DNA of 64,000 nt. Origin: Ralstonia sp. TCR112 (GTDB taxonomy: Bacteria; Pseudomonadota; Gammaproteobacteria; Burkholderiales; Burkholderiaceae). Of the stretch, positions 1 through 64,000 are shown one piece after another. Where the stretch lies: NCBI RefSeq assembly GCF_007997035.1, contig NZ_VOSS01000075.1, positions 1 through 64,000 on the forward strand, read 5' to 3'. A model generated the notes under the pieces. That model did no database searches. It worked only from the letters and a program-made list of their open reading frames with translations, and was not told where the DNA came from. Numbering within the stretch: the first letter of the stretch is position 1; the number at the start of each line of letters is the position of its first letter. The translations under genes were made by a program, and so were the position numbers.

Positions 1-1071
1 CGCGGGCAGGCGTCGCAGCCGTTCGTCGCCAACTTGGTGACGCAGGTCGACGTGGTGGAGGCTGGCGGTCTGCCGCTGCCCGTGACCATCAACGGCAGTG
101 AGGATCGCGCCGACCATGCCGAAAACGCCTGGGTCTGCTCGCCCATCACCACGTACGGCCGCTATGCGGCGGAAGAATCCGAGCGATTGATGCCGCGCAT
201 GCTGCGGCCGGTGCTGCGCGGCGCCATTGGCCTGGCCGATGCGTGGATGCGGCATGCGCAGCTCGACCGTGCGGTGGCCGTCAACAACTGGCTGGTCAGT
301 ACGAACCTGTATCCATCGGCGGCGGCCTTCGATCTGGAAGCGCTCGCGCGAACATGCCGCGAGCGCTGGCCGGACCGCGCGATCTGGCTGCGTTCGCTCA
401 ACACGATCCAGCACGCCGACTGGCTGCGCGCCGCCACGGCTGCCGGCTTCGATTTGATCCCCACGCGGCAGGTCTATCTGTTCCTGCAGTTGCAGCGTGC
501 GTCGCGCGTGTCGGAACTGCGTCGCGATCTGCGGCGGGACCTCAAGCTGCTCGACGCGACGCCGCTGACCTTCGTGCCGCACGACGCCTTGACCGACACC
601 GACTTCGCGCAGGCCGAGCGGCTCTATGCGCAGCTCTATCTCGACAAGTATTCCGCGCTGAACCCGCGTTACACCGCAGCGTTTCTTCGCGCGTGGCACG
701 CGGCAGGGCTGCTCGAATGCGCGGGTTTTCGGGATGCGCAGGGCGTGCTGCGCGCGGTGGTCGGCGTGTTTGGGCAAGGGCCGTTGCTGACCGCGCCCAT
801 CGTCGGCTACGACACGACGTGGCCCCAGCAAGCAGGGCTGTATCGCCTGCTGATGGCGCACGTGCTGCGCCTGACCATCACGCGCGATGCCGAGTTGAAC
901 CTGAGCGCTGGCGCCGCGCACTTCAAGCGCCTGCGCGGAGGCGTGCCGGCCATCGAGATGAGCGCCGTCTACTGCAGGCATCTGCCACCCGCCACGCGCC
1001 GCGCCGTCGCCGTGCTGCGCACCCTCACCACCCGGATCGGCGTGCCGATCATGCAACGCTTTCAGTTATGA
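1..1071 (+). CDS. Partial GNAT/acyltransferase-like protein (5' end outside window)
   Basis: The frame is open from the first base of the window to the TGA at 1069–1071, so the gene probably begins upstream; the first possible internal start is a TTG at 34. I do not recognise a named family. The visible part has no signal peptide or membrane segment, and its middle and C-terminal parts (R/L-rich helices followed by a Y/G-rich beta region) suggest a GNAT-like acyltransferase fold. That is only an inference. Its stop overlaps the ATG of the Rieske gene (ATGA at 1068–1071), so the two are probably translationally coupled and act in the same unknown process. Confidence 0.7.
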   Translation, partial: RGQASQPFVANLVTQVDVVEAGGLPLPVTINGSEDRADHAENAWVCSPITTYGRYAAEESERLMPRMLRPVLRGAIGLADAWMRHAQLDRAVAVNNWLVSTNLYPSAAAFDLEALARTCRERWPDRAIWLRSLNTIQHADWLRAATAAGFDLIPTRQVYLFLQLQRASRVSELRRDLRRDLKLLDATPLTFVPHDALTDTDFAQAERLYAQLYLDKYSALNPRYTAAFLRAWHAAGLLECAGFRDAQGVLRAVVGVFGQGPLLTAPIVGYDTTWPQQAGLYRLLMAHVLRLTITRDAELNLSAGAAHFKRLRGGVPAIEMSAVYCRHLPPATRRAVAVLRTLTTRIGVPIMQRFQL

Positions 1072-2096
1072 CTGCCTGGAACGCCACGCTGCTGCGCGGC
1101 TGGTATCCCGTCGCCGAGGCGAACCGCCTGCGCGACAAACCGATGCACGTGACCGTGTTTGGCCGCGCGGTGGTGCTCGCGCGCTTGCCCTCCAGCGGCT
1201 TGCTTGCGCTGGACGATCGCTGCCCGCATCGGCATGTGCCGTTGTCCGACGGCCAGCTCGTTGGCGAGACACTGCAGTGCAAATACCACGGTTGGACGTT
1301 CGGCGCCGACGGCCGCTGCACCACCATGCCGGGCCTGTGCCCAGGCGCCGCCGTGCCCGCCGTGCAAGTGAATGCGTGGCAGGTGTTCGAGCACGACGGG
1401 CTGATCTGGATGAGTGCACGGCCGCCGGGCGAAGCTGCGCCTGCGGCCTTGCCGGCGTTCCTGCAGCGCTTGCCGCCCGGCAGCCGCCGCTTTCTGTGGA
1501 GCACGCTGTGGCAGGCACGCCCCGCCGACGCGCTGGAGAATTTTCTTGACCCGCTGCACACGCATCTCGTGCATCCGGGTCTCGTGCGCAGCCATGGCGC
1601 GCGCCAGCCGATGACGGTGACCGTCGCCCAGTCGGCAGATGGCCTGCAGGTCGACTACGCCGGCCAGCCGCAGCAAAGCGGTCTGCTGTACCGCCTGTTC
1701 GAATCGCCGCGCACGATGGAGCGTGCGCATTTCGGTATCGCCGCGCCTTCCACCGCCCAGCTCGAATACCGCTACGCCAACGGCAGTGCGCTGTATTTCA
1801 CGCTGCACTTCACGCCCGAAGACGAGATGCGCACGCGCCTGTTCGCCACGCTGCATGTGGAAAACCGCTGGGCGCCGGCCTGGGCCGTGCGCTGGCTCGT
1901 CTGGCCGTTCCTGTATCGCGTGGCGGAGCAGGACCGCCGCATCGTGGAAGCGCAGGCCGCCAACAGCGCACGCTTTGGCCGGCAGGACGGCATGTCGACC
2001 GAACTCGATCTCGTGCGGCCGATGCTGGATGCGGTGTGGATGCCGAACGGCAAGCCGGTGGAGGCCGGCGAGCGCGTGATGCAGATGTGGCTGTAG
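1068..2096 (+). CDS. Rieske [2Fe-2S] aromatic ring-hydroxylating oxygenase, alpha-subunit-like
   Basis: The 342-residue protein begins with a Rieske domain: the cluster ligands C52-x-H54 and C71-x2-H74 are intact (CPH and CKYH). The C-terminal half carries the mononuclear iron signature in the segment NFLDPLHTHLVH, with the expected Asp and His ligands. This is the layout of single-polypeptide oxygenases of the vanillate demethylase/phenoxybenzoate dioxygenase type, which need a separate reductase; none is seen nearby. The start is the ATG at 1068, overlapping the stop of the preceding gene. The reading frame extends upstream in an open shadow frame, but that part lies inside the previous gene. 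The substrate cannot be told. Confidence 0.88.
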   Translation: MTAWNATLLRGWYPVAEANRLRDKPMHVTVFGRAVVLARLPSSGLLALDDRCPHRHVPLSDGQLVGETLQCKYHGWTFGADGRCTTMPGLCPGAAVPAVQVNAWQVFEHDGLIWMSARPPGEAAPAALPAFLQRLPPGSRRFLWSTLWQARPADALENFLDPLHTHLVHPGLVRSHGARQPMTVTVAQSADGLQVDYAGQPQQSGLLYRLFESPRTMERAHFGIAAPSTAQLEYRYANGSALYFTLHFTPEDEMRTRLFATLHVENRWAPAWAVRWLVWPFLYRVAEQDRRIVEAQAANSARFGRQDGMSTELDLVRPMLDAVWMPNGKPVEAGERVMQMWL

Positions 2097-2106
2097 CGCC
2101 GCGCTG

Positions 2107-2454
2107 CTACATCGACCGCCCGTCGAAGTGGGTGACCGGCACACTGGCCAAATCGATGTCTTCCAGACAGCGCACGTTGACGGCAATCATGGGCGTGCCG
2201 TCGGGCATGACGCCCTCGGCATACGGATGGATGCCGCAGGTGGGGCAGAAGCGGTGCTTGATGACGTGCTTGCGGAAGAGGTAGGTGCTTGCGTTGTCTT
2301 CCGGCGTCAGCAGCCGCACCTTGTCGCGCGCCACGAACCACAGCAGCGAGCCCTTGCGCTGACAGATGGAGCAGTTGCACGCCATCGCGCTTTCCGGATG
2401 GCCTTCGACTTCGAATGCGACCTTGCCGCAGTGGCAGCTTCCCTTGTGTGTCAT
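2107..2454 (-). CDS. GFA (glutathione-dependent formaldehyde-activating-like) family protein
   Basis: This 115-residue protein has the zinc-binding cysteine pattern of the GFA/CENP-V fold: CHCG near residue 7, CNCSIC near residue 26 and CPTCG near residue 70. Members include S-hydroxymethylglutathione synthase, but most small members like this have no proven reaction. It lies on the minus strand and its stop is only 10 bases from that of the convergent Rieske gene. The ATG at 2454 gives a normal length for the family. The fold is certain; the function is not. Confidence 0.88.
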   Translation of the reverse strand: MTHKGSCHCGKVAFEVEGHPESAMACNCSICQRKGSLLWFVARDKVRLLTPEDNASTYLFRKHVIKHRFCPTCGIHPYAEGVMPDGTPMIAVNVRCLEDIDLASVPVTHFDGRSM

Positions 2455-2659
2455 GCCGGTCTCCTGTGATGTCGTTTTGTGGCGGGCTTGGCGCGGTCCA
2501 CTATAGGCGAGCCGGTTTGGGAGCGGCGCCCCGGTTTCTCGGGAATCGCCCTAGGTCTACGCGGCCGCATGCCGATGCGACAATCGCCGCGAGTCGGTCA
2601 AGCGACCGCGCCACACGGACTGCCGCGCCTTGACGGCGGCCGCGTCATGAGGAGCCATC

Positions 2660-3145
2660 ATGCATCGCCATCGTCCTGTTGCTGTGATTCGAGCGATTTC
2701 CGCTGCCGCTATCTTTGCCGCCGGTGTCGGCGCGTTTGCGCAAGTGCCAGAACCGGCGGCGGCATCGGCTCCGGCCTCGGCACCGCCGCTTGCGGCGCAG
2801 ATCGTCAACATGGGCGGCATGACGCCGGACGAAATCGGCCCCGTCATCGCCGAGATGGGTACGCTGCGCACCAAGACGCTGGTCACGGCGGCCAACGGCA
2901 CGGTGGGCGTCCAGGTCGGTACCGTCGCCAAGCACACGCATACGTACGCCGACGAAATCCAGTACGTGATGTCGGGCACGGCCACCGTCTGGCTCGACAG
3001 CGCGCCGCGGGAAGTCCGGGCGGGCGATCTGGTCGTGATTCCGCGCGGCGTGGTGCACGGAACACTGACCACCAGCCCGGATTTCAAGTCGATGGCGATC
3101 AAGCTGCCGCCGCAGCGTGCGGGCGATACGCACAAGGTGCCGTGA
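2660..3145 (+). CDS. Secreted single-domain cupin protein
   Basis: The 161-residue protein starts with a typical Sec signal peptide (basic start, then an Ala-rich hydrophobic stretch ending near AFAQ at about residue 28). An Ala/Pro linker and one cupin domain follow. Cupin motif 1 shows the metal ligands H-T-H and a downstream Glu, and motif 2 reads PRGVVH with its His. A periplasmic metal-binding cupin is therefore clear, but the substrate is not. It stands alone between the GFA gene and hemE. Confidence 0.82.
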   Translation: MHRHRPVAVIRAISAAAIFAAGVGAFAQVPEPAAASAPASAPPLAAQIVNMGGMTPDEIGPVIAEMGTLRTKTLVTAANGTVGVQVGTVAKHTHTYADEIQYVMSGTATVWLDSAPREVRAGDLVVIPRGVVHGTLTTSPDFKSMAIKLPPQRAGDTHKVP

Positions 3146-3207
3146 TATCTGCGTCGTGATTGGCGACGGGTTGGCCTGGGTCAGGGAAGGATAAAAACAC
3201 CATCCCT

Positions 3208-3213
3208 TACAAT
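3208..3213 (+). promoter_or_regulatory. Possible -10 element before hemE
   Basis: TACAAT lies 26 bases before the hemE start codon. No good -35 hexamer is seen at the usual spacing, so this is only a weak sigma-70 candidate. Confidence 0.25.
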
Positions 3214-3239
3214 GGCGCCCTCCTCAAGAGTCCATCGCC

Positions 3240-4334
3240 ATGTCCGCCCCGCTCGCCAACGACACCTTCCTGCGCGCCCTGCGCCGCCAGCCGACCGACT
3301 ACACCCCGCTGTGGCTGATGCGCCAGGCGGGCCGCTATCTGCCTGAGTACAACGCCACGCGTGCGCGGGCCGGCAGCTTCCTCGGCTTGGCCAAGTCGCC
3401 TGCGTACGCGACGGAAGTGACGCTGCAGCCGCTGGACCGCTACCCCTTGGACGCGGCAATCCTGTTCTCCGACATCCTGACCGTGCCCGACGCCATGGGC
3501 CTGGGGCTGTCGTTCGCGCAAGGCGAGGGGCCGCGCTTTGCCAAGCCGGTGCGCACGGAAGCCGATGTGGCGGCGCTGTCCGTGCCGGACATGTCGTCGC
3601 TGCAATACGTGTTTGACGCCGTGGCGGAAATCCGCCGTGCGCTCGTCCAGGACGGCCGCCAGCGGGTGCCGCTCATCGGCTTCTCGGGCAGCCCGTGGAC
3701 GCTCGCCTGCTACATGGTCGAAGGCGGCGGTTCGGACGACTTCCGCACCGTCAAGTCGATGCTCTACGCGCGCCCGGACCTGATGCACCGCATCCTGGAG
3801 ATCAACGCGCAGGCCGTGATCGACTATCTGAATGCACAGATCGATGCAGGCGCACAGGCTGTGCAGGTGTTCGATACCTGGGGCGGAGCGCTGGCCGATG
3901 GCATCTACCAGGAGTTTTCGCTGGCCTACATGGCCCGCGTGGTGAAGGGTATTCGCCCCGGGGCCGACGGCCAGCGCGTGCCGGTCATCCTGTTCACCAA
4001 GGGCGGCGGCCTGTGGCTCGAAGGCATGGCCGAGACCGGTGCTGACGCGCTGGGCGTGGACTGGACCGTCAACCTGCAGCGCGCTCGCCAGCGAACGGCG
4101 GGCCGCGTCGCCTTGCAAGGCAACCTGGACCCCACCGTGCTGTTTGCCGAGCCGGAGGCGATTCGCGCGCAAGCGCGCCGCGTGCTGGAAGACTACGCAG
4201 CCGGCGGTGGCAGCGATGGCCACATCTTCAACCTCGGCCACGGCATCTCGCAGTTCACCCCGCCCGAAGCCGTATCGGTGCTGGTGGAGGAGGTGCACAG
4301 CTTCAGCCGCGCGCTGCGGTCGAAAGCGAAGTAA
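3240..4334 (+). CDS. hemE: Uroporphyrinogen decarboxylase
   Basis: This 364-residue protein converts uroporphyrinogen III to coproporphyrinogen III in haem synthesis, in the cytoplasm. The N-terminal family signature [15 protein letters not shown] (about residues 22–36) is intact, as are the GFSG(S)PWTLA segment and the HIFNLGHGI segment near the C terminus. Length matches the family. The start at 3240 keeps the usual N terminus before the signature. It is a single gene with no obvious operon partner; a second haem gene, hemL, lies 3.4 kb downstream on the other strand. Confidence 0.97.
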
Positions 4335-4924
4335 CACGATCAAGATCAATGCTGCAGTGCGATAGCGTTTGAATCGTGCCGCAATAGTGCGTGAAGTCGG
4401 GGGCACGGGTGGAATCTTCGCCGCTTTGGTGCAGTAGGGGTGAGTGACTACTCGCGTGCCGGTGGCCCCATCTGGCCCCAACGGGGTGTCAAGCGATTTA
4501 TTTCGCGCTTTCTGGTGCGTAAGCCGGCTGTCAAGACTTGACTTATGCACAAAGCTGTCGCGGCTGGTTCTTTCCGCGGCGCAACAGGGGCGGCTCTGTG
4601 CACGCACCGCATAAGTGTTTGATTTTTCTGAAAGAAAGCCGCGTGCGCGTAAATCGTGCAAGCTAGAAAAACAGCGCGTCTACCGGCCTTCGCGGGCGCA
4701 GCGGCCGACTTTTCAACAAAGTTATCCACAGGCCGTGTGGATAGGCCGGAAAACGGTCGCCGATCAGGGCGCCAAGGCATAAACCTCAAGTAGTACTTGA
4801 ACATTGAACCGACCATGGCAATGGCTGTGAAGGCAAGGTGAGATGGGCAAGACGCATTTCCCAGGTGCAGGATGCGCCGCTGCATCGCAACAAACTCTTT
4901 GCAATTCAACCGTTTGCGCCAAGC
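4335..4924. other. Intergenic region hemE–priA
   Basis: This 590-base stretch holds no convincing gene. Its only clear signal is the inverted pair of DnaA-box-like sites at 4722–4744. A short CCCC/GGGG hairpin lies near 4477–4486. The open frame that runs into priA from 4838 is treated as leader. Confidence 0.6.
4722..4744 (+). promoter_or_regulatory. Inverted pair of DnaA-box-like sites upstream of priA
   Basis: TTATCCACA at 4722–4730 is a perfect DnaA box. TGTGGATAG at 4736–4744 is an oppositely oriented box with one mismatch, five bases away. They lie about 180 bases before the chosen priA start, where DnaA could act on transcription of this primosome gene. Confidence 0.6.
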
Positions 4925-7222
4925 ATGACCACCGCCCACGTCGACGCCGCGTTTTCTGATGCCCAGGTGTCGGCTGCCATTGCGCGTGTGGTGATCGATA
5001 CACCGCTCGATGCCGTGTTCGATTACCGGTGCGGGCAACCTGTGCTGGTTGGGCAGCTCGTGGTGGTGCCGTTCGGCAACAGGCGGGTGGTGGCGTTGGT
5101 GGTCGAAACTGCCGCAACCACCGATGTTCCGCAAGAAAAGCTGCGCGATGTGGAGCGGGTGCTGGCCTGGGTGCCGCCGCTCGACGCCGAATGGCGGGCG
5201 CTCGCCGAATTTGCTGCCGGTTACTACCACCGTGCGCTCGGCGAGGTGACGTTGCCCGCGTTGCCGCCGTTGTGGCGCACGCCGGGCAGCTGGGACAACC
5301 TCGCCCGGCAGGCCAACGAAACCGTCTACGTGATGTTTGAACCGGCGCGGGCCGCGTTGCTCGACAGCGTTCCGAAACGTGCGTCCGGCGCCATGCGCCT
5401 GGCCGAAGCACTGACCGGCGATGGCGAGCTGTCCACCAGCGCCGCCGTTGAATTGCACGGGCAAGCCGTCGCCAAGCTGCGGGACTGGACGACCGTCGGC
5501 TGGCTGCGCGCAGAACTGCGGCCGAAGGCGCTGCTGCCGCAACCGCTCGAGCTGCCGGCGCCTTCCGTCGCGCCCGCCCTGAACGACGAACAGGCCGCCG
5601 CCGTGGCGGCCATCGCCCAGGCCGGGGCGGCGGGTACCTTCAGCCCCTTCCTATTGTTTGGCGTGACCGGAAGCGGCAAGACCGAGGTCTACCTGCACGC
5701 CATCGCCGACGCCTTGGCGCGCGACCCCGCCGCGCAGGTCCTGATGCTGGTGCCCGAGATCAACCTGACGCCGCAGCTGGAGGCGCGCATTGCGGCGCGT
5801 TTTCCCGGCGTGCCCATGGCCGCGCTGCACAGCGGTCTGGCCGAACAGCCGCGCGCGCTGAACTGGCTGGCCGCGCATCGCGGTGAAGCGCGCATCGTGC
5901 TCGGCACGCGGCTGGCGATGCTGGCGTCGCTGCCCAACCTCGCGCTCATCCTTGTCGATGAGGAGCACGACACGTCGTACAAGCAGCAGGAGGGTCTGCG
6001 TTATTCCGCACGCGACCTGGCGCTATGGCGTGCCAAGCAGCGCAACATCCCCGTGGTACTGGGCTCTGCCACGCCGTCGCTGGAAACCTGGTGGCGCGCC
6101 GAGCAGACGGCTACGACGCGCCTGACGCTCTCGCAACGCGCGCAGGCAGAAGCGGTGCTGCCGCGCGTGTCGCTCATCGACCTGAACCTGGAGCGCCGCG
6201 CCGGGCGTGCGATTCGTGATGGGCTGTCCAAACCGCTCGTCGATGCGATTGCCGATCGCCTGGCGCGCGGCGAACAAAGCCTGCTGTTCCTCAACCGCCG
6301 CGGCTACGCGCCTGTGCTGTCCTGCGACGCCTGCGGCTGGCTGTCGGGCTGTCCGCGCTGCTCGGCGTACCTGGTGCTGCACAAGCCGGAGCGGCGCCTG
6401 CGCTGTCACCACTGCGGGTACGAATCGCGCATTCCGCATCACTGCCCCGACTGCGGCAACGTCGACATCGCCCCGCTCGGGCGCGGCACCCAGCGCATTG
6501 AAGAAACGCTCGGCGAGCTGTTTCCGCAGGCCCGCGTCGCCCGCATCGACGCCGATTCCACCCGCCGCAAGGGCAGCGCCGAAGCGCTGTTCGACACCGT
6601 GCACGAAGGCGGCGTCGACATCCTGATCGGCACGCAGATGGTCGCCAAGGGGCACGACTTCCAGCGCGTGACGCTGGTGGGCGTGGTCGCGCCCGATTCC
6701 TCGCTGTTCTCGCACGACTTCCGCGCGGGAGAGCATCTCTTTGCCTCGCTGATGCAGGTGGCGGGCCGCGCGGGCCGGGCCGGCTTGGCCGGCGAGGTGC
6801 TGATTCAGACGCGGTATCCCGACGCACCGGCGCTGCAGGCGCTGGTTCGGCACGACTACGACGGTTTTGCGCGCCAGCTGCTGCGGGAGCGCAAACAGGC
6901 CGGGCTGCCGCCGTTTGCCTATCAGGCGTTGTTGACCGCAGAGCACAAGGAAGTCGCACGCGCGCTGGAGTTTTTGGGCGCCGCGCGTTCGGCTGGTGAA
7001 GCCTTGGCCGCTGAATTGGGCGCGCCGGTGTTTTTGCATGATCCGGTGCCGATGACGATGGTGCGCCTGGCCAACCGCGAGCGGGCGCAGTTGCTGGTGG
7101 AATCGGGTTCTCGCGCGGCTTTGCAGAAGCTGTTGACTGCCTGGACTGAGGGGTTTGCGGGGATTGGCAAGACTGTGAAGGGGGTGCGGTGGCAGTTGGA
7201 GATTGATCCTTTGAGGATTTGA
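4925..7222 (+). CDS. priA: Primosomal replication restart helicase PriA (N')
   Basis: PriA recognises stalled forks and reloads the replicative helicase. The protein has an N-terminal DNA-binding domain, a Walker A motif (GVTGSGKT, from about residue 246), the DEEH box (from about residue 345), and the zinc-binding cysteine cluster starting at about C467 (CDACG, CPRC, CHHCG, CPDCG). The helicase C-terminal motifs GTQMVAKGHDF and QVAGRAGR follow. The ATG at 4925 gives 765 residues, close to the family; an upstream ATG at 4838 would add 29 residues of non-conserved character. No strong ribosome-binding site marks either start. Confidence 0.95.
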   Translation: MTTAHVDAAFSDAQVSAAIARVVIDTPLDAVFDYRCGQPVLVGQLVVVPFGNRRVVALVVETAATTDVPQEKLRDVERVLAWVPPLDAEWRALAEFAAGYYHRALGEVTLPALPPLWRTPGSWDNLARQANETVYVMFEPARAALLDSVPKRASGAMRLAEALTGDGELSTSAAVELHGQAVAKLRDWTTVGWLRAELRPKALLPQPLELPAPSVAPALNDEQAAAVAAIAQAGAAGTFSPFLLFGVTGSGKTEVYLHAIADALARDPAAQVLMLVPEINLTPQLEARIAARFPGVPMAALHSGLAEQPRALNWLAAHRGEARIVLGTRLAMLASLPNLALILVDEEHDTSYKQQEGLRYSARDLALWRAKQRNIPVVLGSATPSLETWWRAEQTATTRLTLSQRAQAEAVLPRVSLIDLNLERRAGRAIRDGLSKPLVDAIADRLARGEQSLLFLNRRGYAPVLSCDACGWLSGCPRCSAYLVLHKPERRLRCHHCGYESRIPHHCPDCGNVDIAPLGRGTQRIEETLGELFPQARVARIDADSTRRKGSAEALFDTVHEGGVDILIGTQMVAKGHDFQRVTLVGVVAPDSSLFSHDFRAGEHLFASLMQVAGRAGRAGLAGEVLIQTRYPDAPALQALVRHDYDGFARQLLRERKQAGLPPFAYQALLTAEHKEVARALEFLGAARSAGEALAAELGAPVFLHDPVPMTMVRLANRERAQLLVESGSRAALQKLLTAWTEGFAGIGKTVKGVRWQLEIDPLRI

Positions 7223-7249
7223 GCGTTGGTGGTCCACCTCCCTTTCGTT

Positions 7250-7725
7250 CCCTGCCGGGACCGACTCACTTTTCTTTGTCTTGCCAAAGAAAAGTAAGCA
7301 AACAGAAGGCGCGCCCGAGATGGCGAAAAGATTCCTTGAATTTGCGTAACCGGGCGGAGGTGGGGAAAACTCGCTGCGCTCAGACAGTTCCCCACCTTTT
7401 TTCCGCCCGCTTACGAAAATTCAAGGCGCCATCAAGGGCTCAACGTCAAAAGAAAAAGGCCAACCCGTCGCGAGGTTGGCCTTGTCTTTTGGGCTTGTGT
7501 CCAGATGGTGTGGCTTTTGTCCTTTGACTTTCCTGCCCTAGATGGCGCCTTGAATTTCTGTTGCAGGGAGGAAAAAGAGGGGGAAACTGTCTGAGCGAAG
7601 CGAGTTTTTCCCGTCTCCGCCCGGTTACGGAAATTCAAGGAATCTTTCGCCATCTCGGGCGCGCCTTTCTTTTGCCTACCTTTCTTTGGCCAAGACCAAA
7701 AGAAAGTAAGTCAGCCCCGGCAGGG
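7250..7725. repeat. Large nested inverted repeat between priA and hemL
   Basis: The left end CCCTGCCGGG (7250–7259) pairs with its inverted copy ending at 7725, and the similarity continues inward through about 190 bases per arm with few mismatches. Each arm is itself a palindrome: in the left arm 7331–7367 pairs with 7388–7425 around a CTCGCTGCGCTCAGACAG-like centre, and the right arm repeats this around 7545–7645. The exact middle holds a perfect 10-bp hairpin (7456–7483). The element fills the gap between two convergent genes. Short frames on both strands inside it give similar peptides and are not thought to be genes. Confidence 0.9.
7456..7490. terminator. Bidirectional intrinsic terminator at the palindrome centre
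   Basis: AAGGCCAACC (7456–7465) pairs perfectly with GGTTGGCCTT (7474–7483) over an 8-base loop. The plus strand continues with GTCTTTT; on the minus strand the stem runs into a T-tract (the A-run at 7452–7457). It would serve both priA and hemL. Confidence 0.65.
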
Positions 7726-7777
7726 GATGAAACAAGCGATGCACCACCAAGCCCCATCCCCAAAATACAAAAAAAAC

Positions 7778-9078
7778 TCAAACAGCCCTAAACGCCTTCC
7801 GAGCCGCCTCAAACGTCGCATCCAAGATCGCATCATCATGCGTCGCCGACACAAACCCGGCCTCAAACGCAGACGGCGCCAGATACACACCCTGATCCAA
7901 CATCGCATGGAAGAACGCATTGAAGCGACCAACATCGCTCTTGGTCACTTCAGCAAAGCTCGTCGGTACGCCTTCACGGAAGTAGATGCCGAACATGCCG
8001 CCAACGCTGTCCGCGGCAAACGGCACGCCAACTTCACGTGCGATATCGGCCAGCCCATCCACCAGCTTGCGCGTCTGCGCGGCCAGCCGGTCATGGAAAC
8101 CATCCGCCGCAATCAGCCGCAACGTGGTGAGCCCGGCCGCCACGGCCAGCGGATTTCCCGACAGCGTCCCGGCCTGGTACACGTTGCCCAGCGGCGCCAG
8201 GAATCCCATGATGTCGCGGCGGCCGCCAAACGCGGCGGCCGGCATGCCCCCGCCGATGACCTTGCCCAGGCACGTCAGGTCCGGCTTGATGCCGTACAGT
8301 GCCTGCGCGCAACCGAGCGCGACGCGAAAGCCGGTCATCACCTCGTCAAAGATCAGCACGGCGCCGTGCTCGGTACACAGCGAACGCATGGCCTGGTGGA
8401 ATTCGTTGCTGCCACGCACGAGGTTCATGTTGCCGGCCACCGGCTCGACGATCACGGCCGCGATTTCCTTGCCGTGGCGGGCAAAGGCCTCACGCAGCGC
8501 GGCGACGTCGTTGTACGGCAGCACCATCGTGTGCTTGACCACGTCTTCCGGCACGCCGGCGGAAGACGGCGCGTTCTGCGTCGTATCGGCAAACGTCAGC
8601 AGGCCCGAACCGGCCTTGACCAGCAGGCTGTCGGCGTGACCGTGGTAGCAGCCTTCGAACTTGACGATCAGGTCACGCCCGGTAAAGCCGCGCGCCAGGC
8701 GCAGGGCGCTCATGGTGGCCTCGGTACCCGACGACACGAGCCGCACCTGCTCGATCGACGGCACGAGCTTGCAGATTTCCTCGGCCATGACGACTTCGGC
8801 CTCGGTGGGCGCGCCAAACGAGAAGCTGTCAGCGGCGACGTCCTGCACGGCACGGACGACCTCCGGATGCGCGTGCCCGACGATCATCGGGCCCCACGAG
8901 CCGACGTAGTCGATATAGCGGGTGCGTCCGCGTCCCACAGGTACGGGCCGGCTGCCTTGGCAATGAAGCGCGGGGTGCCGCCCACCGAGCGGAAGGCGCG
9001 CACCGGCGAGTTCACCCCGCCGGGAATGGTCTTCTGGGCACGTTCAAACAGGGCAGCGCTGCGGGAGGAAGTCGACAT
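7778..9078 (-). pseudogene. hemL: Glutamate-1-semialdehyde 2,1-aminomutase, frameshifted as given
   Basis: HemL makes 5-aminolevulinate, the first committed tetrapyrrole precursor in the C5 pathway. The N-terminal part (9078 down to about 8925) reads [12 protein letters not shown] and GPYLWDAD as in the family. The rest (about 8938 to 7778) continues in another frame from [11 protein letters not shown] to the C terminus, including the PLP region DEVMTGFRV and the GGGMP segment. One base is missing near 8925: adding a G on the coding strand (C on the plus strand) restores D-G-T-R-Y. All family motifs are otherwise intact and the joined length is normal, about 433 residues. A sequence error is more likely than a real null allele. 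Confidence 0.9.
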
Positions 9079-9292
9079 GGAGGATGTTGGAAGAGAGCGT
9101 TGCGCCGAGCAGAACTGTGCTGGGGCGCGGTTTAAGGGCGGTTCGAGGCGATTATGTGGTGGTTTGCCGCAGATCCGGGTTGGATGCAGTCAAACAGCAT
9201 GTCTGCCCGGCGCCTGTTCTGGCGTAGCCGAGCGTGATTCGGTACCATCTGGCCTGCCATTTTAATAGACGGAACCACCGAAGCTTTGCCCT

Positions 9293-9475
9293 ATGGAACA
9301 ACAGATTGAATACAAGACGTGGATGTGCCTGATTTGCGGCTGGATCTACGACGAAGAACAAGGCGCCCCGGACGACGGCATTGCGCCCGGCACGAAGTGG
9401 GAAGACGTGCCCATCAATTGGACGTGCCCGGAATGCGGCGCACGCAAGGAAGATTTCGAAATGGTGCAGATCTGA
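9293..9475 (+). CDS. rubA: Rubredoxin
   Basis: This 60-residue iron protein has both CxxC knuckles that hold one iron atom: CLICG near residue 12 and CPECG near residue 45, with the conserved YDEEQG and PDDGI segments between them. It is a small soluble electron carrier. It lies between hemL (divergent) and the pil chemosensory genes, an order I recall from related betaproteobacteria. Its electron partner is not visible here. Confidence 0.95.
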   Translation: MEQQIEYKTWMCLICGWIYDEEQGAPDDGIAPGTKWEDVPINWTCPECGARKEDFEMVQI

Positions 9476-9496
9476 TCCGGATCTGACCTGTCTCCC

Positions 9497-9528
9497 GTCA
9501 GCAAGTGAGTGTTTGCCCTCTTGCTGAC
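9497..9528 (+). terminator. Hairpin after rubredoxin
   Basis: GTCAGCAAG (9497–9505) pairs perfectly with CTTGCTGAC (9520–9528), 22 bases after the stop codon. There is no following T-run, so it may be a weak terminator or an RNA-stabilising hairpin that separates rubA from pilG. Confidence 0.4.
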
Positions 9529-9803
9529 AGCCAAGTATCAGGAAGTGACGGTTCGATGAATCGGCTCGTCGCTTCCATGCCACAAGCGCTCGGCGGACGG
9601 CCGGCGCCATTGACGGCGAATAGGTGACTTGTCACACTTCGTCAAATTCTGAGCTTCACACTTCATAAGCGGGCCGGGGGGCGTAGTTTTGAAGTCGTCG
9701 CCAGCGTGGGCCCTTTCCGTTTGGAGGGCACGCTGCGCGGCGATTTGCCGCGATCCATCCGGTCAGAATGTCGTGGCGACCCGTGGTCGCGCACTGCGAG
9801 AAC

Positions 9804-10265
9804 ATGATGCAATCCGCGCGGGTGGAACAACTGGCTGACTCCCAACCGCTGGCGAACTCTCCGCTGGCGCATTCCCTGACAGGCTGCAAGGTGCTGGTAA
9901 TCGACGATTCCAGCACCATTCGCCGTACCGCGCAGATTTTCCTCACCCAGGCCGGGTGCCAGGTCGTGCTGGCCGAAGACGGCTTCGACGCACTGGCCAA
10001 GGTGGGTGACCTGAAGCCCGATCTCGTGTTCTGCGACATCCTGATGCCGAATCTCGACGGCTACCAGACCTGCTCGCTGATCAAGAAAAGCCCAAAGTTT
10101 CATGCCACGCCTGTGATCATGCTGTCTTCGCGCGACGGAATTTTCGACCGCGCGCGGGGCAAGTCGGTCGGGGCGGTGGACCATCTCGCCAAGCCGTTCT
10201 CGAAGGAAGCGCTGCTGGAGGCGGTCCAGACGCATTTGCCGGTGGCGCCAGCCGCCGCGCAGTGA
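9804..10265 (+). CDS. pilG: Twitching motility response regulator PilG
   Basis: This is a CheY-like single receiver domain protein of about 153 residues. The acidic pair in LVIDDSST, the phosphoacceptor Asp in FCDILMPNLDG, and the conserved Lys in LAKPF are all present. In Pseudomonas, PilG is phosphorylated by ChpA and promotes type IV pilus extension. The ATG at 9804 follows GCGAG; a second ATG follows directly at 9807, and an upstream in-frame ATG at 9768 would add 12 residues. A non-conserved tail of about 28 residues precedes the receiver domain. It is the first gene of the pilGHIJ–chpA set. Confidence 0.92.
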   Translation: MMQSARVEQLADSQPLANSPLAHSLTGCKVLVIDDSSTIRRTAQIFLTQAGCQVVLAEDGFDALAKVGDLKPDLVFCDILMPNLDGYQTCSLIKKSPKFHATPVIMLSSRDGIFDRARGKSVGAVDHLAKPFSKEALLEAVQTHLPVAPAAAQ

Positions 10266-10295
10266 TGGCATCTCTCTTAACGAAGGACTGTTTGT

Positions 10296-10664
10296 ATGGC
10301 AATCAAGAAAGTGTTGGTGGTCGATGATTCTCCGACCGAAGCGCTGCACTTGTCGGAGATTCTCGGCAAGAACGGTTTCAAGGTGACGGTCGCTGCCGAT
10401 AGCGAGCAAGCCATGACCAAGCTCGAAGCCGAAACCTTCGACCTGATCCTGATGGATGTGGTGATGCCGGGCCAGAACGGCTACCAGGCGACCCGCGCCA
10501 TCAAGAAGGATGAGCGCTTCCAGGGCATCCCCGTGATCATGTGCACGACCAAGGGCCTGGAGACCGACCGCGTGTGGGGCATGCGCCAGGGCGCATCGGA
10601 CTACATCGTCAAGCCGGTCAAGGCCGAAGAGCTGCTCGAGAAGATCGCCAAGCTGGCGCAGTGA
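10296..10664 (+). CDS. pilH: Twitching motility response regulator PilH
   Basis: A 122-residue receiver domain protein with LVVDDSPTE, the phosphoacceptor Asp in LMDVVMPGQNG, and the Lys in IVKPV. PilH is the second CheY of the Pil-Chp pathway, thought to oppose or tune PilG. A good ribosome-binding site (GAAGGA at 10282–10287) fixes the ATG at 10296. It lies 30 bases after pilG, so they form one transcript. Confidence 0.94.
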   Translation: MAIKKVLVVDDSPTEALHLSEILGKNGFKVTVAADSEQAMTKLEAETFDLILMDVVMPGQNGYQATRAIKKDERFQGIPVIMCTTKGLETDRVWGMRQGASDYIVKPVKAEELLEKIAKLAQ

Positions 10665-10740
10665 TCCTGCGGCAGTTCGTTTAGAAGCGCGACGTCAAGA
10701 CCGCGCGCAGCAAAGAACCAGCACCGGACAAGAGCCAGAC

Positions 10741-11286
10741 GTGAACGAACAGCGCACCAACCTGACCTCCCGCCAGCGCCTGCATGAATACCAGGCGATG
10801 CTGGCCCGCCGCCTGCAGGAGGCGCGCGCCAAGTCGTCGACGGAAGGCTTTCTGGGCGTGCAGATCGGCGAGCACCACTGGCTGCTGTCGCTGACCGAAA
10901 CCGGCGAGGTGCTGGACTACCAGCCGCCCGCGCGCGTGCCGCTCACGCAGCCGTGGTACCTCGGTCTCGTGAATGCGCGCGGCAATCTGCTCGGCGTGAT
11001 CGATTTCGGCCTGTTCTGCGGTGAAGCGCCGACGGGTAGTGGCAGCGGCGCCAAGATCGTGGTGCTGTCCAAAGACCCGCAGCGTGCGTGCGCCATCGTC
11101 GTGCCGCGCGTGGCCGGCCTGCGCAGTCTGAGCGATCTGCAGCCCGCGGAAGCCACGGTGGAAGAGGGGCGGCCTTGGTTGGGACGCGCCTGGCGCGACG
11201 TGCACGGCACGCAGTGGCGCGAACTCGATGTGCGGCAGTTGCTGGCCGATCCGGCGTTCCTGCAGGTCGGCCGCAGCCGCGCATAA
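10741..11286 (+). CDS. pilI: CheW-like adaptor PilI
   Basis: A 181-residue protein with one CheW domain covering about residues 30–165; the YLGLVNARGNLLGVIDF segment is the CheW strand pair that links the receptor to the kinase. It would couple PilJ to ChpA. The start is a GTG at 10741, the only one that gives the usual N terminus. The gap to pilH is 76 bases and to pilJ 258 bases; nothing gene-like is seen in the latter. Confidence 0.9.
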   Translation: MNEQRTNLTSRQRLHEYQAMLARRLQEARAKSSTEGFLGVQIGEHHWLLSLTETGEVLDYQPPARVPLTQPWYLGLVNARGNLLGVIDFGLFCGEAPTGSGSGAKIVVLSKDPQRACAIVVPRVAGLRSLSDLQPAEATVEEGRPWLGRAWRDVHGTQWRELDVRQLLADPAFLQVGRSRA

Positions 11287-11544
11287 AGCGATCGGGCAAT
11301 CAGGCCGTAGAGCCTTAGAGCAAACAAGAAAGATTGGGCACGCCGCAACGGGAGCGGGGTGCGCAGGGGCAAGAGGCGGTGCGTGGCGCGTGCAACAGGG
11401 CGCGCCAGGTGGCCAAGTGTATTCACAGGCACCGCCGAAGGTGCGTACCACGCCGGGTAGAACAAGGCGCGGACGCGGACGGGAAATCCATGCGGCTGAT
11501 CTCGACAGAACGAGACGGCAGCATCGACAAGAAAAGAGGGTCCT

Positions 11545-13782
11545 ATGGGGTTCAAGTGGTTCAACGCAGGTCGCCGTGCCGGTCAGGCAGGGGCGCCGGA
11601 GGTTGCAGCGGAGGGCGCGTCGGCGGCTTCCGTGCAGTTGGCGCAGTTGGACAATGCGCCCCATACGGATGACGACAATCCCGCTGGCCCGCCCACGCAG
11701 CTGGGCCGCTCGCCCATGGACGCCGTGGTCGGCTGGATGGAGCGCGTGCCGTTTGCCGCCCAGCAGCGCGTGTTCACGATCGGCCTGGTGGTCGGTCTGC
11801 TGGCCCTGCTGATCTCGGTGTACCTGGATAACCGCCAGGCCAACAACGGTTCGGTGCAGATTGAAATTGCCGGTGACACGCTGATGCACTCGCAGCGTCT
11901 GGCCAAGGCGGTGCCGGTGGCGCTGCTGGGTAACACCAACGCATTCGCGCAGCTCAAGGAAAGCCGCGCGCGTCTGCAGGAAAACCTCGATGCGCTGAAG
12001 AACGGCAATTCCGAGCGCGGCGTGCGCGCCTCGGGTGGCGAGGCCGAAGCGCTGCTCGACAAGTCGATCGAAGAGTGGAAGCGCAGCGACAAGAGCGCCC
12101 AGGCCATTCTGGCGCAGGAAAAGACGCTGGTGGCGGTGGGTAAGACGCTGAACGTGTTCAACGCGTCGAACCCCGAACTGCTGGAAGAAGCCGAGCAGAT
12201 CTCGTCGATGAAGCTGCAGACCAACGCGCCGGCCCGTGAAGTGGCCGCCTCGTCGCAGCTGGTGATGTTGACGCAGCGTCTGGGTAAGAACATGAACGAG
12301 TTCCTGGCCGGCGAAGGCGTGAACCCGGAAACGGCGTTCCTGCTCGGTAAGGACACCAACACCTTCCGCGAAACCCTGAACGGCCTGCTCAACGGCTCGG
12401 AAGCACTGCGCCTGTCGGCCGCCACCGATGCCGAGACGAAGGGCTACCTGCAAGAGCTGTCGACCCGCTTCGACAACGTGCAGAAGACCACGCAGATCAT
12501 TCTGGAAAACCTGCCGGGCCTGATCGCCGCCAAGCGCGCCCAGCAGCAGATCTTCAACGACAACGAAAAGCTGCGTGCCGACCTGTCGGACCTGCAGTCT
12601 GCCTATGCCGGCAGCGTGCGCAGCCGCCCGGTGACGCTCGGTGCGGTGGTGCTGTCCGCCATCCTGACCGTGGTCTGCCTGGCCGGCCTGGCCGCCCTGT
12701 ACCTGCGCGATTCGCGTGTGCGTACGATGGAAGCAGAAGCCCGTCAGCGCGAAGCTGAAGAGCGCCGGATGGTGGAAAAGCGCAACAACGACTCCACCCA
12801 GGCTGCAATTCTGCGTCTGATGAACGAACTGCAGGACATTGCAGACGGTGACTTGACCAAGCAGGCCACCGTGTCGGAAGACATTACTGGCGCCATCGCC
12901 GACTCGGTGAACTACACCGTGGAAGAACTGCGCGAGCTGGTCGGCCGGGTGCAGCAGACGGCCGAGCAGGTGACGCAGGCATCGTCGGCGGTGCAGACCA
13001 CGTCGGAAAGCCTCGTGGCCGCATCGGAAGAACAGTCGCGCCAGATTCGCCAGACCGGCCAGTCGGTGGTGGAGATGGCGGACCGCATTACGCAGGTCTC
13101 GCGCGGCGCTGCCGAATCGGCCAACGTTGCACGCGCCTCGCTGGCCGCTGCGGAGCAAGGTCAGCAAGCCGTGCAGAACGCCATCACGGGCATGAACGAC
13201 ATCCGTGACCAGATTCAGGAAACCTCGAAGCGGATCAAGCGCCTGGGCGAATCGTCGCAGGAGATCGGTGAAATCGTGGAGCTGATCTCGGACATTACCG
13301 AGCAGACCAACGTGCTGGCACTGAACGCTGCCATCCAGGCGGCATCCGCTGGTGAAGCCGGCCGCGGCTTCTCGGTGGTGGCAGAAGAAGTGCAGCGCCT
13401 GGCAGAACGTTCCGCCGAGGCAGCCAAGCAGATCGGCGCGCTGATCCGCACGATTCAGACCGACACGCAAGACGCGGTGCACGCCATGGAGCGCAGCACG
13501 GCGGGTGTGGTGGAAGGGGCGAAGCTGTCCGATAACGCCGGTGCCGCACTGGTGGAGATCGGTCGCGTGTCGCGCCAGCTTGCCGAACTGATTGAGAGCA
13601 TTTCGCAGACGACGTCGCACGAAGCGACACTGGCTTCGGATGTTGCGCAGAACATTGAACAGATCCTGCACATCACGGAACAGACGTCGACCGGTACGCG
13701 CCAGACCGCGCAGTCGGTGCGCCAGCTCACGCAGCTTGCCGAAGAACTGCGTGACTCGGTGGCGCGGTTCCGCATCGCCTGA
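11545..13782 (+). CDS. pilJ: Methyl-accepting chemotaxis protein PilJ
   Basis: This 745-residue receptor of the Pil-Chp system has membrane segments at about residues 77–94 and 364–387. A large periplasmic part with PilJ-type repeats ([11 protein letters not shown] and [13 protein letters not shown]) lies between them. A HAMP-like part and a long cytoplasmic coiled coil follow. The signalling tip (about residues 586–625) reads [19 protein letters not shown], as in PilJ rather than classical chemoreceptors. The start at 11545 is supported by GAGGG at 11536–11540. It senses pilus or surface input for ChpA. Confidence 0.95.
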
Positions 13783-13871
13783 TCTCGTCACCTCTGGATT
13801 TCGGGCGGGAACGCCGAAGGGGCCACCCCGGGGCAATCGCGGCAACCGCCACCTGCTTTTTGGAAGCACAC

Positions 13872-16800
13872 ATGCGTCATCAATCTTCCGCCCAGCCCGA
13901 ATCCGCCTCTGTCGAGGCGGTGGGAGCCGCCGCCGGGCGTCAGAATTCCGTCCCGAAGCCCGCTGTGCCCGCGCGTGATCTTTCCGCGCTGGCGTGGGTG
14001 GCGCCTAACATGCGCGCCGCGCTGGACGATGCCGTGCGCGAGTTCGGCGAATATGCGGCCGATGTGATCGCCGATCCGGAGGTCATCGGTGCGCGCGATA
14101 CGACGTCGCTGCGCCTGGCCGGCCAGTATCTGCACCAGGCCGCCGGCGCGCTGCTGATCGTCGGCCTGCGTGGTGTCGACGTGTATTGCCAGGCCGCCAA
14201 GCGGCTGCTCGAGGCTGTCGATGCAGGCACCGTCGCCGCCGACGCCCAGACGCTGGACGTGTTCTCGCGCGCCGTGCAGGCGCTGCAGGAATACGTGGCC
14301 GACCTGATGGCCGGCATGGCCGAAGAGCCGCTGCGCCTGTTCCAGCCGTATCAAGCCGTGCTCGCCCGCCTGGGCGAGGAACGCATTCACCCGGCCGACC
14401 TGTGGGCTGATGAACTGCGCCACCTGCCGGCGCTGCTGCTGCCCTCGCGCGATCTGCCGGGGCTGGCGCGTCTGCGTCGCAAGTTCGAACTCGCATTGCT
14501 GACTGCGCTGCGTGCGCCGGCCTCCAACGCCGACGGTGCACAGGTGGACCCGTCCGCCGCCGCTGCGGCCTATGCTCCGCTGGAAGACCTGCTGCATGGC
14601 ATCCGCGCGCTGGAGCGTGAACCGCGCCGCGCCGGGGACGATCTGCAGCGCGATCTGTGGCTCGTGCTGGCCCTGACCTTTGGCGCCCTGCGTGCCGGCC
14701 TCGTGCCGGCCGATATGACCGCCAAGCGCCTCGCGGCACGCGTCAACCTGCTGTTGCGCCAGTATTCGCACAACAACGTCCACCTGCCGCAAGGCCTGCT
14801 GACCGACGCGCTGTATTTGCTCGCCGGCATGGCGTACAGCAACGCGCCCGCAACGCCGGTAGGCGACGATACGCTGGGCCAGGACATCGTGGCCTGCGTG
14901 CAGGCCTTTGCGATTCCGCCCACGCATGCGCCTGCCGGCGCACTGCACACACGCCAGTACTACGCATTGCTGCCGACCGACGCCAGCGACACGCTGCAAC
15001 GCGTCGGCCGCTCGCTCGAAACGCTGAGCCAACAACCCGCGCCTGCTGCCGACGAGCTCGACGCTGCACTGCAGACGCTGGCGCTGCATGCCAATGCGCT
15101 GGGCCAGCCGGCTCTGTCCGACCTGTCGAACCGCCTGACCGAAGCGGCTGGGCAGGACGTGGCGCCCACACTACAATTCCTGTCGCGCATGCTTGCGCGC
15201 CCCTGGGCCCTGCATGGCGAATCTGGCGACTTGCGCAGCGCGTGGTTTGCCGCCCGCTGCAGCGAGCTGGCCGAACACGCCCGCGCCACGCAAGACGGTC
15301 ACGCCGTGCCGGCGCCGGCCTGGTTGACGCTGCTGGCCGAAGAAGCTGCACAACGCCGCACGCGCGCCGAGCAGGTTCGCGCGCTGCAAACGCTATTGGC
15401 CTCTGCCGAAACGCACCTCGACGCTTTCGAGCGCGAGGGCGAAGAAAGCGGCGGCCTGCAGGAAGCGGCCCGCCTGTTCGGCGAGATGCAGAGCGCCTTT
15501 GCCGCACTCGACGCCTATGAGGCCGTGCACGCCACGGAAGCCGCGCAATCGACCATCAACGCGCTGCAAGCGGCAGGCGAGGGTGCCACGGCTGATCGCG
15601 AACGCTACCTGGCTGCGCTGGCCGCCAACGTCAGCGGTTTGCAGGCCCTGCTCGATGCGCTATCCGGCGGCACGGAGTTGACCGGCGGCCAGATCGACGA
15701 GATCGTCATCGAAGGCCAGCTGACGCCGACGGAGCGCGAAACCGCATGGCGCGAGTTCGCCTTCGATACCGAATCCGGCATGCTGGCCCGCCGCGAGCCG
15801 CAATCCGAAACGCAGGCCGATGCAGACATCGCCAATGCCGATGCCGCATCGCCGCTGCAATCGCTGCTCGATCGTCTGCTGGCCAAGCAGCCGGTCGACC
15901 CGGCCGACCCGCTCGCCGCGGAGTTGCGCACGGCGCTGCAGGAGGCGCGTGACGCCGCCGCCATCGACGACGATCCGGCGCGCCGCCGTCGCCTGGAAGA
16001 GGCGCTGGCCCAGTTCGACGCGTGGCAGGTTGGCAGCGTCGGCGCGCTTGAACGCATGCAGGCCGCATTGGCCGCACCGGCCGCCGTGCCTACCGCTGCC
16101 GCCGCGCCTGCGCCTGCTGCCGTGCGGGATACGCAATCCATCGATGCCGAGCTGCTCGACATCTTCCTGTCTGAAGCAGAAGAAGTGCTGGCCGGCGTGC
16201 GCGCCGATCTGCAGGGCTTGCAGGCCGCTGCCGACATGGGAACGGGCGGCCTGGCTGCCGGCTCTGATCTCGACTTGCTGACGCATCTGCGTCGCGCGTT
16301 CCACACGCTCAAGGGATCGGGCCGGATGGTCGGCCTCACGCGCTATGGCGAAGCTGCGTGGGCCATCGAGCAGGTGATGAATGTCTGGCTCGCCGAAAGC
16401 CGTGTGCCGACGCATGACCTCGCCGCGCTGCTGACGCGCGCCGAGTCGGAGCTGTCGACGTGGGCCGCTGCCATTGCGCAATCACCGCAAGCCGATCACG
16501 CGATTGAACCGCTGGTTGCCGCCGCAGAGCGTGTGCGCCATGGCGGCCCGTTCGTGTGGCTGGAGGCCGTGCCTGAAGCGCAGGCCGCTCCGGAACACGT
16601 TGCGCCCCAAACACCCGAAGTACCGGCCGTGGAAACCGCATCGCATGACGTCGATGCGGTGCAGCCGCTGGAGTTGGCTGCGCCGGATGTGCCCGTTGCG
16701 GAAGCCGAAGAACCGGCCGCTTTCACGTGGGATGACGAACCTGCGCTGCCCGAAGTCGAGGCGCCGATGCCCGAGGCCACCGCACCGGTGATCGAGCATG

Positions 16801-19800
16801 AGGCAGTCGAGCCGGTTGCCGGGCCCGTCGAAGAGACGCTTCAGGAAGCGGCCGCTGAACCGGTTGCCGCCGCCGATGCTGACGCCGATGCCAAGGTGAT
16901 CCCGTTCCCGTTCGCGCAGACGGGCGAGCCGGAGGAAGCCCCGCACGACGATGGCGTGAAGGAGATTGGTCCGGTCCGCATCAGCGTCGCGCTGTACAAC
17001 GTCTACCTGCAGGAAGCCGATGATCTGATCCGGCGCCTGGGCGTGGATTTCTCGGAGTGGCGCCACGAAGGCCGCACGCCGCCGAGCGAGCTGGCCCTGC
17101 GCGCCGCGCACACGCTGCAAGGCAGCTCCGCCGTGGTCGAACTGGAGCCCGTGCGCCAGTTGGCTGGCGCGCTGGAGCAGGTGCTGCTGAACCTGAACAG
17201 CCGCCCGGTGGCGATGCATCCGGGCGACTTCCGCCTGCTCGATCAAGCCGTCGAGCGCATGCGCGGCATGCTGCATCAATTTGCCGCCAGCCTCTGGCCC
17301 GACGCCGACGAGCCCCTGCGCCGCAGCCTGGACGAACTCTGCGAGCGCCTGCTCGTGCGTCCGCGCCTGCCGCTGGAGCCGGCGCCTGCCGCCTTTACCG
17401 AAGCCGAACAAGCCGAGAACGAAACCGCTGGACTGGCTGGCGAGCCTGCGTTCGAGCCGGCGGAAGTCACGCCGACGTTCGTGCCGTCGCTGGTGCCCGT
17501 GCACGAGCCGCCGGTCGCCGAGCCGGCCGTGGGCGAACTGGTCCGCCAGGCGCCGACCGATGCGCTCGACCCCGCGCTGCTGGAAATCTTCCTGGAGGAA
17601 GCGCACGTTGCGCTGCCCGAACTGGGCCAGCACCTGCGTGCCTGGGAAGCCGCGCCGCAGGACCGCAATGCCGCCGGCCTGCTGCTGCGCAATCTGCACA
17701 CCGTCAAGGGCAGTGCGCGCATGGCTGGCGCCATGACGCTGGGTCAGGCCGCGCACGAAATGGAAAGCGCGATTGAAGGCGGCCTGCGCCAGAACCGCGT
17801 GGACGACGCGCTGTTCCGCAAGCTTTACGTCTGGTTTGACCGCATTCAGGCGCACGTTGATGCGCTCGGCGCGGGCAACGTGCTGCCGCTCGATGCCGGC
17901 CTTGCCGATGCAGCCGATGCGCAGCAGACGGCCGCCGATGCGCAGGCATCGTCTTCCGCGTCGATGCTGCCGGCAGTTGCAGTCTCGACCAGCGTTGATC
18001 TGACCGGCACGCGCAGCCCCGAAGCCGAGGCGCTGGAAGTGGCCGAACGTCAGCGCGCGATGGTGCGCGTGCAGGCGCGGGCGCTCGATTCGCTCATCAA
18101 CGATGCAGGTGAAGTCGGTGCGGCGCGTGCGCGCCTGGAGTCGGAAGTCGATGCGCTCAAGACCTATCTGTCGGAACTGAACGACAACGTGGCGCGTTTG
18201 CGCGCGCAGGTGCGCGAGATCGAAATCCAGGCCGAAACGCAGATGGAGTCGCGCATTGCCGATGCCGCTGCGCACGATGAATCGTTCGACCCGCTGGAGT
18301 TCGACCGTTTCACGCGCTTGCAGGAACTTACGCGGATGATGGCCGAGTCCGTCAACGACGTGGCGACGGTGCAGCAGAACTTGTTCCGCGGTTTTGATCA
18401 GGCGTCGCTCGATCTGGAAACGCAGGCGCGCCTCACGCGCGGTCTGCAGCGCAGCCTGATGCGTGCGCGCATGGTGCAGTTCGATACCGTGGCCGACCGT
18501 CTGTATCGTGTGGCCCGCCAGGCCGCGGCGGAAACCGGCAAGGAAGTCCGGCTGTTCATCAAGGGCGGTACGGTGGAACTGGATCGCAGCGTGCTGGACC
18601 GCATGGGCGGCCCGCTCGAACACATGATCCGGAACGCCGTCGCGCACGGTATTGAATCCGCCGATGAGCGCCGCGCCAAGGGAAAGGCTCCCGCCGGCGA
18701 ACTGACGCTGGAAGTGCAGCAGGAAGGTAACGAAGTCGTGCTGCACTTCGTCGACGACGGTGCCGGGCTCAATCTCGACCGCATCCGCGCCCGTGCATTG
18801 GAGCGTCAACTGCTGGCCGCCGATGAGGAAGCCAGCGACGCGCGCCTCACCGAGATGATCTTTACGCCGGGTTTCTCCACTGCCGATCAGGTGTCGGAAC
18901 TGGCCGGCCGCGGCGTCGGCATGGACGTGGTGCGTGCGGAAACCGTGGCCCTGGGCGGCCGGATCTCGCTGCAGACCACGCCGGAAGTCGGCACGCGCTT
19001 CACCATCCACCTGCCGCTCACCACCGCGATCACGCAGGTGCTGCTGGTGCGTGTGAGCGAGCGTGTGTACGCGATTCCGTCGGGCATGATCGACCACGTG
19101 CAGCAGTTGCGCCCGCAGGCGCTGGCCGAGGCGTACAACGCGGCCGCGCTGCAGCTGCCGACCGGGCCTGTGCCATTCCACTACTTTGGTGCGCTGCTTG
19201 AAGAAGCGACGTCTGTCACGGGTGGGCGCAAGTACTCGCCGGCCGTGGTGGTGCGCAACGGTGCCGAGCGCGCCGCCGTGCACGTCGACGAAGTGATCGG
19301 CAACCGCGAAGTGGTGGTCAAGCACATCGGCCCGCACCTCGCGCGTCTGGAAGGGATTGCCGGTGCCACCACGTTGGGCGACGGCGAGATCGTGCTGATC
19401 TACAACCCCGTGGTGCTCACGCAGCGCTTCGAGCGCGAAGCCGCCGCACGCAGCCTGTCCGATCAGGAAACGACGGGCGCCGTGGCAGAGCTGCACCGCG
19501 ATGGCAGCACCGATGCCGTGCCTGGCCTGGGGACACAGCCGATCGTCATGGTGGTCGACGATTCGCTCACCGTGCGCAAGGTCACGCAGCGTCTGCTCAC
19601 GCGCTCCGGCTACCAGGCCGTGCTCGCACGTGACGGTGTGGATGCGCTGCGTCAGTTGCAGGAGATCACGCCTGACGCGATGCTCGTCGACATCGAAATG
19701 CCGCACATGGACGGCTTCGACCTCACGCGCAACGTACGTGCGGACGAACGCATCGGCGCCACGCCGATCATCATGATCACCTCGCGTACGGCGGACAAGC

Positions 19801-19925
19801 ACCGCCGTTACGCAGCGGAGATCGGCGTGAACGTCTACCTCGGTAAGCCGTACAACGAAGAGGAACTGCTGCAGCATCTGCGCAACCTCATCGGCGAGCG
19901 TGCGCCGGCGGCCAACGCCGGCTGA
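13872..19925 (+). CDS. chpA: Hybrid chemotaxis histidine kinase ChpA/PilL
   Basis: This 2017-residue CheA homologue phosphorylates PilG and PilH. Three clear histidine phosphotransfer motifs are visible: HTLKGS (His about 811), HTLQGS (about 1080) and HTVKGS (about 1276). A long Ala/Pro/Glu linker lies at about 890–1030. Next come a dimerisation region, the ATPase domain (N box HMIRNAVAHG near 1585, GRGVGMD near 1680), a CheW-like domain, and a C-terminal receiver with phosphoacceptor Asp about 1940 (DIEMPHMDG). GGAAG at 13862–13866 supports the ATG at 13872 over the TTG at 13860. Pseudomonas ChpA has more phosphotransfer domains; the N-terminal 800 residues here may hold degenerate ones. Confidence 0.95.
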   Translation: MRHQSSAQPESASVEAVGAAAGRQNSVPKPAVPARDLSALAWVAPNMRAALDDAVREFGEYAADVIADPEVIGARDTTSLRLAGQYLHQAAGALLIVGLRGVDVYCQAAKRLLEAVDAGTVAADAQTLDVFSRAVQALQEYVADLMAGMAEEPLRLFQPYQAVLARLGEERIHPADLWADELRHLPALLLPSRDLPGLARLRRKFELALLTALRAPASNADGAQVDPSAAAAAYAPLEDLLHGIRALEREPRRAGDDLQRDLWLVLALTFGALRAGLVPADMTAKRLAARVNLLLRQYSHNNVHLPQGLLTDALYLLAGMAYSNAPATPVGDDTLGQDIVACVQAFAIPPTHAPAGALHTRQYYALLPTDASDTLQRVGRSLETLSQQPAPAADELDAALQTLALHANALGQPALSDLSNRLTEAAGQDVAPTLQFLSRMLARPWALHGESGDLRSAWFAARCSELAEHARATQDGHAVPAPAWLTLLAEEAAQRRTRAEQVRALQTLLASAETHLDAFEREGEESGGLQEAARLFGEMQSAFAALDAYEAVHATEAAQSTINALQAAGEGATADRERYLAALAANVSGLQALLDALSGGTELTGGQIDEIVIEGQLTPTERETAWREFAFDTESGMLARREPQSETQADADIANADAASPLQSLLDRLLAKQPVDPADPLAAELRTALQEARDAAAIDDDPARRRRLEEALAQFDAWQVGSVGALERMQAALAAPAAVPTAAAAPAPAAVRDTQSIDAELLDIFLSEAEEVLAGVRADLQGLQAAADMGTGGLAAGSDLDLLTHLRRAFHTLKGSGRMVGLTRYGEAAWAIEQVMNVWLAESRVPTHDLAALLTRAESELSTWAAAIAQSPQADHAIEPLVAAAERVRHGGPFVWLEAVPEAQAAPEHVAPQTPEVPAVETASHDVDAVQPLELAAPDVPVAEAEEPAAFTWDDEPALPEVEAPMPEATAPVIEHEAVEPVAGPVEETLQEAAAEPVAAADADADAKVIPFPFAQTGEPEEAPHDDGVKEIGPVRISVALYNVYLQEADDLIRRLGVDFSEWRHEGRTPPSELALRAAHTLQGSSAVVELEPVRQLAGALEQVLLNLNSRPVAMHPGDFRLLDQAVERMRGMLHQFAASLWPDADEPLRRSLDELCERLLVRPRLPLEPAPAAFTEAEQAENETAGLAGEPAFEPAEVTPTFVPSLVPVHEPPVAEPAVGELVRQAPTDALDPALLEIFLEEAHVALPELGQHLRAWEAAPQDRNAAGLLLRNLHTVKGSARMAGAMTLGQAAHEMESAIEGGLRQNRVDDALFRKLYVWFDRIQAHVDALGAGNVLPLDAGLADAADAQQTAADAQASSSASMLPAVAVSTSVDLTGTRSPEAEALEVAERQRAMVRVQARALDSLINDAGEVGAARARLESEVDALKTYLSELNDNVARLRAQVREIEIQAETQMESRIADAAAHDESFDPLEFDRFTRLQELTRMMAESVNDVATVQQNLFRGFDQASLDLETQARLTRGLQRSLMRARMVQFDTVADRLYRVARQAAAETGKEVRLFIKGGTVELDRSVLDRMGGPLEHMIRNAVAHGIESADERRAKGKAPAGELTLEVQQEGNEVVLHFVDDGAGLNLDRIRARALERQLLAADEEASDARLTEMIFTPGFSTADQVSELAGRGVGMDVVRAETVALGGRISLQTTPEVGTRFTIHLPLTTAITQVLLVRVSERVYAIPSGMIDHVQQLRPQALAEAYNAAALQLPTGPVPFHYFGALLEEATSVTGGRKYSPAVVVRNGAERAAVHVDEVIGNREVVVKHIGPHLARLEGIAGATTLGDGEIVLIYNPVVLTQRFEREAAARSLSDQETTGAVAELHRDGSTDAVPGLGTQPIVMVVDDSLTVRKVTQRLLTRSGYQAVLARDGVDALRQLQEITPDAMLVDIEMPHMDGFDLTRNVRADERIGATPIIMITSRTADKHRRYAAEIGVNVYLGKPYNEEELLQHLRNLIGERAPAANAG

Positions 19926-19944
19926 CGACACGCCTCGCAGAAAC

Positions 19945-19978
19945 AACAACGGGCCGGTAACACACCGGCGTTGTTTTT
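19945..19978 (+). terminator. Intrinsic terminator after chpA
   Basis: AACAAC...GCCGGT (19945–19958) pairs with ACCGGC-GTTGTT (19964–19975) and runs into TTT. It lies just after the chpA stop and before the convergent photolyase gene. Confidence 0.75.
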
Positions 19979-19993
19979 GGCGCGTGGCGATCT

Positions 19994-21550
19994 TCAATCG
20001 TCGGGGCTGGCCTTGCTGAGTGCCGCGGCCTCGGCGCCCGATGTGCGATGTGCCTTGGTGACGGCGTAGCGATCGAGCGTCGCGGCGCGCGCGGCCGCAT
20101 GATCGACGATGGGCAGCGGATACGTCTCCCCCAGTACCACGCCTGCTTCCTTCAACACATTGGCCGGCGCTGTCCATGGCGCATGGATGTACTTGTCGGG
20201 CAGCTTCGCCAGTTGCGGAAGGTACTTGCGGATGAAGCGGCCTTGCGGATCGAACTTCTCCGATTGCGTGACCGGGTTGAAGATGCGGAACCACGGCTGC
20301 GCATCGCACCCGCTGGACGCCGCCCATTGCCAACCGCCGTTGTTGGCGGAAAAGTCGAAATCGTTGAGCACGTCAGCAAAATACTGTTCGCCGCGCCGCC
20401 AGTCGATGCCAAGGTCCTTGATGAGAAAACTGGCCGCCACCATGCGCAGGCGGTTGTGCATGTAGCCGCTCTGGAAAATCTGCAGCATGGCCGCATCGAC
20501 CAGCGGATAGCCGGTGCGCGCATCCTTCCAGGCTTGGAAGCGCGCGTCGCCAGTGTCGCCGTCTACCCAGCGGATGCGATCGAATTCCGGATGGAACGCA
20601 GCGCCGTCGGCCAGATCGGGGCGATGGTGCAGGATCATGAAATAGAAATCCCGCCAGACCAGCTCCGACAGCCACGTCGCCGCGCCCCGGCTGCCGCGCA
20701 GCATGGCGGCGTGGGCGCGCGCGGCCAGCGTGCGGATCGACACGGTGCCAAAGCGCAAATGCGTTGACAGATAGCTGGGTCCGCGCACGGCAGGAAAGTC
20801 GCGGCGCGCATGGTAGTCGTCCATGCGCTCTTCAAACTCGTCGAGCAAGGTTTGCCCGCCCGACATGCCGCTGGGCAGGGCGATTTCCGACAGGTTGGTG
20901 CGTGCGAAGCCCATCGCTTCCAGCGCGGGCGTAGCCTGCGCGAGCGCCTGCGGCGGCTTGGCCAGCGCGCCGAAGTACGGCTCTGTGGGATACGCCCGCA
21001 AGTCAAACGGCGTCAGCGCGGCTAACCAGGCATTCTTGTAAGGCGTGAAGACGCCGTACGGTTTGCCTTGCCCGTTCAGGATTTCGTCGCGCTCGAAGAT
21101 CACCTGATCCTTGAAGTCGAACCAGGCGCACGGCTGCTGGGCGAGCACTTTGCGCACCGCCTCATCGCGGGCCTGCGCGGATGGTTCTTCGTCATGGTTG
21201 GCGAAGACGGCCTCGATGTTCAACTTGCGGGCGATGTCGGGAATGGCTTGGCGAGGGTGGTCATGCACGACGATGAGGTCGCCGCCGGCCTCGCGCAGCG
21301 CGCTGCGCAGTTCCTCGACCGATGCGCGGATGAATTCGATGCGGCGGTCGGCCTTGAGCCCGCGCGCGAGCAGCGCGTCGAGGATGTCGCGGTCGAACAC
21401 GAACACGCAATAGACCTGGCGGCAGTGCCGCAGGGCATAATGCAGCGCCGCGTGGTCGAAGTGCCGCAGATCGCGCCGGAACCACACCAGGCCTCGCTGG
21501 AAGTGCGCTCCGATGTTGTACGGCTGGCGGCTTGGGGCGGTTGAGGGCAT
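19994..21550 (-). CDS. phrB: Deoxyribodipyrimidine photo-lyase
   Basis: This 518-residue flavoprotein splits cyclobutane pyrimidine dimers using light. The N-terminal photolyase domain starts at VWFRRDLRHFDH (about residue 22). The FAD-binding domain shows YMHNRLRM, the FLIKDLGIDWR segment, and DFDFSANNGGWQW, the hallmark of class I CPD photolyases, followed by RIFNP and RKYLP. It converges on chpA and diverges from rsuA. The ATG at 21550 leaves about 20 residues before the domain; a shorter start is possible. Confidence 0.95.
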   Translation of the reverse strand: MPSTAPSRQPYNIGAHFQRGLVWFRRDLRHFDHAALHYALRHCRQVYCVFVFDRDILDALLARGLKADRRIEFIRASVEELRSALREAGGDLIVVHDHPRQAIPDIARKLNIEAVFANHDEEPSAQARDEAVRKVLAQQPCAWFDFKDQVIFERDEILNGQGKPYGVFTPYKNAWLAALTPFDLRAYPTEPYFGALAKPPQALAQATPALEAMGFARTNLSEIALPSGMSGGQTLLDEFEERMDDYHARRDFPAVRGPSYLSTHLRFGTVSIRTLAARAHAAMLRGSRGAATWLSELVWRDFYFMILHHRPDLADGAAFHPEFDRIRWVDGDTGDARFQAWKDARTGYPLVDAAMLQIFQSGYMHNRLRMVAASFLIKDLGIDWRRGEQYFADVLNDFDFSANNGGWQWAASSGCDAQPWFRIFNPVTQSEKFDPQGRFIRKYLPQLAKLPDKYIHAPWTAPANVLKEAGVVLGETYPLPIVDHAAARAATLDRYAVTKAHRTSGAEAAALSKASPDD

Positions 21551-21630
21551 CGGATGGAAATCGGTTGCTCTTTAGACTGGCGGAGCGTATCGCAAAAATC
21601 GCCCCTTTTTGTCTTGTTCACGTTGTTGTC

Positions 21631-22380
21631 ATGGCTGATTCCTCTGCTCGTCTTCCGCTGTATCGCATCCTGCAATCCCAAGGCTTCGGCACGCGCCGCT
21701 ATTGCAAGGACCTCGTCCTCGCTGGCCTGGTATTCATCAACGGCGTCGAGATGGAGAACCCCGACGCATTGGTCGATACCGCCGGCTTGGTGCTGGATGT
21801 CGACGGCGAGCGCTGGGTGTATCACGCCCGCGCCTATCTGATGCTGAACAAGCCGGCTGGCGTCGAGTGCTCGCAAAAGCCGAAACATCATCCGAGCGTG
21901 TACACGCTGCTGCCGGTGCCGTTGCGCGAGCGCGCCGTGCAGTGCGTCGGGCGGCTCGACCAGGACACCACGGGGCTGCTGCTGCTGACCGACGACGGCC
22001 AGTTCGTTCACACCATCACCAGCCCGCGTCACCAGGTGCCCAAGGTGTATGAAATCACCACCGCCGAGCCCGTGACCGATGCGCAGATCGCTCAGCTGTG
22101 CGCCGGCGTGCTGCTGGCTGACGAAAATGAAAACGTTGCCGCCGCCTGGGCCGAGCGCGTAGACACGCACCACCTGCGCATGGCGCTCACCCAGGGCAAA
22201 TACCACCAAGTGAAACGCATGGTGGCCGCCGCCGGCAACCACGTGGCCGGATTGCACCGCAGCGCCATCGGCGGGTTGTCGCTCGGCGATCTGGCGCCTG
22301 GCGAGTGGCGCTGGCTGGAAGCCGTCGATCTGGAAGCGCTGAACACCACGCCGCCGCATGCAACCGAGTCAAGTGCCTGA
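21631..22380 (+). CDS. rsuA: 16S rRNA pseudouridine synthase (RsuA family)
   Basis: A 249-residue protein with an N-terminal S4 RNA-binding domain (YRILQSQGFGTRRYCKDL, about residues 11–28) and a catalytic domain with the active-site Asp in VGRLDQDTTGLLLLT. The KYHQVKRM motif lies near the C terminus. Among RsuA/RluB/RluE/RluF enzymes it looks most like RsuA, which modifies position 516 of 16S rRNA. The frame is open from 21532, but the ATG at 21631 directly precedes the S4 domain and is preferred. It is divergent from the photolyase gene. Confidence 0.88.
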   Translation: MADSSARLPLYRILQSQGFGTRRYCKDLVLAGLVFINGVEMENPDALVDTAGLVLDVDGERWVYHARAYLMLNKPAGVECSQKPKHHPSVYTLLPVPLRERAVQCVGRLDQDTTGLLLLTDDGQFVHTITSPRHQVPKVYEITTAEPVTDAQIAQLCAGVLLADENENVAAAWAERVDTHHLRMALTQGKYHQVKRMVAAAGNHVAGLHRSAIGGLSLGDLAPGEWRWLEAVDLEALNTTPPHATESSA

Positions 22381-22477
22381 GGCGGCACAATGCGCAATCC
22401 CAAAAAACCTTGCGCCGAGAGCCGATTCCTCCAAATGAGAGGGGCAGCGGCCGGGGGCTTTTGGTAAACTCCCCCTC

Positions 22478-23050
22478 ATGGCCTCGCCTGACGCACTCAT
22501 CAATCTCACGAATCAGTTCCTGATCGCTATGCCCGGCATGGCGGATTCGACGTTTTCGGGCACGGTTGTGTACATGTGCGAGCACAACGAGCGCGGCGCG
22601 CTCGGGCTCGTGATCAACCGGCCTATCGACATCGACTTGGCGACGCTGTTCGACAAGATCGACCTCAAGCTCGAAATCCATCCCCTCGCAGAACAATCCG
22701 TGTACTACGGCGGTCCGGTACAGACCGAGCGCGGCTTTGTGCTGCACGACGCCACAGGCGCGTATTCGTCGTCGCTGGCGGTGCCGGGCGGGCTGGAAAT
22801 GACGACCTCCAAGGATGTGCTGGAAGCCGTGGCCCAGGGCGGCGGCCCACACCGCTTCATCCTGACGCTCGGGTATGCCGGCTGGAGCGCCGGTCAACTG
22901 GAAGACGAAATCAGCCGCAACGGCTGGCTGACCGTCCAGGCCGATCCCGAGATCATCTTCAACGTGCCTCCCGAAGCGCGGTTTGCCGCGGCGCTGAACC
23001 TGCTCGGCATCAACCCCGCCATGCTGTCGGGTGAGGCCGGGCATGCCTGA
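22478..23050 (+). CDS. algH: YqgE/AlgH family protein
   Basis: A 190-residue member of the YqgE/AlgH family; it shows [12 protein letters not shown] at the N terminus and [16 protein letters not shown] and [12 protein letters not shown] later. AlgH was first linked to alginate regulation in Pseudomonas, but the biochemical role is unknown. The stop overlaps the ruvX start by 8 bases, so it heads a coupled set algH–ruvX–pyrR–pyrB–pyrC'–plsC, a common betaproteobacterial order. Confidence 0.93.
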
Positions 23051-23474
23051 GCCGGCGCGTCCGGCCCCCGCTTCCATGCCCGCAGAAGGCACCTTGCTGG
23101 CATTCGATTACGGCGAAAAGCGCATTGGCGTGGCGCTCGGCAATTCCATCACGCGCTCGGCGCGGGCGCTGGAAACCATTCCGAACCGCTCGGCCGATTT
23201 CCGCTTCGCGCAGATCAGCCGGCTGGTGGGCGAATGGCAGCCCGTCGGCTTCGTGGTCGGCATGCCCGTCCACCCCGATGGCGAAGAGCAACCGATGATC
23301 AAGCTCGCCAAGCGCTTCGGCAATCAATTGCACGGCCGCTATGGCTTGCCGGTCACCTGGGTGGACGAGCGCTATTCGTCCATCGCCGCACAGGACGCCG
23401 GAGCTTCCGACGATGTGCTCGACGCAGAAGCCGCGCGCATCATCCTCCAACAGTTTTTCGACGAACACGCATGA
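23043..23474 (+). CDS. ruvX: Putative pre-16S rRNA nuclease / Holliday junction resolvase (YqgF/RuvX)
   Basis: A 143-residue RNase H-fold protein with [16 protein letters not shown] at the N terminus, the WVDERYSS motif, and the acidic [12 protein letters not shown] near the C terminus. YqgF proteins trim the 5' end of 16S rRNA precursors; a resolvase role is older and less certain. The ATG at 23043 sits inside the end of algH. An in-frame upstream start at 23031 would add 4 residues. Confidence 0.92.
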
Positions 23475-23989
23475 CATCGCAAGAGATCGATGCCGAGGCG
23501 CTGTACCAGAGCCTCGTTGCACAACTGCGCACGCGGCTGGCCGACGGCCACACCTGGTCGGTGGCCGGCATTGTCAGTGGCGGCGCCTGGATCGCCAGGC
23601 GGCTGGCGCATGACCTGGGCCTGCCGGAATACGGCGTCGTCAATGTTGCGATGCACCGCGACGACTACGCCAAGAAAGGCCTGCACGCCAAGGCACAACC
23701 CACCACGCTGCCGTTCGACGTGAACGAGCGCCGCATCCTGCTGGTGGACGACGTGCTGGCCAGCGGCCGCACCATCCGCGCGGCCATCAATGAACTGTTC
23801 GACTACGGCCGCCCGGCGGCGGTGGAGCTTGCCGTGCTGGTTGATCGCGGTGAACGTCAGTTGCCCGTTGCGCCGGATTACATCGGAGAGCGCATCACGC
23901 TGCCCGCCGATGAATCGCTCGTGCTGAGCGAGGCCGGCGAGGGCGCTGCCGCGCGCTTTACCTTCACGCGCGAGCCCAAGGGCACCTGA
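23471..23989 (+). CDS. pyrR: PyrR bifunctional pyrimidine regulator / uracil phosphoribosyltransferase
   Basis: A 172-residue PRTase-fold protein. The PRPP-binding loop reads [18 protein letters not shown] (about residues 92–109), and the N-terminal [14 protein letters not shown] segment is typical of PyrR. In Bacillus PyrR attenuates pyr operons on RNA; in gammaproteobacteria it sits before pyrB with a less clear role. The ATG at 23471 overlaps the ruvX stop (ATGA). No obvious attenuator is seen between it and pyrB, a 65-base gap. Confidence 0.92.
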
Positions 23990-24054
23990 CTTCAAGCGCG
24001 CACCGCCCCTGCTTTGACCTGACCTGTACTGACCTCGTCGCCTTTCGTTTCTCC

Positions 24055-25026
24055 ATGCCCAAGACTTTTGCCAACCCGCAGCTCACGAAAAACGGCGAGC
24101 TTAAGCACCTGCTGTCGATCGAGGGACTGTCGCGCGACATCCTCACGCACGTGCTGGACACCGCGCAGCAGTTCGTGTCCGTATCGGATTCCGACCGCGA
24201 GGTGAAGAAGGTGCCGCTGCTGCGCGGCAAGAGCGTGTTCAACCTGTTCTTCGAGAACTCCACGCGCACGCGCACGACGTTCGAGATCGCGGCCAAGCGG
24301 CTGTCGGCGGACGTGATCAATCTGAACATCAATGCGTCGTCCACGAGCAAGGGCGAGTCGCTGCTCGACACGATCAACAACCTGTCGGCGATGCAGGCGG
24401 ACATGTTTGTCGTGCGGCATGCCAGTTCCGGGGCGCCGTACCTGATCGCGGAGCACGTCGCGCCGCACGTGCATGTGATCAATGCAGGCGATGGCCGTCA
24501 TGCGCACCCCACGCAGGGGCTGCTCGACATGTTCACCATCCGCCACTACAAGAAGGATTTCTCCAACCTGACGGTGGCCATCGTCGGTGACATCCTGCAC
24601 TCGCGCGTGGCGCGTTCCGATATCCATGCGTTGACGACGCTGGGCTGCGCCGAAGTCCGTGCCATCGGCCCGCGCACGCTGCTGCCGGGCGGCCTGGAGC
24701 ACATGGGCGTGCGCGTCTTCCACAACATGGAAGAGGGCCTGAAGGGCGTGGACGTGGTCATCATGCTGCGCCTGCAGAACGAGCGCATGAGCGGTGCGCT
24801 GCTGCCGTCCGCGCAGGAGTACTTCAAGGCCTACGGCCTCACGCAGGAGCGTCTGGCGCTGGCCAAGCCGGACGCCATCGTCATGCATCCGGGCCCGATG
24901 AACCGCGGCGTGGAGATCGACTCCGCCGTGGCCGACGGCGTGCAATCGGTGATCCTGAATCAGGTGACGTTCGGCATCGCCGTGCGCATGGCGGTCATGG
25001 GCATCGTGGCTGGCAACAACGACTAA
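24055..25026 (+). CDS. pyrB: Aspartate carbamoyltransferase catalytic chain
   Basis: A 323-residue ATCase, second step of pyrimidine synthesis. The carbamoyl phosphate loop [13 protein letters not shown] (about residues 64–76), the SSTSKGES loop and HPTQGLLD are intact, as is the [12 protein letters not shown] segment. No pyrI regulatory chain follows. Instead a dihydroorotase-like gene lacking metal ligands lies 8 bases downstream, as in the dodecameric Pseudomonas-type enzyme. Confidence 0.96.
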
Positions 25027-25034
25027 GAAAAGCA

Positions 25035-26312
25035 ATGAAACTGCATATCAAAGGCGGCCGCCTGATCGACCCGGCCAACGGCATCGACGCCCAACAGGAT
25101 CTGTACATTGCGGCGAGCAAGGTGGTCGGTGTCGGCCACGCGCCGGCGGATTTCCATGCCAACAAGACGCTCGACGCGACAGGCCTGGTGGTGTGCCCGG
25201 GCCTGATTGACCTGTCCGCGCGCCTGCGTGAGCCGGGCTTCGAATACAAGGCCACGCTCGAATCGGAAATGGCTGCGGCGATGGCCGGTGGCGTGACTTC
25301 GCTGGTGTGCCCGCCGGACACCGACCCGGTGCTGGACGAGCCGGGCCTGGTTGAGATGCTGAAGTTCCGCGCGCGCAACCTGAACCAGGCGCACGTGTAT
25401 CCGCTCGGTGCGCTGACGGTGGGCCTCAAAGGCGCGGTGCTGACCGAGATGGCCGAGTTGACCGAATCGGGCTGCGTAGGCTTCTCGCAGGCTGACTCGC
25501 CGATCATCGATACGCAGGTCCTGATGCGTGCAATGCAATATGCGCAGACCTTCGGCTTTACCGTCTGGCTGCGCCCGGAAGATCCGTATCTGGGCAAGGG
25601 CGGCGTGGCTGCAAGCGGCCCGCTGGCTTCGCGCCTGGGCCTCTCCGGTGTGCCGGTGATGGCCGAGACTGTGCGCCTGCACACCATCTTCGAATTGATG
25701 CGCAGCACGGGGGCGCGCGTGCATCTTTGCCGCCTGTCGTCTGCTGCGGGCATCGATCTCGTGCGTCGCGCCAAGGCCGAAGGCCTGCCGGTGACGTGCG
25801 ATGTGAACGTCCACCATATTTCTCTGACTGACGTCGACATCGGCTACTTCAATTCGCAGATGCGCTTTGTACCGCCGCTGCGCTCGGGCCGCGATCGTGA
25901 CGGTATCGTGCGCGCGCTCGCCGACGGCACCATCGACGCAATCTGCTCGGATCACACGCCCGTGGATGACGACGAGAAGCTGCTGCCGTTTGCCGAAGCC
26001 ACGCCCGGTGCGACCGGCCTCGAAACCCTGCTGCCGCTCACGCTGCGCTGGGCTGCCGAGCACAAGGTCGAACTGTCGAAGGCGCTGGCGCGCATCACCA
26101 GTGAGCCGGCTCGCGTGCTGGGGTTGCAGGCGGGCTCGCTGGAGGTCGGTGCGATGGCTGATGTGTGCGTGTTCGATCCGGATGCGACATGGAAGCTGGA
26201 GCCGCGCACGCTGCGCAGCCAGGGCAAGAACTCGCCGTATCTGGGCTTCGAGCTGGCCGGCCGCGTACGTGCCACGATGGTTGCAGGCCATCTTGCCTAT
26301 GACGGGCATTGA
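25035..26312 (+). CDS. pyrX: Dihydroorotase-like protein lacking metal ligands (PyrC'/PyrX type)
   Basis: This 425-residue protein has the dihydroorotase fold, but the metal-binding HxH is replaced: the segment reads PGLIDLSARLREPG, with S61-A62-R63 where H-x-H is expected. A second ligand site also seems changed (LRPED in place of an HxED-type segment). The VNVHH and CSDHTP segments remain. In Pseudomonas such an inactive homologue is a structural partner of PyrB. AAGAAAAG precedes the ATG at 25035. An active pyrC should exist elsewhere in the genome. It would usually be auto-annotated as dihydroorotase. Confidence 0.88.
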   Translation: MKLHIKGGRLIDPANGIDAQQDLYIAASKVVGVGHAPADFHANKTLDATGLVVCPGLIDLSARLREPGFEYKATLESEMAAAMAGGVTSLVCPPDTDPVLDEPGLVEMLKFRARNLNQAHVYPLGALTVGLKGAVLTEMAELTESGCVGFSQADSPIIDTQVLMRAMQYAQTFGFTVWLRPEDPYLGKGGVAASGPLASRLGLSGVPVMAETVRLHTIFELMRSTGARVHLCRLSSAAGIDLVRRAKAEGLPVTCDVNVHHISLTDVDIGYFNSQMRFVPPLRSGRDRDGIVRALADGTIDAICSDHTPVDDDEKLLPFAEATPGATGLETLLPLTLRWAAEHKVELSKALARITSEPARVLGLQAGSLEVGAMADVCVFDPDATWKLEPRTLRSQGKNSPYLGFELAGRVRATMVAGHLAYDGH

Positions 26313-27096
26313 TCAACGCGTGACAAGCGCGCCCACCGAGATGCGCACGCCGCAGCGCAGGCATGTGCTGCGCAAACTGCGATTGCTCATGCATCTGGCG
26401 GAAGGCCTGATCACCTGCGCGCTGCTGTTCTGGTGGGTCAAGCCCGAGACCAAACGGACGCTGATCCAGCGCTGGTCGCGCAAGTTGCTCGCGCTGTTCC
26501 GCGTCTCGCTCGTCGTGCATGGGGAGCAGGTTGCGGGCAAGGAGCTGGCGGGGTCCATGCTGGTGTCCAACCACGTGTCGTGGATCGACATCTACGCGAT
26601 CAACAGCTGGTACCCGCCGCGCTTCGTTGCCAAGTCGGAGATTCGCAGTTGGCCCGTGATTGGCTGGCTGTGCGCGCAGACCGGCGTGCTGTTCGTCGAG
26701 CGCGCCCGCAAGCGCGATGCGCACCGCATCATGCATGTCATTGCCGACGCGATGCGTTCAGGCGATGCCATTTGCGTGTTTCCCGAGGGCACGACGTCGG
26801 ACGGGCTGCAGCTGCTGCCGTTCCACGCCAACCTGTTTCAGGCGCCCGTCAGCGCTGGCGCACCGATCCGCCCGCTGGCGCTCCGGTATCGCATTGCCGA
26901 GACGGGCGCGTTGACGACCATTCCCGCGTATATCGGCGATCTGTCGATGATGGACACAATCAACGCCATGCTGAATGGGCCGCCGTTGGTGGTGGAAGTT
27001 CTTGTAGGCCCCGCCGTGGCCCCGGAGATGGACCGCCGCGCGCTGGCCGCACATAGCCAAGAAGCCGTTGCGACCCTGATTGCCCGCGCGGGCTAA
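26299..27096 (+). CDS. plsC: 1-acyl-sn-glycerol-3-phosphate acyltransferase (PlsC family)
   Basis: A 265-residue membrane-associated acyltransferase that makes phosphatidate from lysophosphatidate. The catalytic NHVSWID box (HX4D, about residues 91–97), the FVERARKR segment and the substrate motif FPEGTTS (about residues 156–162) are all present. One hydrophobic segment lies near residues 30–48. The ATG at 26299 overlaps the end of the previous gene by 14 bases; the ATG at 26341 is an alternative. It may instead be an ornithine-lipid type acyltransferase. Confidence 0.85.
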   Translation: MTGIDQRVTSAPTEMRTPQRRHVLRKLRLLMHLAEGLITCALLFWWVKPETKRTLIQRWSRKLLALFRVSLVVHGEQVAGKELAGSMLVSNHVSWIDIYAINSWYPPRFVAKSEIRSWPVIGWLCAQTGVLFVERARKRDAHRIMHVIADAMRSGDAICVFPEGTTSDGLQLLPFHANLFQAPVSAGAPIRPLALRYRIAETGALTTIPAYIGDLSMMDTINAMLNGPPLVVEVLVGPAVAPEMDRRALAAHSQEAVATLIARAG

Positions 27097-27105
27097 GTCG
27101 AACTG

Positions 27106-27960
27106 TTACTTCTTCTTGTGTGCGAGCGGGTCCTGCGCCTGTTCGCAATCCACCTGGACCACGTCACGTCCCGCCGGGGCCAGCGACAGCTTTGCCGCTG
27201 TCAGCTTGCCGCCCCACACGCAGCCAGTATCCAGGCCCATCACATCGTCGCGCATCACCAGTCCGCGCGTAGACCAATGCCCAAACACGATGGGTGTGCC
27301 GCGCGTGCGGCGGCCCGGCACGTCGAACCACGGCATGTGGCCATCCGGCGCGCCGTCTGCATCCGTCGTTTCGAACTCCATCGTGCCGTCGGGCTTGCAG
27401 AAGCGCAGGCGTGTCAGCGCGTTGATGGTCAGGCGCAGGCGGTCCATGCCGACGAGATCGTTGCTCCACTTGTCCGGGTGGTTGCCGAAGGCGTCAGCCA
27501 GGAAGGTTTTCCAATGTGGGCTGCGCAGCTCCCGCTCGACGGCGCCGGCGAGTTCCAGCACGTCGCCTGTCGTCCACTGCGGCAGGACGCCGGCGTGCAC
27601 CATCAGGAACCCGTTTTCGAAGATGGCCAGCGGCTGGTGACGCAGCCATGTGATGAGTTCGTCGCTATCGGGCGCGGAGAGGATGTCGGCGATCGTGTCT
27701 CGCTTGCCGGGTTTGCGCACGCCCGCAGCTACCGCCAGCAGGTGGATATCGTGGTTACCGAGGACGGTGCGTGCGCGCCCGGCCTCGCAAAGCGCGATGA
27801 CTTGGCGCAGCGTGGCGAGCGACTCTGGGCCGCGGTTGATGAGGTCGCCGACGAAGCGAAGGGGGGTGTTGGCGGGGAGAGCGGCCAGCAGCGACTGGAG
27901 GGGGGAGCAGCAGCCTTGGAGGTCGCCGATGGCGTACGAGGCGAGTGACGCGCTTGTCAT
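27106..27960 (-). CDS. apaH: Bis(5'-nucleosyl)-tetraphosphatase, symmetrical
   Basis: A 284-residue metallophosphatase that splits Ap4A into two ADP. The three phosphoesterase blocks are clear: GDLQGC near the N terminus, FVGDLINRGPESL, and LGNHDIHLL. It converges on plsC, 9 bases away, and diverges from the rfb genes. The ATG at 27960 is chosen because it directly precedes the conserved core; an upstream in-frame start at 27987 adds 9 residues. It marks the left border of the polysaccharide island. Confidence 0.95.
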   Translation of the reverse strand: MTSASLASYAIGDLQGCCSPLQSLLAALPANTPLRFVGDLINRGPESLATLRQVIALCEAGRARTVLGNHDIHLLAVAAGVRKPGKRDTIADILSAPDSDELITWLRHQPLAIFENGFLMVHAGVLPQWTTGDVLELAGAVERELRSPHWKTFLADAFGNHPDKWSNDLVGMDRLRLTINALTRLRFCKPDGTMEFETTDADGAPDGHMPWFDVPGRRTRGTPIVFGHWSTRGLVMRDDVMGLDTGCVWGGKLTAAKLSLAPAGRDVVQVDCEQAQDPLAHKKK

Positions 27961-28172
27961 GTGCAGTGAAGGGCCCGCGTGGCCCATAACGAGACGTCAA
28001 GGTCTCCGGTGTTACAACGCGCTACAAAAAGATCGGGCCGTTTAGGAGGGGTAACCCTAGGGTCGGATAGAATACGCCACTTCTCATTACATTTTAACAA
28101 AGTCCGTTGCCCTTTAATCGGGCAGGCTCGGACCAAGCCGCGTATAGAGACACGCGACAAGGAGCACAGAGG

Positions 28173-29226
<1,054 letters not shown>

Positions 29227-29234
<8 letters not shown>

Positions 29235-30159
29235 TTACGGTACAACGGGGAGACCGGTAATTTTGCTGACTGGCGCACGGGGCCAACTCGGTTTCGAACT
29301 GCGTCGGGCTCTGAGCTTGTGGGGCGATGTCGCGGCGCTGGATCGAGCGAGTCTCGATCTGGCGGACGATGTTCGGATCGCCGAAGTCATGCGAAGCCTG
29401 CGGCCGCGAATCGTTGTGAATGCAGGTGCCTACACGGCGGTTGACCGGGCTGAATCAGAACCTGAGCTCGCACGCAAGATCAACGTGGAAGGGCCTGCGG
29501 CGCTCGCTCAGGAAGCCGCGCGGCTGGGCAGCTTCTTGGTCCACTATTCGACGGATTACGTATTTGATGGTGCGAAAGAAGGGTGGTACCGCGAGTCAGA
29601 TCGGCCTGATCCGTTGTCGGTGTATGGGAAAACGAAACTCGAAGGCGAGCGTTGTGTTGAGGCGAGTGGCGCGTCGCATGCCGTGATCCGTACAAGTTGG
29701 GTGTTCGGCCTGCATGGCGCCAACTTTCTGAAGACGATTGTCGGCACTGCGATGCGCCGCGATGCGTTGTCGATCGTGGCGGACCAGTTCGGCGCGCCAA
29801 CACCCGCGTCACTGATTGCGGATATCACGGCGATTATGGTCGCGCGTTACCTTGCTGCCCCAGATAGGTTTCCGTCGAGTGTCTATCACGCTGCGGCGTC
29901 GGGCGAGACGACATGGCACGCGTATGCTGACTACGCATTGCGCGTGCTGCGAGCGAAAGGGGTGGCATTGCGCGTTGCGGAAGATGCGGTCCGTCCGATT
30001 CCGATGAGTGAGTATCCGAGCGCCGCGCCCCGACCGGCAAATTCGCGGCTGGATACGACAAAATTGCGGGAAACCTTCGGCATCGCATTGCCGAATTGGA
30101 AAACTGGCGTGGATTACGTTATCGAGCAGCTAGTCGAAACCGCCCAGGTCATGGCCTAA
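29227..30159 (+). CDS. rfbD: dTDP-4-dehydrorhamnose reductase
   Basis: A 310-residue reductase for the last step of dTDP-L-rhamnose synthesis. It shows [10 protein letters not shown] (about residues 13–22), YSTDYVFDG and the catalytic YGKTKLEGE. The ATG at 29227 overlaps the rfbB stop by 8 bases, indicating coupling. Confidence 0.95.
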
Positions 30160-30189
30160 CGTCGTTGTATTGCCCCATCTAGAAATCTC

Positions 30190-31071
30190 ATGAAACGTAA
30201 AGGAATTATCCTGGCAGGTGGATCGGGCACACGCTTATATCCGATCACCCGATCGGTATCTAAGCAATTGCTGCCGGTCTATGACAAGCCAATGATTTAT
30301 TACCCTCTTAGCACGCTGATGCTCGCTGGGATCAGCGATATCCTGATTATCTCAACACCACAGGATACACCGCGCTTTTCGGACATGTTAGGTGATGGTC
30401 ATCGCTGGGGCCTCAATATCGGTTATGCCGTGCAGCCGACACCTGATGGCCTCGCGCAGGCATTCATCATCGGCCGTGATTTCATTGGCAACAATCCGTC
30501 TGCACTGATTCTCGGTGACAACATTTTCCACGGCCACGACCTTCACGCACTCTTAGCGGGCGCGACGTCTGCAGAAAGTGGGGCAACCGTGTTCGCCTAT
30601 CACGTCCATGATCCCGAACGTTATGGTGTCGTCGAATTTGACGAATCGTTCCGGGCGATATCGCTAGAGGAAAAGCCAAAGGCGCCCCGTTCCAACTACG
30701 CGGTGACGGGCCTGTATTTCTATGACAACCAAGTGTGCGACATCGCCTCGACTATTCGGCCTTCGGCGCGTGGCGAGTTAGAGATCACCGACGTTAACCT
30801 TCACTATCTGCGTGCACAGCAGTTGAACGTGGAGATCATGGGGCGCGGTTATGCTTGGCTCGACACCGGTACCCATGATTCGCTACTGGAAGCGTCGACG
30901 TTTATCTCCACGCTGCAGAAGCGCCAGGGTTTGATGGTGGCATGTCCTGAGGAAATCGCATATCGCAACAAATGGATTTCGGTGGACGACCTCGGCCAGC
31001 TTGCGCGCGAACTTTCTAAGAACGAGTATGGCCGTTACCTTAGTCGGCTGCTCAAGGAGGCGGTAGCGTGA
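30190..31071 (+). CDS. rfbA: Glucose-1-phosphate thymidylyltransferase
   Basis: A 293-residue nucleotidyltransferase, first step of dTDP-rhamnose synthesis. The signature [14 protein letters not shown] (about residues 7–20) and the KPMIYYPLS and LGDNIFHG segments are intact. Length fits the family. It lies 30 bases after rfbD and its stop overlaps the GTG start of rfbC. Confidence 0.96.
31059..31070 (+). promoter_or_regulatory. ops-like (RfaH recruitment) sequence at the rfbA/rfbC junction
   Basis: GGCGGTAGCGTG matches the 12-base ops element of enterobacterial polysaccharide operons. Here it lies within the last codons of rfbA and overlaps the rfbC start, with AAGGAGG just upstream serving as ribosome-binding site. 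Position within coding sequence argues for chance. Confidence 0.2.
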
Positions 31072-31622
31072 ATTTCACCTTTGAAGCGACTGCGCTGCCC
31101 GAAGTCTTTGTGCTGGAACCTAAGTGCTTTGGAGACGCGCGGGGCTTTTTCTATGAAAGCTTTAACGCGAAGGCCTTCAAGGAAGGTACCGGCGCAGACA
31201 GGGAATTCGTTCAGGACAACCATTCTCGCTCGGCGAAGAACGTACTTCGTGGGTTGCATTATCAGATCAAGAATCCCCAAGGGAAGCTGGTGCGGGTTGT
31301 CGCTGGGCGCGTGTTCGACGTGGCCGTTGACATTCGTCGCAGTTCGCCAAATTTTGGACGTTGGGTTGGGGTTGAGCTGTCGGCGGAAAATCGCAAGCAG
31401 CTATGGGTGCCTGAGGGATTTGCGCATGGCTTCGTCGTGCTTTCAGAGTATGCCGAATTCCTGTACAAGACGACGGACTATTACGCACCTCAGTATGAGC
31501 GTTCGCTGCTCTGGAATGATCCGGCGCTGAAGATTGATTGGCCGATCATTGAGGGTGAGCCGATTCTCTCCCAGAAGGACCGGCAGGCGCTTACGTTGGC
31601 AGACGCCGAAACATTCGAGTAA
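31068..31622 (+). CDS. rfbC: dTDP-4-dehydrorhamnose 3,5-epimerase
   Basis: A 184-residue cupin-fold epimerase, third step of dTDP-rhamnose synthesis. It shows RGFFYESFN, the catalytic-His segment VLRGLHYQ, and [11 protein letters not shown]. The start is GTG at 31068 overlapping the rfbA stop (GTGA), with AAGGAGG just upstream. Confidence 0.95.
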
Positions 31623-31641
31623 CACCAAGGAAAAATTAACT

Positions 31642-32769
31642 ATGGCCATTCAACTATTTGTTCCGCACTTCCGTGTTGACGAGTGCCTTGAGGCAATTCG
31701 CGAGTGCCTAGAAAAGGGCTGGACAGGGCTGGGTTTCAAGACAAACCAGTTCGAAGAGGCATGGAAGACATACACCGGCTTGCCGTATGCGCACTTTCTA
31801 AGCTCTAACACGGTCGGGCTCCATCTGGCCTTCGAACTGTTCAAAACAAAGTATGGCTGGGCAGACGGCGACGAAGTGATCACGACGCCGCTGACATTTG
31901 TTTCATCGAACCATGCCATTCTTTACTCGAATCTGACCCCGGTATTCGCCGATGTCGATGATTCGCTGTGTCTTGATCCTGCAAGCGTAGAAGCGCGCAT
32001 CACGGACAAGACGCGTGCTGTCATTTTTGTCGGTATCGGCGGCAACGTTGGTCATTACGAGCGCGTGCTGAAGCTGTGCCGCGAGCGTGGCATCAAGGTC
32101 ATTCTGGACGCCGCACATATGTCCGGCAGCCGCGTCGATGGCAAGCACGTTGGCCATGATGCGGACGTGACAGTCTTCAGTTTCCAAGCGGTGAAGAATC
32201 TGCCGACTGCGGATTCGGGGATGATCTGCTTCAGCGACCCCGACGACGATGTCCGCGTGCGCAAGATGAGCTGGCTTGGTATCAACAAGGACACGTATGC
32301 TCGCACTGCGACACAGGGCGCCTATAAGTGGATGTATGACGTCGAGGAAGTCGGCTACAAATATCACGGCAACTCGATCATGGCCGCGATTGGTCTGGTG
32401 CAACTCAAGTACCTCGACAACGATAACGCATACCGTCGCCAGCTCGCACGTTGGTATGAGGAATTGCTGTCGGAGCACGCGAACATTCGTCTGATACCGA
32501 TTACGAAGAATTGTGAGTCGTCGCGCCACCTGTTCCAGATCCGCGTCAAGAACAGGGACGAGCTGATGCTGGCTCTGAACGAGCACGAGATCTACCCTGG
32601 GGTCCATTACCGTGACAACACCGAGTACCGCATGTATGCGAGCGGCAAAGGCAACTGTCCGAACGCACACGCCGCGTCCAACGAAATTCTTTCGTTGCCG
32701 ATGCACATGGGTGTCTCCCGCAAGGACATCGAGCAGATCGCCGAACTGATCGTCCGTTACGCGGCATGA
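31642..32769 (+). CDS. DegT/DnrJ/EryC1/StrS-type sugar aminotransferase
   Basis: A 375-residue PLP enzyme. The Schiff-base lysine lies in FSFQAVKNLPTADSG, and the GWADGDEVITTPLTF and ILDAAHMSG segments are typical. Such enzymes aminate a keto-sugar nucleotide. Beside RfbA/RfbB and a following acetyltransferase, the likely substrate is dTDP-4-keto-6-deoxyglucose or its 3-keto isomer, giving an amino-dideoxyhexose; no 3,4-ketoisomerase gene is seen, which favours C4 amination. AAGGAAAAA precedes the ATG at 31642. Its stop overlaps the next start (ATGA). Confidence 0.9.
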   Translation: MAIQLFVPHFRVDECLEAIRECLEKGWTGLGFKTNQFEEAWKTYTGLPYAHFLSSNTVGLHLAFELFKTKYGWADGDEVITTPLTFVSSNHAILYSNLTPVFADVDDSLCLDPASVEARITDKTRAVIFVGIGGNVGHYERVLKLCRERGIKVILDAAHMSGSRVDGKHVGHDADVTVFSFQAVKNLPTADSGMICFSDPDDDVRVRKMSWLGINKDTYARTATQGAYKWMYDVEEVGYKYHGNSIMAAIGLVQLKYLDNDNAYRRQLARWYEELLSEHANIRLIPITKNCESSRHLFQIRVKNRDELMLALNEHEIYPGVHYRDNTEYRMYASGKGNCPNAHAASNEILSLPMHMGVSRKDIEQIAELIVRYAA

Positions 32770-33275
32770 AGCGCGCGCACGAACCGTACGTGCATGGACG
32801 CATCCGACTGCGCTTGCTTGCTGAGGACGATCTCCAGACGACGCTCGAGTGGCGCAATCGGGATGGAGTGCGAGAGCAATTCAAGAGCTCCGATCTGCTC
32901 ACGTATACGCAGCATCACAGTTGGTTCGTGCGCTACACGGAAAAGCCGGATGATCTCGTATTCATCGCTGAGTTGGCTGACACCGGTGAGCGTGTCGGCC
33001 AAGTCGCCATCTACGCGATTGATCATGGAACCCGTGTGGCGGAGATCGGCCGTTTTGTCGTATCGCCTGATTTCCAAGGGCGCAAATTGATGAAAGAGGC
33101 GATCGACGTGCTGATGCGGTTCGCGGCCCGCGAACTGGCACTGACGTCGGTCTACCTTGAGGTGCTTGAATCGAATGAGCGTGCAGGAATGCTGTATCGG
33201 AAGCTCGGCTTCGAGGAGCGGGGCCGAGTCAATGGCCTGATTCGCATGGAACGGAGAATCGATGATTACGTATAA
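32766..33275 (+). CDS. GNAT-family N-acetyltransferase, probable amino-sugar acetyltransferase
   Basis: A 169-residue single GNAT domain; the acetyl-CoA loop lies around VVSPDFQGRKLMKEA (about residues 98–112), and the NERAGMLYRKLGF segment is typical of RimJ/RimL-type GNATs. Tight coupling to the aminotransferase suggests it N-acetylates that enzyme's sugar product. This is an inference from context. Its end overlaps the permease start by 14 bases. Confidence 0.85.
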   Translation: MKRAHEPYVHGRIRLRLLAEDDLQTTLEWRNRDGVREQFKSSDLLTYTQHHSWFVRYTEKPDDLVFIAELADTGERVGQVAIYAIDHGTRVAEIGRFVVSPDFQGRKLMKEAIDVLMRFAARELALTSVYLEVLESNERAGMLYRKLGFEERGRVNGLIRMERRIDDYV

Positions 33276-34073
33276 CAGTGCTAGTGCGAACTCGACGATG
33301 AAGGAGTTCGTCAGTGCTGCGAAGTTGTGGCGTGTGTGGCTTCACATGGGGTTCCAGGACGTCAAGAGCCGGTTTCGTAGTTCGGCCCTTGGGCCGGGCT
33401 GGATTCTTGTCAATCTTGCGGCGGTAGTCGGCGCAGTTGGGTTGATCTACGGTCGGCTGTTCCACCAGCCATGAATGAGTTCCTTCCGTTCTTGACGCTC
33501 GGCATCGTGATTTGGACATTCATCACGTCGTCGCTTGTCGAGGGTTCGATGGCATTCGTTGTTGCAGAGGGCTACATCAAGCAATTTCCTTTCCCGAAAC
33601 CGATTTATCTGTATCGGGCACTTGTCCCGTATACGGTCGTATTTACGATCGGGCTTGTTGTCTACTTTGTAGTCGTTGCGTTCTATCAGCGCCACGTCGG
33701 ATGGGGCGCACTATGGGCAATCCCTGGATTCGCTCTGTTTCTCGCCATCAACTTCTTTCACGTCGTGATTGTTGCGCACGTCGGCGTCCGTTTTCGCGAT
33801 CTGCCGCACTTGCTAGGCAGCCTGATGCAGATTGCGTTCTACATGACGCCGGTGATTTTCACCGTTGCGATGCTGAAAGATCGCGGGTTATCGTTCATTT
33901 ACGCGTTTAATCCGCTCTACTACCAGATCGAAATCATGCGCTACCCGCTTCTTAACAGCGAGGCGCCGCCGCCTGAAGTCATCATCGTGGCGCTCGGCTA
34001 TTGTGCAGTGGTGGGCACTCTTGCGATCGTCGTTGTTAAGAAGATGTCGCGGCGGATCGTGTACGTACTATGA
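33262..34073 (+). pseudogene. O-antigen ABC transporter permease (Wzm-like), frameshifted as given
   Basis: An ABC-2 type polysaccharide export permease of about 270 residues with six expected membrane segments. The first part (33262–33474) ends after RLFHQP and the second (33471–34073) continues with EFLPFLTLGIVIW in the -1 frame. In family members these two segments are contiguous, so one base appears to be missing at about 33469–33471. The second frame carries the typical EGYIKQFPFPKP segment. Both halves are otherwise intact and the partner ATPase overlaps the end (ATGA), so a sequence error is likely. A real two-polypeptide split with coupled restart at the ATG at 33471 is less likely. 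Confidence 0.85.
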
Positions 34074-34825
34074 CGTCAAACTTGAATATCAGCCTGCGCA
34101 ATGTGGGCGTTAGTTTCGATGTATCCGCGCGCCAGGATAGTCTCAAGTCTGTCGTGCTCAATGCCCTGCGAGGCAAACGCTCATCTGGTTCCCACGAGAA
34201 GCGTTTTGTGCATGCGCTCAAGGACGTCAATCTTGAGATCACACACGGCGAGCGCGTAGGGCTGATTGGCCTGAACGGGGCGGGCAAGAGCACGATTTTG
34301 AAAGTGATGGCGGGTATCTACCCGCCGACTTCGGGCGAGGCGCAGATCGATGGTCATGTGTCCGCGATGTTTGAGCTTGCGACGGGTTTCGAAATGACCC
34401 AAACAGGTTGGGACAACATTCGCATTCGCGGCATGCTGCTCGGCCTCACGCCCGCGCAGGTGGAAGACCGCATCGACCAGATCGCTGAATTCTCCGAGCT
34501 TGGCGAATTCCTTGACTACCCTGTCAAGACTTATTCGGCCGGTATGTTTATTCGCCTCGCCTTCTCCGTTTCCACTGCGATCAACCCAGAAATTTTGCTG
34601 CTAGACGAAGTGATGGGCGCCGGCGACGTCCAGTTCGCGAACAAGGCGAAGAAGCGGATGTACGAGTTTATGGAGCAAGGCAAGATTTTGGTGTTCTCTA
34701 GCCACAGCCTCGAAATGCTTCAGTCTTTCTGTGAGCGGGTAATTTGGCTTCGCAAGGGCGAGGTTGTGATGGATGGGCCGGCGAAGCGTGTGCTTGAAGA
34801 GTACGAAAGACGATCAGGGCAGTAA
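34070..34825 (+). CDS. O-antigen/polysaccharide ABC transporter ATP-binding protein (Wzt-like)
   Basis: A 251-residue nucleotide-binding subunit with Walker A GLNGAGKST, the signature-like segment KTYSAGMFIRLAFS, Walker B ILLLDEVMGAGD, and the switch His in VFSSHS. It energises export of lipid-linked glycan with the overlapping permease. It ends right after the ATPase domain, so it lacks the C-terminal carbohydrate-binding domain of the E. coli O8/O9a Wzt type. Chain length control would then differ from that model. Confidence 0.93.
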   Translation: MTSNLNISLRNVGVSFDVSARQDSLKSVVLNALRGKRSSGSHEKRFVHALKDVNLEITHGERVGLIGLNGAGKSTILKVMAGIYPPTSGEAQIDGHVSAMFELATGFEMTQTGWDNIRIRGMLLGLTPAQVEDRIDQIAEFSELGEFLDYPVKTYSAGMFIRLAFSVSTAINPEILLLDEVMGAGDVQFANKAKKRMYEFMEQGKILVFSSHSLEMLQSFCERVIWLRKGEVVMDGPAKRVLEEYERRSGQ

Positions 34826-34891
34826 CCGGCCAACGTGAGGGAAAGCAGGTTGTACGGAACCTAGTGTGGTGTATTGAAGGAATGGTGATTA

Positions 34892-37800
34892 ATGAAAGTC
34901 GAAACAGTAACGCGTGATACATGCTGGTTTGCTGAGCAGGAGCGCTCGCAACCGGACGTATCCGTGTTGCTGTATGTAGGTGAGACAGGTGTGCAGCAGC
35001 TTGCGCGTAGCGTCGAATCAGTGCTGACGCAGACGCTTACTGCCGTCGAACTTATCGTTGTTGACGATACCGCCGACACGGCAGTCGCAGAATGGCTCGA
35101 TGGCAAGCGCAATCGCGATCCGCGCATCGCATTGGTTCGCCGAGCTAAACCGATCGGTATTCCAGCTGTCGGTTGGATAGAGGCCTTTGCGCATGCCCGG
35201 GCACCCTGGATCGTCATCGCCAGAACGAGTGACGAGTTTTATGAGGATGCGCTCGAAGGGCTGCTGAACAGTGCGCGTGCCTACGCCGAAGCGATTCCGT
35301 TTGGCTTCGTAGAGACTGCAGTGCGTGACGAGGCGACCGGTAATACGACGAAAGTCTCGGCTGGAGGCGGCGGTGGCGTCTCCATGACCGTGCTGCGCAC
35401 CCGCAACTTCATTGCGCGCCACGCGTTGTTGATTCCGCGCCGAGCAATTGAGACGCTCGGCTTCGTTGATCCGCACGTGCTTCTCCGCCATGCGGCCGAA
35501 TGGGATTTCTGGCGCCGACTGTCTGACTGCTTTGAATTGAAGGCTGTCGATGTCGCAGTCGGGGTCACACGTGCGGTGGTGCCGGATACGGAGTTAGACG
35601 GCTGGGCGCTCGAGGAATGGATGCGGACGCCCCGTAATGATCGGTTGCTGCCCGGCCGTGTTGGGGCCTACGATCTGACCGCCTCGAATCCGGCGCACAC
35701 TTGGGCAACGCGGGACGTTTGCACAGATCTCGCCACGCGTCTGGCAGATGGCAGTTCGGCTCTGGACCCACGTTCGGTGGGCAGCACGGACGGCTGCATC
35801 TTGATCGTGACTGTGCAGTACGACGCGTCGACCGCGCTTTACTTCGACATGCTCCCAGCGCCCTGGCGGCATCGCGTACGCGTCGTCATTAACGGTCCCG
35901 GGTCCGATTTCAGTGCACTCGCGCGTGCGACTGCGTTGATCGTGTCGCGTGCTATCCGGTGCTACCGCCCTTGGCTCGATGCAGCACGCGAGCTGGGTGT
36001 GCCGACCTATTACTTCCTCGATGACAACATGCCAGTACTCGCCGAATTGGGCGAGGCTAGCCTGAGCGGCGAGGATTTCACACCCCAGGCGATGCGCAAG
36101 GATCTGCGCTTGTTCGATGGCGTGTTGCTGAGTAGCGAGCCTCTGATCACGTATTTTCGCGAACGTAACCTGCATGCGCGGCTGCTGCATTTCCCAGTAG
36201 CGTGTGCAGATATCGAAAGCATGCGGGCCCAGCTAACCACTGGACGACGTGCAGCCAATGACGATGAGTTCGTGTTCGCTTTCATGGGCGGCCTGCACCG
36301 TTCGAATGCCGTGTGGGCAGTCATTTTGCCGGCGCTCGTCAAGATTGCTGAAGAAGGATACCGCATCCATTTTGTCGCGCCAGGCAGCGGCAGTGATGCG
36401 AGCATGCTCGAAGGGTTGCCGTCGACCATGCGCGTGACGCTATTGCCGTGGGACCCTGGTTACGCATTCGCGCTGCGGCGTTTTGCGGCGCTGACGCCAA
36501 ATTACCTGCTGCTTGCGCCGAGCAAGACGCCCAATAACTCATACAAGACGCTGCACCCGTTGTTGACGGCAGCGCTCGTTGATGCAGTCGCCGTGCTACC
36601 CCGCATCGATCCTTACGTGGCGATAGAGGACGGCTCGATTGCGTTGATGGTTGACGAGCCGTTTGAGTGCGACGGGTGGTATGCGGTATTGCGCGAAATT
36701 GTCGAGGGCCGTACCAATGCTCAGGCGATCAAACAAGCTAACGAGGCGTTTTGCCGCAGCGCATTTTCGGGCGTGCCGAATGCTTCCGCACTGATGGAGA
36801 TCGCCTCAGAAGCCCGCGGTGTGCCTTCTTGGCCAGGGCAGTCACGCCGTTTCGACGCGCTTACGCGAGCAGCTCGCGAGCTCGGTTATGACGCTGCTGC
36901 GGATAGAGCGTGGGCGAGTAGCCTGGAGGAATTGCATGCGTTGCGCCATATGCGGCGATATTCGTGGCGACATCGTGTGCTGTCGCGGCCATCGGACATG
37001 TGGGAGTACTGCGGTCCCGCCTTCTGGCCACTCAAGCGCGATACCGCCAAGTATGGCTGGCGTCGTCGTGGCGGCACGCTCGAGTTCAGCGATAGCCTGC
37101 ACTGGCTCCCGTATCGCGATTATGACGTTGCGTTACCTGCCGGCATGCTCGGTGGTGTCGCATTCGCGTTCGCGACCGACGGTCACCGTTCTGGCAAGGC
37201 GACGGTCGAATTGATTTCACCAACTGGTCAGTGTGTTGCGCGGGCCGAGCGCGACTTGGCACGGGCGGACCTGAGTCAGCCGCTGCGTTTCATGTTCGCC
37301 CCCGTCGAAATCGTCGAAGGGACGGTCTGGCGCATCCGGGTGCGATGCCGCACGTCGATGCCAGTGTACGTCTACGAGATCGTGAATCGCCGCCGCCTCG
37401 GCATGTTCTATGGGCCGCCGAGCCCGTTTATGGAGATCCTCCCGCCAGATCCTCGTGCAAGGCGGGGTCTGCTTCCGGCGGTCGACATGGACGCTCGTCC
37501 AGACGCGCCGCTGATCGACATCAAGTTCGTTGTCGAAGGCGATATCCCAACCAACCAGATCATCCAGCGGCTCATCGTGGAAGCGCTCGGCGATTGCGGC
37601 GAAGTCACGCGGTTGCTGCTGCCTCAATTCACCCCCGAAGCGCTCTATGAAGGAGGGCTCGTTGTTCTCAGTCGAACGGCAAGCCCCGCGTCGCTGCCGA
37701 TGCTCGACTGGATGCGCATGCACGGGATGCCCTATGTCTACTACATCGACGACAATTTCTGGGAGTTGAAGGGTGACTCTCGGATCGCGCAGTTCTATCA

Positions 37801-38686
37801 GAGCGCGCCTGTCCGGCACACGCTGGATAGGTCGATTCGAGAAGCCAGTTATGTCGTCGTGAATGCGCCGCGGCTCGGCGAGTACATTAAGGCGCGCTAT
37901 CCGAAGGTTCGGATCGTCCAGTTGAATGCGCCGTTTGATTTTTCGCTGATCGATGATCTGCCGGCGCCGACTAAGTCTGCGGACGAAGTGCGCGTGGGCT
38001 TTGCGGGTAGCATTACCCGGGCGGACGATTTCATCGAGATCCTCCCCGCTCTCAGGCGCGTGCTTGATACCTATGCACACGTTACGCTCGTGTTCTTCGG
38101 CTATTGCCCACCCGAACTGATTGGAATGGAGCGGGTCACGTTTGTGCCACACGTGGCGTCGTATTCTGACTTCATCAAGATGAAGGCATCGTACGGTCTC
38201 GATATTGGTCTCGCGCCGATGGCCGATCTCGCGGCGAATTTATACAAGACTAACAATAAGTACCGCGAATATGGCGCGATGCGAATCGCCGGCATCTACA
38301 CGAACACATCACCGTACAAGGAGAGCGTGACCAATGGAGTAACCGGCATGCTGGTCGACCATAGCGCCGACGCATGGTATCTCGCTCTGGAGAAGCTGAT
38401 CGTTGACACAGCGTTTCGCAGGCAGATCGCGGAGGCAGCTTATACGGACGTTCGAACACACTATGCACAGGACGTCGTAGCGAAGCAATGGAAGGATTTC
38501 CTGCAGAGGGCCGCTGGCGAGTTGCGATCTGCAGACGTTTCGATGAAGACCGGCCGGGCAAGTGTCGCGTTTATAAGAATCCGACGCTGGCTTGGGCATA
38601 CGAAGATTCGCGCGCTGGTCTGGCGTGCGCGGATTAAGGCGCAAATCGTACGTGCCGGAACATGGTTCAACCGCGTACGCAGTTAA
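34892..38686 (+). CDS. Large modular glycosyltransferase (GT2 + two 'DDN' GT-B domains)
   Basis: This 1264-residue protein has four parts. Residues about 20–290 form a GT2 (GT-A) domain beginning VSVLLYVGETG. About 295–690 form a GT-B-like domain with YYFLDDN (D377-D378-N379) and KTPNNSYK (K545). About 700–860 form a beta-rich module. About 870–1215 form a second GT-B-like domain with YYIDDN (D953-D954-N955) and KTNNKYREYGA (K1119). The two GT-B domains look like paralogues of each other and of one in the gene at 40214. It could add several sugars in sequence to the O-antigen. Acceptor and donors are unknown; rhamnose is likely from context. Confidence 0.85.
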   Translation: MKVETVTRDTCWFAEQERSQPDVSVLLYVGETGVQQLARSVESVLTQTLTAVELIVVDDTADTAVAEWLDGKRNRDPRIALVRRAKPIGIPAVGWIEAFAHARAPWIVIARTSDEFYEDALEGLLNSARAYAEAIPFGFVETAVRDEATGNTTKVSAGGGGGVSMTVLRTRNFIARHALLIPRRAIETLGFVDPHVLLRHAAEWDFWRRLSDCFELKAVDVAVGVTRAVVPDTELDGWALEEWMRTPRNDRLLPGRVGAYDLTASNPAHTWATRDVCTDLATRLADGSSALDPRSVGSTDGCILIVTVQYDASTALYFDMLPAPWRHRVRVVINGPGSDFSALARATALIVSRAIRCYRPWLDAARELGVPTYYFLDDNMPVLAELGEASLSGEDFTPQAMRKDLRLFDGVLLSSEPLITYFRERNLHARLLHFPVACADIESMRAQLTTGRRAANDDEFVFAFMGGLHRSNAVWAVILPALVKIAEEGYRIHFVAPGSGSDASMLEGLPSTMRVTLLPWDPGYAFALRRFAALTPNYLLLAPSKTPNNSYKTLHPLLTAALVDAVAVLPRIDPYVAIEDGSIALMVDEPFECDGWYAVLREIVEGRTNAQAIKQANEAFCRSAFSGVPNASALMEIASEARGVPSWPGQSRRFDALTRAARELGYDAAADRAWASSLEELHALRHMRRYSWRHRVLSRPSDMWEYCGPAFWPLKRDTAKYGWRRRGGTLEFSDSLHWLPYRDYDVALPAGMLGGVAFAFATDGHRSGKATVELISPTGQCVARAERDLARADLSQPLRFMFAPVEIVEGTVWRIRVRCRTSMPVYVYEIVNRRRLGMFYGPPSPFMEILPPDPRARRGLLPAVDMDARPDAPLIDIKFVVEGDIPTNQIIQRLIVEALGDCGEVTRLLLPQFTPEALYEGGLVVLSRTASPASLPMLDWMRMHGMPYVYYIDDNFWELKGDSRIAQFYQSAPVRHTLDRSIREASYVVVNAPRLGEYIKARYPKVRIVQLNAPFDFSLIDDLPAPTKSADEVRVGFAGSITRADDFIEILPALRRVLDTYAHVTLVFFGYCPPELIGMERVTFVPHVASYSDFIKMKASYGLDIGLAPMADLAANLYKTNNKYREYGAMRIAGIYTNTSPYKESVTNGVTGMLVDHSADAWYLALEKLIVDTAFRRQIAEAAYTDVRTHYAQDVVAKQWKDFLQRAAGELRSADVSMKTGRASVAFIRIRRWLGHTKIRALVWRARIKAQIVRAGTWFNRVRS

Positions 38687-38761
38687 TGCGCGAAAGCCAC
38701 GCCATCAAGCTTGATTGAGCATTCCTGTTTCTGGATTCTTAGCTCGAGGTATTAGATAGAA

Positions 38762-39700
38762 ATGCCGGTCACAGTGCGAGAGCCAGGTAGCCATGGCGCC
38801 AGCGTTGGCGCAGTTGTTGTTAGCTACCACCCGGACTTTGTTGTATTCAATACGCTTCTCGAGGCGCTATCCGGGCAAGTCAATATTATATATGTGGTCG
38901 ATAATGGGTCTGGCGAAGCGGCTCTTGAGGGGTTGCGAGCCCTGATTACAGGCAAAAACGTTGAGGTAATTGCTCTTCCAACTAACCGCGGAATAGCGGC
39001 GGCGCACAATATCGGGATTAGCCGCGTTGTGGAGCGAGGTCTTAAGTATGCGCTCCTCTTCGATCAGGATAGTGTCCCAGCGCCAGATATGGTGGTGCGT
39101 CTTGTAAGCGCTCACCAGAGCCTTGATGATCAGGGCGCGAACGTGGCGGCGGTCGGCCCTGTCTCGGTGGACCAACGAACTGGGACTCTGGGGAATTTTG
39201 CCCGCATTCGGGCTGCTAGTGTTCAGCAAGTGCCGTGTGCCGACACCGATGATGTTATGGAAGTAGATTTCCTGATTTCATCTGGATGTCTGATTCCTAT
39301 TGATGCCCTCAATGCCATCGGAGGCATGAACGAAGATTATTTCATCGATCATGTCGATACAGAATGGTGCATTCGTGCGCGCGCCGCCGGCTGGCAGCTG
39401 TTTGGCGTATGTGGCGCGAAGCTGTCGCACGCGTTGGGTGACAGGGTAGTACGAGTTTGGCTCGGCCGGTGGAGGGAGGTGTCAGTGCACTCACCTTTGC
39501 GTGACTACTATATGTTTCGCAACACCGTGCTGATGCTGAGGCAAGTCCCGATGGCATGGAGTTGGCGTGTTGCGCATCTGCGGCGTATCGTGCTGTTTTT
39601 TATATTTTTTGGCTTGATAATTGCGCCTCGTCGAGAGCGGATCGCAATGATGATGCGAGGTATCTGGCACGGCCTTATTGGACGGATGGGAAATTACTGA
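38762..39700 (+). CDS. GT2 rhamnosyltransferase-like protein (RfbN/WbbL type)
   Basis: A 312-residue GT-A enzyme: the N-terminal VVSYHPD and VVDNGSG segments, a DQDS donor-binding motif (about residues 101–104), and SPLRDYYMFRN with R-x-YY-xx-RN typical of rhamnosyltransferases of the RfbN/WbbL family. A hydrophobic C-terminal segment (about 275–290) may anchor it at the membrane. The dTDP-rhamnose genes upstream fit this role. Base composition falls from here on compared with the upstream genes. Confidence 0.85.
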   Translation: MPVTVREPGSHGASVGAVVVSYHPDFVVFNTLLEALSGQVNIIYVVDNGSGEAALEGLRALITGKNVEVIALPTNRGIAAAHNIGISRVVERGLKYALLFDQDSVPAPDMVVRLVSAHQSLDDQGANVAAVGPVSVDQRTGTLGNFARIRAASVQQVPCADTDDVMEVDFLISSGCLIPIDALNAIGGMNEDYFIDHVDTEWCIRARAAGWQLFGVCGAKLSHALGDRVVRVWLGRWREVSVHSPLRDYYMFRNTVLMLRQVPMAWSWRVAHLRRIVLFFIFFGLIIAPRRERIAMMMRGIWHGLIGRMGNY

Positions 39701-40213
39701 GAATCTATTGTCCTCTTCTGAACAGCAATGCCTAGGGGCAAGAGAATGGACTGCACGCCGCTATCTGCGTGTGCAGCTCTTCCGCAGTCAGTAAGGTTGC
39801 GGAAACGACGCTAAACATCTAAGTGCTGCAATCTTTTCGTCGGCACCTGGCAAGGTTTCTTTCAATCATGAGCCCTCGCCCTATGGTCCTAGATCATCTT
39901 CCGGGGGGAATTCCCGTGAGTAAACGGTGATCGTGGCGGGGCCATAGTCCACTTTTCTGGCTGCTGTCGATATACCAAGCAGCGTTCATGTGCAGCGGCT
40001 CCTTTTGCGATTATCGAGTAATTTCCTTCGGTGTTGAAAAAAATTCCTTAATTTTTGCACGGATAACGCGCTTGGTAGCCATTTTACATTCAGTAGATTT
40101 GATTTCTGGGGAAGAATCGCGTAGCGTGCCTTCGGGTCCTTCAGCGGCCGTCGGATAGAATTTTGGGCCCGAGATGTAACGTAACGACTTAGACGCGATA
40201 TCACTGACAGAAA
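39701..40213. other. Gene-free, lower-GC interval between glycosyltransferase genes
   Basis: I see no supported gene in these 513 bases. The 60 bases from 40021 contain 24 G or C, well below the flanking core genome. It may hold a decayed gene or element, but I could not recognise one. Confidence 0.5.
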
Positions 40214-42847
40214 ATGAGAATTTTAGCGATTTCCCCGACGTCCGGATTGAGCGGCGTCGACCAGACCTTCCGCTATCTTTGCACGGGCCTCGCGTCGATG
40301 GGCGCTGAGGTCACTGCTGTACTTCCGCCAAACGCCGAAACTAAGAATGATCTTATAGTCGGAGGCGTTGATGTCGAGGAGGTCCGTCATATGCACTGGT
40401 GGTTTCCGGTTGGATTCTCAGACGAAGATGTCTCGCGAGCTGTCGATCGGTCTCGGATTAACGTCCGACAACTCCTGCGTATCATTTCTCAAATTAATCC
40501 CGACGTTGTTATCAGCAATACCAGTGTTTCGCTCGACGGGGTCATGGCAGCCATGATTTCGGGGACACCTCACGTAACACATTTGCATGCGTTATTCGTG
40601 GATAATATTTTTACGCAAATGTCGGCCAGCTTCAAAAATGCTGTGTACGGACTTCTCGCGGGCCCAGGTTCGGCAATGGTGGTTCCCGCAGCCGAAATAA
40701 AAAGACAGATCGCTGAACTGGTGCCGCACAGCGTCGACCATATCTTCCCAATTCCGAATGGAATCGACGTCGAACGGTTCCGCCCGGCTCAGCTGCAGCC
40801 GTCTGGAGAAACTCGCATCGTTTCTCTTGGTCACTTTAATGATAACAAGAACCAGTTGATGCTGGTAGATGTTGCGCGCGAAATGAAAGAGCGGGGCGTC
40901 GACAACTTTAAGTTTGTCTTGGCAGGGCCGGCTGAGACCGTCTATCTTTCGATGCTTCGGAACCGCATCGACGACAACAATGTCACGAACTATTTTGAAA
41001 TATTGGACGCGCAGTCTGACGTTCTTCCCTTACTGCAATCGTCGCATATCTATACGAATAGCTCGACGACGGAAACCTTTCCCGTTTCTGTACTGGAGGC
41101 GATGGCGTCAGGTCTTCCATGCGTTTGCACCCCGACAGTGGGTGCTCGCGAAATTGTTGATTCTGGTGTAACTGGCTATATTGGCCAGAACGTTCGCGAG
41201 TTGGCCGACCACCTTATTATGCTCATCAACGATCCTGGAAAACGCAACGATATGGGTCGTGCAGCGCGGGCGAAAATCGAAACACTGTACTCGTCGGAAG
41301 TCTTCGCGCGTAAGTTCTTTGACGTCGTGCGACGCGTTGCCGGCTCAAATAGCCTTCGGCCTACACCGTGGCTTGGTAAGGTTTTTTTTGGGAAGCCGTT
41401 GCATTTTGACGTTGGGGACGTGAAACGTATTGCAATCATCATTCCGGATTGGTCTCTTACGTCTTGTGTGCTGTTAATTAAAAAGCCTTTCGAATATATC
41501 AAGGAAAGAAATTTCGATATTGATGTTTCGGTGTATTCGTACGGCGAAATTCAGAATATCAATTTGGACGAAATTGATCTTCTATACGTCTTTCGTCTAT
41601 ATGTCGATCCTGTTCCTACCCTGGTGAAGCAGGCGAAGTTGAAAGGGATTCCTATAATTTTCGAAACCGATGATAATTACTTTGCTCTGAAATTTGAAGC
41701 AGGTGAGGTTGTGCACGGCTCCGTGAGTAACCCGGCGTTGGAAAGCGTATTGGAGGACGCTGACACAACAATTGTCTATTCTCCGACAATGCAAGAGGAT
41801 GCACTTCGCTTTACGAAATGTGTCACTCGTCTCCGACCGTATCAACTCATCGGCGACACACCGGCCAAGGGCGATAACGGGCAAATAATCGGCTTCATGG
41901 GGACGCTGAAGAAGGACGTGGATTTCGAATTTATCGTTCCTGCTCTGCAGCGCTTACTGGAGGAAAGGCCGCACCTACGACTCGAATTCTTTGGTTTCGT
42001 ACCGGATGCGTTGAGCAACAATCCACGCGTATCTCAGAAGCCGTTCGACCCAAATTATGATAGCTTTATTCGGTTCTTCCGTAGCCGTCGATGGACGGTC
42101 GGTTTGGCGCCGCTGGCCGATAATGCATTCAATCGTAGCAAAACAAACAACAAGTATCGCGAGTATTCGGCCGCCGGATATGCTGGCGTGTATTCGAATG
42201 TGCCGCCGTACGCAGACTGCGTCATTGATCAGGAAACGGGATTGCTGGTCAACAACGACACTGAAGCTTGGTACGACGCTATTGTTCGGCTACTCGATGA
42301 TGCAGAGTTGCGATCGAAGATAATCGACAGCGCTTATGATGACGTTAAGAAAACCTATCGATTCAAGGATCATGTTAATAGTAAGCTTGAGATTGTTAGA
42401 AAGCTTCTTGACTCGAGGGCCAGGGAGGGCGCCGGTTTAGAAGCGAGGTTCTCGCGCGCTGCAAGGATGGAAAGAACGTGGTCGGCTAAATCCACTAGTC
42501 GTCTTTGTTGGCCGGTTACTATTTCAGGAAGACCTTTCCATTCCCTGGTGATGAGTTTTAAGGGGGTGATTGCGGGTATTGAGCTGATTCCGCTTGATTT
42601 CATAAAATCTAGCGATTCGGAGATCGGCGTTGAGGTCGTGTACGAGAACGAGATCATCGCTCACGTAACTAAACCCACCGTAAGCATGGAAAGAAAGGAG
42701 CTAACTTCGTTTGCCTTTGGTAAGCCTGTGGCCGTTGATGGGGTAGTCGAAATCAGAGTATTTGCGCGATCTCCTGTTGCAAGGACGAAGATAATGGGTG
42801 TACTGGGTCGGCGTGGACCTAGGCCTCTGCTGGCATTGTTGCACTAG
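40214..42847 (+). CDS. Modular glycosyltransferase (GT4 + 'DDN' GT-B domain + beta module)
   Basis: This 877-residue protein starts with a classical GT4 domain (about 1–385) that has IPNGIDVERF and the E-x7-E motif in ETFPVSVLEAMASG. A second GT-B-like domain (about 390–740) has FETDDN (D486-D487-N488) and KTNNKYREYSA (K643). It closely resembles the C-terminal domain of the 1264-residue enzyme. A beta-rich module (about 760–877) ends the protein. Codon and base use are clearly AT-richer than the core (22 G or C in the 60 bases from 41521). This suggests acquisition by transfer. Likely role: two sugar additions on the O-antigen. Confidence 0.85.
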   Translation: MRILAISPTSGLSGVDQTFRYLCTGLASMGAEVTAVLPPNAETKNDLIVGGVDVEEVRHMHWWFPVGFSDEDVSRAVDRSRINVRQLLRIISQINPDVVISNTSVSLDGVMAAMISGTPHVTHLHALFVDNIFTQMSASFKNAVYGLLAGPGSAMVVPAAEIKRQIAELVPHSVDHIFPIPNGIDVERFRPAQLQPSGETRIVSLGHFNDNKNQLMLVDVAREMKERGVDNFKFVLAGPAETVYLSMLRNRIDDNNVTNYFEILDAQSDVLPLLQSSHIYTNSSTTETFPVSVLEAMASGLPCVCTPTVGAREIVDSGVTGYIGQNVRELADHLIMLINDPGKRNDMGRAARAKIETLYSSEVFARKFFDVVRRVAGSNSLRPTPWLGKVFFGKPLHFDVGDVKRIAIIIPDWSLTSCVLLIKKPFEYIKERNFDIDVSVYSYGEIQNINLDEIDLLYVFRLYVDPVPTLVKQAKLKGIPIIFETDDNYFALKFEAGEVVHGSVSNPALESVLEDADTTIVYSPTMQEDALRFTKCVTRLRPYQLIGDTPAKGDNGQIIGFMGTLKKDVDFEFIVPALQRLLEERPHLRLEFFGFVPDALSNNPRVSQKPFDPNYDSFIRFFRSRRWTVGLAPLADNAFNRSKTNNKYREYSAAGYAGVYSNVPPYADCVIDQETGLLVNNDTEAWYDAIVRLLDDAELRSKIIDSAYDDVKKTYRFKDHVNSKLEIVRKLLDSRAREGAGLEARFSRAARMERTWSAKSTSRLCWPVTISGRPFHSLVMSFKGVIAGIELIPLDFIKSSDSEIGVEVVYENEIIAHVTKPTVSMERKELTSFAFGKPVAVDGVVEIRVFARSPVARTKIMGVLGRRGPRPLLALLH

Positions 42848-43531
42848 AAAAACGACCCCTTCATTCAGGGGGGGTGAGCACGGCACCATCTATTTGATTG
42901 CAAGGCGCAAAGGCCGGGGAGCATTTTCTGCGGCGGGTCAAGCGAGCCCAAAGGCTCGCAGCCGCATGTGACGTCTTCCTATTCGAGCACTGTAAGGTCC
43001 CATCAGCAACTGGGAAAGATATGCCAACAGGCACGCCTCAATAGGCTGGATCTGCGGCGCTAACATCCTCCGTTGGTCCAATCACATCTTGGCAACACGT
43101 GAACATTGAGGTTGGCCGCAGCTTCGATTCGTTTTTTAACGTTGATCAATGGCGTCATATCTCACGGGCTTCGTGAGAACTGAAATCGACGATGAGATAC
43201 TGCTCCTGCGGGGAGCGCCGCTATCAAGCCGACCTCCTCATCCTCTAGGTTTGCAGCAATCCGCTCCTCGCCGAGTTTCTTCCCTCAATGTGAGGCAACG
43301 ATTCCCCACTGACCCGCGCTGTGCAGAATCAGTTGCGTAGTTCCGGCGCGGCGCATGACAATGCGCATACAACAGAGCGGATTGCGCCAAACCAGACACT
43401 CGCAGGTGTATATCACTGCAATCTGCACGGGCTGAGAATTTTGTCTGTGTACCCCGCAAACTTTGCTACACCCTTTGGCTGGTATTTCGCCGGATGGGCA
43501 CCCCACGTACTTGAGCAGTGATTTGATTGAT
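42848..43531. other. Gene-free interval with hairpins, between glycosyltransferase genes
   Basis: No supported gene is seen in 684 bases. A CCCCT/AGGGG hairpin (42856–42871) follows the upstream stop. A nested hairpin lies at 42929–42966 (TGCGGC...GCCGCA outside, GCGAGCC/GGCTCGC inside). A short open frame ending at 43521 is not supported as a gene. Decayed sequence is possible. Confidence 0.5.
42929..42966. other. Nested hairpin in the intergenic gap
   Basis: TGCGGC (42929–42934) pairs with GCCGCA (42961–42966), enclosing GCGAGCC (42942–42948) and GGCTCGC (42953–42959) with a 4-base loop. No T-run follows, so it may be an RNA structure or a remnant rather than a terminator. Confidence 0.4.
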
Positions 43532-44341
43532 ATGTCCAATATTGGTGTCCGGGACGGTGATGCCGGAGACCACGAAAGCAGTGTCCCGGAAATCACCATC
43601 TCCATCGTGAGCCACCGCCAGGCTGCCTTGGTGAGACCGCTGCTCGCGCAATTGCGTGCATTGAGCGCCAAGGCCTCTCTACACGTCATCGTTACGCAGA
43701 ATCTGCCGGAAGATAGGATTCCGGTCGAGGAATCGGACACATTTCAGGTGACATGGCTCGTGAACGCAGTGCCCGCAGGTTTCGGCGCAAACCATAACGC
43801 AGCGTTTGCGCACTGCCAATCCAATTGCTTCTTGGTGCTGAACCCAGATGTCAGGCTGGGCGACGACAGTGTTCTGCGCCTCGTTTCCCACCTCGCAGAA
43901 CACCCGGGTGTCGTGGGGCCGCGTGTTGTGACGCCCTCGGGCAGTCTTGAGGATAGTGCTCGGCGAGTCCCCACTCCAGCGCGACTGGTTAGGCGCTGGC
44001 TACTGCGACGGTTCGAGCCGGATTATGATGCATCGATTCAGTTCCAGCCCGTCGATTGGATTGCTGGCATGTGCATGGCGTTCGATCGCGACAGCTTTTC
44101 GAGTGTGGGGGGGTTCGACAACCGGTTTCATTTGTATTGCGAGGATGTGGATATCTGTCTGCGGTTGCAGCTGTCAGGACTCCAGGTTTCCTGGCTGCAA
44201 TCGGCCGTTGTAGTGCATGATGCGCAACGGGCAAGCCATCGCAAATGGCGTTACCTCGTCTGGCATCTGCAGAGCATGGCTCAGCTAATGACGTCGGTTG
44301 CCTATTGGCAGTTCCGCCTCCGCGGGCGACATTTTTCCTAA
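43532..44341 (+). CDS. GT2 family glycosyltransferase (rhamnosyltransferase-like)
   Basis: A GT-A enzyme of 269 residues from the ATG at 43532. It has the N-terminal ISIVSHRQA, the NPDVRLGD donor motif, and GGFDNRFHLYCEDVDICLRL, the acidic ED-D segment typical of GT2 rhamnosyltransferases of the WbbL type. The open frame begins earlier (43463) but the added residues are not conserved. It precedes the WecA-like gene by 11 bases and is likely cotranscribed with it. Confidence 0.83.
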   Translation: MSNIGVRDGDAGDHESSVPEITISIVSHRQAALVRPLLAQLRALSAKASLHVIVTQNLPEDRIPVEESDTFQVTWLVNAVPAGFGANHNAAFAHCQSNCFLVLNPDVRLGDDSVLRLVSHLAEHPGVVGPRVVTPSGSLEDSARRVPTPARLVRRWLLRRFEPDYDASIQFQPVDWIAGMCMAFDRDSFSSVGGFDNRFHLYCEDVDICLRLQLSGLQVSWLQSAVVVHDAQRASHRKWRYLVWHLQSMAQLMTSVAYWQFRLRGRHFS

Positions 44342-44352
44342 TTCGATCTTCT

Positions 44353-45429
44353 ATGTTCGACTTCTTTTGGGTGCCGGCAACCTCGGCCCTGGTGACGGTG
44401 ATCGCTGTCTTGCTGCTGCGCCCTCTGGCCAAGCGCGGTGGTCTGCTGGACCGTCCGGGCGGCCGCAAGCGCCATGATGGCGATGTCCCACTGGTTGGCG
44501 GTCTTGCGATTCTGATCGCAGTGAGCGTTGGAGCCATTCTTTTTATGCGATCGCAGGGCTATTACGTTGCCTTGTTTGGTGGCTTGGGTGTTTTGGCTTT
44601 TGTTGGCTTGATCGATGATCTCAAAGGAATGTCTCCTTTGACCAAGCTCGGTGCGCAATTGTTCGCCGGTGTATTGATGACTTCGTGGGGCGGGGTTTTC
44701 CTGATGTCGCTGGGCGATCTCTTGGGAAAACGGGATGTCGATCTCGCAAACTGGGGGATCCCGCTGACGCTATTTGCAGTAGTCGCTGTTATCAATGCGG
44801 TCAATATGTCGGACGGGCTTGATGGGCTCGCCGGCGGGTTGTCTGCCATCGTAGTGGGCTGGCTCGCTTATCTTGCGGGGGAGGTCGGTAACAACGCCGC
44901 TCAGCGGATCTGCATGGTACTAGCCGGCGCGCTGGTTGGCTTCCTGGTGTTCAACATGCCTAACCCGTTGCGCCGCAGTCGGCGCGTATTTTTGGGGGAT
45001 GCCGGAAGTCTTATGCTCGGCTTGGCGATTGTCTGGTTTGCGGTCGAGTTGTCGCAGCGTGCGTACAATTCCGGACGGCATGTGCCGCCTGTCGTGATGC
45101 TGTGGGTGGTCGGGGTGTTACTGATCGATTTGCTTGCCGTGGTGACGCGTCGCGTGTTTTCCGGACGGAACCCTTTGTCGGCCGATCGAACACACTTGCA
45201 TCACATCCTTTCACGTATGGGTATGTCGCAGAATGCGGTTATCTGGGCGATTCTGGGTGGTAACGCAATCCTAGGTTTGATCGGCGTGGTGGCTTGGAAG
45301 CTTGGTGTGCCAGAGTCTTGGATGTTCCTGTCACTGCTCATTTTGACCGTGCTACATCTATTGATCATGAGCAACGCGTCGCTGTTTTTGCGCCGCGGGC
45401 GAAGGCTCTTTTCACGATGGCATAGGTAA
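44353..45429 (+). CDS. wecA: Undecaprenyl-phosphate GlcNAc-1-phosphate transferase (WecA/MraY family)
   Basis: A 358-residue polytopic membrane protein that starts glycan synthesis by moving a HexNAc-1-phosphate to undecaprenyl phosphate. The active-site Asp pair in GLIDDLKG, NAVNMSDGLDGLAGG, FLGDAGS, and the sugar-recognition RTHLHHIL are all visible, with about ten hydrophobic segments. The HLHH form fits WecA-type enzymes using UDP-GlcNAc. It would initiate the ABC-exported O-antigen of this arm. The last gene on the plus strand; the minus-strand arm ends 16 bases away. Confidence 0.9.
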   Translation: MFDFFWVPATSALVTVIAVLLLRPLAKRGGLLDRPGGRKRHDGDVPLVGGLAILIAVSVGAILFMRSQGYYVALFGGLGVLAFVGLIDDLKGMSPLTKLGAQLFAGVLMTSWGGVFLMSLGDLLGKRDVDLANWGIPLTLFAVVAVINAVNMSDGLDGLAGGLSAIVVGWLAYLAGEVGNNAAQRICMVLAGALVGFLVFNMPNPLRRSRRVFLGDAGSLMLGLAIVWFAVELSQRAYNSGRHVPPVVMLWVVGVLLIDLLAVVTRRVFSGRNPLSADRTHLHHILSRMGMSQNAVIWAILGGNAILGLIGVVAWKLGVPESWMFLSLLILTVLHLLIMSNASLFLRRGRRLFSRWHR

Positions 45430-45445
45430 GTCAGTGCTTCTGTAA

Positions 45446-46216
45446 TCAACGCCCGCGCAATAGCCCTTTCATCATGCTAAAAGCGGTAGCAATCCATAGG
45501 CGTATCGAGCGCTGGGCCAACGCCTCCTTCAGGAGGATGCCTGCCGTCCCGTAATAACCCTCCCTTCGCCCCTTGGCTTGGCCCTGATGCACTCGATAGC
45601 GCAACAACGGCTCGGCCAGATTGGCGAACCTGATAGATGGGTCGCGCATAAGACGCAACCACAGGTCAAAGTCCTCGCAATATCTGACGCCTTCATAGCC
45701 ACGGGCCCGTAGCAAAATTTCTTTACGAACCATTACGGTTGGGTGACAAAGCGCAAGGCGAAAAGGGAGAGCGCGACGAATGGCTAGGTCGGTTACTGGC
45801 AGCTTGCAAATACCGGATTCCGCGCCGAAGCGCTCGAACCAACTGCCTACCACGGCGACGTCCGCATGCGCATGCAGAAACTCCAATTGTTTCTGCAAAC
45901 GCTCTGGATGCGCAACGTCGTCAGCATCCATACGAGCCACATACGCCCCCCTCGCTTGCATCAGCGCATAGTTGAGATTGAACGGCAGTTGTGCAATGCT
46001 GGTCTGGAACGCACGCACGCGTGAGTCGGTGCTGGCGACTTCTTGAATGACATGCCATGTCCGGTCGGTGGATCCATTCTCGACCACGATGCATTCAAGA
46101 GTGAGGTGCGACTGATGCAGAATGCTCTCGATCGCTTCCGCGATGTGCGCTTCGGCGTTATGCGCGCATAGCAGTACGGAAATCAATGGCGAGTCGGATG
46201 CCTGCGTGTCGTACAT
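45446..46216 (-). CDS. GT2 family glycosyltransferase
   Basis: A 256-residue GT-A enzyme with SVLLCAHNAEAHI at the N terminus, VVENGSTDRTW, and the metal-binding ARMDADDVAHPERL. It resembles glycosyltransferases of O-antigen and capsule loci of the type that begin with CAHN and end in a short basic tail. Last gene of the minus-strand arm. Donor and acceptor are unknown. Confidence 0.88.
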   Translation of the reverse strand: MYDTQASDSPLISVLLCAHNAEAHIAEAIESILHQSHLTLECIVVENGSTDRTWHVIQEVASTDSRVRAFQTSIAQLPFNLNYALMQARGAYVARMDADDVAHPERLQKQLEFLHAHADVAVVGSWFERFGAESGICKLPVTDLAIRRALPFRLALCHPTVMVRKEILLRARGYEGVRYCEDFDLWLRLMRDPSIRFANLAEPLLRYRVHQGQAKGRREGYYGTAGILLKEALAQRSIRLWIATAFSMMKGLLRGR

Positions 46217-46252
46217 GATGGAAGCACGGTTGCTTGCGGTGAGTGGTGCGTG

Positions 46253-47554
46253 TCAGCGTGCACCAAACCCGGTCAGGATCGTCTGGATGGTTTTCGCGCC
46301 AATCAACAGATCGAGGGCCAAGGAGCAATGTTTGACGTAATACAAGTCATAGCTCAGTTTGGTTACTGTTTCCTCGTCGTTGCTCACATAGCCCTGTTGG
46401 ACCTGTGCCCATCCTGATAATCCCGGGCGCACGAGATGGCGATACGGATAGAACGCAATCGTGTCTGAAAAGCGTTTGACCATAGGGACCTGCTCTGGCC
46501 GAGGGCCGATCATGCTCATGTCGCCCTTCAGGACGTTCCAGAGTTGTGGTAGTTCATCAAACCGATATTTGCGGATCAAGCGACCTACGCGCGTAACGCG
46601 TGGATCGGCGTCCGCTGCAAACTGAGCTGGCGCGGCTTCATCCATTCTCATGCTGCGGAACTTATACATTGTGAACGGGGCACCATATAGGCCGGCGCGC
46701 GCTTGCCTGAAGATCGCTGGCCCCGGCGACTCCAGTCGAATCGCAAAGGCCACGACGAGCGCTAGCGGTAAGGCAATAGGGAGCAGTACCAAAACGGAGG
46801 CCACGTCGATGATGCGTTTCATGAGGCCGTAGAAATAGTGATCTGCGTAGTCGTCCAGGAAGTTGTCGTCGATATGTGAGAGGCCGACGCGACCGGTCAA
46901 GAGTTCCGATAGCTTCTCGATCGAATAGATGCGGACGTGGCTTAGTTTGAGCCGGGCCAGGGTGCGTGTACGTTCCGGGTCGGAGGCGGAGAATCGGTCG
47001 ACCAGTAGACCGTCACAGCCGACGGCTCCGTCCAACGATTCCAACTGCCGCAACTGACAAGATGAGCGCGCAGCCCGTGTGCCGGCTGCCATGAGCAATT
47101 GTTGCAGATGGTCGAGGTCGCTTTGGTTGGTATACCCGTAGACCGGAACGTATTGTTCTACGTAGTTGCGGTAGCCCTTCTGTATCCACAGCAGAGTCGT
47201 CACGTAACCCAGGAGGACGGCGCCTCGAGAGTAGTCCAAGTGGAATATCGCAAATAACACTAACAGGCAGATGAACGGCACCAATGTGACCGTCACCACA
47301 ATACTGTTGCCCTCGATAGGCGGAATGTGAAGCGTGTTGTCTAGCAGTACAAAGGAGAGCCAGTAGGGGGCCATTGTCCAGAGAACCGTTTGTGCGAACA
47401 CTGGCGTTACCCAACCCAACTGGTGAGCGAACATCGCTATAGCGAGATTGAGCGCGATGGTCACGTGGCCTGCGATCGCCCAGCCGAACATCCGGCCGCG
47501 TCGCCTGGCGGTCTCCGATCCGGTCGAATGGAACATGCGTGAGAGGAAGTTCAT
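46253..47554 (-). CDS. Undecaprenyl-phosphate sugar-phosphotransferase (WbaP-like initiating transferase)
   Basis: A 433-residue polyprenyl glycosylphosphotransferase. The N-terminal part has several membrane segments (about 25–165), followed by a soluble part and a final hydrophobic hairpin (about 255–285). The catalytic domain shows [32 protein letters not shown] split over two lines of the family consensus ([19 protein letters not shown]). It starts a second glycan on undecaprenyl phosphate, independent of the WecA-like enzyme. Its start codon overlaps the preceding gene by 4 bases. Confidence 0.9.
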
Positions 47555-48696
47555 GGCAGACGACGGACTGGCAATTGTGACCTGCGTTGGTGTTGCGAGT
47601 CTTGCAAGACTTGCTGGTAGAGAGAGTAGGTACGCTCGACCATGTCGGAAGCGTTGAATAGCGTTTCGTACCGGCGCCGCGCGGCCGCACCGAGGGATTG
47701 CCTAAGTTCCGCGTGGGTGCAGAGTATATGTAGCGCATCTTGAACCGCGATTGTGTCATGGTGGTTGACCAGCCACCCAGATTCTCCATGCACGATTAAC
47801 TCGCGAATACCCGGTAGGTCGCTGGCTAGTATGGGCAATCCAGCTCGCATCGCTTCCAGGATAGAAATCGGCAGGCCCTCATGGTCGGATAAGAGGACGA
47901 ACAGCTGTGCCGTGGCCAGGACTTCGTGAACATTCTGGATATTGCCGGTGAATATCACTGGCACGGTGCACTCTGCTGCAAGCACTTCCAGGCTGGCTCG
48001 CAGCGGTCCGTCGCCAACCAGAACCACGGAGGCGTGCGAGGGGAGGGCCCCGCTGGCGGCTGCCCGAATTAGTACATCCGGACGCTTCGGCGCCGCCAAC
48101 CTCGCGGTCATGATGACCCGGGTGAGTGTCGATCCGGCATTGCCCCGTGGGCCGATATCGCAAATACCGTTGCGGATTACATGAACCCGTGTTTGCCGAA
48201 TCGGCAGAGCTGAGGCCATGCGGGCCTCAGCTTCGGATACGCAGATCATCTGGGTCGTCAACGGCGCCAGAATGAACTCCGCCAGTCTGGCGGCCCAACG
48301 TTGAGGCCATGGTGCAGCCGCCTTGAATCCGAACCCGTGAACGGTGTAAATGACCGGTATTTTCAGGCGGGCGCCCACTAAACGTGCAACCGCACCCCCC
48401 TTTGCGCTGTGCGCATGAATCAGGTCTGGCCGATTCGCACCCAGTACGGTACTCACACGCCGTACCGTACGCAGCAAATGGATAGGGGACAGCGAGTTGT
48501 TCAACGCGTCAATGCGACACGTGGCAGCCCCCTGCGCGGCCATTTGCCCGAATAGAGGGCCTTCGCCCCCTGCTAGGAGGACGGCATCGAGGCGGTCGCA
48601 TATACCAGCATAGAGATCGCGTACGTGCGTTTGCGCGCCGCCGATCTCACTTTCCGTGATGACATAGGCCACTCGTGGCCGCCGCTCAACTGACAT
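47551..48696 (-). CDS. GT4 family glycosyltransferase
   Basis: A 381-residue GT-B enzyme with N-terminal VAYVITESEIGGAQTHVRDL (family EPS/Wca type), HAHSAKGG, YTVHGFGF, and the donor-site segment SDHEGLPISILEAMRAG with E-x7-E. The ATG at 48696 gives the standard N terminus; a longer open frame to 48777 runs into the previous gene. Retaining transfer from a nucleotide sugar is expected. Confidence 0.88.
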   Translation of the reverse strand: MSVERRPRVAYVITESEIGGAQTHVRDLYAGICDRLDAVLLAGGEGPLFGQMAAQGAATCRIDALNNSLSPIHLLRTVRRVSTVLGANRPDLIHAHSAKGGAVARLVGARLKIPVIYTVHGFGFKAAAPWPQRWAARLAEFILAPLTTQMICVSEAEARMASALPIRQTRVHVIRNGICDIGPRGNAGSTLTRVIMTARLAAPKRPDVLIRAAASGALPSHASVVLVGDGPLRASLEVLAAECTVPVIFTGNIQNVHEVLATAQLFVLLSDHEGLPISILEAMRAGLPILASDLPGIRELIVHGESGWLVNHHDTIAVQDALHILCTHAELRQSLGAAARRRYETLFNASDMVERTYSLYQQVLQDSQHQRRSQLPVRRLP

Positions 48697-48698
48697 GC

Positions 48699-49382
48699 TC
48701 ACGACTTGAACAGTCGAACCGGCGTCAGCAGTTGCTGTTTCACCCACGCACGTAACTTGTACTGCCACGGAATCCAACTGCCGTTGAAATGGTGCATGCT
48801 GTACGACCCAGGCCGGTAGTTGCAGAATGTATGGGTCGGATAGATATGTAGGTCGTCGCCAACGACCTGTTCAATGTCATCTAAGCGTACGCCATGGCGC
48901 TCGATCAGGTTGGCCGTGATTCGGCGGGTATTCGTGTAGAGCGATGCCGAGCCGTCCTTGCTCGAGAGAAACGCTGCCTCGTCGTATTCACCGAGCAGTT
49001 CACGAATCCACGGGTGATCTTTCTCGGCACCCATCACCGCGGTGATAGGCGAGAGCGCGCCCTTGAAGTTTTCGAAGCCGGTGAACGCCCGGTGTCCAAG
49101 AAAACGGTCGAATGAGCGGAATACTTCGACGTCGGTGTCCAAATAGATGCCGCCTTGCGTAGCTATCGCATGGAGCCGCACATAGTCGGAGACAAACGCC
49201 CACTTGCGTGCGTTGTACGCTTGTCTTACATAAAGGTTTGCCTCAACATCAAAGCGCTGCTCATTCCATTCCACGATTTCGTAGTCGGGGAGGTGACGGC
49301 TCCAGGAGGCCATGCACTGTTCGATCAGCGCGCTCTTGGGGGCGCCTCCGAACCAGCAGTAGTGGATAGTTTTCGGAATCAT
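48699..49382 (-). CDS. Glycosyltransferase with DXD motif (GT32-like)
   Basis: A 227-residue enzyme starting IPKTIHYCWFGG, with AFVSDYVRLHAIATQGGIYL and the DTDVE donor motif. This is the capsular polysaccharide synthesis / GT32 'sugar-binding region containing DXD' family, common in O-antigen loci. The ATG at 49382 overlaps the stop of the flippase gene (ATGA). The end is 2 bases from the next start. Confidence 0.88.
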   Translation of the reverse strand: MIPKTIHYCWFGGAPKSALIEQCMASWSRHLPDYEIVEWNEQRFDVEANLYVRQAYNARKWAFVSDYVRLHAIATQGGIYLDTDVEVFRSFDRFLGHRAFTGFENFKGALSPITAVMGAEKDHPWIRELLGEYDEAAFLSSKDGSASLYTNTRRITANLIERHGVRLDDIEQVVGDDLHIYPTHTFCNYRPGSYSMHHFNGSWIPWQYKLRAWVKQQLLTPVRLFKS

Positions 49383-50680
49383 GCCTGCGGATCGGAAGAT
49401 AACTTGCGGACGACTATAACCAGCGCAAGGAAATGGACGAGATAGGCCCCGAGGCAGCTTGCGAGCATGCCGTGGGCGCCATGGAACCTTCCGGCGGTCG
49501 CTGCGAGGCCAAGATATGCCAGAGTCCAGGTAGCATTGCATACAGCGGCGGCCCGCATGGCGTTGTGTGTGACTAGGAAGTTGCCCAGCAGCCCGTTGAT
49601 CGAGAAAAAGAAACCCGTGACGGCTGCAATACGGAAGATGTCCGCTGCGTCTTGAAATTTGGGGCCATAGAGCAGCGCGATCGACGGTGCAATCATGACA
49701 AATGCAATACAGAGCAACATGATGCCGGTGAGCACGGGGAACACTCCGCGGTGTGCCCAAGCCATCATCGCCCGGCTCCCTTGCTGATGCATCACGCTGG
49801 TCAGCATAGGGAGTAGGGTGCCGGCCAGGGCCGTAGGCACGAAGGCGATCAGTTGTACCCAGAGCAGGCCCGTCTGGAACCAACTGACCTCGATGGCGTT
49901 ACGCCCGACAGAGTCGAGGATCAGCAGTGCAACTGTGTGAGCAGGAAAAACCACGAGCGTTGCAGCGGATGCAGGGATAAAGAAGCCTGCAATGTCGCCC
50001 AGTGCCCTCCAGGCTCCCGTCCACTGCAAGTACATGCCATGCGATTTCAACAGGCGCCCGAGCATCAGGTGATTAAGGAACGCGACAAGCATGTTGCCGG
50101 CGACCCACGCCAGTAGAAATGCGGAAAATGAGCCTGTGCGCGCTATGGCGAACTGTAGTGCCAAGCTTGCGGCACCCGACAGCGTTTGCACCAGCGCCGA
50201 AGTGCGAAATGCTTGCAAACCGGCAAATATGCCACCCTGCACGCTGATCAGCACAGTAGTGATCAGCAGGCCGCTGAGCGCGACGATCTGCCCGTATTTG
50301 GTTTCGTCTTTGAGCAGCAGACCGGCAATCGGCTCACTGGATACACACAACAATAGCGCGAGCATGGCGCTGCACGTCACGCTGCCCAACAGGATGCCGG
50401 ACATAACCTTGCTGCAACGTTGCTTGTCGGTGGCGGCCAGTTCGGCGGTAAAGCGCGTGGCCGCGAGCCCCAGGCCAAACGAGGCGACGGTGAACAACGT
50501 CGTCAACGCGTTCTGCAGGGTGTTGAAGTCGGCGTACTCGGAGTTGGTCAGCAAGTGGGCAAGATAAATGGACAGCGCCAGGGAGACGCCTCGATAGACC
50601 GCGTTGGCCCAAAGGTTCCAGAACGTGCCTGCCATCAAGCGGGTGAGTGCTGGGCGGGAGGTGGTGGTCTCCGGCTGCAT
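49379..50680 (-). CDS. Polysaccharide flippase, Wzx-type (MOP superfamily)
   Basis: A 433-residue polytopic membrane protein with 12 or more hydrophobic segments and the N-terminal GTFWNLWANAVYRGVSLAL of oligosaccharide flippases. It would move an undecaprenyl-linked oligosaccharide across the inner membrane. This is the exporter of the minus-strand arm, separate from the ABC transporter of the other arm. No Wzy polymerase is seen nearby. Confidence 0.87.
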   Translation of the reverse strand: MQPETTTSRPALTRLMAGTFWNLWANAVYRGVSLALSIYLAHLLTNSEYADFNTLQNALTTLFTVASFGLGLAATRFTAELAATDKQRCSKVMSGILLGSVTCSAMLALLLCVSSEPIAGLLLKDETKYGQIVALSGLLITTVLISVQGGIFAGLQAFRTSALVQTLSGAASLALQFAIARTGSFSAFLLAWVAGNMLVAFLNHLMLGRLLKSHGMYLQWTGAWRALGDIAGFFIPASAATLVVFPAHTVALLILDSVGRNAIEVSWFQTGLLWVQLIAFVPTALAGTLLPMLTSVMHQQGSRAMMAWAHRGVFPVLTGIMLLCIAFVMIAPSIALLYGPKFQDAADIFRIAAVTGFFFSINGLLGNFLVTHNAMRAAAVCNATWTLAYLGLAATAGRFHGAHGMLASCLGAYLVHFLALVIVVRKLSSDPQA

Positions 50681-50685
50681 GAGTC

Positions 50686-51810
50686 TTATCGCAGGGACTC
50701 AGAGAGCACGGTGGCGATGCGCTGCGAGGCGAGCCCGTCCCCGTATGGATTGGCCGCGCGGGCCATGTCCGAGTATGCCGTTGCATCATCATATAGGCGG
50801 TTGACCTCTGCACAAAGCTTGGCGTGTGTAGTGCCCACCAATCGCGCGACACCCGCCGCAATGGCTTCGGGGCGCTCAGTGGTGTCACGCATCACTAAGA
50901 CCGGCTTCTTAAGCGATGGGGCCTCTTCCTGAATGCCTCCACTGTCGGTCAGCAGCACATGCGCTCGATTGAGCAGGTAGACAAACTCGAGGTAGTCGAC
51001 TGGCTCAATCAAGTGCACGTTCGGACGGGCTGCTAACAGCGACTCCACTGGGCCCCGGATGTTCGGATTGAGGTGGACTGGGTAGACGATCTCGATGTCA
51101 TCCCGCACCGATAGATCGCGCAGCGCAAGGCATATATTGCGGATACCGTCGCCAAAATTTTCACGGCGGTGGCCGGTTACCAGTAGGAGCCTGCGATCGG
51201 AGTTGAGAAAATCGAATTGCGCTTCCATTCGCTGGCGCAGCGATATGTCCTGCGCCAGCTTGTCGCTGATCTGGAGTAAGGCGTCAATGACAGTGTTGCC
51301 GGTCACCCAGATATCGTTCGGGGAAACGCCTTCCGTGAGTAGATTGTTTCTACTTTGCTCCGTTGGCGCAAAATGCCACGTAGCTAGGGTGCCGGTGATG
51401 TGTCGATTTTTTTCTTCAGGCCATGGCGAATAGCGATTCCGCGTACGAAGGCCTGCTTCGACGTGTGCCACGGCAATCCGTTCGTAAAAAGCCGCCAGGG
51501 AGGCCGCCATGGTTGTCGTCGTGTCCCCGTGTACCAGGACGACATCTGGGCGAAACTCGCCCAGCACCGGGCGTATGCCTTGCAGAACGTTGCAGGTAAG
51601 GTCCGTCAGGCTTTGATCAGGCTGCATCAGGTCGAGGTCATAGTCGGGAGTGATACCGAAGACGTCGAGTACCTGATCGAGCATATGGCGATGCTGCGCC
51701 GTCACACACATACGGACATCTAAGCCCTGGACAGCTCGTAACGTTTGGTAGACCGGCGCCATCTTGATGGCTTCGGGTCGCGTTCCGAATACGAGGAGAA
51801 TTTTCTTCAT
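50686..51810 (-). CDS. wecB: UDP-N-acetylglucosamine 2-epimerase (non-hydrolysing)
   Basis: A 374-residue enzyme that interconverts UDP-GlcNAc and UDP-ManNAc. It shows VFGTRPEAIKMAPV at the N terminus, VHGDTTTTMAAS, AHVEAGLRTRN and DSGGIQEEAPSLKKPVLV. No wecC dehydrogenase is present, so the product may be ManNAc itself. It is the first gene of the minus-strand arm and is followed by a 5-base gap to the flippase gene. Confidence 0.95.
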   Translation of the reverse strand: MKKILLVFGTRPEAIKMAPVYQTLRAVQGLDVRMCVTAQHRHMLDQVLDVFGITPDYDLDLMQPDQSLTDLTCNVLQGIRPVLGEFRPDVVLVHGDTTTTMAASLAAFYERIAVAHVEAGLRTRNRYSPWPEEKNRHITGTLATWHFAPTEQSRNNLLTEGVSPNDIWVTGNTVIDALLQISDKLAQDISLRQRMEAQFDFLNSDRRLLLVTGHRRENFGDGIRNICLALRDLSVRDDIEIVYPVHLNPNIRGPVESLLAARPNVHLIEPVDYLEFVYLLNRAHVLLTDSGGIQEEAPSLKKPVLVMRDTTERPEAIAAGVARLVGTTHAKLCAEVNRLYDDATAYSDMARAANPYGDGLASQRIATVLSESLR

Positions 51811-51861
51811 CAGGCCGAGTGGATCGTGAGAGACGGACGGCTACGCCGCAATTAACCCGAC

Positions 51862-51867
51862 ATTATA
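51862..51867 (-). promoter_or_regulatory. Perfect -10 hexamer before wecB
   Basis: TATAAT on the minus strand lies about 52 bases before the wecB start. A clear -35 is not seen at 17 bases. It is a candidate promoter for the minus-strand polysaccharide arm. Confidence 0.4.
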
Positions 51868-51978
51868 TCGTTGACGTGACTGGCGAACGTCCTGTGCTGG
51901 GGCGCTTGGCCGGCGTTACCAAGTCGATCCGTCGCAGCGTTTACAATCGGCAATATTGAACATTCTTCCCGTACACCC

Positions 51979-53366
51979 ATGAGCAGCATCAACCCCACCA
52001 TCTTCAAAGCCTACGACATCCGCGGCATCGTCGGAAAAACCGTCGATGCAGAAACCGCGCGCCTGATCGGCCGCGCCTTCGGCTCCGCAGCACGTGCCAA
52101 AGGCGAATCCGCCGTCGTCATCGGCCGCGACGGTCGCCTGTCGGGCCCTGAGCTGCTGGCGGCGCTGGCGGACGGTCTGCGCGCGAGCGGCGTCGATGTG
52201 ATCGATCTGGGTCTTGTGGCCACGCCGATGGTCTACTTCGGCACGAACATCGAATTGGCGGGCGTCGCGCCACGTCGGGCGTGATGGTCACGGGCAGTCA
52301 CAATCCGCCCGATTACAACGGCTTCAAGATGGTGCTGGCGGGCCAGGCCATCTACGGCGAACAGATTCAAGCATTGCGCACGCGCATCGAGCAGGGCGAT
52401 TTCACGGAAGGCGCGGGCGATTACGTCCAGGTGGACATCCGCCAACAGTACATCGACCGAATCGTCTCGGACGTCAAGGTGAGCCGCCCGATGAAGATTG
52501 CCGTGGACTGCGGCAACGGCGTGGCAGGCGCCTTTGCGCCGGAGCTGTTCCGTGTGATGGGCTGCGAGGTGACGGAGTTGTTCTGCGAGGTGGATGGCCA
52601 TTTCCCGAACCACCATCCGGACCCGGCCCACGTCGAGAACCTGCAGGACCTCGTGCGCACGCTGCAGACCACGGACTGCGAACTCGGCCTCGCGTTCGAC
52701 GGCGACGGCGACCGCCTGGGCGTGGTGACCAAGGACGGCCAGGTCATCTTCCCCGACCGCCAGTTGATGCTTTTCGCGCAGGAAGTCCTGTCGCGCAACC
52801 CGGGCGGCGAAATCATCTTCGACGTGAAGTGCACGGGCAAGTTGGCGCCGTTCATTCGTGAGCACGGCGGCAAGGCCACGATGTGGAAGACGGGCCATTC
52901 GCTCGTCAAGGCGAAGCTTAAGGAAACGGGCGCTCCGCTGGCCGGCGAGATGAGCGGCCACATTTTCTTCAAGGACCGCTGGTACGGTTTCGATGACGGG
53001 CTTTACACGGGTGCGCGCCTGCTGGAAATTGTCTCGCGCCTAGCCGACCCGAGCGCCACGCTCAACGCGCTGCCGAACTCGCACTGCACGCCTGAGCTGC
53101 AACTGAAGTGCGCCGAGGGCGAATCCTTCGAACTGCTCGACAAGATCAAGGCCAACGCCACGTTTGCCGGCGCGAAGGAAGTCAACCGCATCGATGGCGT
53201 GCGCGTGGAATACGAAGATGGCTTTGGCCTGGCGCGTCCGTCGAACACCACGCCGGTCGTGGTGATGCGCTTCGAGGCTGACAACGATGCCGCGATGGCG
53301 CGCATCCAAGGTGAATTCCGCCGCGTGATCCTGGCCGAGAAGCCGGACGCGCAACTGCCGTTCTGA
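51979..53366 (+). pseudogene. manB: Phosphomannomutase/phosphoglucomutase, frameshifted as given
   Basis: A protein of the AlgC/ManB type, about 460 residues when joined, that makes mannose-1-P or glucose-1-P for polysaccharide precursors. The first part (51979–52284) carries FKAYDIRGIVG and VIGRDGRLSGPE. The second, starting from about 52270, carries SGVMVTGSHNPPDYNGF, with the phosphoserine, and the metal loop AFDGDGDRLG. One base is missing at about 52269–52271; adding a G restores the run A-A-T-S-G-V. All motifs are intact. An internal GTG at 52281 could start only a fragment lacking the first domain. A sequence error is likely. Confidence 0.9.
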
Positions 53367-53409
53367 TCGCACGGTCCGCACTCATGAAGTTGGGGGAAAG
53401 GGTGACGGC

Positions 53410-54408
53410 ATGCGTGTGCTGATCGTCAAGGTATCGTCGCTTGGCGATGTGGTCCATTGCACGCCGGTCGTGGCCGATATTCTGCGTGCGTATCCGGATG
53501 CCGAAATCGACTGGGTAGTCGAGGAGGGTTTCGCCGGCATCGTCCGCATCGTGCGTGGCGTGCAGGGCGTGATTCCGTTTGCGTTGCGGCGGTGGCGCAA
53601 GTCGCTGGGCTCCGGCAAGACTTGGGGCGAGGTGGCGGCGTTCCGTCGCGCATTGCGTGCAAAGTCGTACGATGCGGTGCTCGAGACGCAAGGTCTGATC
53701 AAGACGGCACTCGTCGCGGCGCAGGCCAAACTGGCGCCGGGTGGTTTCGTTGCGGGCTTCGGCAATCGGACGGAAGGCGCCGGCTATGAGCCGCTTGCGA
53801 AGCTGTTCTACCAACGCAAGGTCGAAATGGAACCGCACATCCATGTGGTCGAGCGCTCGCGCCGTATGGTGGCGGAGGCGCTGGGTTACGCGCTGCCCGA
53901 CACCATCGATTTTGGTTTGCAGCCGCCGGCCGACTTGCCGTTCAATCTGCCACGTCCGTACGTGGCGCTGGTGCATGCGACTTCGCGCGCCGACAAAGGG
54001 TGGCCGCTGGAGGCGTGGGTGGACGTTGCACGCGCGCTGCTTGCACGCGATTACGCCATCGCCTTGCCGTGGGGCAGTGAGACCGAGCGACGCACGAGTG
54101 AATCCATCCGCGAAGCCATCGTTGCGGCGGTGCCGGGTACGGTCGGACGCGTCGTAATTCCGCCGCGCATGTCGCTTCCCGATGTGACGGCGTTTCTTGA
54201 TCAAGCGGCTGCGGTAATAGGTGTGGACACCGGTCTTGTACACATTGCAGCCGCGCTGTGCAAACCGACCGTGGCGCTCTACAACTTCACCACGTCGTGG
54301 CGCACCGGCGGTTATTGGACGCCGAACGTGCACGACATCGGCAACGCTGAAGCCCATCCCACCAGCGCGCAGGCGCTTGATGCGCTGCGTGCGCTGAGTG
54401 TGCTCTGA
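53410..54408 (+). CDS. waaC: Lipopolysaccharide heptosyltransferase I
   Basis: A 332-residue GT9 enzyme that adds the first heptose to Kdo in the LPS core. It shows VKVSSLGDVVHCTPVV at the N terminus (GDVVH), HATSRADKGWP in the donor site, and VGVDTGLVHIAAAL near the C terminus. Length and order beside waaA fit. Its stop overlaps the waaA ATG by one base (TGATG). Confidence 0.94.
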   Translation: MRVLIVKVSSLGDVVHCTPVVADILRAYPDAEIDWVVEEGFAGIVRIVRGVQGVIPFALRRWRKSLGSGKTWGEVAAFRRALRAKSYDAVLETQGLIKTALVAAQAKLAPGGFVAGFGNRTEGAGYEPLAKLFYQRKVEMEPHIHVVERSRRMVAEALGYALPDTIDFGLQPPADLPFNLPRPYVALVHATSRADKGWPLEAWVDVARALLARDYAIALPWGSETERRTSESIREAIVAAVPGTVGRVVIPPRMSLPDVTAFLDQAAAVIGVDTGLVHIAAALCKPTVALYNFTTSWRTGGYWTPNVHDIGNAEAHPTSAQALDALRALSVL

Positions 54409-55724
54409 TGCTGCGCCTCCTGTATCGCTGGTTGTGGCGCATCGCGCTGCCGTTCGCATTGCTGCGCCTGTGGTGGCGCGGTCGCAAGGAGCCCGGTTAT
54501 CGACAGCACGTCGGCGAGCGGCTCGGCTTCTACCCGCCGCGTCCGAATCCGGATCGTCCGTTGCTGTGGGTGCATGCCGTGTCCGTTGGCGAGACACGCG
54601 CCGCACAGCCGCTCATCGATGCGCTGTTGGCGCGTTTTCCGCACCACGCGGTCCTGCTGACGCACATGACGCCGACGGGCCGCCGCACCGGCGCCGAATT
54701 CGCGGCGCAACGCAGCGGTCGCGTCATCCAGGCGTATCTTCCGTACGATTTGCCGAGCGCAGTCGATCGGTTTCTGCGCCATTTCCAGCCGCGCCTCGGC
54801 TTGCTGATGGAGACCGAGATCTGGCCGGTGCTGATCGACCGCGCCTATACGGCCGGTGTGCCGATGGTGCTCGTCAACGGGCGCCTGTCTGCGCGCAGCC
54901 ACCGGCGTACCGCACGTCTTGGCGATGCAGCCCGCCAGACGTACGCGCAACTCGCCGCGGTACTGGCCCAGACGCCCGACGATGCCGATCGCTACCGTTC
55001 GCTTGGCGTGCCGCGCGTGCGCGTGACGGGCAACCTGAAGTTCGACATCACACCGCATGTGGACCAAATCATGGCCGGCCGCGCGCTTCACGATGCGCTG
55101 CGTGGCCGATCGGCATGGGTGGCGGCCAGCACGCGCGAGGGCGAAGAGGCGCTGCTGTTGGATGCCTGGCAGGCGCATCGCGCGCAGCATGTGGGGCGCC
55201 GGCACGCGTTGTTGATTCTCGTGCCGCGTCATCCCCAGCGTTTTGATGAAGTGGCCCAAGCTGCAGAACGCGCAGGCTTGCGGGTGGTGCGTCGCAGTGC
55301 GTTGTCGGTGTCGGCGGCGGGGGTGGCAGAGGTCGATGCGCTTGCCGATGCTGACGTGCTGCTCGGGGATTCGATGGGCGAGATGGCGTTGTATTACGCG
55401 GCTGGTGAAGCGGCGTTTATCGGCGGCAGCCTGCTCCCGCTGGGTGGGCAGAACTTGATCGAGGCTTGCGCGGTTGGCACGCCCGTTGTCATCGGCCCGC
55501 ATACGTTTAACTTCGCGCAGGCGACACGCGATGCCGTCGCAGCAGGTGCGTGCGAGCAGGTAGCAGATGCCGCTGCGGTGATACGTGTGATCGACGCGTG
55601 GCTCTCGGATGCCGATGCGCGCGAGAACGCATCGCGTGCCGCGCTGGCGTTTGCGGCCACACACGGAGGTGCAACGGCGCGCACGGTAGAAGCGGTGGCG
55701 TCGTTGGTCTTGCCCACGTTGTAA
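54408..55724 (+). CDS. waaA: 3-deoxy-D-manno-octulosonic-acid transferase
   Basis: A 438-residue GT30 enzyme that transfers Kdo from CMP-Kdo to lipid A precursor. The N-terminal membrane-anchoring segment (about 5–22), the HAVSVGETRAAQPL motif, METEIWP, VNGRLSARS and the ASTREGEE segment are all present. The region from GGQNLIEACAVGTPV is typical of the C-terminal domain. It forms a coupled pair with waaC. Confidence 0.95.
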   Translation: MLRLLYRWLWRIALPFALLRLWWRGRKEPGYRQHVGERLGFYPPRPNPDRPLLWVHAVSVGETRAAQPLIDALLARFPHHAVLLTHMTPTGRRTGAEFAAQRSGRVIQAYLPYDLPSAVDRFLRHFQPRLGLLMETEIWPVLIDRAYTAGVPMVLVNGRLSARSHRRTARLGDAARQTYAQLAAVLAQTPDDADRYRSLGVPRVRVTGNLKFDITPHVDQIMAGRALHDALRGRSAWVAASTREGEEALLLDAWQAHRAQHVGRRHALLILVPRHPQRFDEVAQAAERAGLRVVRRSALSVSAAGVAEVDALADADVLLGDSMGEMALYYAAGEAAFIGGSLLPLGGQNLIEACAVGTPVVIGPHTFNFAQATRDAVAAGACEQVADAAAVIRVIDAWLSDADARENASRAALAFAATHGGATARTVEAVASLVLPTL

Positions 55725-55825
55725 GGCGGCGCACCTCCGGCACGAAAAGTGCGAACTCATGGCGGGCCGGGCAGACTAACGGCTCTTCATGTGGTTTGCA
55801 TTCCGTCACTGTTCACGACCCGTTC

Positions 55826-56506
55826 ATGTCCCAACCGAATCGTCCCAAGCCGAGCCTGTTGCAAACGCCGCGCCGCGTGGTGCTGACCGCCGTGGCGCTG
55901 GCCGCGATGACCGCCGCCACCATCATCGGTGCCGGCTGCATGACACCGACGCCTTCATCCGCGCCGTCTTCGGCGGCCCCCGTTGCCGCATCAGCGCCGG
56001 TCGCTGAAACCAAACAGACGCCCGCCAATGCAACGCCCAATCCGGGCCAGGCGACGCTGGCGCAAGCGCAGGGCGAAGGCCGCTCGCGCTTTGTGCTGGT
56101 GCGTTGGCAGGAGTCGGGCGCCGCGCCCAAGGAATTGCCTTCCGCGGAAGGCGACGACGCTGATCCCGCTACGCAGCCGATTTCCATCGAATTCAGCGCC
56201 GGCCTGGAGGCAGCCAACGGCGTGGTGTCCGGCTATTCGGGCTGCAATCGCTTCTCGGGGCCGTATGAGAAGCTGGCCTCCGGCATGCGGTTCGGCAATC
56301 TCGTGTCGACGCGCATGGCGTGCGACCCGGCCCGCATGGAGCTGGAGACAGCGTTCCTGGAGGCGCTCAAATCACCGCTGGCGACCGTCGGTATGCAGCC
56401 GTCGGCCAACGGCAAGCAGGGCCGCCAGGTCATCTGGAAAACGAGCAGCGGCGCGCTGCTGCAGTTTGCCGAGCGGCCTCTGCCACCGCGCGGCCAGACC
56501 CACTGA
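55826..56506 (+). CDS. META-domain protein with N-terminal membrane/lipoprotein-like signal
   Basis: A 226-residue protein. A basic N terminus and hydrophobic stretch lead to a Cys in IIGAGC at about residue 35–40, which could be a lipobox, though G at -3 is not canonical. A low-complexity Ala/Pro/Thr linker follows, then a META (HslJ-like) domain with SGYSGCNRFSGPYE and MACDPARMELE. Such proteins are envelope-stress or heat-resistance linked, with no known reaction. The start at 55826 gives a signal-like N terminus. Confidence 0.82.
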   Translation: MSQPNRPKPSLLQTPRRVVLTAVALAAMTAATIIGAGCMTPTPSSAPSSAAPVAASAPVAETKQTPANATPNPGQATLAQAQGEGRSRFVLVRWQESGAAPKELPSAEGDDADPATQPISIEFSAGLEAANGVVSGYSGCNRFSGPYEKLASGMRFGNLVSTRMACDPARMELETAFLEALKSPLATVGMQPSANGKQGRQVIWKTSSGALLQFAERPLPPRGQTH

Positions 56507-57973
56507 TCAGCGTTTGGCGGATTTGCCGGCAGGTTTCGCCGATTCAGGTTTGGCGCTTGCCGGCGGCAACGCGGTGATATCGCTCGAGCCGTTGGCCGTG
56601 AGCAGCGTGTTCACCTGGATCACGTCTGCCTCGGTCAGCGAGCCGGCGGCGGACTTCAGCCGCAGCCCGTTGACGATGGTGTCGTAACGCGCGCGGGCCA
56701 GATCGCGGCGTGCCTGAAAGAGCTGCGCCTGCGAATTCAGCACATCGGTGCCGATGCGTACGCCCACACCGTAGGCGAGCTGATTGGAGTCGTACGCCGT
56801 GCGCGCCGACAGCTCGGCCGCTTCCAGTGCTTTCACCTGCGCCAGTCCGGCAATGACGCCGATATAGGCTTGCCGCGCGCCTTGTTCGGCAGAACGGCGG
56901 GCGAACTCAAGATCGTTTGCGGCCTTGGTTTCCAGCGCGATGTTTTCACGCACGCGCGACTGGATCGCACCGCCTGCAAAGATCGGGATCGACACCTGCA
57001 CGCCAATCTGTGAACTGTCAAAGCGCGCACCGCCCGGCAGCGACGGCAGGTATTGGTTGCCGCTGGCATTGGTGTGACCGGTCTGCGCCACGAGGTCGAC
57101 CGAAGGCAGGTGGCCCGCGGTGGCTTTCTTCACATCGCGCTCTGCACTTTGCAGGTTGTATTGCGCCAGTGCCACCTGCAGGTTGCTGCTGCGCGCCTGG
57201 TCCACCCAAGGTTCCGCTGAAGCAGGCTCCGGCTGGGGGATCGTGACGCCTGGACGCACGCCGGCCAGCGTGCCAACGGGTTCGCCAATGATCTGCTTGA
57301 GCGCTGATTGCTTGATCTCGAAGTCGCTGCGTGCGGCGATGACGCTGGCGTCGATCGCGTCGCGACGTGCCTGCGCGTCGTTCGCGTCGGTGATGTTGGC
57401 GTTGCCGACGTCGAAGTTGCGGCGCGCCTGTTCGTATTGCTGCTGGATCGCATCGCGCTGCGCGGTGGCGAGCTGCAGCGTGTCCTGGGCGTTGAGCACG
57501 TCAAAGTAGGCCTGCGCCGTGCGCGTGATCAGGTCGAGCTGCGCCTGCGCCAGCGAAGCCTCGGCGGCTTGCGCGGCAATCTCGCCTTGCTTGTAGGTTT
57601 CCCAGCGGTCCCAACGGAAGAGCGGTTGCGACAGCGACAGCGTCCAGCCCGTCGACGAGAACGTCTTGTTGAATTCAGCCGGGGCGGTTTGATCGAAGAT
57701 GATGCGCGTGGAACTCCAGGCGCCGCCGATCTGCGGCAGCAACCCGGCGCGGCCCTGCGTGAGCTTTTCGCGTTGCGCCAGCGACTGCGCACGCGCCGAT
57801 GCGAATTGCGGATCGTTGGCCAGCGCGGCGCGGTAGGCGGAGAGCAGGTCGGTTGCAGCGGCCGTGTTCGGTTGGGACTGCGCCCACGCGAACATCGGCA
57901 TCATCGAACAGCACAGCACAACAAGCGAACCGCGCGCGGCCATCCGCGTACGGCTACTGCGAGCAACAGTCAT
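56507..57973 (-). CDS. tolC: TolC-family outer membrane efflux protein
   Basis: A 488-residue outer membrane channel protein of type I secretion and efflux systems. A signal peptide (about residues 1–34) ends near FAWAQ. Two repeats of outer membrane efflux domain follow, with LLSAYRAALANDPQ at the mature N terminus and SLSQPLFRWDRW later. A GGGGGC stretch precedes the ATG at 57973. The stop lies directly against that of the convergent META gene. A proline/lysine-rich tail ends the protein. Confidence 0.92.
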   Translation of the reverse strand: MTVARSSRTRMAARGSLVVLCCSMMPMFAWAQSQPNTAAATDLLSAYRAALANDPQFASARAQSLAQREKLTQGRAGLLPQIGGAWSSTRIIFDQTAPAEFNKTFSSTGWTLSLSQPLFRWDRWETYKQGEIAAQAAEASLAQAQLDLITRTAQAYFDVLNAQDTLQLATAQRDAIQQQYEQARRNFDVGNANITDANDAQARRDAIDASVIAARSDFEIKQSALKQIIGEPVGTLAGVRPGVTIPQPEPASAEPWVDQARSSNLQVALAQYNLQSAERDVKKATAGHLPSVDLVAQTGHTNASGNQYLPSLPGGARFDSSQIGVQVSIPIFAGGAIQSRVRENIALETKAANDLEFARRSAEQGARQAYIGVIAGLAQVKALEAAELSARTAYDSNQLAYGVGVRIGTDVLNSQAQLFQARRDLARARYDTIVNGLRLKSAAGSLTEADVIQVNTLLTANGSSDITALPPASAKPESAKPAGKSAKR

Positions 57974-58088
57974 AAAGCCCCCGAGCGAGGAGGAAACGTT
58001 CGCGTTCGGAAGGCAGCGCGGGCGCGTCAGACCCTGTTCAGTGCCTGTGGAGCGTGAACAGGGCTTTGCCCGGCGGCGGCTTCCCCAA

Positions 58089-58421
58089 TCAGTACGTCGC
58101 CATCTGCGGGTCCACCTGGTTAGCCCAGGCATGGACGCCGCCTTGCAGGTTGTAGACGCGCGCAGCATCAAAGCCGGCACGTTGAATCAGAAACTGCGCA
58201 ACCTGCGCGCTGCGCCCGCCGTGGTGGCAGATGCAGACGATGTCTTGGTCAGCATTCAGCTCGCTGGCACGTGCCGGGATCTGGTCCATCGGGATGTGCG
58301 TGATGCCGGGAATGGCACAGATTTCCACCTCCTCCGTCCAGCGCACGTCGAGCAGGACGGGCTTCGCGCGCGATGCGTCGGCGAGCCATTGAGCGAGGGC
58401 GGTGGGAGCGAGCTGTTGCAT
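58089..58421 (-). CDS. Rhodanese-like sulfurtransferase
   Basis: A 110-residue single rhodanese domain. The active-site loop reads CHHGGRS, with the persulfide Cys at about residue 67, and LLDVRWTEEVEICAI lies near the N terminus. It is a small GlpE/PspE-type protein without signal. It sits between pcm and tolC; this order is common in related genomes. Sulfur substrate unknown. Confidence 0.92.
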   Translation of the reverse strand: MQQLAPTALAQWLADASRAKPVLLDVRWTEEVEICAIPGITHIPMDQIPARASELNADQDIVCICHHGGRSAQVAQFLIQRAGFDAARVYNLQGGVHAWANQVDPQMATY

Positions 58422-58441
58422 GATGATTGGGGGCCGAGTGA

Positions 58442-59092
58442 TCAGAAGCGGAAGGGCGACGGTGCGGGAACGCCCACCAGCGGCGTCACGTAGGTCTCGA
58501 ACAGGTTGCGCGTCTGATATTCGGTGTTGGAGATGCGCGTGATGAGCTGCGCTTCCATGATTGGCGCGCCGCCCACGAAAATCGACAGCCGACCACCCAC
58601 CTTGAGCTGCTTGAGCAGCGCCTCCGGCACGGCGGGCACCGAGCCCGACACGCAGATGACGTCGTAGACGCCATCGCCCCAGCCTTGCGCGCCGCTGGCT
58701 TCGACCACGTCGACATTGGTGACGCCGTTGCGCGAGAGATTGTCGCGAGCGAAGGCGACGAGTTCCGGCACGATGTCGAGCGTGGTGACCTGGCGGCCGC
58801 GATGGGCGAGCAGGGCAGCCATGTAGCCGGAGCCAGCACCGACTTCCAGTACGTCTTCGTGCTTGCGCACGGCCAGCTCTTGCAGCACGCGAGCTTCAAC
58901 GCGCGGCGCCAGCATGTTCTGGCCGCCGGCCAGTGGGATTTCCATGTCGACGAAGGCCAGCGCGCGGTAGGCCTCGGGCACGTAGTGTTCGCGCTTGACC
59001 ACCGCCAGCAGGTCGAGAACGTCGGTATCGAGCACGTCCCAAGGACGGATTTGTTGCTCGATCATGTTGAACCGGGATTTTTCGATGTCCAT
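58442..59092 (-). CDS. pcm: Protein-L-isoaspartate O-methyltransferase family protein
   Basis: A 216-residue SAM-dependent methyltransferase with motif I VLEVGAGSGYMAALLA and the N-terminal MIEQQIRPWDV segment typical of Pcm-like proteins of this group. The MLAPRVEARVLQEL segment fits. A GGAAGG sequence is one base from the ATG at 59098 and 7 bases from the ATG at 59092, which makes the latter the better start. The frame is open further to 59191, overlapping tetR. The family repairs isoaspartyl damage, but this subgroup may have another substrate. Confidence 0.87.
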   Translation of the reverse strand: MDIEKSRFNMIEQQIRPWDVLDTDVLDLLAVVKREHYVPEAYRALAFVDMEIPLAGGQNMLAPRVEARVLQELAVRKHEDVLEVGAGSGYMAALLAHRGRQVTTLDIVPELVAFARDNLSRNGVTNVDVVEASGAQGWGDGVYDVICVSGSVPAVPEALLKQLKVGGRLSIFVGGAPIMEAQLITRISNTEYQTRNLFETYVTPLVGVPAPSPFRF

Positions 59093-59187
59093 GGGCATGC
59101 CTTCCACGCGGAGCGAGTGATGCAAATGAGGGTTTGACGACAAACCCGGCATTTTAGCAAGTCCGGAGGACACTCCGGCAGACGTTG

Positions 59188-59964
59188 TCATGACGACGCG
59201 CCTTCATCGGCGCTGCCGGCGTTCTCGGGCCGCATGCGCCAAGGCTGCGCTGTGAGGGCAGGTGGAGACGGAATCACAGCGCCCATCACCGGATTGCGCA
59301 GCACGCCGTGCAGCAGCAGCGACACGACGTGTGCGATGAACGCCTTCGGTTCCAGCTCCCGGTGCGAGCAGGGGCCGAACGAGTGCTTCCACATCATCAG
59401 GAAGATCATCGGCGCGACCATCGTCAGCGTGGTGAGATCGACGTTGACGTCGCGGAATTCGCCGCGTGCCATGCCGCGTTCGAGGATGCGCGCGAACAGG
59501 CGGTCGCAGCGCTCGATGACTTCTTCGTGGTAGTACTGCGCCAGATCGGGAAAGTTGCCCGACTCGGCCATCAGCAGCTTGGTGAGACCCGAAGCCGGCG
59601 ATTCGCCGATGAGTTCCCACCAGCCCATCAGGATCTCGTGCAGCAGCGCTTCGCTGGTGCCGTCAAAGCTGTCGATCAGGGCTTCGCCCTCGGCCAGCGC
59701 GGGCACCAGGTTTTCCTGCACGACGGCCTTGAACAGCTCTTCCTTGTTGGCGAAGTATAGGTAGACCGTGCCTTTGGACACCCCGGCGGCCGATGCCACG
59801 TCTTCCAGCCGCGTGGCCGCATAGCCGCGCGCCACGAACAGGCTCAGCGCGGCGGCGACCAGTTCCTGGGGGCGGGCCTCTTTGCGGCGCGTCCAGCGTT
59901 TGGAGGAAGACTCGGAATCTTGATCAGTCACGGCGGTAGGGCATCGGTCAGTGTGCACGGTCAC
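59188..59964 (-). CDS. TetR/AcrR family transcriptional regulator
   Basis: A 258-residue repressor-like protein. The N-terminal helix-turn-helix covers about residues 35–80 ([20 protein letters not shown]), followed by a larger ligand-binding part. The start taken is the GTG at 59964. A palindrome overlaps it (59947–59968), so translation may start further in. It lies before pcm, rhodanese and tolC and may control the efflux protein. Confidence 0.92.
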
Positions 59965-59968
59965 TGAC
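59947..59968. promoter_or_regulatory. Palindrome at the tetR start, possible operator
   Basis: GTCAGTG (59947–59953) and CACTGAC (59962–59968) form a perfect inverted repeat over 8 bases. TetR proteins commonly bind such sites in their own promoters. It overlaps the annotated GTG start, so an internal start is possible. Confidence 0.4.
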
Positions 59969-60112
59969 TCACGGATAACTTACTTTCGGGTCATTAATGT
60001 ACGCATGCGGCGGGAGCGGGTCAAGCGGCATCGGCATTGTCAATCAGACTGGGCCTCGATTGTGCTGGTGCACAATAGCGGCTTCCGCCCTGATTTCACT
60101 CACTCGGCCAGC

Positions 60113-60370
60113 ATGGACTGTCGACCTCATTGCGGCGCGTGCTGCATCGCGCCTTCCATTTCCAGCCCCATTCCCGGCATGCCGAACGGCAAGCCGGCCG
60201 GCGTGCGCTGTGCGCAACTGGATGAGGCCAACGGTTGCCGCATCTTCGGCCAGCCGGAACGTCCGGCGGTCTGCAGCAGCCTGCAGCCTGAGCCCGAGAT
60301 GTGCGGAGGCTCGGCCACGCACGCCATGCAGTTTTTGACCCGACTTGAAATCGCTACCGCAGCGCGCTGA
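60113..60370 (+). CDS. YkgJ-family cysteine cluster protein
   Basis: An 85-residue protein beginning [11 protein letters not shown], with four more cysteines (CAQL, NGCRIF, VCSS, MCGG). This is the CxxCxxCC-type putative zinc- or iron-chelating YkgJ family, of unknown function. The ATG at 60113 directly precedes the cysteine pattern; the open frame to 59951 has no family likeness. It lies 6 bases before the next gene. Confidence 0.85.
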
Positions 60371-60376
60371 TTTGTC

Positions 60377-60970
60377 ATGACCGATTCCACGAAACCTGCT
60401 GCCCGCTCCAACCGCGTCCGCTGGTGGGCGGGTGCGGCCGCCGTTGCCGTGGCCATTGCCGTCACGCTTGTGGCTTGCATGCCGACCGGCTGGACCGGCG
60501 ACGGATACACCTTTTCGCGCGGCCAGATGCAGGACGCTTTGGCGCGCAAGTTTCCGTTCCAGCGGCGCTTTCTCGGCTTCTTTGACGTGACGCTGTCGAG
60601 CCCGCAGGTGTCGCTCGACCCTGCGCGCAATCGCATCGCCATCCAGGCGGATGCCGTGGTGCAGAGCGGGCTGTTCCGCCAGCCGCTGACGGGTCCGCTG
60701 GCTGTCTCCAGCGGCCTGCATTACGACGCCCCCACGCGTTCGATTCGCTTGGATCAGCCGACTGTCGATCGCTTCGACCTGCAGAACGTGCCCGGCGGTA
60801 TCGGCCCGCAGATCAGCTCGATCGGGTCCTTGATTGCGGGCCAACTGCTCAATGACTACGCCGTCTACACGTTCAAGCCCGAACAGTTGAAAGTGGCTGG
60901 CATTGCCGTAGAGCCCGGTACAATCACGGTTTTGCCCGAAGGCGTGCACGTTCAGGCAAAGCGGCCCTGA
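60377..60970 (+). CDS. DUF1439 (YceB-like) lipoprotein
   Basis: A 197-residue protein with a lipoprotein signal: basic start, hydrophobic run to LVAC (Cys about residue 34). The mature part matches the YceB/DUF1439 pattern, with [20 protein letters not shown] and a beta-rich body. It is an outer or inner membrane lipoprotein of unknown role. It follows YkgJ by 6 bases and precedes uppP by 52. Confidence 0.85.
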
Positions 60971-61022
60971 GTTCTGCTGCACGCCCAGCGCTTCGTTTTC
61001 TTTTTCCCTCTTTGCTTACTGC

Positions 61023-61904
61023 ATGGATATCGCACTCGCCATCAAAGCGCTGATTCTCGGCATCGTCGAAGGCCTGACCGAGTTCCTTCCCATTTCCAGT
61101 ACCGGCCATCTGATCCTCGCTGGCCAGCTGCTCGACTTCAATGACGAAAAGGGCAAGATCTTCGAGATCGTGATTCAGTTCGGCGCCATCCTGGCGGTGT
61201 GCTGGGAGTTCCGTCACAAGATCATCGACGTGATCAAGGGTCTGCCGAATGATCCGCGTCAGCAGCGCTTTGCGGTCAACGTGATCGTGGCGACGATCCC
61301 CGCAATCACGCTTGCGCTGATCTTCGGCAAGGCCATCAAGGCGCATCTGTTCAACCCCATCGTGGTGGCGTCGGCGTTCATCCTCGGGGGCTTCGTGATC
61401 CTGTGGGCTGAATGGCGTGAGCGCCGTCGCGGCCAGACGCATGACCCGCGCGCCAACGCGCTGCTCGAAGCCGCCAAGGCTGGCGCGCCGCGCATTGAAA
61501 CGCTGGATGACCTGCGCATCTCCGATGCCATCAAGGTGGGCTTCGCGCAGTGCTTCGCGCTGATTCCGGGTACGTCGCGTTCGGGCTCGACCATCATCGG
61601 CGGCCTGCTGTTCGGCCTGTCGCGCAAGGTGGCGACGGAGTTCTCGTTCTTCCTGGCGATCCCCGTGATTTTTGGCGCGACAGTGTACGAGCTGTACAAG
61701 TCGCGCGCGCTGCTGTCGGCGGACGATCTGTCGATCTTCGCGGTGGGCTTTGTGGCCGCGTTCATCTCGGCGTTCTTCTGCGTGCGCTGGCTGCTGAAGT
61801 TCATTGCCACGCATGATTTCCGCGGCTTTGCGTGGTACCGGATCGTCTTCGGCATCATCGTCCTGGTGACGGCCTATACGCATCTCATCGCCTGGCAGGC
61901 CTAA
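61023..61904 (+). CDS. uppP: Undecaprenyl-diphosphatase (bacitracin resistance)
   Basis: A 293-residue polytopic membrane phosphatase that recycles undecaprenyl diphosphate, the carrier used for peptidoglycan and O-antigen. The catalytic segments [15 protein letters not shown] (about residues 16–30) and [10 protein letters not shown] (about 180–189) are intact. About eight hydrophobic segments are visible. Length is normal. Confidence 0.96.
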
Positions 61905-61929
61905 GCCCCCGGCGAGCATTTCCCTTCTT

Positions 61930-61950
61930 CGGTGCGAGGCTTTCGCACCG
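61930..61950 (+). terminator. Hairpin after uppP
   Basis: CGGTGCGA (61930–61937) pairs perfectly with TCGCACCG (61943–61950) over 5 bases, 26 bases after the stop. No T-run follows, so it is only terminator-like. Confidence 0.4.
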
Positions 61951-62023
61951 TCTGCACGATCGGGCGGATTCGGACACACTGGCGGTTTCTTCCGTCAGCC
62001 GCTGACTGCCGAATTTCCCGATC

Positions 62024-63136
62024 ATGAGTGCTCTCTTCCAGCCTTTCTCCCTGCGCGGTCTCACGCTTGAGAACCGCATCGTCATCTCGCCGATGTGCCA
62101 GTACTCGGCCGACAACGGCCAAGCCACGGCGTGGCATCACACGCATCTGGGCAGCCTGTCGCTTTCGGGTGCCGGGTTGCTGATGATCGAGGCGACCGCG
62201 GTGTCGCCGGAGGGTCGCATCACCAACGGCTGCCTGGGTTTGTGGGACGACGCGACCGAAGCGGCGCTTGAGCGCACGCTGGCTGCCATTCGGCAGAACG
62301 CGCTGGTGCCGATCGGCATGCAGATCGCGCACGCGGGCCGCAAGGCTTCGAGCGCTCGGCCTTGGGAAGGCGGCGCGTTGCTGGCGCTCGATGCTGGCGG
62401 CTGGGAAACGATGGGTCCGTCCGCGTTGCCGCAGCGTCCCGAAGAGCGCGCGCCGCGCGAAATGATCGATGCAGACCTGGCCCGCGTGCGCGATCAGTTT
62501 GTCGATACTGCACGCCGCGCAGTGCGACTGGGGCTGTCGGCCATCGAACTGCACGCCGCACACGGTTATCTGCTGCACGAATTCCTGTCGCCGATTGCCA
62601 ATCAGCGCACCGATACCTACGGCGGTTCGCGTGAGAACCGCATGCGTTATCCGCTGGAGATTTTTGATGCGGTGCGCGCCGTCGTGCCGGACAACATCCC
62701 GGTGGGCGTGCGCGTGTCGGCCACCGATTGGGTCGAGGGCGGCTGGACGCCGGAAGATTCGGTGGCGTTTGCGCAGGCGCTGCGTGCCCGCGGCTGCGAT
62801 TGGATCGATGCGTCGTCGGGCGGTGTGTCGCCGCTGCAGCAGATTCCGCTGTCGACGGGCTACCAGGTGCCGTTTGCCGAGAAGATCCGCAACGAGGCGG
62901 ACATTCCGACCATCGCCGTCGGCCTCATCAACGAGGCGCATGAGGCCGAAGCCATCGTTGCGCAGGGGCGGGCAGATTTGGTCGCTGTCGGGCGGGCGTT
63001 TCTCTACAACCCGCACTGGGCCTGGGCGGCCGCCGCTGAGCTGGGCGCGACGGTCAAGGCGCCCCCGCAATACTGGCGCGCCTTCCCGCGCCACGCCAAG
63101 AACCTCTTCGGCGATACGCATTTCGGCGCACGCTGA
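62024..63136 (+). CDS. Old yellow enzyme family NADH:flavin oxidoreductase (YqjM/XenA-like)
   Basis: A 370-residue FMN protein that reduces activated alkenes and related xenobiotics with NAD(P)H. The N-terminal ISPMCQYSADNG has the Cys typical of the YqjM/XenA class, and ELHAAHGYLLHEFLSP and RTDTYGGS follow in the barrel. IAVGLINEAHEAE and VAVGRAFLYNPHW complete the FMN site. It stands alone, converging on trmB. Confidence 0.93.
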   Translation: MSALFQPFSLRGLTLENRIVISPMCQYSADNGQATAWHHTHLGSLSLSGAGLLMIEATAVSPEGRITNGCLGLWDDATEAALERTLAAIRQNALVPIGMQIAHAGRKASSARPWEGGALLALDAGGWETMGPSALPQRPEERAPREMIDADLARVRDQFVDTARRAVRLGLSAIELHAAHGYLLHEFLSPIANQRTDTYGGSRENRMRYPLEIFDAVRAVVPDNIPVGVRVSATDWVEGGWTPEDSVAFAQALRARGCDWIDASSGGVSPLQQIPLSTGYQVPFAEKIRNEADIPTIAVGLINEAHEAEAIVAQGRADLVAVGRAFLYNPHWAWAAAAELGATVKAPPQYWRAFPRHAKNLFGDTHFGAR

Positions 63137-63161
63137 CGCGCGCGAGCGTGCGCGGACGTGG

Positions 63162-63935
63162 TTAGCCGCGCTTGCGGAAGACCACGTCCCACACGCCGTG
63201 CCCGAGGCGCAGGCCGCGTTTCTCGAACTTGGTGACGGGGCGATAGTCCGGGCGCGGCGCGAAGCCGTCGGCGGTGTTTTCCAGCGTCGGTTCGGCGGAC
63301 AGCACTTCCAGCATCTGGTGGGCGTATTCCTCCCAGTCCGTCGCGCAATGCAGATAGCCGCCCGGCTTGAGGTGCGCGGCCAGGCGAGCGACGAACGGAC
63401 TCTGGATCAGGCGCCGCTTGTTGTGGCGCTTCTTGTGCCACGGGTCGGGGAAGAACACGTGAATGCCATCGAGCGTGCCTTCCGGAATCATGTGGGCCAG
63501 CACTTCCACGGCATCGTGCGAAACGATGCGGATGTTGCCGATCTCGCGTTCGCCGATCAGCTTGAGCAGCGCACCGACGCCCGGCTCATGCACTTCCACG
63601 CCGAGGAAATCGTCGTCCGGACGCAATTGCGCGATGTGCGCCGTGGTCTCGCCCATGCCGAAGCCAATTTCGAAGATGCGCTTGGCGCCGGAGCGGCCGA
63701 AGGCGGCGTCCCAATCCAGGGGCGCGGCAGCGTAAGGCAGCAGGAAGCGCGGGCCGAGTTCATCGATGGCGCGCTGCTGGCCGGTAGACGTGCGGCCGGC
63801 GCGGCGGACGAACGAGCGGATGCGGCGCGGGTGGCCGGTTTGCTCGCCAGTTTCGGCGCCTTCGGCGGTATTGGTGTCTTGCGATTCCGGCGTGATGTCG
63901 TCGGGGCCGGTGCCCGGCTGTTCGATGGGCTGCAT
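63162..63935 (-). CDS. trmB: tRNA (guanine-N7-)-methyltransferase
   Basis: A 257-residue SAM-dependent enzyme that methylates G46 of tRNA. Motif I reads [15 protein letters not shown], and [18 protein letters not shown] carries the conserved DPWxKKRHxKRR. An Asp/Glu/Thr-rich, non-conserved tail of about 50 residues precedes the domain, so a later start is possible. Its end lies 26 bases from the old yellow enzyme stop. Confidence 0.96.
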
Positions 63936-63986
63936 GGAGATCCCGTGCCGGTTGCTCGTCGATGGAGCGACGGGCGCGCAGGCAAC

Positions 63987-64000
63987 AAAAAAGCCGCCGA
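63987..64000 (-). terminator. Half of an intrinsic terminator at the right edge
   Basis: On the minus strand the edge reads TCGGCGGC followed by six T's, as in the 3' half of a terminator stem and its T-run. The other half and its gene would lie beyond the window, upstream of trmB. Confidence 0.4.

Follow-up and report, generated by a model that had tools for sequence, protein, structure and literature searches.

GT4 glycosyltransferases, among them TarM, BshA and the enzymes that we take to be PglA and MshA, share a C-terminal donor-domain profile (PF00534/PF13692). WsaF of Geobacillus stearothermophilus (PDB 2X0D-F; Pfam WsaF_C, PF22772) is a GT4 rhamnosyltransferase that uses dTDP-L-rhamnose. 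As described in PMC3898925, D171 of WsaF lines the acceptor tunnel and the D171A mutant is almost inactive, E333 binds the deoxyribose O3 and the E333A mutant keeps part of the activity, and a proline stands in place of the first Glu of the EX7E motif. Klebsiella pneumoniae WbbB is a multi-module O-antigen transferase with GT99, GT102 and GT103 modules (PMC11231755).

Here we compare these systems with two modular proteins, A and B, of Ralstonia sp. TCR112. Three of their domains, D1 and D2 in protein A and B_D in protein B, carry a DDN motif. The DDN domains resemble GT4 enzymes in their C-terminal donor-domain profile, and the second Glu of E-x7-E is present in D2 and B_D. D2 and B_D differ from GT4 enzymes in having a K-x6-E motif that replaces the first Glu, with the Lys one residue nearer to the second Glu, and D1 lacks both Glu. 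The combination of a missing first and a kept second Glu is shared by D2 and B_D with WsaF, to which the family has a profile relation (95.6-96.1%), as is an acidic motif of the N-lobe in the alignment column of D171. Unlike WsaF, they have DDN instead of QDxE and KTNNKYRE instead of PHPSYPPLE. As for WsaF, a dTDP-sugar pathway is found in the cluster and Wzm/Wzt in some relatives (PMC3898925); unlike the cluster studied here, 18 WsaF loci lack its DegT aminotransferase. With WbbB, compared by description only, the locus shares an ABC-exporter system and several glycosyltransferase modules per protein (PMC11231755).

Two predicted modular glycosyltransferases and their neighboring genes

The window, the whole 64,000-nucleotide stretch of DNA that was analyzed, contains the following features.

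28146..31622, + strand: rmlB, rmlD, rmlA and rmlC, dTDP-L-rhamnose pathway (above NCBIfam cut-offs TIGR01181, TIGR01214, TIGR01207, TIGR01221)
31630..32769, + strand: DegT sugar aminotransferase, co-occurring with KTNN-type DDN domains (Pfam, locus and genome searches)
32766..33275, + strand: GNAT N-acetyltransferase, PseH-like (PseH model TIGR03585, 68.9 bits, below its cut-off of 93.1)
33471..34825, + strand: ABC polysaccharide exporter, Wzm (3' part, in a single frame) and Wzt
34892..38686, + strand: protein A, 1264 aa, GT2-D1-beta-D2 (open reading frame, Pfam, BLASTP, six fused orthologs)
34892..35746, + strand: GT2 domain of A, residues 1-285 (Pfam PF00535, E 2.5e-9)
35789..36811, + strand: D1, divergent DDN domain without the putative nucleotide-binding Glu, A residues 300-640 (hhalign to DDN family; ten D1 sequences aligned)
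36020..36028, + strand: DDN codons of D1, A377-379
36545..36547, + strand: K552 of D1, homolog of K1119 and K643 (alignment)
36809..37471, + strand: linker and predicted beta domain, A residues 640-860 (hhalign to the beta domain of B)
37529..38536, + strand: D2, KTNN-type DDN domain, A residues 880-1215 (PF13692; BLASTP to B_D)
37748..37756, + strand: DDN codons of D2, A953-955
38246..38269, + strand: K1119-x6-E1126 of D2 (KTNNKYRE)
38762..39700, + strand: GT2 rhamnosyltransferase, RhaGT2 (TIGR01556, 269 bits, cut-off 200.6)
40214..42847, + strand: protein B, 877 aa, GT4-D-beta (open reading frame, Pfam; counterpart in genome G026)
40214..41368, + strand: canonical GT4 domain of B, residues 1-385, with E287-x7-E295 (Pfam)
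41396..42418, + strand: B_D, KTNN-type DDN domain, B residues 395-735 (PF13692)
41669..41677, + strand: DDN codons of B_D, B486-488
42140..42163, + strand: K643-x6-E650 of B_D (KTNNKYRE)
42419..42844, + strand: predicted beta domain of B, residues 736-877 (profile comparison)
43463..45429, + strand: GT2 and WecA-like initiating transferase (adjoining RhaGT2 and D2 in genome G026 and locus L037)

A first-pass annotation of the sequence had described two open reading frames of these lengths with DDN at A377, A953 and B486, and all of this is confirmed. The domain orders it proposed, GT2-DDN-beta-DDN and GT4-DDN-beta, agree with the Pfam matches to GT2 and GT4 and with the architectures of homologs; the counterpart of protein B in G026 is an open frame of 883 codons. 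A fourth DDN occurs at B253-255 within the GT4 domain of B, at a position that is not homologous, and looks like a chance occurrence. The beta domains of A and B match each other (hhalign 82%, E 1.1e-5) and are probably related. Profile comparison with the beta domains of Bacillota gave an uncertain 58% for A and no significant match for B. The beta domain of A in the window matches no Pfam family at E-values up to 10, and a set of ten beta-domain members matched only two weak, chance-level Pfam families.

The match of the initiating transferase to WecA is below the model cut-off (251 versus 326 bits). Wzt, at 251 aa, matches a 244-position galactan-export ATPase model below its cut-off. Because Wzt is about as long as that model, a C-terminal carbohydrate-binding domain is unlikely, and chain length would thus probably not be set by a terminal cap, judging from known ABC systems.

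The DDN domains and their relation to GT4 enzymes and WsaF

The three DDN domains belong to one homologous family, in which D2 and B_D are close and D1 is remote. D2 and B_D align with 35% identity over 250 aa (BLASTP E 3e-45), and D1 matches D2 and B_D with BLASTP E-values of 1.5e-7 and 1.2e-6. In a profile-profile comparison, ten D1 sequences matched 58 DDN-domain sequences at 99.7% (E 1.4e-26, 323 columns). The likeness of the three domains seen in the first-pass annotation is therefore borne out as homology. Its assignment of K545 as the lysine of the KT-(x)NN motif in D1 is not: K545 is a lysine in only two of ten D1 sequences, and the alignment of these sequences ruled it out in favor of K552, which is invariant in all ten and aligns with K1119 of D2 and K643 of B_D. 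The distance from DDN to the lysine, given earlier as 157-168 residues, holds for D2 (166) and B_D (157) and becomes 175 for D1. Similarly, E-x7-E had been called absent, which is true of the first Glu only: D2 and B_D retain the second, as E1126 and E650.

In an alignment of 83 domains, D953 and D954 (D2 numbering) are Asp in 81 of 81 rows each and K1119 is Lys in 83 of 83, as the family definition used here demands; N955 is found in 64 of 81. Many rows were recruited through the DDN or the K-x-N-K-Y-x-E pattern, so the counts for these motifs are favored by the search. Outside the search patterns, R928 is conserved in 79 of 80 rows, Y1142 in 82 of 83 and W1162 in 83 of 83. The column of the second Glu is acidic in all 73 rows other than D1 (Glu in 72, Asp in one), and in the ten D1 rows it holds Thr (seven), Ser (two) or Ala (one), with no acid in any. 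Remoter relatives, beyond the 83-row set, have DDD, DDL or DDW in place of DDN.

The first-pass annotation knew of no described family with these features, a verdict that goes too far. D2 and B_D score 29 and 34 bits against Pfam Glyco_trans_1_4 (PF13692), above its cut-off of 27, and 48 of 58 members of the DDN alignment A4 match this family at E <=0.01; only D1 (D1-beta of the window) has no Pfam match. Searched against the PDB, the DDN family profile matches solved GT4-type enzymes, with a best value of 2.3e-8, including TarM, BshA and two that are presumably PglA and MshA. Single sequences gave less: phmmer of protein A against the PDB returned nothing up to E 1, and that of B_D only E 0.012 or worse. 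The family also matches a five-sequence GT4 alignment led by the GT4 domain of B (hhalign 98.4%), the first Asp of DDN falling on a histidine of that domain; D1 has no significant direct match to the same alignment. Based on these profiles, on which the predicted fold rests, the DDN family appears to be a GT4/WsaF-related variant and not a new kind of enzyme.

The relation to WsaF was weak when three WsaF-like sequences were used (40% and 7%). With 18 sequences, hhalign gave 95.6% (E 1.1e-8) for A4 and 96.1% (E 3.5e-9) for A5, the alignment that contains D1. In both alignments, the Asp of the WsaF motif Q-D-[YF]-E is matched by the second Asp of DDN; as this motif reads Q170-D171-F172-E173 in the solved chain, the aligned residue is D171. 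The Q and E of Q-[DE]-x-E are invariant in the 18 WsaF-like rows, and the DDN family has DDN in that column. In the A4 alignment, the Glu of K-x6-E falls on E333, and the catalytic arginines of WsaF have no clear counterpart. WsaF_C has no match in A or B up to E 1 and none in the genome of the window.

With DDN on D171 and the Glu on E333, the two motifs would lie on either side of the cleft, DDN towards the acceptor and K-x6-E towards the donor, positions that derive from remote alignments of 10-15% identity. Profile comparison of the three domains, which the first-pass annotation had proposed, yields homologous domains of a family related to GT4. The Glu of K-x6-E would correspond to the Glu that binds the nucleotide ribose, and the invariant Lys would lie close to where the first Glu was lost, a residue that in other GT4 enzymes touches the donor sugar. 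It is plausible that donor use of the DDN domains differs from that of canonical GT4 enzymes, as had been suggested.

Domain rearrangement and linkage to an aminotransferase

Scanning genome contigs for DDN domains gave 47 named loci from several phyla. Protein A is fused as GT2-D1-beta-D2 in the window and in six loci (L029, L030, L031, L033, L034, L035), and in four relatives (L032, L036, L037 and G026) D2 has a gene of its own. L032, L036 and L037 have GT2-D1-beta plus a separate D2 gene, with the two on opposite strands in L032 and L036; the D2 frame of L032 retains a piece of the middle region, and that of L037, from Cupriavidus, has 413 codons. G026 has the order RmlB-RmlD-RmlA-RmlC-DegT-GNAT-Wzm-Wzt-B-D2-RhaGT2-GT2-WecA, and no GT2-D1-beta within the 20 kb read. 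Other layouts include DDN-DDN and GT2-DDN proteins (L041), GT2-DDN-GT4 proteins (L034, L038, L067) and a GNAT-DDN fusion (L056).

In a tree of the 83 rows, midpoint-rooted for drawing only and with several long rows, B_D groups with the G026 copy and the GT4-DDN-beta proteins of Caproiciproducens and Butyrivibrio of the Bacillota (four rows, 100/99). D2 groups with stand-alone or fused D2 domains of Burkholderiaceae (11 rows, 100/98) inside a wider group with Pseudomonas and others (17 rows, 100/99), and D1 stands apart on its own branch, at 3.3 changes per site. Of the duplication and shuffling of a module proposed earlier, shuffling is supported by the fused and separate D2 and the varied layouts; a recent local duplication was rejected on the grouping of B_D, D2 and D1 in this tree. 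Viral contigs scanned with B_D gave ten pattern-matching stretches, none confirmed as relatives, and plasmid searches gave remote partial matches only (311 and 50 records; none over more than 80% of the query, all below 60% identity). A search of a library of open-access papers found none on a DDN motif in glycosyltransferases.

The DDN loci were read about 5 kb to either side, less at contig ends. Genes of the window cluster recur in them: Wzt in 32 of the 47, Wzm in 28, GNAT in 27, DegT in 26 and any rml gene in 23. DDN itself recurs by construction, as the loci were found by DDN search. Apart from Wzt, Wzm, DDN, DegT and GNAT, even the most frequent gene families are found in only 9 of 47 loci, so no other glycosyltransferase recurs with DegT in the flanks read.

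As controls we used all 18 WsaF places found and 60 Wzt places, taken from the 68 ranked 3-70 among about 142 listed; rank 1 is the window and rank 2 is G111, which is in the test set, and the places left out are the second of G128 and those of G115, G108, G305, G285, G107, G166 and G196. The controls were read about 10 kb to either side or to the contig end, and all come from one phylum, whereas the DDN loci span several. Two of them (L125 and L175) overlap, and a DDN relative of the DDD type occurs in two (L128 and L177). A DegT of at least 300 bits flanks 23 of 47 DDN loci and none of the 60 Wzt and 18 WsaF controls (Fisher p 2e-12, with loci that are not independent). The highest DegT score among the controls is 130 bits, and none of the 20 controls with RmlA or RmlB has a DegT of 300 bits or more. 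GNAT shows the same pattern, at 40 bits or more in 26 of 47 DDN loci versus 0 of 78 controls.

Genome-wide searches extend the linkage. Nine DDN loci without a flanking DegT all have one (630-779 bits), seven overlapping the locus edge and two lying about 1 and 5 kb beyond. Among the other 15, ten (L039, L041, L043, L055, L058, L064, L065, L067, L072, L073) have a DegT of 535-675 bits in the genome, within about 7 kb of the DDN locus in nine cases, if the contig is identical, and elsewhere for L043; the remaining five (L042, L048, L053, L056, L075) have only a DegT of 227-268 bits. In total, 42 of 47 DDN loci have a DegT of at least 390 bits somewhere in the genome, L044 and L065 being on one contig. 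The L041 DegT match carries one stop codon.

In a reverse search of 398 phylum genomes, the DegT was found at E <=1e-100 in only three: G000, to which the window belongs, G026 and G111, the very genomes that carry KTNNKYRE-type domains. It was also found in three of 118 genomes of the family, G000, G026 and G473, all DDN carriers; these tests rest on four distinct genomes, that of the window among them. Any DDN-like match occurs in 13 of 349 genomes, the window's own included. Among the four distinct DegT genomes, no DegT-GNAT-Wzt locus without DDN was found. The scores of G111 are identical to those of L066, and the two are possibly one genome; the DegT match of G473 has the contig number and position found in the genome of DDN locus L035 (G453). 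No DegT above 108 bits was found with the DDD-type relatives (L159-L169), nor any DegT match within 10 kb of L157, the KCPNKYLE copy of G026. The DegT aminotransferase is thus linked to KTNN-type DDN domains.

Proposed donor sugar and function

RmlA, RmlB, RmlC and RmlD all pass their NCBIfam cut-offs, so dTDP-L-rhamnose and its 4-keto precursors would be available. Among solved chains, DegT is nearest to TlmJ (5uid, 173 bits, the best PDB match) and ArnB. Its best NCBIfam model is PseC (TIGR03588), at 219 bits, below the cut-off of 423.5, and it scores 206 bits against the ArnB model, below the cut-off of 631. TlmJ and PseC/ArnB belong to the same fold family as the linked DegT, and its product is not assignable by these models. 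The GNAT, nearest to PseH among NCBIfam models, has spermidine acetyltransferases as its nearest solved chains. For TlmJ, which has a role in tallysomycin, as for ArnB and PseC, the site of action is C4 of an L-configured 4-keto sugar. By this analogy, a dTDP-4-acetamido-4,6-dideoxy-L-hexose, for example one carrying N-acetyl-L-perosamine, would be a reasonable guess for the donor, no more. A sugar of this type, L-Rhap4NAc, is described in Aeromonas O6 O-antigens (PMC6562859; see also PMC6669630); our search of a library of open-access papers found none on L-perosamine together with O-antigen and an aminotransferase.

In our view, A and B are probably glycosyltransferases of modular build that act in O-polysaccharide synthesis, with a dTDP-4-acylamino-4,6-dideoxyhexose as the donor of their KTNN-type modules; this donor and its stereochemistry are the conjectural part. 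A and B would then be multi-domain enzymes of an ABC-exporter-dependent surface polysaccharide of O-antigen type. WecA would start the chain, RhaGT2 together with the GT2 and GT4 domains would add L-rhamnose or other residues, and D2 and B_D would add the amino sugar made by the neighboring RmlA/RmlB(/RmlC)-DegT-GNAT genes, as co-occurrence suggests. D1, which keeps DDN, Lys, Tyr and Trp and has lost the Glu, would most likely be a copy that holds the acceptor or is altered in another way. Homology, modularity and the DegT link come directly from the computations; fold, donor, linkage and mechanism of the DDN domains we infer from them.

Co-occurrence alone leaves room for another glycosyltransferase of each cluster, which might be the one that carries the DegT product. 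Could the DDN modules instead be dTDP-L-rhamnose rhamnosyltransferases like WsaF, with a different cluster enzyme transferring the DegT-GNAT sugar? The cluster has rmlABCD, the profiles relate the family to a dTDP-L-rhamnose enzyme (PMC3898925), and WsaF too lacks the first Glu of EX7E. We nevertheless consider this unlikely: rml genes are not rarer in the controls, with RmlA of at least 100 bits in 13 of 60 Wzt and 6 of 18 WsaF loci (about 10 kb read) versus 9 of 47 DDN loci (5 kb read), DegT is absent from those controls, no other glycosyltransferase recurs with DegT in the flanks read, and neither A nor B contains PHPSYPPLE, a motif that has been proposed to mark rhamnose use. It is more improbable still that the DegT link is a side effect of common ABC-type polysaccharide clusters. 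Although 32 of 47 DDN loci carry Wzt or Wzm, a DegT of at least 150 bits is found in none of the 60 Wzt-centered loci of the same phylum.

For D1, weak or no ordinary donor binding is most likely, judging from its residues; its part may be to hold the acceptor, or it may act weakly. We regard with some doubt the possibility that D1, instead of being a degenerate copy, is a third transferase with full activity and a different donor. All ten D1 sequences retain DDN, K552, Tyr, Trp and an NN pair, and none of the ten GT2-D1-beta proteins in the set lacks the domain; but the position of the putative nucleotide-ribose Glu, acidic in every other row, is Thr, Ser or Ala in all ten, and D1-beta of the window has no Pfam match. 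Because the E333A mutant of WsaF is described as partly active (PMC3898925), loss of the Glu alone does not prove D1 inactive. As to descent, the identity of D2 and B_D and their common KTNNKYREY stretch might suggest recent duplication within this cluster, which is highly improbable given that the tree places the nearest relatives of each window domain in other species.

Returning to the donor-sugar model, we tentatively propose a wider version, possible rather than probable. The DDN/K-x-x-N-K-[YF]-x-E module may form an unnamed family, placed between WsaF and GT4, that serves a single rare donor, a 4-acylamino-4,6-dideoxyhexose that is perhaps N-acetyl-L-perosamine. It would have spread to at least seven phyla as a cassette in which its own aminotransferase, and in many cases an acetyltransferase, accompanies it. 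Proteins or clusters with several DDN domains would add the same amino sugar in several linkages, and reading of the N-acyl group would fall to the invariant Lys, in a place that a Glu fills in other GT4 enzymes.

The donors of most glycosyltransferases in surface-polysaccharide clusters are not assignable from sequence. For KTNN-type modules, the neighboring genes suggest a donor class, and a module that tracks one aminotransferase across phyla makes a directly testable donor prediction. The split and fused forms reveal natural domain borders. If the donor link is true, part of the composition of the polysaccharide would be readable from genomes.

Beta domains and other arrangements of DDN modules

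The DDN modules are accompanied by predicted beta domains, at residues 640-860 of the 1264-residue protein A and 736-877 of the 877-residue protein B. Neither of these two regions gives a clear Pfam match, and their ligand may be the growing glycan.

Elsewhere, the modules occur in other combinations. In one member of the Planctomycetota, a GNAT acetyltransferase and a DDN domain are fused in a single 981-codon frame (locus L056:3150-6092). At another locus, L036, the end of D1 and the middle region are present as a partial second copy adjoining the GT2-D1-beta gene (10142-11044, minus strand); this copy is a trace of rearrangement. Genome G026 encodes a GT2-DDN protein of the KCPNKYLE type (locus L157) approximately 200 kb from its sugar aminotransferase DegT. 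No DegT match was observed within 10 kb of L157; G026 has the full cluster elsewhere.

A D2 sequence search of plasmids also returned relatives, which may or may not retain the DDN motif (matches H50, H51, H54-H56 and H58-H62). One, on a Streptococcus suis plasmid, is annotated as ‘rhamnan synthesis F family’; Escherichia and Enterobacter plasmids also carry D2 relatives.

The surrounding polysaccharide region

Two stretches of the window contain the following:

33262-34073, plus strand: Wzm permease gene, in two frames
45446-51810, minus strand: GT2, sugar-phosphate transferase (PF02397), GT4, Wzx-like flippase (PF01943) and UDP-GlcNAc 2-epimerase

The N-terminal part of Wzm, about 70 residues, runs to a stop near 33472; the other 200 residues lie in a different frame. 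In all seven relatives examined, Wzm is a single open frame of 254-277 codons. The split may reflect a real frameshift or an assembly error.

The genes at 45446-51810 constitute another polysaccharide cluster, divergently transcribed.

In 2-kb bins, the G+C content is 0.49-0.60 across 28001-52000, compared with 0.62-0.70 elsewhere in the window, and reaches its minimum, 0.491, at the gene for protein B. The low G+C of 28001-52000 is what an acquired O-antigen island would be expected to show.
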